From Rhodamnia argentea (taxonomy: Eukaryota; Streptophyta; Magnoliopsida; Myrtales; Myrtaceae): a stretch of DNA of 64,000 nucleotides. The stretch covers positions 29,319,294 through 29,383,293 of the forward strand of contig NC_063155.1 in NCBI RefSeq assembly GCF_020921035.1. Reading direction: 5' to 3'. Below, in pieces: positions 1 to 64,000 of this stretch. The position numbers and the translations under genes were made by a program. Within the stretch, counting starts at the first letter, position 1, and each line of letters begins with the position of its first letter. The notes beneath the pieces were generated by a model. The model did no database searches. It had not been told where the DNA came from and saw only the letters and a list, made by a program, of their open reading frames with translations.

Positions 1-47
<47 letters not shown>

Positions 48-60
48 ATATATATATATA
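1..60. repeat. (CT)n followed by (TA)n microsatellite
   Basis: The window opens with about 22 CT dinucleotides (1-44) followed by a short TA run to about 60. It lies in the intron before the first visible PP2A exon, so it is an intronic compound microsatellite cut by the window edge. Confidence 0.9.
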
Positions 61-145
61 GCAAAATGGATTGGCATGCACATAGCAGAGGCGCTCGTGA
101 TATTCATGATCATTCATAGTATGGTTAAGTCTGCTTTACTCTTGA

Positions 146-1468
<1,323 letters not shown>

Positions 1469-2110
1469 TTCAAGAAATGTACTTGCTGCTTGTAATTCAG
1501 GTTTGACGCCATCTTGCTGTTGATGTGTCGTATGAAAAAAGAATTTCATCTTTAGGATCAGACTTCAGAGTGATGAGCAATGCCATTCTTCTGTTTGGAG
1601 CTTGTCTTGCCGCCTTGCAGCTTGTCTTTGTTGAGATCAAGGAACTTGAAGAACCAGATGGAAGGCATCAGCATTCTTGTTTGTCCTGTATATTGTCGAA
1701 AGATGGGACGGCAATAATATGGTCTATCTCGTTCTGCAAACCAAGTAGAAAAATTTTTGAAGCAGTTGAAAGTTTTGCATTTTCAAATTTAGCAGACCGA
1801 AGAGCTGTAATGAGTTTTCTTGAATAGAAAACATCATGGGCGCAAGGTTCTTGAAAGTTTGTTTGGCAGGGTGGATGAGCCGTAAAGTGGAAATTGTTTT
1901 TGGTTCTTCGTTTGTAACAATGTTTATGAACCTTTTTTGGAGCATTTCTTCCCTCGTGCGCGAAGTAAAGTTCATTAGGATTCTTTTCGCTTGATAAACG
2001 TTATCTGTGAATTTACTGCAAGGGAATCTGCTTGCCCAGAAGCTTCGATTATTAAGCGTCGGATGGTGCTCCAAGTTTTAAAAGTCGCCAAGTTCTAAAG
2101 TAAAGAAATT
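1469..2110 (+). other. Probable 3' UTR of the PP2A gene
   Basis: Sequence after the PP2A stop codon. It has no supported coding potential on either strand. It is T-rich and contains possible splice-like sites (for example CAG/GT near 1499-1502), so a 3' UTR intron is possible. No clear polyadenylation signal could be fixed by eye. Confidence 0.4.
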
Positions 2111-2182
2111 CGTTGTCCTGTAAGTTCCGACCTGTAGACGAAATCAGGGCTCAAAATCTCTTTGATCTGGTGAGCGTCAAGA

Positions 2183-2695
2183 TTGTTTGCTCCAGTCTTT
2201 CTAAAGACCCAATTTAGCCAGTTCTGCACGAGCTATGGGATGCTGCTCGTGATGGTCCTTCCGTTAATCAATTCTAGCTACACAGACGAGCATGGAATGT
2301 TGTTTAGTTGTGTGGCGACCCGTCTGAGATTACAAGAAGAGACCTTGAGAGATATCCATTGCAACTGGATATGCTTTTACGGACGAACATCGATTCAACT
2401 CGAGCATTATCGAGCGTGGCATTTCGGTAGCAAGTCAAAATTCGCAATGAATGGATTGGGTGGGGGAAGGTGGTCCACAGATCTTGGCGGTGTGTCCGGA
2501 TTTCGAAACGCCCCGATCTTTGTTGCTTTGGGCATTGATGCCGGGTTTGGCCCCAGAAGAGCATGTGCTGATGCAGAGAAGGGAAGGACAACAGCTTATG
2601 TTATCCGCTTTTCTTATCTGGACACCATCTTCTCCTTGTCTCGCCAGGAAGAGGGGAAAAAAAAAGGCAAAGGAGTAAAATATTGGGAGACGTAG
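2183..2695 (+). other. Unassigned 170-codon open frame
   Basis: An open frame from ATG at 2183 to a stop at 2695, in DNA of fairly even base composition. I recognise no domain, signal peptide or repeat in the translation, and other frames across the same bases are also open, which is typical of chance. It lies downstream of, and on the same strand as, PP2A, so it could be part of a long 3' UTR or a non-coding transcript. I do not assign a protein. Confidence 0.15.
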
Positions 2696-2762
2696 TCGTT
2701 GGGTCACAGAGAGAGGTCACCACCTCCTGGTCAGATGTAAATCATACGGAGTTTGTGCCTGT

Positions 2763-2822
2763 TCTATCTTTTGTTATGTTTTTTTTTTTTTTTTTGGTAA
2801 GGATCTATCTTTTGTTATGTTT
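2763..2822 (-). mobile_element. Minimal poly(A) retroposon insertion with 19-bp target-site duplication
   Basis: The 19-bp sequence TCTATCTTTTGTTATGTTT occurs at 2763-2781 and again at 2804-2822. Between the copies is only a T run plus GGTAAGGA. Read on the minus strand this is a few bases ending in ACC followed by poly(A), flanked by a target-site duplication: the footprint of target-primed reverse transcription with extreme 5' truncation. Three similar insertions are annotated below. Confidence 0.7.
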
Positions 2823-4787
2823 GTGCTTCTTATACTTGATCTTTTATACTTCGTGATGTTTTTATGACTGTTTGTGAAAAACTTTTAGTCTTGGTAAAAT
2901 TGGAAGCTTAGTGAAATTCGAAGCTACGAAATTCGATTTTTTGAGTTGTTGACTTCTGTGATTTCATAAATATGGTAGATTAAGGCGTTATAGAGTGTGG
3001 GTTTTGATGAGAGTTGTTTTAAAACAACGGTTCGGTCGGAGCGAGAATTTTAGGGTGTTGCGCGCGAGTTTCGCTTTGCGAACAACTCGAATACTCGCTT
3101 TGGGTGTGCGATCTGTTAACGCGTAGGAGTTGTTTTACTAGCATTTAAGCGCAGTTTAGCTTATTCATAGTTGTTGTGGTATTTTACTTGTTTTTGATGC
3201 CGATGCTTGTTTAATTGTTAAGATTACGAGATCGTAAGCTCATTTAGCTGTATGTCATTGGTTGTGGACATTCACTCACATGTACTATCTCTTCTTTGAG
3301 TTGATAAGACTCATTATCGAAAGTGGTATGGAATAAATGGCATTGTTGTTGCATAAAAAGCTGGATTGAGCAGTTACTACTCCTTGGTATTTACGAATGT
3401 TTTAGAAAATGTATTATGCACGGTTTTATGATGAGATATATATGTATTGCTTTGCAAACTAGTTTATGAAAGGATTTCTCAATGATGAGAAATGCTTTGA
3501 GAAATGTATTTCTAGCGAATGAGATACGTTGCAAAAAGGTTACATGTTTCGGCTTGTAAAATGTATTATGGTTTATGCGATTGGTTCTGATATTGGAGAA
3601 TAATTGTTTGATTCTCAATACGACTGTGAATTAGAGGGAGAATCTTGGTCATCTTGTCACCGGGCGTTGTGTCATGACCAATATGCTAAGCAATAGATCG
3701 ATTAATGCATAGACCATTGACCCGATTTTTTATAGGAATTGAACAATGGGCTTGACCATTGATGTTTGAGTTGTGATGGTGAATTAAATAAGTATATCTA
3801 ACTTGTTCAGAGTTTCATATAAATGAAACAACCCATATTTGACTGGATATGTATATTCTTCTTGAGTTTGGATTATGAGTTTCGGGTATTGCTTTGTATA
3901 CATGCATAATGGTTGCTCAATCCACTTAGAAGAGATATATTACTCACTGGGATGTGGTTGCTTATCCCTCTAATCTTATGTGTTTTTCAAGTTCCTATGG
4001 CAAGTAGGCGAGAGTATTATCGTGGGGATTTTTTGTAGTAGGATTTTGGTTATAGTTTAAGAGAGTTATACTTATGGTTGTTGATAATTTGTTGGATTGA
4101 CCGCTGTATATTTTCTATTTTATGAGTCATAGAAACTCTAATGTTGTAACCAACCTGCTAAATTGTCATGTATATAGTTCGAGATATATTTTGATAAAAA
4201 GAGTTTCTTGATTATTTTTTAGACCTCGTCGTTCGTGTGAAAGGAATGCTTTGTCATCTCCTACTTTTGTTTATTTTGAGGTGTGACACTTTGAAAGGGG
4301 GCTTGTCATCACCTCCAAATACATATTGGACAGAAAGATGTACCGATCAGTGTCGTGGCCGACTTTCTTGTCTGGATCTTCCAGCTCCGGCGACCTCTCA
4401 TCTCCATCCCCACAGCTGCACTTACCGGCTCAAACTTTTAGAATAATTAGCATGAGTCCCACAAAACTGTACACAGTATCATAATAAAATATTCTAAGTT
4501 CAAAACTTTCCGAACCCTATATTTGTTGCCGTATTATTTATTGTTACGCTTTACTCTTAAGCCAAAGTCCGATCTACATGTGAAGAGGAGTGTTAGAATA
4601 TTCAAATATTAAATCTCGTCTTCTTTGTCAACTTAAAATTTTAAAATAGTTGACGGTGATCCCACAAAAATTTTACAGCTCTCCACCATCACATACACCG
4701 TAATAGGGGAATGCCGTGGAAGGAGACAGTCATGGAAATGGCAAGGTGGCGAGTGATGGTGGTGGGCAGGGATAGGGGAAAATTATC
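2823..4787. other. Intergenic, no gene recognised
   Basis: AT-rich DNA with only short, unrelated open frames (the longest about 75 codons). A phrase such as GGTGTGACACTTTG near 4279 and the loose TG-rich texture recall degraded LTR-retrotransposon DNA, but no LTR boundary, primer-binding site or polyprotein motif can be shown. Confidence 0.5.
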
Positions 4788-5425
4788 CAAAAAGTCCTAA
4801 ATCTACCAATTCAGTTCTAAACTTTTTAATTTTATCAATCAAGTCCTAAACATTTTAATATTTTGCCAATTAAGTTTATCCGGTCAATTTTGTTCAGAAA
4901 TTGCTTATGTTGATGTTGATCGTCCTAATTACCACAGCAAGCGATGATGTAAATAATTTTTTTAAATAATATTTCAATTTTTTTCATTTTTTTTTTGAAT
5001 TTTTATAATCTTTTTTCTATTTTCCTCCTTTACTTTTTTTTTCTTCCTTTTCTTTTTTCTAGTTCCCTTTTTTCATCTACCGTCTCAAGAGAGGGACGCT
5101 TGGGCCGGGGCTGGCAATGGCTGCCCTCATCGGCCCTTGGTTAAGTGACCCCCGCTTGAGGCCCGCAACCTCCGGCGAAGGGTTGAAAAAAAAAGCAAAC
5201 AAGGAAAACAAATAATAATAATCGACGAAATATTAAAATATGATTAAAAATTATCAACATCCGAGCCAATCGGGCCATGTAAAGACGGTCAACATTCACG
5301 TTAGTGATTTTCAATTAAAATTAATCAAATGGGCTCAATTGACAAAATATGAAAAAGTTTAAAACTCAATTGATAAAATTAAAAGGTTTATAATTGAATT
5401 AATAAAAGTACAATAGCATGATTGT
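4788..5425. mobile_element. TIR element (MULE-like MITE), GC-rich core
   Basis: The left arm (about 4800-4885, CTAAACTTTTTAATTTTATC style) and right arm (about 5330-5412) are imperfect inverted complements over about 70-90 bp. They enclose a core with a poly-pyrimidine stretch and a GC-rich part at 5090-5185 rich in GGC/GCC words. The architecture matches the elements at 14061-14645 and 20040-20625, suggesting one family. Exact ends and target-site duplication are not resolved. No transposase is encoded, so it would be non-autonomous. Confidence 0.6.
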
Positions 5426-5512
5426 TTGGAAAATTTTCCCAGAGCCTAGCGGTGGCCCGGTCAGAAATGTACCGAGAGGAGGAGTGGGAGACTGCAGTTA
5501 CCTACAATGTAG

Positions 5513-6052
5513 AGGTGAGCAAAATGGACTATCCGGATCGGACCGACGGGTTTGGTCGGGTTCTGATAATCACCGGTCCGATCATCGATTCTTCAAGATG
5601 GAATCAAGTGTCCAGACAATCTAGCTCCCAATTCTAAGGGGCATTGGACAGATGGAGCGCCCATTTGGACTGACAAATTTTAATTTTTATATTTTTTAAA
5701 TACACAATTTAATTCCGAAATTCTGACCACCTTGACGGGTAAATTGATTGAACTAGAAAAGGAAAAAAGAAAAGGGGTTCGAAAATGAGACAAACAGTTT
5801 CTGTTGTAATGCAAGTGGGAAGCGATTTAACTGTGTTTTGCTATCTATGTTATTTGAAATTCTGTCTTGTGGGCAGAGAGAATTATGATTGTTTTACTTA
5901 TTATTTCCCTTCCACCGTTTTCATTGGGCTGCTCAAAAATCAGATCCGACCGATGGTCCGATCCTCAGCTCCTAAAATTAAGAACCAAGACTACCGTTCC
6001 CCTCCCCGATTCTTAAGAAAATCGGACAACCCATACCATGCTCACCCTTTTT
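5513..6052. mobile_element. TIR element, hAT-like ends
   Basis: The left end AGGTGAGCAAAATGGACTAT and the reverse complement of the right end (AAAAAGGGTGAGCATGGTAT) share a GGTGAGCA terminus. Inside the ends, oppositely oriented stretches rich in CCGGTCCGAT / ATCGGAC words continue the inverted symmetry. The length of about 540 bp with no coding sequence fits a non-autonomous hAT-like element. The 8-bp target-site duplication expected for hAT is not evident, so the superfamily is tentative. Confidence 0.45.
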
Positions 6053-6201
6053 ACAATAGGTGTTGTAACGTGTAGTAAGAGAAGTGGTTCCTAGTTTGAA
6101 CACATACTTTCTCCAATGATTGCGCTCAAAATCTTCATTAACTGTACGTAATTAACAAACATTCGATTAGAGAAACATTAACCACATATACCACCGAAAT
6201 A

Positions 6202-6951
6202 GGGCAAAAGTATACTAGGAGTGTCAACATTTATATACAGCGCTCACTTTAGTACCAATATTTTTTTTATCACTTAAGTACCAAATCAAAGAAAAAATAA
6301 TCACTTAAGTGTCAATTCCGGCCAAAAACGATTATTTAAGTGTCAATTCCGGCAAAACAGTACACGTAGTTTTTTTTATTAAATTTTTAATAGTATGTGG
6401 GATTTTTTTTAAAAAAGTCAGTCCACATGACGTCCACTTGGTAAATTTTTTTAAAATAATCAGTCCCCGTAGACGCCACGTGTAAATTTTTTTTTTTTTT
6501 TGCAAAATAAGCTAAAATATTTTAAAAAAAATTAGCTAAATAACTAAAGAAAAGAAAAAACAATAAATAAAAAAACAGAAATTTAAAAACCTCCTGTTGC
6601 AGCGGCTAGGGCTTGGAAGCCCTCGCCGCCGCCTCCACCCACCGTCGGGCTTCCAAGCCCTAGCCGCTAGACCACAAGCTTTTCTCTTTTTTTGTGAATT
6701 TTTTTAGTTTTTTTAGCTTATTTTTTAGTTTTTTTTTATTTTTTAACTTTTGATTTTTTTTTTTAATGCTGATTTGGAGACTCCGGCGAGCCACGTAGAT
6801 GCCACGTTAGATTTCCGGCGAAGCTCACAGGAATTGGCATTGAAATAACCATTTTTTTATAAAAATTAGCACTTAAGTGATCTAAAAAAAATATTGATAT
6901 TAAAATGAGCGCCGTACACAAATATTAGCACTCCTAATGTACTTTTACCCC
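6202..6951. mobile_element. MITE with long (about 90 bp) terminal inverted repeats
   Basis: The left end GGGCAAAAGTATACTAGGAG continues inward past GCGCTCA and an AAT-plus-T8 run. The reverse complement of the right end, GGGGTAAAAGTACATTAGGA, follows the same order of words for about 90 bp. Flanking bases CCGAAATAG (left) and CCGAAAATG (right) form an imperfect 9-bp target-site duplication. Long TIRs plus about 9 bp TSD indicate a Mutator-like MITE. No transposase remains. Confidence 0.7.
6601..6668. repeat. Perfect 22-bp stem hairpin inside the MITE
   Basis: 6601-6622 and 6647-6668 are exact inverted complements (GCGGCTAGGGCTTGGAAGCC and its complement), with a 24-base GC-rich loop. It sits near the centre of the 6202-6951 element, where it adds a strong GC hairpin to an otherwise AT-rich molecule. 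Confidence 0.85.
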
Positions 6952-8568
6952 GAAAATGTAAATGTTTTTGAGGCAGCATTCTAGCAAACTTAAACGTAAC
7001 TTTGAATAGAAATTGAATAATTTACCGTGATTGCACTTCGAATCTAGAAAATAAGTCCAGAGAAGCACTTATTGCTAATGCTACTTAAAGAACCCTCCTT
7101 AAATCGCAAGATTTTATAAATTGCTACAGCTATTAGACAAAACACCATGGGAAATTTGAAGAAAATTGCCCCAATCCCGACAGATGAAAATGTTGATTCC
7201 TACACGATGGCTGTAGCTGTGTATGTCGAGACTACTAGTTTCTAAAGCACATTTTTCACACCTCCTACGCAAAAATTATTGAAACGTCAAGGACAATCAT
7301 TTCAGGTCAAGGACAATCATTCAGACATAACTGGGAGTCGGAGAACAATTGATTAACAAACGCAAAAAAGCAAGCTTTCGTCCTAGCAAAAGAGAAAAGA
7401 ACGAAACATTGGCAAAAGACTTCACGTGATGACCCGACCATTAACTTCCACTATAATTCAAAAGCTGATGGACTTCTCTTTAAACAGTCGATCTTCCACT
7501 CTTCTTCTTCGGCAAGCCAGTCAATTCCCATTCCTTTGGCTAACTATGCACTTAACTATCCTCAGTTTCCCTGGTTTTATCTTTATAAGTCTCCACAAAA
7601 TTAATGGATTTTGCTCGTTCACACAACAAAAACTTCAGTCAGTTTACACACTTCTTAGGCATGACTTTATCAATAACAAAAAAATAGGTTTAAACAAGGA
7701 GATACGCGCTCCTACTGTAAGTTTTATGCTGTGACAGTGACATCAATGGGATATGCCAAGCAGTGATGCCATGCAAATCTTCTGCTTGGTCAAACAGAAA
7801 AATTCCCATAGCCAACATTCGTTGCCATACCTTCACAACTAAGATGGGTATCAGTCTTGATAAAGGTTGCTTCCAGAAAATTTTCTTCCCATGCTAATGA
7901 ATGCAACAAAGAACCTTTCCTCTGGCTTGCATTGACAAGTTCCTAAGAGGAAGTATTCCTAGGTAAGGTTGCAATTTAGTTAATAATAATGCTTGGTCGA
8001 TTCTCTGGGCAGGAGAAACAAAAGACCTATTGGTTAATGATTCCCATGATAATCCTACATGACATCAGATTGGATTAAGAATCTCCAAGACCTTAAACTC
8101 AGAAGTACATTGCAATGCATATTCATGAAGAGAAGGAAAAGCCCACCAGCTGCCTTAACTACTAAAACCTGCTACACCGATTTGAAATAGATTAAAATTC
8201 CATGTCCGCGAAAGGAAGTTAATGGAACAAAAGAACTCCATGCTAGAGAAGAAACGTGAATTGCAATATGGCCAACCAAATAGAGCTTAGTAGACACTAA
8301 AGAGGGCTTCATTTCGAAAGTATACCGGTAAGTACCTAGTGAATGAACAAGAGGGCACCCAAAGGACAGGAAGTACCTTTTCAGATTGACAACATTACTT
8401 CCCCAAACTATGTGGAATGCTACATCGGATGACGGTTCTTGTATGATACAGAAATTATCCTTCAATTGCCAGAAGAACTGGATAGCCCCATGGAGTAGAA
8501 ACCAGCAAAATACAACATTCAGAACATAGCATAAGATGCAAAGATTCCCAAATGCGGAGATTCCCAGG
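6952..8568. other. Intergenic; downstream (3') flank of the BIR2-like gene
   Basis: AT-rich DNA without recognisable genes. It lies 3' of the minus-strand BIR2-like gene, so the part next to 8569 should hold its 3' UTR. A short direct repeat, GGACAATCATT(T)CAG, is seen at about 7289-7324. None of this flank is present downstream of the two duplicated BIR2 fragments. Confidence 0.5.
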
Positions 8569-10389
8569 CTACTCTTTATTGTCAGAATCTTGTTTGAAGA
8601 TCAATGGGAATTCGTCATCTGCTTCTGAAAAACCATGTCTCTCGCCAATGATCCTCAGCGACTCGTATATTTGGTACATGGAAGGCCTATCCTTAGGCCT
8701 AGAAACCACGCAAGAACAAGCAACTTTCAGAAACTGCAGAATTTCGTCATCGTGTCCTCTCCCACTGATAGATCGATCGACTGCATCCTTGCTTCGACCA
8801 CTGCTAGTTAACTGATTGACCCACTCCACAAGATTTCCCTTGAATACTTCCTCCACATTGCAGATTTCCAATGGCTTCTGCCCAGTCACCAATTCCAAGA
8901 GCACCACTCCAAAACCATAGACATCGCCCTTTAGAGATGCAACCATAGTGCTCGAGTACTCAGGAGCCACGTAACCAAACTCACCCAAATCTCCATTGCG
9001 AAATGAGCTGTCATTCGAATCCCGAGGATTGACTAGTCTTGCCAACCCAAAGTCAGTGATTCTAGCATCCAAATCATCATCAAGGAGAATCACACAAGAG
9101 CTAATATTCTGGAGCAAATATGGGGGCTGGCACCCATGGTGAAGCCAAGCGAGCCCTCTCGCTGCACCCACACCTATTCTAAGCCTGGTAGGCCAATCCA
9201 ATGCACTATACTGACCGGTCGTGCCATGACCATTCACGTGCAAATGGGAGAACAAAGTCCCACCAGGCATGTGCTTATACACCAAAAGCTTTTCTTCCTC
9301 GATAACACAATAACCCAAAAGAGGCACCAAATTGGGATGCCTAAGCTGCCCCAATCTGTTCATCTCTGATTTGAACTGCTTCTCGCCAAGCGAACAGGTG
9401 CTAAGCCTCTTCACAGCGAGAGCCGAACCATCAGGCAACACAGCCTTATAAGAAACCCCTGTTCTCGTGGAAATCACAATGTTCTGAGGATCGAAACTAT
9501 TAGTAGCAGCAAGAAGATCAGCCAATTTGACCTTCACAAGGGGCTTCTGAAACAGAGACACCTGAACAAGCTTATATGCTCTCAACCACTCAATCCAACT
9601 GCTATCATCCTTACCAGCAGCAGCGCCGTATCCTCTCTTCTTCCGACTAGCTCCACCAAAGTACCACCACCAGAGCCCAAACCCTAGCAACAAAGATCCT
9701 GCAGCTCCAAGAACACCCGCAGCGATAATTATAGCAAGGCTCTTCTTACTCAACCCCCCGCACGACCCAAGAGGCTTACCACACAGACCATCGTTGCCAG
9801 AGAAATCTTCGGAACCGAACCTCGACAGCTCCGACGGTATAGATCCAGAGAGATGATTGTCCTTGACAGAGAACTGCTTCAACCGGTCCAAGCGACCCAC
9901 CTCGTAAGGAATGGAGCCGGACAGCTTGTTATCGCTCAAAATCAAGTAGTTCAAGAACTTACAGTCGGCGATCTGGCTGGGGATGGAGCCGGAGAGCGAG
10001 TTCGAGGAGAGATCGAGCCTGACGAGGTAAGGCAACCACTGGCAGATTTGCGTCGGGATGGGGCCATTGAGCTTGTTTTGGGAGAGATCCAGCGTCTGGA
10101 GGCTGTGACAGTTCTTGAGCGACTCGGGCAAGCCGCCGGAGAGCTCGAACCCGGTGAGCTGTAGGCTGATGATGCGGTTCTCGTTGAGGTTCCAGCAGGA
10201 GACGCCCTCGAGGTTGCAGATGTGGGAGGCGGAGGTGTTGGTGAAGGTCCACGAGCTGAGGGAGCCCTGCGGGTCGGTGAGCGAGCTCTTCACGCCCTCG
10301 AGGCAGAGCACGTCGTCCTCGACGGCGGCGGCGAACAGTAGCAACCAGTGGAGGGAGAGGATCGCCGAGGCGGCGGCGGAGGCCGACAT
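8569..10389 (-). CDS. BIR2-like inactive LRR receptor-like kinase, full length (copy A)
   Basis: Single-exon 606-residue receptor pseudokinase. A signal peptide (1-22) is followed by an LRR N-terminal cap (C29 to C65), about five LRRs (about 72-190, L-LSSN-LSGSIP repeats), a transmembrane helix (218-244), a KKR stop-transfer (250-252) and a kinase-like domain (about 290-585). Lys327 (ALAVK) and DFG (446-448) are kept. The glycine loop is degraded (STRTGVSYKA), the HRD Asp is replaced by Asn428 (LQN) and the catalytic-loop Asn by Cys432, so it should not phosphorylate. Domain order and the QNISS motif place it with Arabidopsis BIR2/BIR3, plasma-membrane proteins known to hold BAK1 away from ligand receptors. 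Length is normal for the family. The start is the first ATG of the frame and opens directly into the signal peptide. It is the only complete member of a local triplication. Confidence 0.92.
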   Translation of the reverse strand: MSASAAASAILSLHWLLLFAAAVEDDVLCLEGVKSSLTDPQGSLSSWTFTNTSASHICNLEGVSCWNLNENRIISLQLTGFELSGGLPESLKNCHSLQTLDLSQNKLNGPIPTQICQWLPYLVRLDLSSNSLSGSIPSQIADCKFLNYLILSDNKLSGSIPYEVGRLDRLKQFSVKDNHLSGSIPSELSRFGSEDFSGNDGLCGKPLGSCGGLSKKSLAIIIAAGVLGAAGSLLLGFGLWWWYFGGASRKKRGYGAAAGKDDSSWIEWLRAYKLVQVSLFQKPLVKVKLADLLAATNSFDPQNIVISTRTGVSYKAVLPDGSALAVKRLSTCSLGEKQFKSEMNRLGQLRHPNLVPLLGYCVIEEEKLLVYKHMPGGTLFSHLHVNGHGTTGQYSALDWPTRLRIGVGAARGLAWLHHGCQPPYLLQNISSCVILLDDDLDARITDFGLARLVNPRDSNDSSFRNGDLGEFGYVAPEYSSTMVASLKGDVYGFGVVLLELVTGQKPLEICNVEEVFKGNLVEWVNQLTSSGRSKDAVDRSISGRGHDDEILQFLKVACSCVVSRPKDRPSMYQIYESLRIIGERHGFSEADDEFPLIFKQDSDNKE

Positions 10390-11079
10390 GGAGCCGGGAA
10401 GGGGGTTCGGGTTTAGCCTGGGATCGGAGGAGAAGTGGGGGATTAAGGGGAGGGTGGGAGGAGTGGTGGTGGAGAATGAGCGGCCATTGACCGAGTCACG
10501 CAGAGATAGAGAGAGTTGAAGGAGGAGGAGATGCGACTTTTGACTGCACCCTCCCGTCGTCGTTTTGCTTCGATCGTGTTTTGTTTTTCGTGTCGTTTTA
10601 CTTGACTTCTTTAAACTTTTTTTTTTTTTGGGGCCAAAAACCCAAGTCGATGGGAAGAAGACGGGAGAGGTGATGAAGAAGGAGGAGCAGGAGGAGGCGA
10701 TGCGGTGTCGTTTTTCAGTTGCGGTGGCGAGACCGAATTAATTGAAAATTAGTCAAAGTTGCAAATGTTTGACCGAAGGGGAGCCTCGCTTACCAAATAT
10801 TAAAATTAGCAACTTTGTTCTGTCGCTGTAGATTGGGTGGACAAATGTGACTTGCCCCCACACACATTGATTTCTCGTTATCTATCCCTTTATTTGTTAA
10901 TTTTTTTTTTTTAGGTGCGCTTGTCAATTATTTTAATATTATCTTATAAGATGAGATGTGACGAAGTACGTGTCGAACAATATTCCTGCTATTGCCCCCT
11001 TGAAAAAAAGGGAACAATCGATCACTTTGTGAAATGGATAACGAAGAGTGGACGAAATGATAGCAATGACGTAAAAACG
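10390..11079 (-). promoter_or_regulatory. 5' UTR and promoter-proximal region of BIR2 copy A
   Basis: A GA-rich stretch on the gene's opposite strand (10440-10520) lies immediately upstream of the ATG and is a likely 5' UTR. Beyond it come a poly-T tract (about 10617-10629) and an AT-rich region. The same segment is nearly identical upstream of copy B (16192-16897) and recognisably similar upstream of copy C (23823-25100), so all three copies carry upstream sequence with them. No TATA box could be assigned confidently. Confidence 0.5.
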
Positions 11080-11081
11080 AT

Positions 11082-11508
11082 GTGTGACAACACTTGATAC
11101 CTTCACTCGGGGAGATCGCAAAAAGAGAGTCTAAGTCTGAGCCCATTACATTCGTTCAAAAGTTTAAGCCAATAATCATGAGCCAATTATGATATATTAA
11201 CTGTTCCACGCCACATCAATTATCCAATGTAGGTCTTCTCCGAGACAACTCACGTGTGTATTGTAATAATTTCCCCCTCACATGTGAGCTCTGATACCAT
11301 TTGTTGAGAGCGCGTAATAGAAGCTTTATACTTTCACCGAGAGATCGCCAAGAGAAAGTCCAAGTTTGAGCTCGTCAACATGTCTAATTAAACTCACTTT
11401 CACTCAAAAATTTAAGTCAATAAGTCATGGGACATATTAACCGTTCCACACTAGATCATTTTTCCAATGTGGGACTTCTTTAAGACAACTCACACATACA
11501 TCCTAACA
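11082..11508 (-). mobile_element. Miniature LTR retrotransposon (TRIM/SMART type), two LTRs
   Basis: Read on the minus strand, a ~210-bp LTR starts TGTTAGGATG (ending at 11508) and ends CTCTCAACA. It is followed by AATGGTATCAGAGCTCACAT, whose TGGTATCAGAGC is the plant initiator-tRNA-Met primer-binding site. A purine tract GAGGGGGAAA then leads into a second, diverged LTR copy reaching about 11082. Only about 35 bp separate the LTRs and nothing is encoded, so the element must have moved in trans. It lies in the upstream region of BIR2 copy A. Confidence 0.82.
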
Positions 11509-12094
11509 TAAAACAAATAGAGTTATTAACAAATTATAAACGATCCATTGTTTTTTTTTTTTTTTACTTTTGTAACTCTTTGCATTAACTCTCTTTTTTT
11601 ATAAGTTTCCCCACAGCGTATAATAATGACTATTGGAAATCTCTTAATTGTTATCAGTGCCTATGCATGACATTTCAAATTATACTTTACATTAATCTAA
11701 AATCTGAACTAAAGAATTCAATCTTAATTTTTCTCAAAATACGAAGATTCGTATGAAATAAAATAGAATTCGACTATTAATTTATACTAATGGACAGAAA
11801 TTAATACATTCGCGAATGTGCGCAAAAATATATGCACATCTCTACACACACTAGAAGAGCCCGCACGACTTGATAAAATGTCGACGACATTATTTGAGAA
11901 ATATTTTCCCAACTTATATAAATTATAGTATAAAAATTAATAACTTTTATTCTTGAATTCTCTTAAACAAATCATAGTGCTCACAGGATGGGGAACATTA
12001 TATAAGAAAGTCGTGTAGAGTTGAAAAGGAAAATTGCGAAAATGTGAAAGAACAATAGCAATAAAAGTGAATCTTTTAACATTCTATATAAAAA
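11509..12094. other. Unique-looking AT-rich spacer inside block A
   Basis: No gene. The segment around 11600-11900 is shared with copies B (17570-17870) and C (25380-25640), so it belongs to the ancestral BIR2 upstream region rather than to an inserted element. Confidence 0.5.
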
Positions 12095-12530
12095 AAAAGG
12101 GGGAGTTAATACCACAGAATGCTCCAAATTGGTACATTTGTGACAAATTTATCCCAAACTATTTTTTTAACCACAAAAAATTTCAAACCGATACACTTGT
12201 GATAATTTTACCCCAAATACCTCAAACTAGTACATTCGTGACAAATTTACCCTTTATTATTTTCCGTTAAATCTAACAGTTAAAGTGCTAAGTTGTGTAA
12301 CTCGTAACAATTGACGAGTGTACCAGCTTGGGATTTTCACCTTCTATTTGTCACATGTATATCAGTTTATAATTTTTTTATGGTATTAACTTAATTTAAT
12401 AGAAGGTAAATTTGACACGGGTATACCAGTTTAGGATTTTTCGTGATAAAAAAATTTATTTAAGGATAAATCTATTACAAATATACCAGTTTATGATTTT
12501 TTATGGTTAAAAAATATCCGCTACGTACTT
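12095..12530. mobile_element. Foldback element built from GTGACAAATTTA-type repeats (copy A)
   Basis: The left half has repeated units of the form CCAAACT-n-GTGACAAATTTA. The right half has their complements (GATAAATCTATTACAAATAT and relatives), giving imperfect inverted symmetry around about 12300. The same kind of unit builds the element at 22302-22741 and a foldback at 24085-24590. No coding sequence. It is duplicated in block B at 18075-18495. Confidence 0.65.
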
Positions 12531-12830
12531 ATATTAACAGCCGCATGTCAAGCAATACTTCCATTCAATTTAGTGTCAGCTCTTAATTTGCAGGGGAACT
12601 GATGAAGGGACCTTTTTATTATGTGGTCCCAATAATTCTTTGGTTGAAGGTCCCAATATTTTTTTTTTTTTTTCGAAGGACTTACTTCATTCATTGCTTT
12701 AAGTAATACCATTATTACATGAAAAACGGACCTGTGAACATATTAAATCGCATAAGATTTTTGGGGGATTAGAGATCCAAGAACTAGAGAGCTCGTTTCA
12801 TCCATGGATTTTAGAGATCCAATCCGCCAC

Positions 12831-13682
12831 TAAGCGCGCTCATGGTAATACTTCTGATTTAGAAATCAACTTTTAACCAAAAGTTGATTTTTTTACTTAT
12901 ATTTAGAAGCATGAGTTGATTTATGATCAGAGAAATTCATTTAGTAACGGTTGAAATTTTCTACCTTTGGAGCATTATTAATACAAAATCTTCTACGACG
13001 AATTATTGTCGACAGCCGAAAAATTTCTACTTCATTTTTATTTTTTAAATTTTATTTAAAAATAAATTTGATTATTAAAAATTTAAAAAAATTTATTTAT
13101 ATTTTACTCCGGCGGCCGTAGATGGCGACTTGGTAGCGGAGGCAATGCCCATCAACAACGGTAGAAGGCGACAACGATTGGTAGCGGGTGGGTGTAGTGG
13201 GCAATGACGGGCAGTGTCCGCAAGGGGCCGCATGTGGCGATGGGCGGTGGTCGACAGGAGCGGCGGTAGTCGGCAGTGGTCGATGGAGGTCAGGGGGTGG
13301 CGGCGGCCAACAAGGGGCAATCGTGGGCGATGGTGGTCGGCGAGTGGGGGTCGTTAAGGAGCAATGGCGGGAGGCCACGGTGGGCGGCAATGGCCCGTGG
13401 AGGCCGACATTTAGCAGCGATGGCGGAGGTATGGTTGGGAGAGAGAGGCATAATGAAAAGAGAGTGAGAGCGTAATGAAAAGAGTGTGAGACGAGAAGTG
13501 CTTCTTAATTTGTGAAGTAATTTTTTTAACTTTTCGAATTGGAGGAAAAACAACTTTAGAAGTGAAAATTCACTTCAAAATTAAAATTTTCTTTCGAAAA
13601 TAAAATTTTTACCAAACAAATTTCTACTCCAAAAGAACTTATAAAATAAAAATTTACTTCAGTGTTACCATGCACACCCTAA
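12831..13682. mobile_element. PIF/Harbinger-like MITE with GC-rich core (copy A)
   Basis: The element (12834-13679) is bounded by TAA on both sides. Its ends are GCGCGCTCATGGTAATACTT and the complement of GTGTTACCATGCACACC. The 3-bp TWA target-site duplication and a G-rich TIR containing ATGGTAA are typical of Tourist/Harbinger MITEs. The same TIR type bounds 59985-60419. The centre (13110-13440) is strikingly GC-rich, with long overlapping open frames full of GGC/GGT codons. These look like chance frames in skewed DNA, not genes. Confidence 0.72.
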
Positions 13683-14060
13683 ATTTTCCAATAATTTTTT
13701 GGTCGAAGGTCCCAATAATTAGAGATGTTTAAATTGAAAGGTTTGGTCCGGGAGATTTCCCTGACGCCGAGTAGTCAGCTCGGACTGAATGATTCTTAGT
13801 TCGGTCGGGGCTAATTGGATCACCGGGCTTTAGCCCGATTTGGTAACTAGGCCCAGTCTTTGGTCCAAGGAAAATGGCGATGGGCTTGGCCATACAAAAC
13901 ATAAGAGCACTTAAAAGTCTAAAAGTCTCTTCTTGTCACGAACTTTCAATTGGGTGGCGCTTTCCCTCGAGCTAGCCGGATCTAATGTGTAGTTGGACCC
14001 CCCGATCCGACTTGGCGGACGAGTTTCATCATAAGCAAAGTTTGTAACAAAAAAGTCATA

Positions 14061-14645
14061 AACCTATTGCATTCATGCTAATTCAATCTATTCGATCAAT
14101 TGAGGCGTAAAATCGTTTATGTTGAAGCCGATAATCCTATATGCCATGAATGACAAGGGTAGTCGACCGACCTTATCGACGGCCTACGACCCTCGACAAT
14201 GTTGACTTTTTTTGTTATTTCTTCTTTTTCTTTTTTTTTTACTCGTTTTTTTTTTTTTCGATTGAGGACCAACAAGGGTAGTCAGCCGACCTTGTCGAGA
14301 GCCTACGACCCTCGCCAAGATTGTGCATTGGCGCCCTCGCCAAGGCATCGTAAACCTCTTGGAGTTCGGGCGAGGGTGGCGATGCCTAGTGCCAGCGAGG
14401 GGTTAGTCGGGGACCCTCGCCGGCACTCAATAAAAATAAAAAATAAAAATAAAAAATATAATAATTTATAAAATATATTAAAAAATTCACGTCGGTAACG
14501 ATCGTGTCACATAAGACAATCGGCATCCACGATTTTCAATCAAAATTGATTAAATAAACTCAATTGGCACACATGCAAAAGGTTTAAGACTAAATTGGCA
14601 CGATCAATAAATTTATTACTGAGTTGGCATTAAAGCAATAGGTTA
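14061..14645. mobile_element. TIR element (MULE-like MITE) in block A
   Basis: The left end AACCTATTGCATTCATGCTA and the right-end complement AACCTATTGCTTTAATGCCA are matching inverted ends. The core holds repeated CGACC/CCCTCGCC words (14160-14430), including a near-repeat of AAGGGTAGTC. Block C lacks it: there GAGCAGACTAAGAG runs straight across the site, so it entered after copy C separated from the A/B lineage or was cleanly lost from C. Confidence 0.6.
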
Positions 14646-15297
14646 ATGGTTTTACTTTATACTTATCTCGAGATTGCGAGAGTCAAATAGAGATGAGAGG
14701 CGGAGACGACGAGACCGATTGGTGGTGGTGGCGGCAAGCGAGCAAGAGAGCCCGAGGCAAAGAAAATGTCTGAGAAGGGGGAACAGGAGCTTGCAAATTA
14801 GGGTCACCCGGTTCTAATTTGTTGGCCCCGGACCGGCCCGAAGCGAAAGAAACTATTAGGCCAGGCAGTTCGACTCGGTCCCATTTTAGCCCAAAAAAAC
14901 TAATTCGGGTCAATTGGGTGGTCCGAGTTGTTGGGACACCAAGACTCTTTTAACACTTCCTTCTAGCATAATGTGGGATTTTTAATGAGAAACCTCTGAT
15001 TTTGAAATTGAAAGTTGTCCCAACGCACGGCCAACTACGCCAGCCCGTAAGGTTCGTGCCTCTTATCTTATGATGATAAAAGAACAATCTTCTTAGAGAG
15101 GGGGGTAAACTATGACACTATTTTTGTTTGACTTAGTAAATTAGTCATATAAACGAGTGCCTTTAGAACACTTGACAAACATACTAAATAAGCAGCAGTT
15201 TGATTTTCAAAGTATTGATCGCATATAACGTGAAAAAAAAAATCGATACATTAAAAATAGTAAACTGTACTTAGTTAGTTAACAAGTGTTTCGGATG

Positions 15298-15434
15298 ACC
15301 TCCTTAGTGAAGTACAGCTGATAGCAGGTCTTTTCTTCTTCAGCTTTTCTATATAAGTGATAGGGTTTGTTGCATGAACAATATAATCTTGAAGACTTCT
15401 GATGGTAATAGAAATTAGTGATTACTGCCACTGA
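15298..15434. other. Junction filler between duplication blocks A and B
   Basis: These about 137 bases match neither the end of block A's homology (15297) nor the BIR2 codons that resume at 15435. I find no second copy in the window. They supply the last codons and the stop of truncated BIR2 copy B (VSGSNH then stop). Such filler is typical of end-joining repair. Confidence 0.65.
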
Positions 15435-16191
15435 CTCTCTTCTTCCGACTAGCTCCACCAAAGTACCACCACCAGAACCCAAACCCTAGCAACAAATTTC
15501 CTGCAGCTCCAACAACACCCACAGCGATAATTATAGCAAGGCTCTTCTTACTCAACCCCCCGCACGACCCAAGAGGCTTACCACACAGACCATCGTTGCC
15601 AGAGAAATCTTCGGAACCGAACCTCGACAGCTCCGACGGTATAGATCCAGAGAGATGATTGTCCTTGACAGAGAACTGCTTCAACCGGTCCAAGCGACCC
15701 ACCTCGTAAGGAATGGAGCCGGACAGCTTGTTATCGCTCAAAATCAAGTAGTTCAAGAACTTACAGTCGGCGATCTGGCTGGGGATGGAGCCGGAGAGCG
15801 AGTTCGAGGAGAGATCGAGCCTGACGAGGTAAGGCAACCACTGGCAGATTTGCGTTGGGATGGGGCCATTGAGCTTGTTTTGGGAGAGATCCAGCGTCTG
15901 GAGGCTGTGACAGTTCTTGAGCGACTCGGGCAAGCCGCCGGAGAGCTCCAACCCGGTGAGCTGGAGGCTGATGATGCGGTTCTTGTTCAGGTTCCAGCAG
16001 GAGACGCCCTGGAGGTTGCAGATGTGGGAGGCGGAGGTGTTGGTGAAGGTCCACAAGCTGAGGGAGCCCTGCGGGTCGGTGAGCGAGCTCTTCACGCCCT
16101 CGAGGCAGAGCACGTCGTCCTCGACGGTGGCGGCGAACAGTAGCAACCAGTGGAGGGAGAGGATCGCCGAGGCGGCGGCGGAGGCCGACAT
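15415..16191 (-). CDS. BIR2-like copy B: LRR ectodomain plus transmembrane helix, no kinase domain
   Basis: A 258-codon frame almost identical to residues 1-252 of copy A, with nine amino-acid differences by eye (A22T, S46L, E61Q, E70K, F81L, A224V, L227V, S232N, L239F). It keeps the signal peptide, cap cysteines, all LRRs, the transmembrane helix and the SRKKR stop-transfer. It then runs into filler DNA and stops after VSGSNH. The juxtamembrane and pseudokinase regions are absent and are not found elsewhere nearby. There is no frameshift or premature stop in the retained part. If expressed it would be a membrane-anchored BIR2 ectodomain. It may equally be a truncated pseudogene. Its 5' upstream region is a near-copy of that of copy A. 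Confidence 0.75.
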   Translation of the reverse strand: MSASAAASAILSLHWLLLFAATVEDDVLCLEGVKSSLTDPQGSLSLWTFTNTSASHICNLQGVSCWNLNKNRIISLQLTGLELSGGLPESLKNCHSLQTLDLSQNKLNGPIPTQICQWLPYLVRLDLSSNSLSGSIPSQIADCKFLNYLILSDNKLSGSIPYEVGRLDRLKQFSVKDNHLSGSIPSELSRFGSEDFSGNDGLCGKPLGSCGGLSKKSLAIIIAVGVVGAAGNLLLGFGFWWWYFGGASRKKRVSGSNH

Positions 16192-16897
16192 GGAGCCGGG
16201 AAGGGGGTTCGGGTTTAGCCTGGGATCGGAGGAGAAGTGGGGGATTAAGGGGAGGGTGGGAGGAGTGGTGGTGGAGAATGAGCGGCCGTTGACCGAGTCA
16301 CACAGAGATAGAGAGAGTTGAAGGAGGAGGAGATGCGACTTTTGACTACCCCCTCCCCGTCGTCGTTTTGCTTCGATCGTGTTTTGTTTTTCGTGTCGTT
16401 TTACTTGACTTCTTTAAACTTTTTTTTTTTTTTTTTTTGGGCCAAAAACCCAAGTCGATGGGAAGAAGACGGGAGAGGTGATGAAGAAGGAGGAGCAGGA
16501 GGAGGCGATGCGGTGTCGTTTTTCAGTTGCGGTGGCGAGACCGAATTAATTGAAAATTAGTCAAAGTTGCAAATGTTTGACCGAAGGAGAGCCTCGCTTA
16601 CCAAATATTAAAATTAGCAACTTTATTCTGTCGCCGTAGATTGGGTGGACAAATGTGGCTTGCCCCCCACACACATTGATTTCTCGTTATCTATCTCTTT
16701 ATTTGTTATTATTATTATATTTTTTTTAGGTGTGCTTGTCAATTATTTTAATATTATCTTATAAGATGAGATGTGACGAAGTACGTGTCGAACAATATTC
16801 CTGCAATTGCCCTCTTGAAAAAAAGGGAACAATCGATCACTTTGTGAAATGGATAACGAAGAGCGGACGAAATGATAGCGGTGACGTAAAAACGATG
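16192..16897 (-). promoter_or_regulatory. 5' UTR and promoter-proximal region of BIR2 copy B
   Basis: Near-identical to 10390-11079, apart from a longer poly-T tract (about 16421-16438) and scattered substitutions. It may therefore keep promoter activity, but nothing in the sequence proves it. Confidence 0.45.
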
Positions 16898-17478
16898 TGT
16901 GACAACACCCGATACCTTCACTCGGGGAGATCGCAAAAAGAGAGTCTAAGTCCGAGCCCATTACATTCGTTCAAAAGTTTAAGCCAATAATCACGAGTCA
17001 ATTATGATATATTAACTGTTTCACGCCACATCAATTATCCAATGTAGGTCTTCTCCGAGACAACTCACGTGTGCATCGTAATAATTTCCCCCTCACATGT
17101 GAACTCTGATACCATTTGTTGAGAGCGCGTAACAGAAGCTTTGTACTTTCACTGGGAGTCGTAGGCCAACTAGAATATATTAACTTCTCCATATCACATC
17201 AATTATTCAATGTAGATCTTCTCGGAGACAACTTAATAATTTCCCCCTCACATGTGAGCTCTGATACCATTTGTTGAGAGTGCGCAACGGAAGATCTACA
17301 CTTTCACCGAGAGATCGCCAAGAGCAAGTCCAAATTTGAGCTCGTCAACATGTCTAATTAAACTCACTTTCACTCAAAAATTTAAGTCAATAAGTCATGG
17401 GACATATTAACCGTTCCACACTAGATCATTTTTCCAATGTGGGACTTCTTTAAGACAATTCACACGTACATCCTAACA
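16898..17478 (-). mobile_element. Miniature LTR retrotransposon with three LTR units (copy B)
   Basis: The counterpart of the TRIM at 11082-11508, but the order is LTR - PBS/PPT - shortened LTR - PBS/PPT - LTR. The complement of the primer-binding site (CTCTGATACCATTTGTTGAG) occurs twice, near 17106 and 17260. The middle LTR is deleted internally (about 150 bp left). Tandem LTR arrays like this arise by recombination between LTRs, here after or during the A/B duplication. Confidence 0.8.
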
Positions 17479-18074
17479 TAAAAAAAATAGAGTTATTAAC
17501 AAATTATAAACGATCCATTGTTTTTTTTTTTTTTTACTTTTGTAACTCTTTGCATTAACTCTCTTTTTTTATAAGTTTCCCCACAGCGTATAATAATGAC
17601 TATTGGAAATCTCTTAATTGTTATCGGTGCCTATGCTTGACATTTCAGATTATACTTTACATTAATCTAAAATCCGAACTAAAGAATTCAATCTTAATTT
17701 TTCTCAAAATACGAAGATTCGTATGAAATAAAATAGAATTCGACTATTAATTTATACTAATGGACAGAAATTAATACATTCATGACTGTGCGCAAAAATA
17801 TATGCACATCTCTACACACACTAGAAGAGCCCGCACGACTTGATAAATGTCGACGACATTATTTGAGAAATATTTTCCCAACTTATATAAATTATAGTAT
17901 AAAAATTAATAACTTTTATTCTTTATTCTCTTAAACAAATCACAGTGCTTGCACGATGGGGAACATTATATAAGAAAGTCACGTGTGGAGTTGAAAAGGA
18001 AAATTGCAAAAATGTGAAAGAACAATAGCAATAAAAGTGAATCTTTTAACATTCTATATAAAAAAAGGGGGGGG

Positions 18075-18495
18075 ATTAATACCACGGAATACTTCAAATT
18101 GGTACACATGTGACAAATTTATCCCAAACTATTTTTTTAACCATAAAAAATTTCAAACCGATACGCTTGTGATAATTTTACCCCAAATACCCCAAACTAG
18201 TACATCCGTGACAAATTTATCCTCCACTAATTTTCGTTAAATCTAACAGTTAAAGTGCTAAGTTGTGTGCCTCGTGACAATTGACGGGTGTACCAGCTTG
18301 GGATTTTCACGTTCTATTTGTCACGTGTGTATCGGTTTAGAATTTTTTATGGTATTAACTTAATTTAACGAAAGGTAAATTTGACACGGGTATACCAGTT
18401 TAGGATTTTTCGTGATAAAAAAAATTATTTTAGGATAAATCTATCACAGGTATACTAATTTATGATTTTTTATGGTTAAAAAAAATCCGTTACGT
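18075..18495. mobile_element. Foldback element (copy B)
   Basis: Duplicate of 12095-12530 with minor substitutions and the same GTGACAAATTTA-type units in inverted arrangement. Confidence 0.65.
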
Positions 18496-18797
18496 ACTTA
18501 TATTAACGGCCGCATGTCAAGCAATGCTTCCATTCAATTTAGTGTCAGCTATTAATTTGCAGGGGAACTGATGAAGGGACCTTTTTATTATGTGGTCCCA
18601 ATAATTCTTTGGTTGAAGGTCCCAATATTTTTTTTTTTTTCGAAAGACTTACTTCATTCATTGCTTTAAGTAATACCATTATTACATGAAAAGCGGACCT
18701 GTGAACATATTAAATCGCATAAGATTTTTGGGGGATTAGAGATCCAAGAACTAGAGAGCTCGTTTCATCCATGGATTTTAGAGATCCAATCCGCCAC

Positions 18798-19653
18798 TAA
18801 GCGCGCTCATGGTAATACTTCTGATTTAGAAGTCAACTTTTAACCAAAAGTTGATTTTTTTACTTATATTTAGAAGCGTGAGTTGATTTATGATGAGAGA
18901 AATTCATTTAGTAACGGTTGTAATTTTCTAACTTTGGAGCATTATTAATACAAAATCTTCTACGGCGAATTATTGTCGACAATCGAAAAATTTCTACTTC
19001 ATTTTTATTTTTTAAATTTTATTTAAAAATAAATTTGATTATTAAAATTTAAAAAATTTTATTTATATTTTACTCCGGCGGCCGTAGATGGCGACTTGGT
19101 GGCAGAGGCAATGCCCATCAACAACGGTAGAAGGTGACAACGATTGGTAGCGGGTGGCTGTACTGGGCAGCGACAGGCAGTGGTCCGCAAGGGGCCGCAT
19201 GTGGCGATGGGCGGTGGTCGACAGGAGCGGCGGTAGTCGGCGGTGGTCGATGGAGGTCAGGGGGTGGCGGCGGCCAACGAGGGGCAATCGTGGGCGATGG
19301 TGGTCGGCGAGTGGGGGTCGTCAAGGAGCAATGGCGGGAGGCCACGGTGGGCGGCAATGGTCTGCGGAGGCCAACATTTGGCAGCAACGGCGGAGGCATG
19401 GTTGGGCGAGAGAGGCATAATGAAAAGAGAATGAGAGCACAATGAAAAGATGGTGAGACGAGAAGCGCTTCTTGATTTGTGAAACAATTTTTTTAACTTC
19501 TCAAATTGGAGAAAAAACAACTTCAAAAGTGAAAATTCACTTTAAAATTAAAAATTTCTTTCAAAAATAAAATTTTTACCAAACGAATTTCTACTTAAAA
19601 AACACTTACAAAATAGAAACCCACTTCTAGAAGTGTTACCAGGCGCACCCTAA
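18798..19653. mobile_element. PIF/Harbinger-like MITE (copy B)
   Basis: Duplicate of 12831-13682. TAA flanks the element at both ends (18798-18800 and 19651-19653). The right terminus, AGTGTTACCAGGCGCACC, is closer to the inferred TIR than in copy A. The GC-rich core again gives long non-coding open frames. Confidence 0.72.
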
Positions 19654-20039
19654 ATTTCCCAATAATTTTTTGGTCGAAGGTCCCAATAATTAGAGATGTT
19701 TAAATTGAAAGGTTTGGTCCGGGAGATTTCTCTGACGCCGAGTAGTCAGCTCGGACTGAATGATTCTTAGTTCGGTCGGGGCTAATTGGACCACCGGGCT
19801 TTAGCCTGATTTGGTAACTAGGCCCAGTCTTTGGTCCAAGGAAAATGGCGATGGGCTTGGCCATACAAAACATAAGAGCACTTAAAAGTCTAAAAGTCTC
19901 TTCTTGTCATGAACTTTCAATTGGGTGGCGCTTTCCCCCGAGCTAGCCGGATCTAGTGTGTAGTTGGACCCCCGGATCCGGCTTGGCGGACGAGTTTCGT
20001 CACGAGCAAAGTTAGTAACAAAAATTTCATAAATCTATT

Positions 20040-20625
20040 GCATTCATGCTAATTCAGTCCATTCAATCAATTGAGACGTAAAATCACTTATCTCAAAGCC
20101 GATAATCCTATATGCCATGAATGACAAGGGTAGTCAGCCGACCTTATCGACGGCCTATGACTCTCGACAGTGTTGACTTTTTTTTGTTATTTCTTCTTTT
20201 TCTTTTTTTTTTTTACTCCTTTTTTTCGATTGAGGACCAGGCAAGGGTAGTCGACCGACCTTGTCGAGGGCCTACGACCCTTGCCAAGATTGTACATTGG
20301 CGCCCTCGCCGAGGCATCGTGACCCTCTTGGAGTTTGAGCGAGGGTGGCGATGCCTAGTGCCGGCAAGGGGTTAGTCAAGGACCCTCGCCGGCACTTAAT
20401 CAAAAAAAAGAACAAAAAAATTAAAAATATATATAAATTTATAAATTTATATTAAAAACATTCACGTCGGTAACGATCGTGTCATATAAGACAATCGGCA
20501 TCCACGATTTTCAATCAAATTTGACTAAATAAACTCAATTGGCACACATACAAAATGTTTAAGACTAAATTGGCACAATCAAAAAATTTATAACCGAGTT
20601 GGCATTAAAGCAATAGGTTAATGAT
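20040..20625. mobile_element. TIR element (MULE-like MITE, copy B)
   Basis: Duplicate of 14061-14645 with the same inverted ends and CCCTCGCC-rich core. Confidence 0.6.
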
Positions 20626-21116
20626 TTTATTTTATACTTATCCCGAGATTGCGAGAGTCAAATAGAGATGAGAGGCGGAGACGACGAGACCGATTGATGG
20701 TGGTGGTGGTAAGCGAGTAAGAGAGCCTGAGGCAAAGAAAATGTCTGAGAAGGGGGAACAGGAGCTTGCAAATTAGGGTCAGGTAGTCCGACGTGGTCCC
20801 ATTTTAGCCCAAAAAAACTAATTCGGGTCAATTGGGTGGTCCGAATTTTTGGGACACCAAGACTCTTAAGGTTCATGCCTCTTATCTTATGATGATAAAA
20901 GAACAATCTTCTTAGAGAGGGGGTAGACTATGATACTATTTCGTTAGACTTAGTAAATTAGTCATATAAGCGAGTGCCTTTAGAACACTTGACAAACATA
21001 CTAAATAAGCAGCAGTTCGATTTTCAAAGTATTGATCACATATAACGTGAAAACAAAAATATTGATAAATTAAAAATAGTAAATTGTACTTAGTTAGTTA
21101 ACAACTGTTTCGGATG

Positions 21117-23166
21117 TACCGTTTAATAAATCCTTAATAAAAAAAAATCTTATACACAAAAAGATGCAATAAGGTTCTAAATCTTCGAATCAGCACGCTA
21201 GAGTTTTAATCATTTTTCTAAAAATAAGCAATTAACTGTTTTAGTGTTGCCTACGTGGTAGTTCAAATTTTCTTATGGGGCGAACTACCAATCATTTTCA
21301 GAAATTAAATGACTAAATTCAACCAAGAAAGGAATCCGTTTCTGTTTGGAGCGCGAATGATAACCACTATGTTTTGGGAATCAATTTCTGGCCAGAAATA
21401 GGCTTTTTATTTCTATTTTTTTTACTAGTTTATGAGTAGATAAACGCGTTTAATAACGACATAAAATTTCTATTTCCATTACGTAAACTCGTTTGATAAC
21501 AACATAAAATTTATACTATTGCCAATGACCGACGGACCAATGGACGACGGAAGGTGGATGGGTGACCAGCAGATTGGCGCACGGCGCAATAGGCAACTAG
21601 CACAAGGTGGAACCGGTGACCAACGACAAGGATGCGAGAGAGGGTGTGAGCAATGAGGAGAATTCTTATTTCTCATTTTTGTTCCATAAATAGAAATTTG
21701 AAAATTTTAACTTCTCACTTCTATTCCAAACCTATTTTTATAATAAAATTTCGTTATAAAAATTAGAAAAGTGAAATTAAGTTGCCAAATGGATTTCTCT
21801 TCCAGGTTTGGAATAGAATGGTTATCATTCACGCCTTTAGTAGTCCCGTTTTCACTGGAGTTGAAATGTTTGACCTTGACTTTCTTGGTTAGGCGCACTT
21901 TTCTACTTTCAAATCTAAAATTAGAGATTCTATTAGACACCGAGGACCCTTATATTAAACATTTTGAAGACATTAATAGAAGAAACTATTTACCCGTGAT
22001 AAATATGGGAAAACAATTTTTTTTTTAGGGGCGAGTTACACTCATTGATTTTTATTTCCAAACACATAAAAGTTGATAAACAAATGCGAACCAATGATTA
22101 TATGTCTTTGGAGAAATCTTAAGGTTAGATTACATGGTTAATGAAATTCCATTTTTTTTTCCAAACTAAGTATACGATAGCGGGTTGTAAAGATAATAAC
22201 CCTTACGACGAGTGTTAGACTTTTATTGAATTTTGGGCACAAAATTTAAAAGATATCCTTTCTTTTTGTTTGCTTCTCGAAGAGTTTTATATTTATATTT
22301 CGGGAAAAAGCTACTAAAAACCCTAAACTATGCCCGTTGTGACACATTTACCCCAAACTTTTATTTGTGACACAAAAAACCCTAAACTTGTACGCATGTG
22401 ATACATTTACCCTAAACTTGTGCTTGTGTGACACATTTACCCCAAACTTTTTGTTGTGACACTAAAAACTCCAAACTTATATTCGTGTGACACATTTACC
22501 TCAAATTTTTGAAGTAAATGTGTCGCACGAATATAAGTTTAGGATTTTTGATGTCACAAAAAAATATTTTGGGGTAAATATGTCACACGGGTATAAGTTT
22601 AGGATTTTCAATGTCACAAAAAAAAGTTTGGGGTAAATATGTCACATGAGTAAAAATTTGAGATTTTTGGTGTCACAAAAAAAAGTTTAGGGTAAATGTG
22701 TCACAATTGGCATAGTTCAAAATTTTTGGTGGTTTTTTCCCTTATATTTCACGTGATACAATTTCACTTCTTCTTTTTTCCTGATCCCTCTCCTTTTCTT
22801 TCTAAATTCTTCTATATATATTAGGAAGATAAAACCATGGAGATAGATTTCTAATGCCATCATGAAAACAAAACCATGCAAATACACTTATAGAAACATT
22901 TAGACAAGAATATTCATGGACAGATAGTTTATTTTCCTAAGTTGAGAGGCTCCCGAAGCAAGCCGGACCAACTGTACACCAATGTGGACCACCACCACGA
23001 AAACGACACCGCGTCTTCATTCCCACTTTGGTGTTTCCCTACCATTTTAGCAACGTTGCAGCCCAATGATTTGGTAATTCATGGTTACGTTCTTGAACCG
23101 TAATGACTAGACACCGCCTGCCGGTCGTCCGAGGGTATCGCCGCGGCGAGCTTGAGAGACAAAGGC
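21117..23166. repeat. Duplicated copy of the MYB-gene 3' flank (spacer plus last codons)
   Basis: This segment matches 27240-28590 with moderate divergence. Landmarks are GCAATAAG near 21165/27288, TTGACTTTCTTGGTTAGG near 21877/27394, and ACCATGGAGATAGATTTCTA near 22833/28004. The final stretch, ending at GCGAGCTTGAGAGACA, matches exon 3 of the MYB gene. It therefore carries the end of that gene and its downstream region, now joined to BIR2 copy C. One 440-bp MITE has been inserted and at least two deletions of about 85-105 bp have occurred. Confidence 0.8.
22293..22750. mobile_element. Foldback MULE-type MITE with perfect 9-bp target-site duplication
   Basis: The element (22302-22741) starts GGGAAAAAGCTACTAAAAAC and its right half is the inverted complement, so almost the whole 440 bp folds back. 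Each arm is made of repeated units of the type CCCTAAAC-n-GTGTGACACATTTAC. TTATATTTC flanks it exactly at 22293-22301 and 22742-22750. The matching site near the MYB gene (about 27838) is uninterrupted, which confirms the insertion. Confidence 0.88.
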
Positions 23167-23822
23167 TCTTCTTGGTTCTTACTCAACCCCCCACACGGCC
23201 CAAGAGGCTTACCACACAGACCGTCGTTGCCGGAGAAATCGTCGGAACTGAACTTCGACAGCTCCGACGGTATAGATCCAGAGAGATGATTGTCCTTGAC
23301 AGAGAAGTGCTTCAACCGCTTCAAACGACCCAACTCGTCAGGAATGGAGCCGGACAGCTTGTTGTCGCTCAAAATCAAGATGTTCAAGAACTTGCAGTCG
23401 ACGATCTGGCTCGGGATGGAGCCGGAGAGCGAGTTCGAGGAGAGATCGAGCCTGACGAGGTAAGGCAACCACCGGCAGATTTGCGTCGGGATCGGGCCGC
23501 CGAGCTTGTTTTGGGAGAGATCCAGGGTCTGGAGGCTGCGACAGTTCTTGAGCGACTCGGGTAAGCCGCCGGAGAGCTCGAACCCGGGGAGCTGGAGGCT
23601 GATGATGCGGTTCTCGTTCGGGTTCCAGCAGGTGACGCCCTGGAGGTTGCAGATGTGGGAGGCGGAGGTGTTGGTGAAGGTCCACGAGCTGAGGGAGCCA
23701 TGCGGGTCGGCGAGCGAGCTCTTCACGCCCTCGAGGCAGCGCACGTCGTCCTCGACGGCGGCGGCAAACAGTAGCAGCCAGTGGAGGGAGAGAATCGCGG
23801 CAGCGGCGGCGGAGGCCGCCAT
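23085..23822 (-). CDS. Chimeric gene: BIR2-like LRR ectodomain (copy C) fused in frame to the MYB C-terminal tail
   Basis: A 245-codon frame. Residues 1-215 are a diverged BIR2-like ectodomain with signal peptide, cap cysteines and about five LRRs, without frameshift or stop. Residues 216-245 (beginning NQEEPLSLKLAAAIPSDDRQ) come from exon 3 of the neighbouring MYBD-like gene, in the same reading frame (its [19 protein letters not shown]). The junction near 23163-23168 sits at a shared AGGC. There is no transmembrane helix, so the product should be secreted. The tail keeps an LxLxL motif (221-225). Downstream lies the duplicated MYB 3' flank, so the unit combines BIR2 upstream DNA with a MYB 3' end. 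A later deletion replaced the last MYB codons with SSHYGSRT. It could be a live chimera or a pseudogene. Confidence 0.75.
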   Translation of the reverse strand: MAASAAAAAILSLHWLLLFAAAVEDDVRCLEGVKSSLADPHGSLSSWTFTNTSASHICNLQGVTCWNPNENRIISLQLPGFELSGGLPESLKNCRSLQTLDLSQNKLGGPIPTQICRWLPYLVRLDLSSNSLSGSIPSQIVDCKFLNILILSDNKLSGSIPDELGRLKRLKHFSVKDNHLSGSIPSELSKFSSDDFSGNDGLCGKPLGPCGGLSKNQEEPLSLKLAAAIPSDDRQAVSSHYGSRT

Positions 23823-24084
23823 GGAGGTGGGACGGGGCCTAGGGTTTAGCCTGGGAACGGAGGAGAATTGGGGATTAAGGGGAGGGTAGGAGGCGCGGTG
23901 GTAGAGAATGAGCGGCCATTGACCGAGTCAGAAAGAGAGAGAGAGAGAAAGGGTTGAAGGATGAGGAGGAGATGCGACTTTTGACGGCCCTCCAAGCCCC
24001 TCATTCTGTTGATTTTCCTCTTGTCGTCGCCATTTTGCTCCGACCGTGTTTTGTTTTTCGTGTCGTTTTTGCTTCGATCGTGCT

Positions 24085-24590
24085 CTTTGTTTTTTTTATC
24101 ACAAAAAACTTTAAATCGATATCTGTGATAAATTTATTTAAATTAATATAAACTGATATATCAATGATAAATTTACCTAAATTAATTTTTTTATTACCAA
24201 AATTTCAAACCGATACATTTATGACAAATTTACTGTCAGTTAATTTTTCGTTAAAGATGACACATGGTATTTTTTTTTTTTTTGTGAGAACATGTGATAG
24301 TTTATTGATATATTAGTTTGAGGTTTTCACTCTTTGTTTGTCACAAGTATATCAGTTTTGAGTTTTTTGTAGTATTAAATCAATTTAACGGAAACTAACC
24401 GATGGTAAATTTGTCGCATGATGTCCCGGTTTGACCTTTTTAGTGGTAAAAAAATTAGTTTGAGGAAAATTTATCATAGGTATATCAGTTTGAGAATTTT
24501 GATGATTTGTCATAGATATATATTAGTTTAAAATTTTTAATGTTCAAAAAAATAATTAAAGATAAATTTATCATGATTGTACTAGTTTGG
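24085..24590. mobile_element. Foldback element in block C
   Basis: AT-rich, with repeated phrases such as GATAAATTTA and AAACCGATACATTTATGACA, and their complements in the right half. It interrupts the poly-T site upstream of BIR2 copy C, where A and B have no element, so it is an independent insertion of the same broad family as 12095-12530. Confidence 0.6.
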
Positions 24591-24701
24591 CCCGAGTTCG
24601 CTTTGAAAGCCGGATTTCCTTTTTCTGGCCAAAATCCCAAATTGATGGGAAGAAGACGAGAGGTGATGCAGGAGGAGGAGGACGCATGCGGCGTCGTTTC
24701 T

Positions 24702-24757
24702 CGGTTTAGTTTAGGTGTTCTCTTTTTTTTTTTGGTCAAACGGTTTGGTTTAGGGTG
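24702..24757 (-). mobile_element. Minimal poly(A) retroposon insertion with about 16-bp TSD
   Basis: CGGTTTAGTTTAGGTG (24702-24717) and CGGTTTGGTTTAGGGTG (24741-24757) flank a T-rich run ending GGTCAAA. On the minus strand this reads TTTGACC followed by poly(A), like the insertions at 2763, 35065 and 63636. The A and B blocks show no such insertion. Confidence 0.6.
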
Positions 24758-26074
24758 AAGAGGAATTTTGAGTGGTGGCGATTGAATAATTCAACATTAG
24801 TCAAACTTGTAGCCTTGCAAATGTTTGACCGAAGGAGCCCCTCACACCCGGATTTCTTGTTGCCTGTCTCTTTTTTTGTCATTATTTATTATTATCTTTT
24901 TGAGTATGCTTATTAATTTTTTCTATATTGTCTCGTAAAATAAGATACGACGAATTATGTGTCAAGCGATGCTCCCAACGATTACACTTGAAAAAAGCGG
25001 GGGAACGATTGATCACTTCGTGAAATGTTACTCCCTCTCTTATACGTTGGGAATACGAAGAGCGGACGCAGTGATAATATTGAAATAAAAGCGATGCTTA
25101 ACAAGCTAATTTACTCTGGTTTGCTGACATGTAAAACTCCAAAATTGAAATATATTAATCAATTTCCTCGCGTGGAATAGTTTTATGCTCCTGCTCGTTT
25201 TGCTTCCAATTAAGAGTCATGCTTGGCCCATTTGATAACATAAGTTTTGTCCAATCAAGAACATTGATTTTAATGAGATCCGATGTTGTATATTAGCAGT
25301 TGTTGAAAATCTTTTTTGAAAGCACTTCGTATCAACTGTGCCTTTTGAAGTTATTTTTCTCTCGACATCGCGATAACGTATTAAATTTCCCCATGTCATA
25401 TAACAATGACGATTGTGAATTTTCTAATTCGTATTGGCCCCCATATTTTTACATTGAGATTCAATCTTTATGTTGTTCAAAAAATGAAAGTTCATATGGA
25501 ATAGAATACAATTCAACGAATATAATTTATACTAAAATATGTGTAATGATTTACAAAAAACGAAAAAGTCCGCGATTGTGCATAAAAATACACTCACGTA
25601 TGTACACACACTAGACAGAGACCCGTGCCGATTGATAATTGTTATTTGAGAAATATATTCACAAATCAAATAGCTCGGAAATGATTCTCAGTTCGATCGG
25701 GACTTGGTGGACCACCGGGCTTAGCCCGATTTGGTAATGAGGCCCACTTTTTGGTCCAAGGAAATGGCGATGGGCCTGTCGATAGTCCAAGGGAACAGCC
25801 ACAAAACAGTAGAGCACTTAAAATTCTCAAAGTCAATTCTGGTCACGGACTTCCAATTTGGTAACTCTTTCCATCTAGCTAGGCGGATTTAGCGTGTAGT
25901 TGCACCCCCGGATCCGGCGTGCCGGACGAGTTTCTTCATGAGCAGACTAAGAGATGTAAGAGCCAACTAGAGATGAGAGGCCGAGACGACAAGACCGATT
26001 GGTGGCGGCGGTGGTGAGTAGGCGAGTGAGAAGGCCAGAGGCAAAGAAAATGTCTGAGAAGGGAGAGTGGGGTG

Positions 26075-26432
26075 TGGTTCATACTCCCTATAGATAGAAA
26101 AGCATGCGGGTCCCGCTCACCGATAAGCAGGCGGGGGTCTAAGGGAGCATCATCCCTTATAAGCCGTAGGGCTTTTATAGTTTAAGTTAGTATTGTATTG
26201 GTAGTTTGGACTTAGACACATGAATAACTATTATTATATACATATATATACTCATTTAACTTGTAATTGAATGATATAAGAGATGTGTGGGCTACTAACT
26301 ATAGTATAATCCATTATTTGATATATTCCTAGTTTAAGGGTGAATCAAGAAAAACCTTGTGTTTTGATTTTTTTTTCCTCGTTTTTACTCTTTACTTTGT
26401 TGTGGTTTGTACACCGAATCTTAACAAACTTG
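26075..26432. mobile_element. Solo-LTR-like insertion in block C
   Basis: About 358 bp that interrupt sequence shared with blocks A and B (A continues directly from GTCTGAGAAGGGGG to CTTGCAAATTAG). It begins TGTGGTTCATACTCC and ends GAATCTTAACA, has TG...CA ends, AT-rich TATATA sequence in the middle and no coding capacity. The target-site duplication is not clear. Confidence 0.55.
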
Positions 26433-26931
26433 CAAATTAGAGTTATCCCAAGGCCTAGACCGGCCTGAAGAGAAAGAAACTATTCGGCCGGGTAGCCCCA
26501 CTTGGTCCAATTTTAGCCCAAAAAAACTAATTCGGGTCAATTGGGTGGTTCGAGTTTTTTGGGATACCATGATTCTTTTAGCACCACAAATGGGGTGGCC
26601 CTAACACACAACATTTCCTTCGAGCACAGTTTGTGGGATTTTAACGAGAAACCTCCACTTTTGAATCTGGAATTGTCGCAACGCTCGGCCAACTACACCA
26701 GCCCTTAAGGTTCAGGCCTATGCCGTACGATCATATAAAAAAATCTCTTAAAAATGAGGGCAAACTACGGCACTATTTTGTTAGACTCTATAAATTAGTC
26801 CTATAAATGAGCGCTTTTAGAACAGTTGATAAGCACGCTAAATAAGGAACGGTTCAATTTTCAAAGTACTAATCACGCGTAACACGAGACCAATTAATAC
26901 ATTAAAAAACAGTAAAATTGTTGAAGTTGTT

Positions 26932-27232
26932 ATTATCTCACATCGGTTGTGAATGGACCTTGTATGCTCAATCCGACTTGTAACGTGAGAGTTGTCCCAC
27001 ATCGGTTGCGAATGAATCTTGTATGCTCAATCCAGCTTACAACGTGAGAGGGGGTGTTAAAGCTGTTGTTGTTGTCCCATATCGGTTGTGAATGGATCTC
27101 GTATGCTCTTTATATTTATGTGATCTCCCTCTTTCTATTAGGTTAAGTTAAGGATATGGCTGTTCCAACGGATTTTCTTCTCTCGCATTTCAAAAGGTAG
27201 CTCAAAGGATGAGGTTATCCCAACAATCTCTC
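26932..27232. mobile_element. LTR-like insertion with a threefold internal repeat
   Basis: TGTTGAAG at the left and ATCCCAACA at the right give TG...CA ends. Inside, a unit containing CACATCGGTTGTGAATGG and CTTGTATGCTCAATCC occurs three times (near 26940, 26990 and 27072), the last one truncated. The tandem promoter-like repeats and missing coding capacity fit a solo LTR. No matching TSD was found. Confidence 0.5.
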
Positions 27233-28477
27233 CCTCAAAAGCGAGGTTTTTCCTCTCACACATTGAGGTTGACAAGTAAAAAAGATGCAATAAGATCTTT
27301 AAACCTTTGAATCAGTACACCAAAGTTTTACACTTTTTTCTTAAAAAAGATGCAATTAATTCTTTTAATATTGCCTCCGCGGTACTTCGGCCTTGACTTT
27401 CTTGGTTAGGGTCACTTTTGTGCTTTCAAGTCTAAAGCACGAGAACAGTGGGAATTCACTTTTCTATTACACACAGAGGACTCTCGTATTAAAAGCTTTG
27501 AAGAGATTAATAAATGACACTATATACCCATGATAAATACGGAAAAACATATTTTTTTTTAAGGGGCGAGTTACACTTATTGGTTTTTAAAACCAGTTAT
27601 ATACGAACTGATAAACAACATGGACTAATCATTATATGTTTCGCGGGAAATGTTAAGGTTATTTTACATGGTTAATAAAATTCCATCTTTTCGCCGGAAT
27701 AAGTAAATGATAGCGGGTTGTAAACGTAATAACACACTTATGACGAGCGTTGGAAATTTGTTGAACTTTGGGCACAAGATTTAAAAGATTTCCAATGAAC
27801 GTATCGTCTCTTTTTGTTTGCTTCTCGACGAGTTTTATGTTCACATTCACGTGATAGAGCGCCACCTCTTTTCCTATCTCTCTATCTCCTTTTATTTCAA
27901 ATTCTTTGAGAGGTCTCTTTCTTACGGACAGACGGATCACAACTTGCGCACATGGTAGAATCGAAACCCTAATAAATAAATAAAATAGAAAGAAGGAAGA
28001 AAAAACCATGGAGATAGATTTCTAATGCCATCATGTAACATATTGTACACCCAAAAATATTCTAAATAAAAAGGGAAAGGAAGCAGAGACTTATAGACAA
28101 GAATATTCACGGACACATATTTTCTTTTCCTAAGTTTGAGGGTTCCCCAAAGCAAGCCGGACCAATAACGGGACAGTACCGGGTCCTCTCCCATTTACCC
28201 AAGAAAGAGCAACCCGGACCAACTGGACCACCACCACGAAAACGACACCGCATCTTCGCTCCCACTTAGACGTTTCCCTAGCTTTAACGACATAAAATCT
28301 GTACAAACCAGACAAATTACTCCTACTTAACCCTCTTTTAAGTCTAAATTCTCTACTTTAATCTACGCAAGAAGATCCCCCCGCCGCCCACCATTTAGCG
28401 ACGTTGCCGCCCAATCATTTGGCAATCTATGGATACCCTCTTGAATGACAATGACCCCGACAAGACATTTTGATTCC

Positions 28478-29845
28478 TCAGGCGACGCTGATGATGCTGT
28501 TGGTTGGGGACGAGTGCGGGGTTGTCGCCGGCGCCGATACCGCCTGCTGGTCGTCGGAGGGTACCGCCGTGGCGAGCTTGAGAGACAGAGGCCAAGGTTC
28601 CGCCGACTCCGGAGCCACGGTCGCCTTGTTGAGGTCGAGAGCGGCCATTTTCGAAGACGGAGGGATAGGGAGGACCGGAACCGGACGGATGGGCTTCCAT
28701 GGGTGGCCCTCTTTTCCCAGCCGCAGATTTTCCAGCAGATTCTCGCCGGTTCCCGGCGAAACCGCCGGAGGCAAGGAAAGAGGGAAGCTTGGTACTTGGT
28801 GCGCTTGATGACCCTCCTCCATTGTAGAACTGGAAACCCCAAAGTACTGCAACAGAAATTTCAGGGGAGAAGCAATCTTAAGTTGATAACATACTGTTGA
28901 TCTTCCTTGTCTTTTATGATCCTTTCCAAACCCTAGAGGAAAGATCGATTATTCCATTTATGGCACTGCCATACCTTTTATGGAAAAGAAAATCCAGAAA
29001 AAAAAAAAAATCAAGGATAGGATGTCGCAGCCTCTCATTCGGCATGTTCAACGCAGATAAAGACAACGAATCAAAACAGTTGTGCAAGGATTTGCGGATT
29101 TGGGTTGTTCATCAACAGCTAGGAACAACAATTAATGCTCTTGTTACTTCAAGATAGTGCAGATTTTCAGGAGAAAAGCTAGACTATCGAACTATTGATG
29201 CTGTGTTTACCGAGTCGGTGGTGATGTCGAAGAGGCTGGACCGCCGGCGGCGGCGGTTCTGGTTGATCCGCCGGAGGAAGTACTTCTGGGCGTGGCTCGC
29301 AACCTGGGTCGGCGTCCGCGTCTTCACGAAGTTTCTCGAGATCCCTCTCCAGTCCCCCTTCCCCACCTTCTGGAGCCCCAGCAAGAACAGCCTGTGCTCT
29401 TCCTCCGTCCATGGAACTCCTATAAGTCAAGCCCCCGTAATTAAATTAAATCACCTCGAGAATCTTACCAAGACCCCAGTTCACCTAACTAAAAAAAATC
29501 GTATAAAATCCGACGACCCAGAAACGGCTCATCGAACTTTGCAGTTTTATGAATCGTAGCGATTCAATTACCTCTCTTCCTCTCACGGCTGCGACCGGAG
29601 GGGTGAACGACGTCGTCGGAGGCGTAGCCGGCGTCGACGGCGTTGGAGGTCTCCAGGGTGTGCTCGTACTGAGAGAGGTTGTTCATGCTCGCGCTCTTCC
29701 TAAAAGCCGACTCCTCCTCCATCAGACGCACCCCAAATAGCATGATGCCGCCAGCCCCCTCCGCGGCGCCGCCGGCCCCTCCGTCCGCAGCGCAGGTCCG
29801 CGAGTTATGCCCGTTGTTCCCGCACTGCGAGCAAGTCCGCGACAT
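28478..29845 (-). CDS. MYB-related (SHAQKYF-class) transcription factor, MYBD-like
   Basis: Three exons, 29572-29845, 29211-29419 and 28478-28846, join at GT/AG sites to 283 residues. A CCHC zinc knuckle (C5, C8, H13, C18) is followed by MLFGV, the R/KLFGV-type repression motif. One MYB repeat has the SHAQKYF signature (133-139) and a following basic RRRRRRSS stretch. The tail carries LSLKL (LxLxL, EAR-like) and ends IISVA. This order matches the I-box/KUA1 group, closest in my reading to Arabidopsis MYBD (AT1G70000), a light- and cytokinin-linked nuclear repressor; that subgroup call is inference. The start is the ATG immediately before the zinc knuckle. Its exon-3 end and 3' flank were copied by the duplication that created BIR2 copy C. 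Confidence 0.9.
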
Positions 29846-30150
29846 CTCCTGGACTGTCCCTCCTTTCCACTCCACTCGCTGATCACACACGCAGACCGAG
29901 AGCCTGAGATATAGGGGGGGTGGGGTGGGCTCAAAGTTCCTCAGACCACGAAAGAGGAGGAGAGGGAAGCAGAGCGTTTCTAGAGAGAGAAAATGTGCGG
30001 GGAAATTGCATGGCGATGGGCGAAGGATTAAGAGAGTGACGGGGAGTAAATAAACGGTGGGGATGGATTGATGGACGGACGGCGCATGGCGGCCCGTTCG
30101 AATATTGAGCGATTCAAACGATGCCAGGTGTCCTCGGAATTTCACTTCTT
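29846..30150 (-). promoter_or_regulatory. 5' UTR / proximal promoter of the MYBD-like gene
   Basis: CT-rich on the gene strand just upstream of the ATG, as is common for plant leaders. The reading frame also stays open upstream to 30145, but those codons resemble no family member, so the start before the zinc knuckle is preferred. Confidence 0.4.
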
Positions 30151-31967
30151 TGAGGGTTGGAAAATATTCATTTATCGCGCCGTGACGATTGGGGTAACAT
30201 TATCAAATTCTCGTGTAGATATTGTACAGCATCTGCATATGTATGTCGACATGCACCTTTGAGAATACTTTGCTCACACATTATCCAAATTTTAGCTATA
30301 AATCCTAGTAAATAGTTGCGAAAATAATGTTCGCTCCGATCGGTAGTTCGTCGAAGAGGGAAAGTACGGGAAAAGAGAATATCATCCCGAGCCAAAAAAA
30401 AGAAAACGAAAAGGGACAGTTTCTATTTAATGCCAATCATAATATAGTCTTCCTAATTATGTGCAAATATGTAAGGGAAGTATTATAACAATTTGACGTG
30501 ACAAATTATATGGTTTGTTTATATCGGGTACTATAATATATGTCAATAATTTGTTTCGATTATTCAATGATCTCGACAATCATTCTGAACCTCTGACGTG
30601 TGCGTGATTAATTAAGTTAATGGCCGTGATTAGAGCTCGAGGAAAAGGTGGAGAAAATTGTCTGCTCGCCAATGGAAAGGCAATGGGAAGTGGAGGGCAA
30701 GCAATCTTTTGATTAAGTTATTGGAATGTGGGGTTGGAAATGGAACTGAAAGTAAGAGAGAAAAATTGGAAAAAGAAAAGGGGTGGTGGAGCAGCAAAAG
30801 AAGGGGGGGCGGGAACGTCTCCACCGTCGGCTTGGCATATTCGATTGGCCCCTCCTTTTTGGAAAGAGATTTGGTTCGTGTCTGTGTTGACCCCATCGTC
30901 CATAGTGAACGGTGACGGTGACGACGGGCGGCGGCGATGGTGGTGGTGGAGATGGTGGTGCGGTCTACCTTCAGCCACGATCCGTCTCCTCTTTTACCTC
31001 AGCCTTTCTATGTGGCTGGCTGCGTGTGCGGATTCCTTTTGCTTTTCCATCTTTTTTTTTTGTTTTTCGGCCTTTCTTTATGTAGTTTGAAGGTTTGGTG
31101 GGCTGCTGGCCTTTTTCGCTTCCGTTCTTTCCTTCCTTTCGTTCCGCCTTTTTTTACTTTTTTTTCGTTTCCCGGCTTTGACCTTTGGGAGCGAGAGTGG
31201 TGAGACGGGGTGGATTCTCCCATCTCCAGAGATCTTCCCTCGATTCGCTTCACATGCATGGGAGCTTTGCCCACAAGCCGACGAAACGCGTCGCCGTCCT
31301 GAGGCCATGACACGGATGAAGATAAGGAACGATGCGGTCGCGACAGATTGGGTGGGTGTTCCTACAGTCTTATTCTCGACGGTGATGAGACAAATCCGAA
31401 CTGATTAGAGCTAGAACAATTATACATCAGGAAAGCGACGCGCTCGTTGCATATACCCCGCAGCAATGCCGTTCCCATTGTCTTTGGTGCCGTTGGACGA
31501 TAAGGTTAAAATTCGCGGATCATAAGTGCGGGGATGCCTTTAATGTGGATTTGGAATTAGGCGAAGATCTTTTCGATGTTTCGATCTTGTTTATAATCCG
31601 TCGATCAGAGATAATCCCAATTGAAAAAAAAATAATAATAATCAAGGTGATTCCGACCCTTTAACAAAGCGTGGTCGGGTTAAAGCGCGAGTCGGCAGAG
31701 CTTAGTGAAAAGGAATAATCACGTGCCCGAATGGGGCAGTGTCAATAACAAGGCGAATCCGCGGTTTTCCTTTCCTTCAGGGTGGGTGGTTTGGTGTGGT
31801 TCACGTGCGCTAAATGGGCCCTTTTTTTTTTTTGTCCGGAGGGCGGCTTATTGGATCGGCACGTGTGGGAAGCGCGGCGTTTGTCGCGACGCGCGCGACA
31901 TCGATCCGGCCACCTCGGTTCTCCCGAACTTGTGTGGCGGCTAAGGTTCCGCTCCTCCTCAGCCTAC

Positions 31968-31998
<31 letters not shown>

Positions 31999-34900
31999 CC
32001 TATCCTCTTTGGTCCTCCTTGCTTTCCTGCCCACCGAATTTTCGTCGCTCCAAAGACCAGAGCGGACAAGGAGGAGAAGTGAGCAAATAAAGAGAGAAGA
32101 AAGAGGAAGAAAAAGAGACACTTTGCGAACGTCACCTTGTCTCCCTTTTACTCCACGGAACGGAAAGCACTCGATTTTTTTATCCGAATCGGGCTACAGG
32201 CAGAGGGTTTTCACTGTGGTGAAACGGGGCTCGTGTGTAATGACCCGGCACGATCTGCTTGTACCCGACAGCCTGCGAGAGTTGTTCGGACGTGAGTGAC
32301 CGCTCGAGGCGGTAAGCATTTTGGAAGTGGGCTAGCTCGGACGGACGGATCGAGTCACGGGGTCCTGAAGTCGATATGAGACTCGATGATGTATAACAAA
32401 ACATTTTACCCACACGAAGTACTGATGGTATCCTCAATAACTCGGTCGGCTCAAAGCCTCGGAGACTCCATAGGTAGCTCTCGTTGTGCATACACGGCGA
32501 TCCATGCGATCATATGAGCCTTACAAAATGAACCCTCAACTTCGGGGAATATGAGAAATCCAACTCATCCTCTTTCATATGCTCATTCCAGTGAACTTTT
32601 TAAGATCTCTTTTAGAATCATCCTAATATGAGAAAGAAAATGCACAACAACCGTATAATGGATCAATCTAGACGGTTAATTTGTGCTCTTGTGGTTTGTC
32701 AGCCTTGATGTGAATCTCGGTGCTCGTTCTCATTACTTTTATGGAACTTATTTCGCTATGGAGCAACATTTGCTTCTTAAAGATCATTGTCCATGTAAGT
32801 GCGTAGAAACAAAGTCTCAATACCAAAATTTAGGGCTTCGATTTCTTCTTCTTCTTTTTTTTCAATTCGTAGGATCATGTAAACCTCAATCTAATTTTCA
32901 AAAACCCCAAAATAATTTGATCCTAATCTCTTTAACCTTGCATCAAAGCAATTTTCCACAAGCACTCTTACTTGGATCTAGATCACAAGAGATAATATAA
33001 GTCATAGAACTTTTTATCTTCTGCGGAGTCGATTTAACATTCGCTCAAAGAACTCACTAAATTATTCAATGAGGTCCTGCCTACATCGGGGATAATCCTA
33101 AGAGATTCGATATCGATTTCCAGATCATCCCTGGCGGAGATACCCCCGTTATCAATCCTTGTCGTCATCGTCGTAGTCGCTCGAATTTGCTTTGACGTAC
33201 GAAAATCATCTGTTCGTTCGCTGTTCTCCCACCTAAAGTTAATGGACTAATCAATCACAAATGGTTTTGAAAGGAAGGATAACCCCGTTTGCATTTTATG
33301 AGAAGTGGGCTTACTTGGAGTCCTCTTTGAAGGGCCCATGGGCCGAGTTGTCCTTGCCAAGTCCAACGCCTGCCCCGTGGCTGGGCCCGACCTCAGCTTC
33401 CTCTCGCAGGTGGAGAGGATCGAATTCCTCATATCCATTTACTAGCACAGATTCCATGCTGCTTTCCTTAGTTTTCCTTAAGGCCAACTCCAACCACCCC
33501 CAAAAAAAAATCCACTTACGTGTTCCTGGGATAACAAATATTCTGACTTTTCAAATGATAAAAAAAAAATCCGCGATTTTTATGCGAAGGAGGAATAAGC
33601 CCCCGGTCCATGCATTTGATGCGGCACATGACGTGGCTAACGGAGCTGACATGACATGCAGAAAAGGACACGTCGGCCTGAGAGGCACGTTAGCAAAAGA
33701 GTCGAAAACACTGTTTCTTACCATTTTCGATTTCTCTTAATTGGGACTAATCTGCCTCATGCGGGTTTCAGGATATCGATGTAACTCTTTTCTCTATTAA
33801 TCCGACATTTTAAAACGTCGCCACTAGTAAAATGCCACATGCCATCATGCCATCTCGCTTCGATGGAAAGATTTAAAGGGCTAAAAGCTCGTCTGAAAAT
33901 GAGAAGATTTCGCATTGGGCAAAATTCAGAAACTTGGTTAACCTAGACCTAATTAATTAGATATTATAGAGGAGACATCGACAGAAAGTTTGTGGCCCGA
34001 TACTGATATTTCCAGCCTCTGCATGTGAATGCTCGAGCCGCGGCAACGTCGTTGTCGTCAATGAATAAGGTGGGGGGAAAGGGTCAAGATGGGCGACGAG
34101 TTCATTCACATGCAGAGACCAGATTTTACATGGTCAAGGAAATCGAAATGCAAAGGGTCGTTGCCATTCCATTCATTGGAGCAGGAGTTGCGTGCACCTT
34201 TCGACCTTCGAGTCTGAAAAGCATGGGAGCTCGAATGATGAAGAGCCAAGAAAGGAACTGCGCGGGAGGGGCTGAAGATTCTCGACGTCGGTCGCTTTCT
34301 TGGCCGCCGTCGTTATCCTCTCTTTGGAAATTGGTTTTTTTAGGGTTCCTTCGCGAAGACAATAACCTCATTCTGCTCCGTGGATGTACCGCAGTTCAGG
34401 ATGGCGTATGCTCCTAACTCATTAACCCCACCTTCGCCTCATGGAAGGGGACATGGAATTGTTGCATGACGTGCCATTATTTTCCGGCCAAATGCGGGCA
34501 TCCATCGAATTCAATTATCAGATACCAAAACTTTTTTTCTTGAGCTTATGCAATCGTAGCCCACGATGCAAGTTTTTCTCTACTAAAACCCAGTAAACAG
34601 ATGATTATGCTCTGTTTTAGAGTTTCCTTTTCATCCCCCTATTTCGATAATAGAACCCGGCGCTAGAGGGAAGTCCACCTTGTTTGGCATGTGGATTTTC
34701 TCTATAACCTTTTTTAGTTATTGGAATCACGAGTGACTCTGTCAAAGTTTCTAGGAATTTATGGAGAATCACGAGCAAGCTTTTGTTTATCAGCTCAAGC
34801 AGATCGCTGAGAAGCGAGTTATCGCAGGTCAGCAATGTTAATGGCTTGAGAAGATGACCTTCTTTGGTTGCCAAAAGAAGGAACTGGGGGAAACTAGAAA

Positions 34901-35064
34901 ACAGGTGACCTCCTTTGAATTTTTAGGGGTGAGTATGGCATTAGGGTACACACTGAAACATGAAATCGGACCAGGGAATGCTCCTTGCGTGCCATTTTGA
35001 TTCTGTAGCATTCCGGGTGAGATGCCAAAGCCAAAGAGTGCCCCTTTTGCCTGTCTCTTCATTC
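30151..35064. other. Intergenic, no gene recognised
   Basis: Several open frames of 100-160 codons overlap in opposite directions (for example near 30700-31000 and 31780-32300), but none has a recognisable motif or a plausible splice partner. A CT microsatellite lies at 31968-31998 and short poly-A and poly-T tracts are scattered. 34540-35060 has an even base composition unlike its surroundings, with phrases that remind me of organellar DNA. I cannot support that. Confidence 0.45.
31968..31998. repeat. (CT)n microsatellite
   Basis: An uninterrupted CT run with a few T interruptions at the left edge. It could lie in an unrecognised 5' UTR, but no gene follows that I can support. Confidence 0.85.
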
Positions 35065-35115
35065 GCACGGTGCCTAGTTTTTTTTTTTTTTTTGGTCATA
35101 GCACGGTGCCTAGTT
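35065..35115 (-). mobile_element. Minimal poly(A) retroposon insertion with 15-bp target-site duplication
   Basis: GCACGGTGCCTAGTT at 35065-35079 is repeated exactly at 35101-35115. Between them are only a T run and GGTCATA, which is TATGACC plus poly(A) on the minus strand. Confidence 0.75.
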
Positions 35116-35370
35116 GAGGATTTATATATCTAGCTATATCTTGCATCCGATTCAAAAAGCTTTCTCCATTGAAGTATTTAAGACGGGGCTTGAAGCCTTC
35201 GGAAAATCTTCTCCTTTTGCTTTTCTTCTTCCTATCGAGGTAGCTTCTCTTCTTACTTTGCTTAATCAGATGAGTGACGACGCACCTCAAAGGGGGCGGG
35301 CGCCGGGCCTTCTTTCTTTGAGTCACTCGCTCCGGGGATATCTTCTTTTCTTTCGTATGGATGGGACTAA

Positions 35371-35483
35371 ATTGCCTAACCAAACCACTTCACTAGAGTT
35401 GCAAACATAGCTCAGTATTCTGCATCTGCACTGGATTTAGATACAGCATCCTGCTTTTTGCTCTTTTGGGAAAAAAGATAGTC
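35371..35483 (-). pseudogene. Ty1/copia polyprotein remnant (RNase H region)
   Basis: Minus-strand translation from 35483 gives DYLFSQKSKKQDAVSKSSAD, then AEY, a stop, AM, and after a frame shift SSEVVWLGN. The KSKKQ...S-SSA-AEY-AM...W-L order is the copia RNase H signature, where a family member would have AEYRAM. The stop codon and shift show that it is dead. No LTRs were found near it. Sequence on either side is unassigned. Confidence 0.75.
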
Positions 35484-37583
35484 TCAAAGGAAGACAAAAA
35501 GTCCAGGCTATTCAAAAAACGAAGTGAAAGGTTACGAACTCACTCTTCTTTACAGATTATTAAATAGAGTTATTACTAATTCTCTTGTTTCAAGAAATCA
35601 AGGTTCCAAAGTCACTCCCAATTCCACTTAAAAGAATCAACCTTATTGCCTAGAACCTGTAACAAATTTTTGTGTTTTTGTTGGTATATGTTTTCTCACG
35701 ACCTCACATTATTCTATGGCGATCGATGAAGAATGTATAATCTGAAACCACTAGTCTAAATTTTTATTTTTTACGATATTTATGACCGATATTTTTTGCT
35801 TTCTTAGTTTTTTATAATTAAATGTGATTCACTGCAATCGCTCAGCATAAAATACGGGTGGTGTCTGAATAGATCCTCAAACCTGTGACAAGATAAATTC
35901 CATGTTCTAAAAAAATGAAAAATATATTCCAACGAGTAGATTCCATATTCTAGATAGAACATGTACTGAACCTAAAATTTATCACCCCTATGAACTATGA
36001 TTGCCTAAGTACGCCAAGATGGAGAGAGAACAAAGAGAAAAATGGGATTAGGGTTTTGGTTAGTGAGTACGTAATTTTTTCACAAAAGGCGTGCATTTTG
36101 GCTAATTCAAGGTATTCTTGATGGTGTGACTTAATTGGGATCTTCCCGTTGGTTGCTAATGTCATGTGTGAGTAAGAACCTCCAACGTAAAAGTTACCAA
36201 ATGGAGGAGTCTCCATATGCTATAGGAAAGATGAATCCAGTTCACAAATAATACGAAGAGAAATAATTATAATTAGTGATCATCATGGGACTCAATCTTC
36301 AAGAGTTTTCGACTCGCAATATACCATTACTTCAACAGTCACCCAAATACTATTATGCTAGCAAAATCCTAATACAAAATCTTCTTGACATGCTAAGATG
36401 ACTTCATAGGGATGTCGCATAAAATGCGAGATATGAAACGCAGCACGGGATGTATCAAACTTGATTCTAATGTCATGTTAACCATGTTAAAGTGAGAGAG
36501 AATTTTCAATCGAAAGCCTAAATACGTCACATGGAGATTGGAAACATTCTTGAATTTGATCCTTACATGTTCTCTCTATGGAATGGCTTCATCACTCACT
36601 TTTGGTAATGTAATACTTTCACGTGGCCGGTGAACAGCACCGCCCAGAGCAGGTCTCACAGGCAGCACAGGCTCTCAGTGTACCTCAGTTACAGTGAGAC
36701 TTCTTCTTCTGCCCTCGTTCTTCCCACCAAAACGCTTGGGGCCTCTCGTGTTTGTCAGAGAATCCTAAGCACCACCTAAAATTAAACCAACTTCTCACCC
36801 TCCTCCCCTATTTTTTTCTCTTTCAAAATCATCTCGATCGCTGTCGTTATCAGCAGTAGCTGACAAGAACATCGGCATGTCGTTCTTGTTTTCTTCTGCT
36901 AAAAGAGCTCGTGTTCACCTGCTGTTTTCAACCCACCGCGGGGATGTCGAGGTCACTCCCCGGCCACTTCATACTAAACGATGCCGCAAAGTTTTAAGTC
37001 GGACCTGAACAGAAACCCTGATGGAGATTACGTCGATAATCCAGGAAAGAAAAAACGACGGTATCGTGTTTGACAGAAATAATTAAAATGGCAAACCACA
37101 CTTTCATCTTCCGGCAACTTAAATTATTAAAAAAAATTGACGGCGATTTCACAAAATCTTATATGATATTAGAGCGAGAGGTCATGAATACAAATATTTT
37201 CAGGTCTCCATTTATTCACGCTAACATTGTTCAACAAGCACCCGGAAGAGAGTAACTATCGGATACGTACACAACGATACACAAGTATCTCTAATTAGTA
37301 ATTGCGTCTGATGAACATCGGGTGAACTGAATTTGTCTAAAAAAGATTTGCAGAACCCCCAAAGTTAAAAATTCTCCCCGCAGCTCGAAGTTGACTGTAC
37401 ACACGTGAACAACGCTATTATTGGAAGTTGGAACTTGCTGGTGTGGTCCGTACATCACTGAGCCCAGACAAAACAATCACGTTGAGGGATTTAAAAAAGG
37501 TGGCCACTTGCTTCCCGGACAGCAGTTTTTGTATTGGTTTCACTGAAGGATGTGCTCAAAGACCTATTGACTTCTATTTAATT
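35484..37583. other. Intergenic, no gene recognised
   Basis: AT-rich with short frames only. 36600-36800 has a pyrimidine-rich, promoter-like texture with several ACC(A/T)-type words, but no coding sequence that could belong to it is seen. Confidence 0.45.
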
Positions 37584-37697
37584 GACAGTGTGGTGCCAAA
37601 ATTGCTCGAGGCTCCTGTCCTAAAGCCAACAAATATATATATATATATATAGACAGTGTGGTGCCAAAATTACTCGAGGCGCCTGTCCTAAAGCCAA

Positions 37698-37751
<54 letters not shown>
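37584..37751. repeat. Tandem duplication of a 68-bp unit ending in an (AT)n microsatellite
   Basis: GACAGTGTGGTGCCAAAATT starts at 37584 and again at 37652. Each unit ends in CCTAAAGCCAAC followed by AT dinucleotides. The first AT run is short and the second has expanded to about 25 dinucleotides. The two units differ at only a few bases. Confidence 0.85.
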
Positions 37752-37755
<4 letters not shown>

Positions 37756-38396
37756 CTTTGCCGCCCTTATTTAATTAACACGCATCATTAAAACCCATCA
37801 TCAAAATTAAATATAGAAAATGTGACTTTAAGGGTGAGTTCGTCTCGCGAAAAATGAAGGATCTGAAAAATATTTTATCAGAAAAAATGATTGTTTAAAT
37901 CTTTTAGTATAACTAGTCAACGAAGAATATTTTCATCATTGATAACAATCTATGCCTAATTATTTTTATAGGCGATGAAAATATTTTCGTCTATTTATTT
38001 TTCTAAACTTTTCAAATCACTGTTTTTCGCGAAATGAATTTAACATGATTTTTTTTTTTTTTGTGGTTGTTGCTGTTGCTGTTGTTCCAAAGCGAATTCA
38101 ACTGAATGACCAATTAAAGCAACGACAAATCATAAATAACAATCTATGCTTGATTATTTTCGTAAGCAATGAAAAATTTTCATTTCTTTATTTTCGATAT
38201 CATCGAAAAATATTTTTTAATTAGTTATTTTTCGCGAAATGAAGGCGCGCTAAATGTGGAGTGATTTTTTTTTTTTCTCTCTCTCTTTCTTTATTATTAT
38301 TTTGACAGAGTGGATTCAACTCCCAATTAAAGCAGCGAGAAACCTAAGGTGGGGTCTCGTGAAGTGATTAGGCGGAAGTACTCCCAAAAGAACAGG

Positions 38397-38409
38397 CACG
38401 TGCCACGTG
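38397..38409. promoter_or_regulatory. Two adjacent G-boxes
   Basis: CACGTG at 38397-38402 and again at 38404-38409, one base apart, within GGCACGTGCCACGTGG. Paired ACGT cores are the classic arrangement bound by bZIP factors (ABRE type). A CCAAT sits about 50 bp downstream. The nearest annotated gene is GATL, 3.6 kb away, so the target is unknown. Confidence 0.5.
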
Positions 38410-38809
38410 GTCACATGGAGTTCTTTTTGGGGTAGTGGAGTGGGGGGAACGGGGGAACCAATCAGGTGTCAGCCCTGTGCCTTCTTCCACGGCCGGTCCC
38501 ATCTCGGCCGTCCGCATCGATCACAGCTGGACCCTTCTGTACGTACAGCTGGCATTTCACTACTGGGAAGCGGAGGCAAGGCAACGAATCTCGCTCCCTC
38601 CGAGACAATCATCCCAACGTAGCAATGACATTTTGTCGTGTCTGAAGTTAATTTTGTAATTTAATTTTTTTTTTCTCGCATGTCAATTACCTCGTGATCA
38701 ATATGTAAATTTAATTTTTCCGCTGGGCGATGGACTGGCTAAAAAGTCAGTGAAAATAAAATAAAAATTTAAAGAAATACTTAGTTTCATAAGTACGCAT
38801 TGTCATTAT

Positions 38810-38995
38810 TAGATATGGCCAAATGGAACCGGGAGTCTGGAACTGGCCCTCAAGCGCCTGTTCCAATTTCAACCCGTTTTTTTTTTAAAGGGGGGGGAGA
38901 AGGCCTGCTGGAAAAGAGTCGTTAGGGCCCGAAACCGGCAGTTCAGCCTTTTCTAGTAATCGGAACCGCCGATTCGGTCGAATCGGCCACGTCTA
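38810..38995. mobile_element. Small TIR element (hAT-like MITE)
   Basis: TAGATATGGCC at the left and the complement of GGCCACGTCTA at the right form near-matching 11-bp ends around about 186 bp. Inside, GGAACCGG and CCGGCAG/CGGTTC words give further inverted symmetry. An 8-bp TSD is not clear. Confidence 0.45.
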
Positions 38996-41988
38996 GTCGT
39001 ATGCTTATGCCTTCGCCACTTTCGATTACATATTGTGCATGGGATTTTTAGATGAGTTTGGTGGAAATGAAACTCGACACATGAGGTGTTTCGTGTTTGT
39101 TAGAGATAATTAGGAATTATCTTTAGAATATTTAATAATTCTGTTAATTCTATATGTCTTTCAAGATTGCGTGTATTTCTTATTTTGATTGCATGTGTCT
39201 TGATTGATTTATATATTATATTATAGTGACATCATAAAGTACATAAATAAACCGATGTAATCTTCATTATGTATATCGAAATATATGCGAATTTCATAAT
39301 TCTCTCTTCTACTTTATTATTCTCGACTCTGTTGATTGTTTGAAAAATCGGAATTCGCGTAATATGGTAAGTATTGAAGATCCGACTAATAGTTAAGTAA
39401 TATACATATAGTGGAAAGCAATATATTACCAATTGCACATTTCAAAGCTTCCTAATAAAATTCACTATTCCATGTTTGATAAGAAACAATAGAATTAATT
39501 ACTTGACATTTTTTATTTTTAATCAAAGGACTTTTCTATATTATGCATGTTTCTCGCTTGATCATTTTCGGCCATACACTTGCCCATCGATCTAACCGTT
39601 TGGTTTCGATAAGGAACAAGTCGAGCTACTCGTCACCTGCTCGAGATTGGCCTAGTTATTTCCAAATTTGAGAAGCTCGAGTAGCTTGTCGAGCCGAGTT
39701 CGACCCCATAGTATGTGGACTTACGATCGGTGCTCGAACCTAATTGACCGTTTCATTTTTTTACGTGTTTTTTCTATTTTGACGAGGAATGATGTAAAAT
39801 GTAATATCACTATTCAATTATACGTTTACCCTCTAATATAAATTTAAGCACCAACGAAAAGGGCAAGTGCGAGTATTTCTAGCGGATTTGAGTTCTATTG
39901 AGCGAGAAAAGATTACTTAACATGTTTGGTGTTACTTACTTAAAGTAGAGCCAGACTCGAGTGCCCTAAGTTTTGTATCGAGTTGAGCTCAAGCAAAGAA
40001 AAGAAGCCCTCGATCAAGTTCGAGTCCAATTTCAAGCTTCAGTTTCATCTGGAGCCCGGTACTGTATCGGCTCGACTCGCCTCCAATTTTTCCGTTCTTT
40101 TCTACAATTATCGATTTCGATTGATTTTCCATGAAAGGAGATCACGGCATTGCAACGTTCCAATTCCCGTTTCGTCATCGTTCACGTGTGTTTTTTTTCT
40201 CTCTTTCTTTGGGGATTGAAATCGTTCACGTGTCGAAATGTCTAGTCATTTCCGAAATGGACGAGCCAACGAACAGTGGCCCCTTTGCCCATACGAGCTA
40301 TGACTAAGACGGACCTTTAAATTAATTAATCTCGGGCAAACCAAGAGAAAACTCCAAGTCCCAATAACAATATTATTAATACACCGAAATTACAAACAGT
40401 GCACCGCATCTTCATTTTTCCAAAAAGTGCCATTAAGGGGGATTAATCGACTTAATTGATTGATTTGACCAAAAAGAAACTTAACATTGACCTCATTATC
40501 ATTAATGTGTAAATCCACTTTAATTAACGAATATCTTACTAAACGCGTTCGATCATACGACCCCACATCACGGAAGAGAACTAAATGAAATCTTTTACTT
40601 CCATTTCCTCCAATACGAAATTTAATTTTCCTAAAAAAAAGGAAAAAAAAATTCCGGGAATTGCGATTTATCCGAACATTGCCAACCTGGGATTACTACT
40701 CATACGGCCAAGACAAGACATGTTGAACCGTCCGAACATTCTTTCCTTGTCCAAATAATAATCCTAAGAGGAAAAATTATAGAGACAAATTTATTCGTGT
40801 GGGGGTAAATTAGACATTTACTTGTCACGTATATAAGGAAGTGCCCAATTGGAATATCCAATTGAACCTCATGTCGAATGTTGCTTAAATTGCACGGGAC
40901 CAAATTTGACAGAGATTTTAATAAAATTAGACCCCTGCAATTCCGGGCAGCATGCCACTATGATATTCAACTTCTTTTTCGCGTCATAATTTCGCTCCGA
41001 GAAAGCAAACATCGGTCATAAATTAGAACGAGAAATTTAATTCAACGCACCAAAGTCCGCTCTCGATGTCAAATGCGGGAAGGCAAAATGGGGGAAGTAC
41101 GGCGCACGCTAAGTACATTATACCTTCGCTTCTAATTCATCCTTCGAGGACATTATAATAACGAATACGTAACATTAAGTCCTTCTCATTTTAGTTCCAA
41201 AAAATTTCAAAAACATTAAAAAAAAATCCGCAATTTTTTTTTCCTTTACCCTTTTGTTATTGGGATTTCGAGAGGGACGAGAAGATGCCGATCATCGTGG
41301 TTTAATCATGGCTCTAAGTAGAGGCTAAGTAGAATGTAATTTGCCTAATACCATCCGATTAGGCGCATCACACCCACCGCCCGCCAACCCGATAAATTAG
41401 AAGCAAGCTTAGGTGAATATTCCCCAAGGGGGGGAAAAAATTTAAAAAAGGGATCTTAATATTCTTTGCTTGCCACCTGTTTCCAAGTCATTTCGTTCTT
41501 TCCCCATCGAGAAATACGCACAAATCACCTAACTGGGAAATTAATCCTTTTTTGGGAAATAAATCGGCGAATATTAACATGTCAAAGCGACGCCAATCTT
41601 TGATTACATACCATGCTTTTGTCAAATTGCCATAAACCGACTTTTTACCTCGATCTTTACCTTCTCGATCCGATTCGCATTTTACCTCGACCAAGCCCCG
41701 ATCCCCAAGAATTACTGCGGGCGGAAGGATCGAACCCGACCCGAGACCTCTCCGCTCCAATTTCAACCCGTCTTGGAAAGGAAGGACCATTCATGGCGAA
41801 GTAAAAACCTCCCATTTTCACTTCCCCTCGACCTTGCCTGCCCTCGCATTGACTCCATTCTCTCTCTCTCTCTTTTCAATCGAAGCCCATTCTTTAAAAG
41901 CCACAACCATCGTTGTCTCCTACCCCAAGAAGACCCTCTCCTCGCCGGCGATTTCTTGATCCCTTCCCCCCCACAACCGTGCCCTTCC

Positions 41989-43074
41989 ATGGGCACTCCT
42001 CTCCTCCTCCTCCTCATCCTCCTGACCGTGTCGCCCTTATGCTCCGCCATCCGCTCTTTCCCGGCGGCCGCCGACGTCCCCCGGTTCGCTGAGGCCCCCG
42101 AGTACCGTAACGGCCAGGGCTGCCCCGCCGTCTCCCCCGCCTCCTCCTGTGACCCCTCCCTCGTCCACATCGCCATGACCCTCGACTCCGAGTACCTCCG
42201 CGGCTCCATCGCTGCCGTCCACTCCGTCCTCCGCCACGCCTCCTGCCCCGAGAACGTCTTCTTCCACTTCGTCGCCGCCGAGTTCGACCCGGCCAGCCCC
42301 CGTGTCCTGACTCGGCTCGTCCGCTCCACTTTCCCTTCCCTCAACTTCAAGGTCTACATCTTCCGGGAGGACACCGTCATCAACCTGATCTCCTCCTCCG
42401 TCCGCCAGGCCCTCGAGAACCCCCTCAACTACGCCCGCAACTACCTCGGCGACATCCTCGACCCCTGCGTCGACCGGGTCATCTACCTCGACTCGGACCT
42501 CGTCGTCGTCGACGACATTCGCCGCCTCTGGGAGACCCCGCTCCGCGGCTCCCGCGTCATCGGGGCCCCAGAGTACTGCCACGCCAACTTCACCAAGTAC
42601 TTCACCGACGGCTTCTGGTCCGACCCGGTCCTGTCCCGGGCCTTCGGGTCGCGCGAGCCGTGCTACTTCAACACGGGGGTGATGGTGATGGACCTGGCGA
42701 GGTGGCGGGAAGGGGGCTACCGGAAGCGGATCGAGGGGTGGATGGAGGTGCAGAGGCGGCGGAGGATATACGAGCTGGGGTCGCTGCCGCCGTTCCTGCT
42801 GGTGTTCGGGGGGAACGTGGAGGCGATCGACCACCGGTGGAACCAGCACGGCCTCGGGGGCGACAATGTGAGGGGGAGCTGCAGGTCGCTCCACCCGGGT
42901 CCGGTGAGCCTGCTCCACTGGAGCGGGAAGGGAAAGCCGTGGGTGAGGCTGGACGAGAGGAGGCCGTGCCCGCTGGACGGCCTGTGGCATCCTTACGATT
43001 TGTACAGCAGGAGGGGCGGCGAATCCGGTCTCGGATCGGGTCCGGGTTCGGGTTCTGGCTCGGGCTCTTCTTGA
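41989..43074 (+). CDS. Galacturonosyltransferase-like (GATL) family glycosyltransferase, GT8
   Basis: Intronless, 361 residues, the usual size for GATL. A signal peptide or short signal anchor (1-20) leads to a GT8 domain from about 56. Landmarks are [20 protein letters not shown], the DxD metal site in [11 protein letters not shown] (DSD 168-170), [18 protein letters not shown], and HWSGKGKPW (310-318), which binds the nucleotide-sugar phosphate. GATLs act in the Golgi on pectin or xylan synthesis; PARVUS/GATL1 is the best-studied member. Which GATL this is I cannot say. The C-terminus carries a low-complexity Gly/Ser tail (343-361, GSGSGS), probably from codon-repeat expansion. The start at MGTPLL is preferred because it opens into the hydrophobic leader. 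GC at third positions is very high. Confidence 0.92.
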
Positions 43075-46000
43075 GGGACGACATTGATCGGGGTACACGA
43101 GCTATTTGTTGTGAAGAATTGGAGGATTTTCCGAGAGACTCGATGATGATTCTTCGATCTTATATCTTTTCTTGCTTTCTCTCATACATTGTCCAGATTG
43201 ATGATTCTTTGATACGTGTTGTACAGATTGGTTTGGCCACAGTAGGAAAGGATGAAGAACAATCTCTCTTTATTTTTTTTTTCCGGTGGGTGGTGGTGGT
43301 GGGGATTTCCATTTGTTGTGATCGCTGATCATTATTCTCAATATTTTTTTTTTAAGGGGGGTTGTTTAGGTTGGACAATTGATGATTCTTACAGCACTTT
43401 CTTCTTCTTCTTCTTCTTCTGTCATTGTCGTTGTCCAAATTCCATTTCGATTCACAAATTTTAGAGGAGGATGAAGAATAACAAACCATGTTGTTCTTTC
43501 TTTCTGCGTTCTCGCTTGTGTTGCCTATTTTCTTTTTTACCTCTTTAATTTTGCGGAATTTTTTTTTTAATTATTTTGGGTTTTCTTTTTTGATGTTTGA
43601 GTTAGGTGAAGTCCAATCAATACTGACACACTCCCCATATCTCTATCTCTAGTGGTTGGCTTTTGAGCTTGGCAGCAGCAATTAATCAAAGCTGCACTCT
43701 GTTTTGGACAGATCACTACTCTCATTTTCACAATGATCAATGAATGAAACCCCTAAAAAAAGGAGAATAAATTTCGCAAGTTGGAAAAAATCAATTCAAT
43801 ATCTACTTGTCCATGTCCATCGCTCTCCTCATAATTTTTTTTAAAAAAAAAAAAATATAACCCAGAAAAATAAATGAAAAATGATTTGTCCAGCCAGCTC
43901 GCACCGCTCGCGGGTTTCCCTTGGGGCCTCGAGGATTCCTAAATCCACACCTCTGCCCCCCCGGACATTAACATCGACTTGATCAAAAATATTCTTCAAA
44001 ATGTCTTATGAAATTCGTAGCGGTTGCAATGTCCACGGTAATCCTCTGCTTTTCTTGTACGAATTTGCCACGCAAGCGACTGGGTTCTCTCCTCTTCTAG
44101 AGAGCTTAGGAGGAGCCTTTTTGTCCTAGGAATCGATTCCACTTAGCCTACGGCTCTGTAGCTTGCCTTGCTAGTTCGAAGTTTCTTCCAGTCTACGTGG
44201 CACGTCGAGAGGGTTCCAGCGCCGCCAGATCCAATGGTCGTTTGTACAATTCCGCCGCTGATTGACTAAAATCCGTCGGGTTTGCGACGACACCTAAGAG
44301 AAAAGCCGCCAAAAAAAAAAAAAAAGAAAAAGAAGCGAGACACTTTTGGCGGGTCGGCTGGGGACCCAACGTGCCTTAGCGGCTAATCTGGGATCGAAAT
44401 CGAAGCCATAAATCGGTCGTCTTTTGACTTTTGGCGCTTCGTTACGTGCTTTTCACACAACTTGGGGTTCGATCTCCACATGTCCGCACAGCGCTTTCGC
44501 CGGCGCCGAGTGACTCGAACACCGAAATCGAATGATCCGCAGCAGCGATGATTGGGCGTCCGACTGGAGCGGATGATGACGATTCCGCCGTGTTGAATAT
44601 TAGAGATTTCTGATTCGTTGACCTTGTTTTTTGCTGATTAAAAAAATGGGCAGATTTGGCCTCTTTGTTGGGTTAATTTTTACTTCGTATTCAGCAAGCG
44701 GCGGAGGCGGAGCCTTGTTCTCGACTGAACCTGGTTTGACTCCAACCGAAGCTTCGATGAGATCGCCGACGAACCCGAAGCAAAACTTAAATGGCACGTC
44801 GGAGACATTAAAAAAAGAAAAAGAAGCGTTTTTCCCGAAAATATAATGATATAAGCGAAGAATCTTTCTTATTTGTTTTTTTCATTTGCTCATCGTGTAG
44901 CAGTGAAAAGTCAAACGAGAACTTGCAGAGAAAGCTCCAGGTGAGAATGATACTCCTCTCTGCCGAGTTTCTAGGGCAACAGGAAGAAGAAGCCCGCGTC
45001 GACATCGTGTGAGCGTTCAAGATGGATCGGAAACCGCTACATTGGACCGAATGGAGAGTTGCGCCGTGTAAGGTTGTCGAGTTTGCACTGTTTTTTTTTT
45101 AAAGTTGCTATGTCCCGGAGAAACTAATTTTAATGAACATTCCAGATGATGCTTTGACAAACTCTACATGTTCTAATTCATGTCTGAAACAAGTGGGCTT
45201 TATGACAAGATTGTTGGACATACCTCATATTGTGGTGGATAATGTCAGAAACCAGAACAGAAAAAAAGAAAAAGAAAAAGGAGGAGTTGAAAAAAAAAAC
45301 ATTATTTTTCTTTTTGCAAATTAAATGGGCCCAAACACTCGTCAAGTAAAACACCATGGGCCCACCGCCCATCCAGGGGAAACTTGAGAGAGAGGCGAAA
45401 ACCACTTTTCCCTTACGTGGAGACAAAATTACAAGAATGACCTCGGAACATGAGAAGCAAAGCGACTCCTGCCCTTAATGGGCTAAAAAATCGGGTTGCC
45501 TACTGACTCACTTGTCGGCCCAAATGAATGACAACAGTACGAGTACGGATTTGTTTGGCATGTGTTCGTCAATGGAAGGAGAAACACTCCTAACCACAAT
45601 ACTCACCCTTGATGTGATGAATGGTTAGAGACCGGGTAATGACTGCCGAATCAAATGATTACGAATAGACCTGGTCATGGATCTGGCAATTTGCGGGCTC
45701 GCCAAAGCTTAGCCTTAGCCATAAGAGGCTAAGACATTATTGATTGGTTTCGGCAAGGCCATCTAGGGAGAAAGCTTGGCCTAGCCCAGCCCATATTGAA
45801 TTTGTGGATTATAGACAATTTGTGATGGATGGTCTAGGGCGAGAGTTTAGACCCGAGCTTAATGCTCGGGCAGGCCTCGGACCAACCAATTATCAGTTCC
45901 AGTAAAGGAGGCTGCTTGCAAACGATCTTAGCAATGTATGCAATCATCGTCTACAATTGGTGGTTAGTCCCTCGCGCCCAAACCGGACATTTCATAGCAA

Positions 46001-48057
46001 GAGACAGCAGACGGGTCTAAAGGTGTGCAAAAGCAAAGCCAAGTAGGGTATGAGCCAAAAATTTCGACCGAGGATCGACGATCCCTGAACCCCAACATCA
46101 AATAGCAATTAGGATAATAGGATTACCCAAAGAAGTACCTAACCTTGATATGTCTCCGAAGTGGTAGATGATGCTTTGTTAGGGATTTGATTCTAGCTGT
46201 TCTGCTTTCTAGATTGAACTGATTATTTCGAGAGAAGAGCATATGGGGTTAAGATAGGTTAGTGGACGGTTGACTATTGATGAGCTCGGTTGAATCTGGG
46301 TTGGTAAAGACTAAGTGGGTTTTAGTAGAGTGAACTCGATCCATCCATTCGTAACCAAACCTGTACCACTTCTATCTGCAGTTGGGACTCGAGACTTTCA
46401 CGACCAAACTTAAGTTGCTAAGTCCTGGACTAGACCTAAGTTCCCACGACCGGAAACCCAACCCTTTGCAGCTGGACCTAGGTCTTGGGAAATCGGATTT
46501 AGGTCTCTAGTGGCCAGACCCCGGTCACCTGAAGGCTGAGCTCACTTGCTAACATTTATGTTATGGATTATACGAGATCCATGTCGAACAGCGATTTTGA
46601 GGCCATTTCTCTGGTGCCTCGGAAAACTGCCGGATAAAAAAGACCCCATGTCAACTGTTGGATCGTTCAATTTCGGATTATAAAAAATTCAATGTCGCCG
46701 GTTAGATGGGTCACGTTAAAATGGTCAGTGGAAGTTTTCATCGTCCGGTAGGAAAGCCCCTATTTCAGTCCATGGTCATTTTGCCACGAGACCTCAATGG
46801 TCGGAATTTTTTATTCCGACGCACGGAGAAATTGCATTTAGAGATCGGCTGCAAATCTGTGTTCACGCCATACAATCACGAGGGGAGTTTGGACGGCTAC
46901 TCTGCTCCCATGGTCACGTTCCGATGCCTCCAACGACGTCGCTTTCGGCCTTTTGGACATTTCCTGACAATTATTGTTAACTGTTCTGGAGCAACCAAAT
47001 TCAATCCGAGAGGGTCCACAGAGGCCGTAAGTAGGAGGAGATCATTCGATGGAAGACTTCCGTCACATGTGCCATCCCTCGCTCTCCGTCTCTCTCTCCC
47101 GCAGACACACTCTCAATGTGCTTTTCTGGGTGGGCCTTCGCCTTTGCCATGTGCTTTGATTGCTGAGCTCATCACTTCCTAGCTTCTAGTCTATTGGAAC
47201 TCGTGGGGGATGCTTTGATCCTACTGCACTTATTGGCCTCGGAAAATGGTTAAAGAACTGTTGGGTTGGGGCCTTCCATTGCCGCAACTTCTCTCCTCTC
47301 GACTCGACATCGAGCGATCTCTCTCTCTCTTTCTCTCTCTCTCTCAGAGTCCGACTTTCCTCAGTTCCAAAAGAAGTGATTGCAAGATTGTAGTGGAAAA
47401 AGGTGGAAACTTTCCATTGAAACCTAGTTGGGTCGGGGGCCTCCTGCTACCTTTGCAACGGTTTCTTTCTCTGTCTCTCTTACCTTCATCATGGGTTTTT
47501 ACTTCCGTGTAGATAGATGAGTGAGCTTATCATTTGGGGAGTTTCCAGAAGAACCGGAACCAGACAAGCCCCATCTCAGGACTGAAAATGACGAGAAGCA
47601 ATAGAAAAGAAGAGGAGCACATGCTTATGCTATCCTCATCTCTCTCTCTCTCTTCTGAATCGGTTGCAGATATTAATCCTTTCCCTTTTGTCCTCATCCT
47701 GGATGGCTCATTACTTGGTCTCTCACTGTCTCTTAGTAGATAGATTGATGGACTTCCCAGCTGGGCTACAGGTGGCGATGATTTTCGCACAGCTTGCGTG
47801 GCTGGTGAAATAGCTCTGTGGTAAAATTTGAACTTTTGCTGAGGTATGGCTTCTTCCTCTTATGGATCTGTGAAAAGGACTCCCTTTTTGCCCTGTCTGA
47901 TTAAATTGATTCCATTTTAATGCCTGTGCTGGCACTTCATAGTTGACTGCTCAAGGTTTTTATGCCTTGTCTGAAGTTGTTTTAGTTGGGGGTTGTCAAT
48001 AATACTGGGATAAGGTGTCTGAGAATAGTGTGTGGTTCTCGATCTTCATGAAAGCAG
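43075..48057. other. Intergenic; GATL 3' flank and WVD2-like 5' region
   Basis: Poly-T and poly-A tracts, no supported gene. 46420-46560 shows loosely repeated ACCTAGGTC/GACCGG phrases of unknown origin. From about 47080 to 48057 the plus strand is pyrimidine-rich, with TCTCTCTC runs and GT/AG-like sites, fitting a spliced 5' leader of the gene starting at 48058. Confidence 0.45.
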
Positions 48058-50685
48058 ATGGGAGAGACAACAGCTGCTTCAAATGCTGCTCTTCAAGTGT
48101 CGGTTTCATTTGGTAGGTTTGAGGGCGATTCGCTCTCTTGGGAGAAATGGTCGTCCTTTTCGCCTAATAAATACATGGAAGAAGTAGAGAAGTGTGCGGC
48201 GCCCGGATCAGTGGCCATGAAAAGGGCTTACTTTGAAGCCCATTACAAAAAGATCGCTGCTCAAAAGGCTGAGTTACTGGATGAGGAGAAGAGAATGATG
48301 GATGATTCATTGCGAACAGGTGAAAACAATGGAGATCTGAATAGGGATGATGATGAGGCCACTTTTGAGATCAATGCACACGAGGATCAAAGTCACTCTG
48401 GAGCAATTAAGCAAGAGATGAGCTTGTTAGCTGAGACAAATGTTTTGTACAGTGAAGACCCGAACGAGGATGACTTGATTACTATTGAATGTCAAAGCTC
48501 GTTGGTTGTGGGAGTGCAAGTAGAACCGGAGAGAAATCTTGAAATCACCGGCTTGGGTAAACCAGAGGAAATTAACTTGGTGAAGGAAGTGGTAGAAGTG
48601 CGCGACAACATTGAGAGGCCAGAAGAATACAATTTAGTGAAGGATGTGCAAGAAGTGGTGCCTCCTATTGGATCTCAAGATGATGTTAAGGAAGTTCAGC
48701 CACATTGCGAAATTGAGACAAAAGCCACTCCAAAATATGAAGTGAGGAGTGCAAAGTCGAACAAGCCAAAGCTCCCTCAAAAGGTACAATAAACACAATC
48801 TCTTGACCATCGTTGAAGGATCTTGATTATACTTGCTTTGATCATACTGCTGGTTCCCCTTTCTTTGTCTGGTCCAGATTAGCGGCGCAAGTAAGGAGCA
48901 GAACGCTGCGGTACGTAAGAAGAAGCCACAGTCACCAATGATGAAAGCCCCAAAAGTGACCACACCTCGACAGTTGAGGCCATCGGCTTCCACTACCCCA
49001 ATAGCATCTTCATTGAAATCTTTGAGCAAGCCAGGAGTTAGTCCGTCTCCGGCCAAGGGCAAGAACCTTGCCAAGGGAGAGAAGAAAAATGCAGTTCCTA
49101 AAGCCTTGCACATGTCGATTGCTTTGGGTTCCACAAATTCTCATCCAGCTTCTCCTGCCACAAGGAAATCTTTCATCATGGAGAGGATGGGGGATAAGGA
49201 CATTGTCAAGCGAGCATTCAAGATGTTCCAGCACAATTATGTGGGCCTGAAATTGTCTGGTGAAGAATCAGAGCAGGTAAGTTTTATGACGACGTTGATC
49301 TCTCTCATCTCAAACATACAACTTCTTTGTTGGAACTTGGAACTGATGATTATCATTGTTCAAAATCCTGTTGTTTGTAACACACAAAGCACATCGGTTC
49401 TAACTTTGGCAGGTGCTATCTGGGGAGGAAGAACCAAAGGCTTCCATTCCCCTAATTAAACAGAAGGAAAGCGGAGGGTAATGATTTAATTAATGACATT
49501 CTCCATGCATATTGCCCCAATTGCATCCTACCTTTTGTCTGAATTAATGCACGTGATATTTTCTGGCAGATGCTAACTTTTTCAGTTTGCAACTTTACTC
49601 TCTAATGCTGTTTAAAGTATTCTACCAGCATATTATTTGCTCGATCAATTGCAGTGACTTATTATACAACTAAAATTAGCTTGATGCAAATAAACAAATT
49701 TTTGTTCTACGTCTCGGAGCAAACCCAATTATTTCGTAATTTGTTGTGTGCCTAAGGAGCAAGGTTTTAACTTATCAGTGCATCATTAACATCAATCTCA
49801 TATATCACTCTTCAGGCCACTTAAAGCAGGGAGTGGGGCACGAAAAGCTTCTCATCCTGCGTCTTCTTCTTATGGTTCCAGAAGTGATGAGAGGGCGGGA
49901 AAGGTTACAGAGGTTCCACTGGTGTGGATCATTTTATCCTTTTAGTCTGAAAATGTTTCTTTTGTATCCTTTACAGGCTTATATTTTTCTCGTCATCTTA
50001 TTTCAGTTTATGAAGAAGCTGAAGGAAAGATCCACAGCTGTAGATAAAGGGAAGCCACAATATCCCACAAAGTTAAAGGTATAAACAACATATCTATTTG
50101 GGTTTGGGCATTTTTTGCATCATGGAATTTGTGAGAATTTTAGCATAACATCCTCCTTAAAGATCACATTAGTACAAGAAGATTGCTTTTTGTCAGGAAG
50201 AAAAGAAGGCAGGGCACAAAAACTCAATACCTGGTCTCACCCGGGGAGGCACATCCATATCAGGTCAGCCAAGGCATAGTAAATTGACAAACGGCCTGAA
50301 AAAGGTACAGTTCTTTCATATTAATCCATTCAAACCGTTCAAGATCGTGAAGTGCTTACATTATAAGGAGAGTTCGGTTGCGTGCCTTGGAGGAGAGCAT
50401 ATAATTGTGAAGGAACAATGTTTCTCAATTGTCTAGACTGAATGGAGCAGCTTTTCTGCCTGAGCATAATATGTTTATGTTATGAGTTATTATTGGACAC
50501 GTCTGTGTCTAGGGGTCACCGGAGAATGCTGAGGGAGGGGTAAAAGGAGGTCATTCTTCTCATCATTAATTTTGGTACATCTTCATTTCCAAATGAGCCT
50601 TAAGAGTGTTTGACATGATGCTATCAACTGTCCCCTCTTCCAGCGTAAACCGGCTGATTCAGAAGCAGGAATCAAAGTGCTGTAG
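48058..50685 (+). CDS. WVD2-like 7 / TPX2-family-like microtubule-associated protein
   Basis: Seven coding exons join in frame at GT/AG sites: 48058-48783, 48878-49276, 49413-49477, 49816-49903, 50007-50078, 50197-50304 and 50644-50685, giving 499 residues. The N-terminus has the block VSFGRFEGDSLSWEKWSSFS followed by a GSVAMKRAYFEAHYKKIAAQ-type segment, characteristic of WVD2-LIKE 7-type proteins. An acidic middle is followed by a basic Ser/Pro/Lys-rich region, typical of microtubule binding. SYGSRSDERAGK is the usual lead-in to the TPX2 domain. The expected KLEEK-FHAKE helix and FKA-PMPSFY motif are weak or missing: exons 5-6 give FMKKLKERSTAVDKGKPQ and GHKNSIPGLTRGG instead. Either the domain has decayed or my exon choice there is wrong. 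The start ATG opens the conserved block closely. Confidence 0.75.
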
Positions 50686-52276
50686 TTACCGCAGTTTTTC
50701 ATTCGCCTTTCAGCAGTGTTATGTCTGGAAGAGAGACAGGAATGCGAAAGCACAACAACTTCATATAGCTTAACTTAATTTTCGCCATTGATCGTGTACC
50801 TTTGCTTCGTTCGGTGGACGTTTTTATTGTGGCCATAGCACTAACAATTGTTCAATCAATTTTACAGGTGGTTGACAAGGCTGAAGTTTGATATGATTAT
50901 CTGAAAAGCATGCTTGAGGAAGGGTGCCGAAGAGGTGGGTCTGGTTTGGAGTACTTCAGAGGCATTCTGAGAGAAATATCCACATACTCAATGGTGTGTA
51001 AAGTCAGCGGATCACCACCAGTCATTTAGGAGACAGGAGGAGCTTTGAGATGTAGGTCAGATGTCTGGGTTATGTTGTCGCAAAGATAAAAGCAGTGTTG
51101 AGTTTAAGGTAAGGTAGGTCAGATGTTTCCTGAGATGTCGCATTTTTTTCACTCTCTATCATTACACATATACGCAGTGATTGTCTCAGAAACTTTGATT
51201 TATAGAATCATCTGAGAATCTGCACAAGGCGTTACTAGTCTCCACAGACCTCCCCCCCCCCACCTCCACACCTTCACTTACATAGGACTAGTTTGCAGTT
51301 TCTATACTTTATGTTGGAGACTTGTAGTATTTGCGGAAAATGTCGCATGCAGTTATATTTCCACTTGTATCTCTAGGGTTGGAAGCACAACTCTTGCTTT
51401 CTTCCTCGGCCCTCCTTATTCTTTCAAATGGATCTCTTTTGACATATCATGCTCCGAACAAGATGTCGAGACATGATCGTGTTATCACTCTATGGAAAGT
51501 GCATTGTGGTTTGGAGTCTTAGGATCCTCGTGATCTAGCGCATCAAACACCTGGCAACCGTCTAATTAGTGTGTTCGGAATCCCATCTTCTATGTGTGTC
51601 TCACTTGATTTGACAATCGGAAGACTTGTTGTAGTACGCATGTTTGGTTTTCCGCAAAAGTGACGTCTTTTCACGGGCTTTTCGGTTTCTGCAAATTTTG
51701 TTTCCTCCAGTGGATATCTCAAACGAAATGACTGCACGTTCTTATGTGTTTTGCATGAACTTAGCCATGGATGCAATTTTTTTCCTTTTTTTTCTCTCGT
51801 GTCCTGCAACAGTCGAATCAACATCTTTCCTTGAACTGGATCTTATATGGAGAATCCTCCACTATGAGTACTAAATGGTTAGAATGACGACAGACGACTC
51901 TTCTGAAATAGTTTCTGGGTCTGTCACATTTCAGAATCTGTGAAGCCTGGACAGATCTCAGGAATTGAAGGTTCTTCTCTACCAAAACACAGTAGTAGTT
52001 ATCACTCGTGGAACGTGCACAAAAGACAATCTTTTCCTTCAATCATCTTGGACTAAAGAATAATGATCAAGCTCGACAATTGTATCCGGACTCGAGCAAC
52101 GAGAGAGACAACATTGCAACAGCAAGTGATGAAAAAAACTGATATGCAGGATCATATTTACCAATAATTGGGAAAGAATGTGATGGGAATGAAAGAACGC
52201 TTGATGCGTCCTCGTATAGTACAGTTTCTACTATGCCTAAACACACTAGCTTGATCCCTTTCAAATATGAGCCGAA
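50686..52276. other. Intergenic between convergent genes
   Basis: Contains the 3' ends of the WVD2-like gene (from the left) and the formin gene (from the right). No gene of its own is supported. A C-run with CCTCCCC phrases lies near 51249-51270. Confidence 0.5.
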
Positions 52277-54834
52277 TCAGAAATCTGTATCAGATCCGCT
52301 AGACGCGCTTCTGGACTTATCCGACAGGAAATGTGGTGGCAACTTTGGGAACCTCACAGGGGGTCTTGTTGCTGGAGATGTTGGCGGCGATGACCCCGTG
52401 CTCACTGCTGCCGTTCTCCTCCTCTGCTTGTCTCGAGCAATTTCGACACACGCCTGATCAACCATGTTCAGGAAATCCTTCACAATAACAAACAGCTGAA
52501 GTGGGTTTGCTCCTTTGTCCTTTGAGGCCCCTGCTTGGTAGTACTCAGTTGTCCTCTTCACCATCTCCGTCACAGCTGCCTGATCTTTCCTCAAGGCACT
52601 CAATTCATCTTGGGCGGCTTCGAGAAATCCTTGCATTACTCTCACGAACCCTCCTACATCCCCGGTGGCTTGAGACACGATTTGCCAGATTTCCTCCATA
52701 CGGGACGTGAGAGCTGTGCATGAGGCAGCGAAGATTTCATAGTCAAGTGCTGCGGCTTTCTTCGCGTTAGAGAACTCAGTGCTGAGACCTCCTACGACAG
52801 GCAATCCTAACATCATATACTCCTTCTCTCTTTCCTCTCTCGACAACCGATTCTCAGAATTTGCGCTCGTGCTACTGCTCTGGCTGCTGGTGCGGCTCAA
52901 GCTACGGTTCCGGTTGGTGACGCAGCGTTTCCCCTCTGCTCGGACCACTTCTTCCACGACAAAGTGAAGCAAGGTAGTCTTTCCGTCAGTGCTTTTGACA
53001 TCAGAGAGTTTTCGCAAAGAGGTAAGGTTGAAGGCTTGCGCATTTCCTCGGGAAGTGCCGGCATTCATGTGATTGCCGGCCTTAAGGATCGCTTCCAAAA
53101 GTTTCATGAAGAGTCCTCGTGATCGAAGCTCTTTGCACCCCGATTCAATTGTTTGTACAGATTCTTTGAGCTGTAGGATCTCTGATTCGTAGTTCAGCCT
53201 AAACAGCATGGCACCGAAACGAGTGAAAGCGGAGGGGACAGCTTTGAGGAGGTGGTAGAGGAAAGATTCTGCATCGGCGAGTCTTGTAGTGTCGCCGCCG
53301 AATCCAAGGATCTGGGCTTCCTCTTCTTTCGCGGGGGCGATCCTGTCGAGCTTTTCAAGAGTATCGGCATTTAGGCCTTGGCCTTCGGCGAGCGCATTGA
53401 GAATTTCTTTGCGCGAAACATTCAGAGACTTGAGCACAATCGTGATGTTCTGTGACCTCCGAGGATCAAGTATGAAGATCTGTCCTGATGGGCCCGGAAT
53501 GATGGCACCAGGAATCGCTGAACTTGTGTTCCCTCGAGGAGATTTGCGGTTCGTGGCAACGGATCCGAATAGAGCTGTCATCATATCATCATCAAACCTG
53601 AGGCAAGTAATGGAAAATGAGCATGGGGTTAGAAACAAAAATGTATCCATGTCCTAGAGCTACTAGAATCCGCGAGTTTCTCAGAATGCGCTTACTGGAA
53701 AGAGCCACCCTCGATTTTGTTCCACACCATAGAATGTTCCGTGTTGGCAATGTTCACCTTATCCCAGTGCAGTGGCTTCAGCTTCACCTGATCTGTTCCG
53801 GTTTGAGCGCCCCCCGATGACGAGTCCCCTGGTTTATTGGCGCCTGGCATTGCTTTCGGCAACGGCGGTGGAGGTTTTAGTGATGAAGCCAGACCGCCTG
53901 CCTTAGGAGGCGGTGGTGCTTTCGTGGCTGGGATTGGTGGAGGGGGTGGTGGTGCGGCCTTTGTATTGGTTCCGATTGCTGATGAGGTGAGTACCTCCGT
54001 TGACCTTTTGGGTGGTGCTAATGGTGGAATAGGTGGTGGCGCCACCGGCGGAGCAGGAACATTTGGCGGGCGAATTGACGCGGTGGATATCTCCAAAGCC
54101 TCTAGGAGGAGCCCGGCAGGCGGAGGAGACGGAAAAGCGGGCACGACATTCTGAACCGCGTCGTTTGCTTCAGGTTTAAGTGGGTCGTAGGAAGTCGTGG
54201 ACTTCTCTCGGAGCAAATGGATTTCCTGGATGGGCTCGGAGTTTCCTCGGCGATCTCTTCTAGGCGCCCCGCCTACCTCATCCGTTTCTCCACCTCCTCC
54301 TTTCGGGCTCCGCAATGCCTCCTTTTCGAAGTTGTTCTTGCCGCTGCTCCCCTGAAGCTTCCTCCAATAAAGAACATCCAGTCCATCCTCATCCACTATC
54401 AGTCCCCTGACATTACCATCGAACCGCGTAAAGCCGTCGCGTGAGATGGTCGGGAGACCGCCGTTGGAGCCGCTCTCCTCCTTCCTGCGCCGCGAGGCCG
54501 CGTGCCTCTTGAGCAGGAAGAAGAACAACCCGGATATCACCAGCGTGCTCGCCGCGGTGGCCGCCACCGCCGTGGCGATGGTCTGCTTGTCTGATGTAGG
54601 AGGCGAAGGGGGTGGCGGCTGCGGCGGGGGCTGCAGTACTACCTGAGGTGGTGGCGGCGGCGTCGACGGGGAGGCCGGGGGGTTGGTCGGAGGGGTGGGG
54701 GCAGGGGTGGGTGGTGAGCTCGGATAGAAGACCTCGATGTTTTGCTGGGCGTTGACGAGGCGAGTGTCGGGAACAATCCCAAGGAAGAGAACCGACATGA
54801 GAAGGAAGAAGCTTCGGTTCTTCACCGAAGCCAT
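52277..54834 (-). CDS. Group-I formin (FH1/FH2, membrane-anchored)
   Basis: Two exons, 53696-54834 and 52277-53597, joined within GGSFQFDDD, encode 819 residues. A signal peptide (about 1-29) is followed by a Pro-rich extracellular stretch (40-80), a transmembrane helix (85-108), a basic cytosolic stretch (RRRKEE), Pro-rich FH1 runs (about 255-345) and the FH2 domain, starting at KLKPLHWDKVNIANTEHSMV. Later FH2 landmarks are visible: GNHMNAGTSRGNAQAF, NLTSLRKLSDVKSTDGKTTL and LLHFVVEE. The protein ends SGSDTDF. Group-I plant formins nucleate and elongate actin from the plasma membrane. Overall architecture is like Arabidopsis FH4/FH8, with the subgroup inferred. Length and intron position look normal and no defects are seen. 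Confidence 0.92.
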
Positions 54835-57800
54835 GAGAGTCTGTTTGCCGGATCAAAGTTGCAGAGAGAGAGAAACGAAAACCCGGTCGCTTGTCCTCTG
54901 TTTCGCAAATGAAGGAGGAGGAGGGGGAGGTCGTCAGTTGCTGTCTCCTTCTTTCGCTTTTGGTCTCTAGTCGCTGACAGTTTCTAAGGAGGCAGTTGGT
55001 CCAAGGTTTCTTTTCCCCGGGGTTTTGCATCGCGCAATGACCGAAATGGGCCCCCCCGTCCGCAGCTGGGTCGGCCGTGCCGACCAGGGGCGATTTGGTC
55101 CTTTCGCTAGAAATATGTAATAAAAGGACGAAACCAGAGCTCGGGGTTACATCCTGGGGTCAAAGACCAGGTCGGAGGAGCGTTGAAACGGTACTCTGCC
55201 AAAAACTTATCTTAATCGAAGCATAGCATGGTCTGTACAAATTGATGGGAGAGTACCAACGACAATTTCCTGTTTAAAACTTCAACAATTAAATATAATT
55301 AACACGCTAAATCTAGAGGAGGAGGATTACCCACGAGCGCAAGTTGGAGAAACAAAAGGGAAAAAAGTCCTGAAAAGGAAGACTTTTTTAGTTACATCGG
55401 ACATGGGGGGATTCACCTAAATCATTTGCAGCGGGAAGTTAATTATGTGGAAGGACACCAACCCATCATTTTCTTTGCACGGCATGAATCGAGAGAATGG
55501 GCAATGGACGCCGATGGGATGATGTCCGGTGCGGGGCCCGACAGAGACAAGAGGGTGTGTTGGGGTTGGGCGGTTGGTTGGTTGACGGGGCTTTGCGTTG
55601 AAACCGGGACTGGGATTGCAGTAGGTGAACATGACCAACCGCCGGGGGTCTGGCCGGAAAAGGGCAAAAGGAACGAATCTGGAGAAAAGACCCCGACGAG
55701 CTTTTGGGATTTTCCGCCCGGCTTGTCGGTTTTGACTTCGGAAGGAAAAAGGTCGCATCAGGAGAGGGGGGGAAAAGTTGATTTCAGATCTTGGAGATTG
55801 TGAAGCGATTGCAATGGCGTAGGTTTAAGATACTTGAAATCTCGTACGTTGAAATTTTAAAAAAAAGTAGAGGTGAAAAGGTGAGAATCAAGAGTCGCAT
55901 GTGAGAGAGGCTGTAAGCAAAACCAGAACCGGCCCTAAAGCACGATGAAACGGACTTTAGCCGTAACAATTCGGCAAGGGTGTGTCGGGTCGTGGAGTGT
56001 GATGCTTTAGAAACCGAAAATACCAAAGTCGGAAGCTCGAAAGTCCAACACCACCGATAATACCGAAGGGATAGTAAAAATTGGTTTCGTGCTCATTGTC
56101 GCTACTGATGCCATTGAGAGATACTCGATCTAAATCGAGCCGCCGTCCGATACAAATCAAGACCCATGCTAAGAGAAATTCTAGTAGGCCTTGTTGTTAC
56201 GGGATATCCATCGTGACGGTAATTTAGCATCGAGCACTACCTTAATCAGTGGACTGCACCTTTAATGTTTGCTTTTGCTATTGTTGATTGAACCTTTTTT
56301 TTTTATATAACTCAAGGGTAAAAAAATTGCACCAGAAGGCGAGAGGTATATTAGGTACATTTCTTCCCTAGGAGCACCTGTAGGCCGTTACGTGTTCTCA
56401 AACTCAACTTTATTTTGACTTCTTCCCAGAATCAGATAAGGAAAGGTCAGATCTTGTCATCCAATCAAAGTCCTTGGATTAGATCCCCAACACTTTTTGC
56501 CGCAACCAATCCAAAACACCCAAATTGGTAAGTATCATACGCATCTAGGTTTTCAGATTTCGTTGTTCATCCTTTGTCCTGGTCGGAGAAGATATCTTTC
56601 GGGACCAGATTTACATTTGAGTTGTTGCAGGAAATTGGACTGACCTCTCACTGTCCGACATGCGATGAAGTGAGACAAAAGATTGAACCTAAATTGACAA
56701 AGATTGAGTTGTGGCTTGCGCTTTTATTGTTTCAATGAGTTTTTATGGTTACCGTTTGCAAGTATTTGATGATTAACACAAGAGACCTCCGAAAAGAGTA
56801 ACCCGTAGTACTGCGAAAATAGTATCATGCGGAATCTGCCGGATAAGGATCCTTTACGATGTTCTGTGTCTCTATTGATGTCTCAACAAGATCGAATCAT
56901 TGATTACTTGTTGTAAATTCCATACATATCCTTAGCCATACGGATGAATGTTTTGGATGGATGAGACACCGAATGGCGAGACCAAAAGGGTAGATGAGGT
57001 TAGCTTGTGTAATCGATCCGGAGACTTGCGAGTACATAGGATGTCGAATAGGTCTTAATAGATGGTGAGATACTAGGACTAGATCATCCATCGCTTCTAG
57101 TTTCTCGAAAAAAAAAAAAAGTTTTATGAAGTTGAGCTTTTTTCTCATCGACAAGAATCCTTTGTCACATACAACGTGTTGGGGTGTAATTCATACTCCT
57201 TATCTACAGGAAGACACAGATGTAACATAGTGTTATAAGGTGCTAATTATAGTTAAATTAAAATGTTTAGGTCTCAATTTGCAAAATTGACCAGATTTAC
57301 TTAATTGGAAAAATATGAAAATGTTTAAAACTCATCCGGCAAATCGTGAAAACGTTTAAAACTCAATTGGCAAAATCAAAAGTTTTAAGATTAAATTAGC
57401 AAAAGTATAATAAATTTTAAGGAGTGTAATTTATACTCTCCATTGACAAGAAGGCAAAGGAAGGAACTAAAGTTCTCTAGCCGTATATCGTAAAAGAGGC
57501 TATATTCTAAACAAAATTCTTATCAACTATCAATAGGAGATTAGCATGAGGGAGTTTTCCAGATTTTGTTTTGATAATTTTGACGATTTCGAAACACCAC
57601 AAGTCGGGTCTCGAGCTCGCCTTCTGACGTCGTAAACGGCACATGGCAAATGACCAATCATTTCACATGCAAATCACGTAGATTTCTTAACTTTGGATTT
57701 TTTTTTATTGGTTGAAAATTCGGAATTTATTAACGAGTCAATCACTTGAATTTTAAGATTTCAACGTATGCTTCTTCACAAGGATCTTGTTAACGAGCAT

Positions 57801-59984
57801 CTCAAAAGCACCTCTTAAACGATTAACTCGAACAACTTACAGTTTTCAACGCGGCTCGTGTTTTGCGTCACATAAAGTCACCTCTCATTGTCTTCTTCAA
57901 ATGTGAATCATGAGCTTTTTTTGGAGGCAATTGAAGCGTTCATTCTCTCGGTCCTACCGCGTAACACCCATTCCACCACGTTGCTTGAGAAGTCTCCTCA
58001 CCCAATTAAGTAACATCGGATTGAACATGTCGTACAATTTCGCGCATTGTCCAGACCTTCCGTCCTTATCTAACTTCCCCACGTTTAACAATTCAACGGA
58101 ATTTGTTCTTCGACATATGATATTGATGATGGCATGCCCGACGGCGACAATGGAACGAACACCTTACAGACATTACAACGCCAAAAACCAATATAAAAGT
58201 CCGAACACCTTACAGATATTATCTATTTGGAATTTGCGATGATTCCATTAGATTTCGGACAAACCATTAACTTTGATTACAGGATCTCTGCATTCTTTTT
58301 ATCCGCCGGATTAATTATCATTGATCTGGATAAAGAATCGGGTGAGGGCACATATTTAACTAATGGGTATGAAAATTCATTGCACGAGTCGCTTTCTCTT
58401 TTCCAAACATCAAAAGGGTATGAAATTCGTTTAATCATGTTTCGGGTTGAGCTGTCGGAGGGAATAGAGGAAGGCCGGCAAGTTGGGAAAGGGACGAATG
58501 TCCGGGACATGTTGGCATGATCTTGGGCCGTAAGGCTCGGTTACTGGCCCATTCAGACAGAGGGGAAATGCTACATAACATGCCCCTTGAGCGACAAACC
58601 TTGGTTTTGGTATAGTATCTACGGTCAGATTAATATGATTTTTGCAACAATTTCGTCGATGAATCTATGTTGTGAAGAACTAGCCGTCGCACGATTGTTG
58701 AGAAGATCAATTAGCCGTCGAAGTGAATCAATGATAGTTCCCGTAGAATTGGTCGCCCATACAATCAAATCTTAATATCCAGAAATTGAGTAGTTTATCG
58801 ATGAAAAGTACGGTGCTTTCATGACGATTTCCAGTCCACAAAGATGTTACCCGTATCTAGAATCTTTTAGTTAGAGTAAGGGCTGTCCTCATAGTTTCAA
58901 TTTATCCCTTCATACCTCTCGAACCTGTAAATGTGAAAGTCAATCTTATAAATCTATGTAATTCTCGATGCTCTCTTGCTTGTACATTTTTCCTTTTGTG
59001 GGCAATTAGCATCAGTTGAGCATGACGGGGTGCTATATATAATTGTGTCTGATGGGGTTTCGGGATTGTCAAAAGCACAGTGGAATATAAATCTAAACCG
59101 AAACCCTAGGCATGATCCATGCGTATATTGAAGTCCATAGAAGTTCAAGATGTACCTTTTGAGAATCGAAGTTAAATTGATAATTGGATGTGTCCGGATT
59201 AGCGCCCCAAGTATTGCGCCTCTACCGGTATCCACACACACGAACCGAAGTCTCCAACGATCCAAGTGCTAGCTTACACATCTTGGAGCTCCTATTGCTT
59301 GATTGTCTTTTGATATTCGAGACTCTCTCAAAGATCTAAAAACAGAGAACGACTCTCTATGTTTTTTTATTCTCCTCCACCTCTCTAGGGTTTTCTCCAC
59401 GTCTATATATAGCCTAAATATTTACGCGTAATAAAAAAAGTGGGGCCGGGCAATTCGGGCCCGCCAAACCGTCTATCTCCAATCGTGCGTTTCATCGTTA
59501 TCTAATAACATGCACGATCGCGTAAATATTTATAATAGGAGAATAAATCAAAATCCACTTCTTAAGTAGATCAAGGCATATAGAAAATATAAATTCAGTT
59601 TGCTATTGTGTGCGACCTCGTAGGTTTACTAAATATTAGCAGTGTGCTCAAAACCCTTTTTGACCCACAAGTCATAAGTGGTCTCTAGCAACACATTATG
59701 ACTAGCTAAGTATAGTGAATGTCGTTTTTCGACATAACCTATCCACAACCGATGTTAGAGCATCAACCTTGATTAGTTCATAGAGCAGATCGCTAACGGT
59801 GTTCTCACCGCGACGACGGATATTTCAAGGGGATATGCCTTAATATAGCAACGTACATGGAGCGTTTCCCTATTAGTACCCGAACTTTTTCTTCAATATG
59901 CAATGGCATTCTCGGACTTTCAATTGGTTCATTTGGGTCTTCAAATTTGTTCAATCGGATCCCTACAGTATATTCGCTTACTAA
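54835..59984. other. Intergenic; formin upstream region and unassigned DNA
   Basis: The 54835-55030 part is the formin leader. Beyond it I see no gene; several open frames of 80-125 codons have no recognisable content. 57180-57440 carries phrases (GGTGTAATTCATACTCC and a diverged second copy) similar to the left end of the LTR-like insertion at 26075. 59290-59570 has LTR-like, TATA-containing DNA with a nested inverted repeat. Confidence 0.45.
59415..59532. repeat. Nested inverted repeat
   Basis: TAAATATTTACGCG (59415-59428) and its exact complement CGCGTAAATATTTA (59519-59532) enclose a second pair, ATCGTGC (59482-59488) and GCACGAT (59512-59518). A TATATATAG lies just outside the left arm. 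Confidence 0.6.
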
Positions 59985-60422
59985 GGGTGCGTATGGTAAC
60001 GTTTACGTTCCCGGAACAACTTTTGGAGCGAAACACTTTTTTCTCGTTTCTGTTCCGGGTTACAATTTTTGGGAACGTAAACGTGTTTGGTAACTACAAA
60101 AAAAAATGTGTTCAAAAGCTTTGATAAAAAGTCGTCGTCTTTGAGAGTGTGAAGGAATAGTCCAGGAACAGAGGATTGCAAAAAGTGTTCCTCTTACGTT
60201 ATAAAATATGTTCAAAAGCTTTGATAAAAAGTGTTCCAGGAATAAAGAAACAAATATTTTTTGTTTTTCGTTTCTGCTCCAAAAGTGTTCCCGTTTCTGA
60301 AAAGTGTTTCCGGAACACTTTGGGAACACTTTTTTACCATACGCGTTTCCGTTCCCAAAGTGTTCCGGGAACACTTTGGGAACGTAAACACTTTTTCGGG
60401 AGCGTTACCATACGCACCCTAA
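59982..60422. mobile_element. PIF/Harbinger-type MITE, 435 bp, TAA target-site duplication
   Basis: The element is 59985-60419. It starts GGGTGCGTATGGTAACGTTT and ends in the complement of GGGTGCGTATGGTAACG, with TAA on both sides (59982-59984 and 60420-60422). It is filled with GTTCC/GGAAC words. A 23-base direct repeat, GTTCAAAAGCTTTGATAAAA plus AGT, occurs near 60111 and 60210. No transposase. Confidence 0.88.
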
Positions 60423-61097
60423 CCTCACAAACTAGCATTGACAAAATTTGCTAAAACTGGACATTAATCTGACATGTCCACCTGACTATTGACACGTGAT
60501 TAAGCAAAACTAGTCATATACATTTAAATAGGGACTGCTCAAAAACATATTTCAAAATTACATATTGATGTGTATATGGTGCCGACTCCGATAAACTCAC
60601 GTCAAAATTTGAGTTCTGCTCTCCCGTACTTTCTTCAAGGAGCTTTAAAGGCCTAAAACCCACTGGGAAAGCCGAAACAAACTCAGCCATAATATATTTA
60701 CGAATCATTCTTACATATATACTTATATGACGAATTTACCACCAATGATCATTCACTCTACGTCGGATTTCAAGCAATGTTTTGCTGAAGGTAATGTCTG
60801 GGGGACACATTGCAACTTGTTTTTGGAAATTCAGTGGGCAAATTACAAGAAATGGAAACGTCGGAATGACTTGCAGCAATGGGCAAATATATATAATTTC
60901 TCCAGAAACTTCGACGGGAAAATAACGAAGTCTATTCACGAAATTAATTCCCCTTCAACACCATATTCAAATCTTCCTTTCCATCTATTTACTTCCACGC
61001 TTGCGTTACGCCAAAGAAGGCAAAGACACTCCTCTGTTCTGTCAAATGCACAGGAAAGAAATCCAAGGCAAAATTGCATCACTCATCCCGTGGCCCT
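60423..61097. other. Intergenic; 3' flank of the response regulator
   Basis: AT-rich, no gene supported. The 3' UTR of the minus-strand response regulator should lie in its right part. Confidence 0.45.
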
Positions 61098-62359
61098 CTA
61101 ATCACAGCCGTTCATCCTCAGCCGTCTTTTGTCCGTGGACGTTGCCGAGGATGGAGCCGAAGCGGAAGCGGCAGCAGCCTTGGAGGGCGACGACGGGGAA
61201 GACGAAGAAGTCGACGGTGGCGACGACGAGACAGAACAAGCTGGCGGCGATGGCGATGGCGACGACGCCGAGAGATCCGAATCATCGTAATCGTCGTCGT
61301 GGTCCTCCTCTCGCAGCTTTCTCTTGGGATTCACCTTCGCTGTGTTTTCGGTTTCGGTTTCGTTTCTCTCTCCAAAATCTCTCCTCATGTACGCTTTCAG
61401 TCGCTTCACGTCCGATAGCTTCACAGGCTTCACGATGAACTCCTCTGCTCCTTCCTCCAAACACCTGTTCATCAATTTCCAATTCAAATCACACCCACAC
61501 GAAGAAAAAATAAAATAAAATCTGCCAAATCAGGTGAAAGAAATTAAGGAGAAATGCTGAAGAATACCTGTCCATACGTGCCAAGACCTTTTCGGATGAC
61601 ATGATCACAACGGGTATCTCTCTCAAAGCAGACGATTCCTGCCGTTGGACAGACATTGGGTAGATTTATTTTCATGAAAAATCCAACCTTTCTTTTTCTT
61701 TTTTGGTGAAAGAAAGAAACTTTTGATAAGTAAAATAACGACCTTGATTCTTTTGAGCAAATCATATCCACTAATTCCAGGCATGCAATAGTCCGTGATG
61801 ATCAAATCCACCTTCAAGTTCAACCCCTGATAACCAGATGCGACTACGGTTTTGTTCAGGCTCATTCATAAACAGAGTAATGGCCTCGCCTCACTTCCAT
61901 TTTCAGCCAAACTTTGCAAAGAAGAAAGCAATACATACGAAATAACACTGAAATGTCTTGGAAAAGAAAGTGAGAGCTTTTCGATTGCCACTCACATTGA
62001 AACGACCGGAGCTTTTGTCATCGTCCAGACCCAGAAACTGCAGAGCTCTGCTTCCACTTTCCACAGTGGTCACTACGAAATTGCGACACCAAACGTTCAT
62101 CTCTCGAAACCCATAACTCTTTCTCTCCATGAGACGAAAGGAAAAGAGCACGTTTCGGCTCCCTCGAGCAAGAGGTTTAAGACACGCGATTACCTTTGAA
62201 GGAAGAGATTCTGAGCAATTGCTCGATGACTTTCCGATCGACGAAGCTGTCATCGACGGCCAGGACGTGAGCCTCTCCGGAATCAGGGGGCTGAAGCGGA
62301 TCGAAGGCGTCGACGTCGCAGGTCCTCCTCCGCCACGAGACGACGTCGTCTCTTTCCAT
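61098..62359 (-). CDS. Type-A two-component response regulator (ARR3/ARR4-like)
   Basis: Five exons, 62194-62359, 61996-62072, 61743-61826, 61568-61638 and 61098-61464, join at GT/AG sites to 254 residues. A receiver domain fills about 31-155: acidic pair D36-D37 in [12 protein letters not shown], phosphoacceptor D93 in [16 protein letters not shown] with the conserved Ser/Thr position, and K145 in FIVKPVK. The tail (about 160-254) is basic, then Asp/Glu-rich, then Ser/Pro/Ala-rich, and has no GARP DNA-binding domain. That makes it a type-A regulator, a cytokinin-induced negative-feedback component receiving phosphate from AHP proteins. Five exons and the long tail fit ARR3/ARR4. The ATG at 62357-62359 is the first in-frame ATG. 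Upstream GTG is ignored. Confidence 0.93.
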
Positions 62360-63635
62360 CACCAGCTCGCTTCGGAGGATGAAATTCAGCTGGTTATGGA
62401 GCTAATAAAAGATGCAAGTCTCCAGCTTTTTTGCTTTTTCACTTGACCCAGAGAGGCAAAAACGAAATGGCTCCTGTTCTGCACTCTCTCTCTCTCTACA
62501 ATCACCATGGAATTTGCATTGCTTTTGTTTTGAGGCAGAAAGGAGAGAGGAAATGCGTTGTCTGGTCCTCTCTCTCTCTCTCTCTCTCTCTCAAGCTTTT
62601 GAGGATTGAAAATGAGACCAAATCTTGCTGTGTCGAGGAGATCTCAAATCTTGGGATTATTTTAATGGATTTGAGCTTCGCAGGCGAAAGATTCTGACAT
62701 CGACTTTTGGGTGTGACATCCACCCAATTCGCAGCCGATATCTCGCGATACACACTCATCAGTTTTTTGCCTCCTCTTCTTTTTCGTCAGTTGAGTGGTC
62801 AAAGTCTTTTGACAGCGAGTCAAATGGAGGAGGAGGGGGTTAAAGACGAGCGCGGCCGCATCAAAACGAGAGAAGCAAACCTCACAAGGCTTCTCAAATA
62901 TGGGATCAAAGAGAGACTGAAGTATCAAAGACATGCATGAGTTTTCAACGATGGTGGAATGGAACATACGTACATCTCTGCTTTGTAAATTTATGAATTT
63001 GATACCTCAATTTAGCGTAATTGCACAAATACCCGCGGAATATGCCATTTTCCTTCTCTCCACGGATGAGAGCCAAGTCAGCTCAATTCAGAGAATGGAT
63101 CGAAACAGTATGGATGGATCGATTTAAGGGCGATTCTAAGGATAACCGGTTCGCTTCCCGATTCCACGATCCTAAAACTAGACCATGACCGATTCGATTT
63201 CCGACTATGAGATAGGAATAGTGTCAGCAAGGCGGTCGAAGTGGGCGGAGGGCGGTGGCAATTCAAAACCTACCCAATTATGCAAATTGATTTTACATTT
63301 TACTCAACTTGAATTACACGACCGACACGTTTTGATTTTTTTTTTAAATCCAAAATGCTTGAAACTTTCAGAATATTAAGATGTCGGACCGCATGTATTT
63401 CTGCATCATTTTGCAAAGTTCCTAAGATATTGATGGGAAAATGAGAAAAATGTTTTTCCACAATTGCTCATTCATCATCGAACAAGTGAAGTTGAAAAAA
63501 GAAGCTAAGTTAAAAAATAAAGGTCCTAGGACAGTACGTCAAGTATCATATCCATGATTCGAGCTAGACTACCGACATGTGCACAGTTGAAATGGCCAAA
63601 ATTGAATTGAATTAGAAAAGAAAAACAACCGGTCA
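62360..63635. other. Upstream region of the response regulator; no other gene seen
   Basis: Includes a CT microsatellite (about 62570-62593), likely in the leader of the response-regulator transcript. Further right the DNA has no supported genes. 63120-63260 holds phrases such as CGATTCGATTTCCGAC, resembling degraded TIR elements. Confidence 0.45.
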
Positions 63636-63689
63636 ACAGAATCATATCAAATTCGACCAAAAAAAAAAAAAAAACAGAATTATATCAAA
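63636..63689 (+). mobile_element. Minimal poly(A) retroposon insertion with 16-bp target-site duplication
   Basis: ACAGAATCATATCAAA (63636-63651) and ACAGAATTATATCAAA (63674-63689) flank TTCGACC followed by about 15 A. This is the plus-strand member of the four similar insertions. Confidence 0.75.
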
Positions 63690-64000
63690 AGTCAAGCCAG
63701 TACTCAATTAACGGAGGTTGAATTGATCAACTCAAGTTCGATTTCCATCTTTTTAACTTTTTAACATGCATATTCTTTTTACTGACATCAAGGTGCCTTC
63801 AAATTATTTTTTTATTAGGTTGACTTTTGGTTTTCGATAATGGATTTTATTATATATTAAATATCTTAAATCTCGCTAATGAGGCGTTGAACGAATTGAT
63901 TGAGCTTCCTGAGCCTTACACAATTAAATTGATGAGGTCTCAAATTTGACTTTCAAATACCACGTCTTGGGGTCTTATCCGATGGCATTGGCACACCTCC
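63690..64000. other. Window edge, no gene seen
   Basis: AT-rich DNA with no coding or structural feature that I can support. Confidence 0.5.

Follow-up and report, generated by a model that had tools for sequence, protein, structure and literature searches.

An open reading frame in the genome of Rhodamnia argentea joins the ectodomain part of a BIR3-type receptor gene to a fragment of a neighbouring MYB gene. This frame, here called copy C (23085-23822, minus strand, 245 aa, intact), lies in a stretch of 64,000 nucleotides of contig NC_063155.1, hereafter the window, and almost certainly marks the junction of a single tandem duplication that broke BIR3 at one end and MYB exon 3 at the other. 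As the best explanation overall I propose, with a probability of roughly 0.55 and judging from sequence, that this tandem-duplication chimera would encode a secreted, LRR-only BIR3 able to sequester SERK/BAK1.

Results

Copy C consists of a hydrophobic N-terminus, an LRRNT, LRRs and a short MYB-derived tail. The initial annotation had described it as an in-frame BIR-MYB chimera, and this is borne out, as the frame is intact and 57 bp of MYB sequence are read in the frame of MYB exon 3. In the assembly (346.7 Mb, 74 contigs) copy C is matched over its whole length at 100% at C6:29342381-29343115; the next-best matches are copies A and B of the window, followed by a 57% relative on contig C8 (150 of the 2297 candidates were scored). 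Pfam returns LRRNT_2 and LRR matches, as for a BIR-type short LRR ectodomain with an LRRNT cap, and no kinase match, whereas copy A does give kinase matches. The BIR3-type part (23178-23822, minus strand) makes up residues 1-215 and is free of indels with respect to both other copies: 193/215 residues are identical to copy A and 190/215 to copy B, and A and B share 210/215 with each other. Copy C leaves the BIR3 sequence at residue 216, ahead of the transmembrane segment (TM), the hydrophobic stretch of copy A starting near residue 217 with the TM judged by eye; copy C thus has the LRRs and lacks the BIR3 TM, and its signal peptide was likewise judged by eye.

Over the aligned ectodomain, copy C is identical to AtBIR3 at 130/190 positions and to AtBIR2 at 109/189, both reference sequences having been checked against PDB chains. 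By this comparison the ectodomain is BIR3-type, and BIR2 is ruled out as the parent since BIR3 fits better; of the BIR2-type ectodomain of 215 residues annotated earlier, the length and the BIR affiliation stand and the type is corrected. The relative on C8 (L004, 1399-3270) is a full-length open reading frame of 623 aa with 57% identity to the copy C ectodomain, which I read as a BIR2-like, separate gene.

The full-length BIR3-type receptor of the window, copy A (8569-10389, minus strand, 606 aa), has LRRs, a TM (by eye) and a kinase-like domain. Copy B (15415-16191, minus strand, 258 aa) is 96.8% alike to A over 1.7 kb and is truncated a few juxtamembrane residues past the TM; it departs from A at 15435, the point matching 9633 in A, and its final six residues are absent from A. 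The 137 bp beside this junction (15298-15434) have no match in the two stretches compared, nor one of at least 80 bp in the self-comparison of the window. From its sequence, copy B is possibly a membrane-anchored, kinase-less form of BIR3. The parental MYB gene (28478-29845, minus strand) was modelled with three exons, at 29845-29572, at 29416-29211 and a third ending at 28478, the start of which is uncertain among four acceptor sites. It carries a motif of 14 protein letters, a SHAQKYF MYB repeat and a C-terminal LSLKL, and presumably belongs to the SHAQKYF-type MYB repressors; Pfam gave no match for the exon-3 open reading frame alone. Further along the window, the plus strand holds a long open reading frame (41773-43074, 433 aa) that, as I take it, resembles a GATL-type glycosyltransferase.

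The two halves of copy C meet at the AGGC microhomology at 23163-23166 (minus strand), which is common to both parents; the BIR match begins at 23162 and the MYB match runs to 23166, in agreement with the shared AGGC noted before. The MYB-derived segment (23110-23166, minus strand) is 57 bp long, in the MYB frame and identical at 51/57 bp to 28536-28592. It amounts to 18 complete codons and two bases of a nineteenth, with 16/19 residues identical, and not to the about 22 residues of the initial annotation. The BIR frame enters the MYB frame because copy C has 7 nt more than copy A on the BIR side of AGGC, at about 23169-23175; the residues around QEE just before the MYB part derive from this insertion. 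Further on, a net 77 bp of MYB sequence, the MYB stop among it, is missing from copy C, so that the last seven residues (SHYGSRT) and the stop of copy C come from beyond the deletion; an AATAAA follows about 150 nt past this stop. The DNA beyond was correctly recognised as a duplicated MYB 3' flank: 21874-23109 (minus strand), which includes the site of the 77-bp deletion, matches 27391-28445 in ordered blocks, with no match in that chain for 22300-22822. The earlier description of a MYB tail with LxLxL and a MYB 3' end holds for the LSLKL, which is kept behind a signal-peptide-like N-terminus, but not for the MYB stop. The MYB DNA-binding repeat is absent, and only the 57 bp of exon 3 are recognisable. 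A function for the MYB tail is rejected as unsupported, since the deletion that took the MYB stop also removed some of the MYB C-terminal tail, and the structure prediction has low confidence in this region (pLDDT below 50 for residues 198-245); the tail with its LxLxL is more readily explained as an incidental 3' end than by a role of its own.

The origin of the junction is apparent from the surrounding DNA. A comparison of 23161-30600 with 9500-23170, run for the plus strand, gave 32 matches, and a two-strand self-comparison of the window showed no inverted match between these stretches. Two ordered chains from 23176 to 28592 account for 25 of the 32 matches, nine to the unit of copy A and 16 to that of copy B, and the other seven lie out of order inside the repeat at 24090-24588. 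The duplicated unit of copy C (23176-28592) is therefore colinear with the units of A and B, which cease to match at the junction (23166); on extending the alignment beyond both ends the match stops at 23166 and 28592, and the rest of the MYB beyond 28592 has no other copy at length within the window. As the unit is colinear and its match ends at these two points, the chimera is the junction of a tandem duplication. A query with the junction against the assembly yielded five matches: the junction itself, the BIR half of copy A and that of copy B, and two pieces on the MYB side. A junction of the copy C type occurs once in the assembly. Both parents, MYB and the full-length copy A, are whole and stand at the ends of the colinear duplicated unit with the junction between them.

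The events started from the minus-strand order MYB, intergenic DNA, BIR3. The duplication broke BIR3 just after its LRR domain and MYB in exon 3; MYB came to stand at one end and a full-length BIR3, now copy A, at the other, with the 5' half of BIR3 running into a second MYB 3' end between them. A processed or transposed BIR3 insertion is rejected as the origin because the homology continues through the intergenic DNA to MYB. The locus has done alike twice, since a later, younger duplication cut BIR3 in copy B at the TM border, about 0.1 kb from the first breakpoint; the closeness of the two breakpoints may be coincidence.

Across the unit of copy C the noncoding DNA has diverged by K 0.192, measured on 2159 aligned bp; the 11 blocks come from BLAST matches to either A or B and are biased to better-conserved DNA. 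For the coding sequences of A and C, dS is 0.128 (NG86), 0.185 (YN00) or 0.208 (ML); it resembles the flank K, and one event explains both. If substitutions accumulate at about 6e-9 per site per year, this divergence would date the duplication to the order of 10-17 million years ago.

Upstream of copy C, about 250 bp (23823-24069, minus strand) are homologous to the upstream region of copy A, after which a foldback repeat of about 0.5 kb (24070-24608) intervenes and the homology resumes past it. What had been called a BIR2 upstream region is hence confirmed for these 250 bp, as BIR3-type, and then gives way to the repeat. The repeat has relatives on many contigs, with at least 143 matches in the genome when pieces and the repeat itself are counted (among 40 of 2366 first-look candidates). 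As it interrupts the upstream region, the expression of copy C may differ from that of copy A.

Several measures suggest that the ectodomain of copy C has been constrained. The pairwise ML dN/dS between A and C is 0.231, with 2dlnL of 18.25 against 1.0, 8.20 against 0.6 and 5.47 against 0.5; for B and C it is 0.289 (13.17, 4.85 and 2.78, respectively, 0.5 not being rejected), and for A and B 0.288, where no tested omega is rejected. Other estimators give 0.25-0.41 for A-C and 0.34-0.49 for B-C, NG86 and LWL85 both arriving at 0.41 for A-C. A neutral C paired with an A constrained near 0.2 would be expected to give a pairwise dN/dS of about 0.6. Under a clock, a single omega (0.26) reaches a lnL of -1055.59, compared with -1059.31 for a neutral C and -1057.69 for neutral C and B, which are worse by 3.72 and by only 2.1 lnL, respectively. 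The 645 coding bp contain no indel, whereas 2159 bp of noncoding DNA contain 49. On the C lineage by itself, neutrality would predict about 5 to 8, and the chance of finding none is 0.0004 to 0.008; the contrast may be inflated by the AT-rich noncoding control (GC 0.35-0.38 in 24001-28000). The differences between A and C fall on codon positions 1, 2 and 3 in the numbers 14, 8 and 21. Against constraint, 22 of the 37 differing codons are nonsynonymous, and in neutral simulations started from copy A, with indels left out, the 215 codons stay stop-free in 15 to 31% of runs (600 to 1236 of 4000).

The placement of the changes on branches says less. When AtBIR3 is used for parsimony, five of 19 amino-acid sites are placed on C, four on the A/B stem and ten on neither; with AtBIR2 added the figures are six, three and ten, and this split does not separate a constrained from a neutral C. 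With L004 as outgroup the six models disagree. Two favour an omega of at least 1 for C over a common one by about 6 lnL, and where the outgroup shares its omega with A and B, a C omega of 7.39 (the upper bound) beats the common omega (-1729.21 vs -1735.37, 6.2 lnL). This gain vanishes once the outgroup is given an omega of its own; without a clock a neutral C is then only 0.42 lnL worse (-1725.64 vs -1725.22), and the three models with a separate outgroup omega do not distinguish 0.29, 0.30 and 1 for C. The silent sites of L004 are saturated, its branch length is at the bound in the own-omega models, and the models cannot apportion change between the C branch and the A/B stem. The outgroup branch test was set aside because of this saturation, though it lends no weight to constraint. 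The dN/dS check that the initial annotation had proposed for residues 1-215 is accordingly divided: A-C lies at 0.23-0.41 and an omega of 1 is rejected pairwise, but with the distant outgroup a neutral C fits nearly equally well. The 43 differences between A and C are evenly spread (the longest identical run, 61 bp, is reached in 48% of random placements), and therefore gene conversion is not indicated; with dS like the flank K, it is not supported as the cause of the low ectodomain divergence. On balance, purifying selection on the ectodomain of copy C is probable.

The surface of the ectodomain also appears preserved. All eight cysteines of AtBIR3 are kept in copy C, which has one NxS/T site, common to A and B. 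The residues matching F146 and R170 of AtBIR3, which I take to be SERK contacts, are conserved in A, B and C. In excerpts of a published study F146A/R170A is the mutant pair in BIR3-HSL3 constructs (PMC9191895). The best PDB match of a structure model of copy C is BIR3 in the BIR3-SERK1 complex, at 69% identity; the model was built with three sequences and has a mean pLDDT of 61.8, with residues 198-245 and 38-62 under 50, so that the fold match adds little beyond the sequence match.

Discussion

According to excerpts of a review, BIR ectodomains occupy the BAK1/SERK interface that a ligand-bound receptor needs and hold BAK1 back, and BIR proteins determine how much SERK co-receptor immune and growth receptors can draw on (PMC10317173). 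In copy C, the promoter-proximal region and signal peptide of BIR3 would drive a soluble 215-residue ectodomain with a disordered tail, and the MYB part would serve solely as the 3' end, with stop, 3' UTR and poly(A). I infer secretion from the hydrophobic N-terminus and the missing TM. The product would then act as a BIR3 without anchor and pseudokinase, taking the SERK/BAK1 surface that ligand-bound receptors need, and the occupied surface would dampen immune and brassinosteroid signalling. The signs of constraint and the conserved residues count indirectly in favour of this decoy idea, which is plausible; that SERK sequestration is what copy C actually does is a tentative suggestion. The full scenario, a natural soluble BIR3 decoy that was born by duplication, kept by selection, titrates SERKs extracellularly and so resets the immune and brassinosteroid threshold, is speculative and rather unlikely as a whole.

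Alternatively, copy C may be a decaying, truncated BIR3 pseudogene that has no function and whose frame is open by chance, a serious possibility though not the one I prefer. It was truncated from birth, its frame into MYB hinges on the 7-nt insertion, a foldback repeat lies upstream and the 77-bp deletion damages the MYB tail; moreover, a stop-free frame would survive by chance in an appreciable fraction of the neutral simulations, indels being left out of these, and the test with L004 as outgroup is compatible with a neutral C, one version even favouring a raised omega. A pseudogene does not readily account for the absence of indels from 645 bp, where about 5 to 8 are expected on a neutral lineage, nor for the pairwise A-C omega of 0.23 with 0.6 rejected, and amino-acid changes are in no clear excess on C (5 vs 4 on the stem, or 6 vs 3).

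It is improbable that copy C is expressed in some other role, either as an extracellular LRR protein that binds a ligand or glycan or through a transcript that lowers those of BIR3 or MYB. The similarity required of such a transcript exists, as copy C is 88% alike to both A and B over 0.9 kb and 89% alike to MYB over 57 bp, but the lean towards third positions and the lack of indels point to constraint on the protein, and for a binding role no candidate ligand is at hand. Still less probable is an artefact of assembly, in which collapsed or misjoined haplotypes would have produced the junction or the copies A and B. These two copies are close enough to invite the thought, and all was judged at the level of the assembly; yet the divergence of C from A and B, about 12% over 0.9 kb and about 17% in the aligned blocks of its flanks, is more than I would expect of alleles, the three copies lie on one contig of at least 29.3 Mb, the next-best match elsewhere reaches only 57% among the 150 of 2297 candidates scored, and the unit is colinear. 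The reading of copy C as a secreted BIR3 is worth testing. If true, a soluble, heritable BIR3 ectodomain would compete naturally for the SERK surface, and the sequestration model could be put to the test in a plant that has such a protein of its own. The locus is in addition a clear plant case of a chimera at a tandem-duplication junction, in which both parents and much of the unit are still readable.

The initial annotation knew of no described gene of this make-up. The titles and opening abstract lines of the papers listed, from literature that lacks most subscription journals, gave neither a BIR-MYB chimera nor a secreted BIR ectodomain of natural origin, in line with that statement; the make-up itself is less exceptional than it seemed, because it follows from a tandem-duplication breakpoint and because secreted, ectodomain-only relatives of receptor kinases are known. 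The nearest system is the BIR family of LRR-RLK-Xa pseudokinase receptors, and in particular BIR3 (At1g27190), which copy C resembles in its ectodomain (130/190), eight cysteines, F146/R170 matches and best fold match, and from which it differs in lacking both the TM and the pseudokinase found there. In form, XA21D of rice is alike, being an LRR-only relative of a receptor kinase without a TM, though of a family (XA21) that differs from BIR; its truncation arose via a transposon, that of copy C at a duplication breakpoint. The SLG of Brassica, akin to the ectodomain of SRK and standing beside it, is a similar case with an S-domain in place of the LRRs of copy C, and I know of no foreign tail on SLG. 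Excerpts of one paper describe XA21D as predicted to be secreted, without a TM and giving a partial resistance response, and liken it to SLG, the secreted S-locus glycoprotein (PMC8872720). As to the route of birth, a study of Drosophila yakuba describes chimeric structures that tandem duplication gave rise to (PMC5460883); these arose in the same way as copy C, in a population sample of an animal, whereas copy C concerns a plant receptor gene with a silent divergence of about 0.2.
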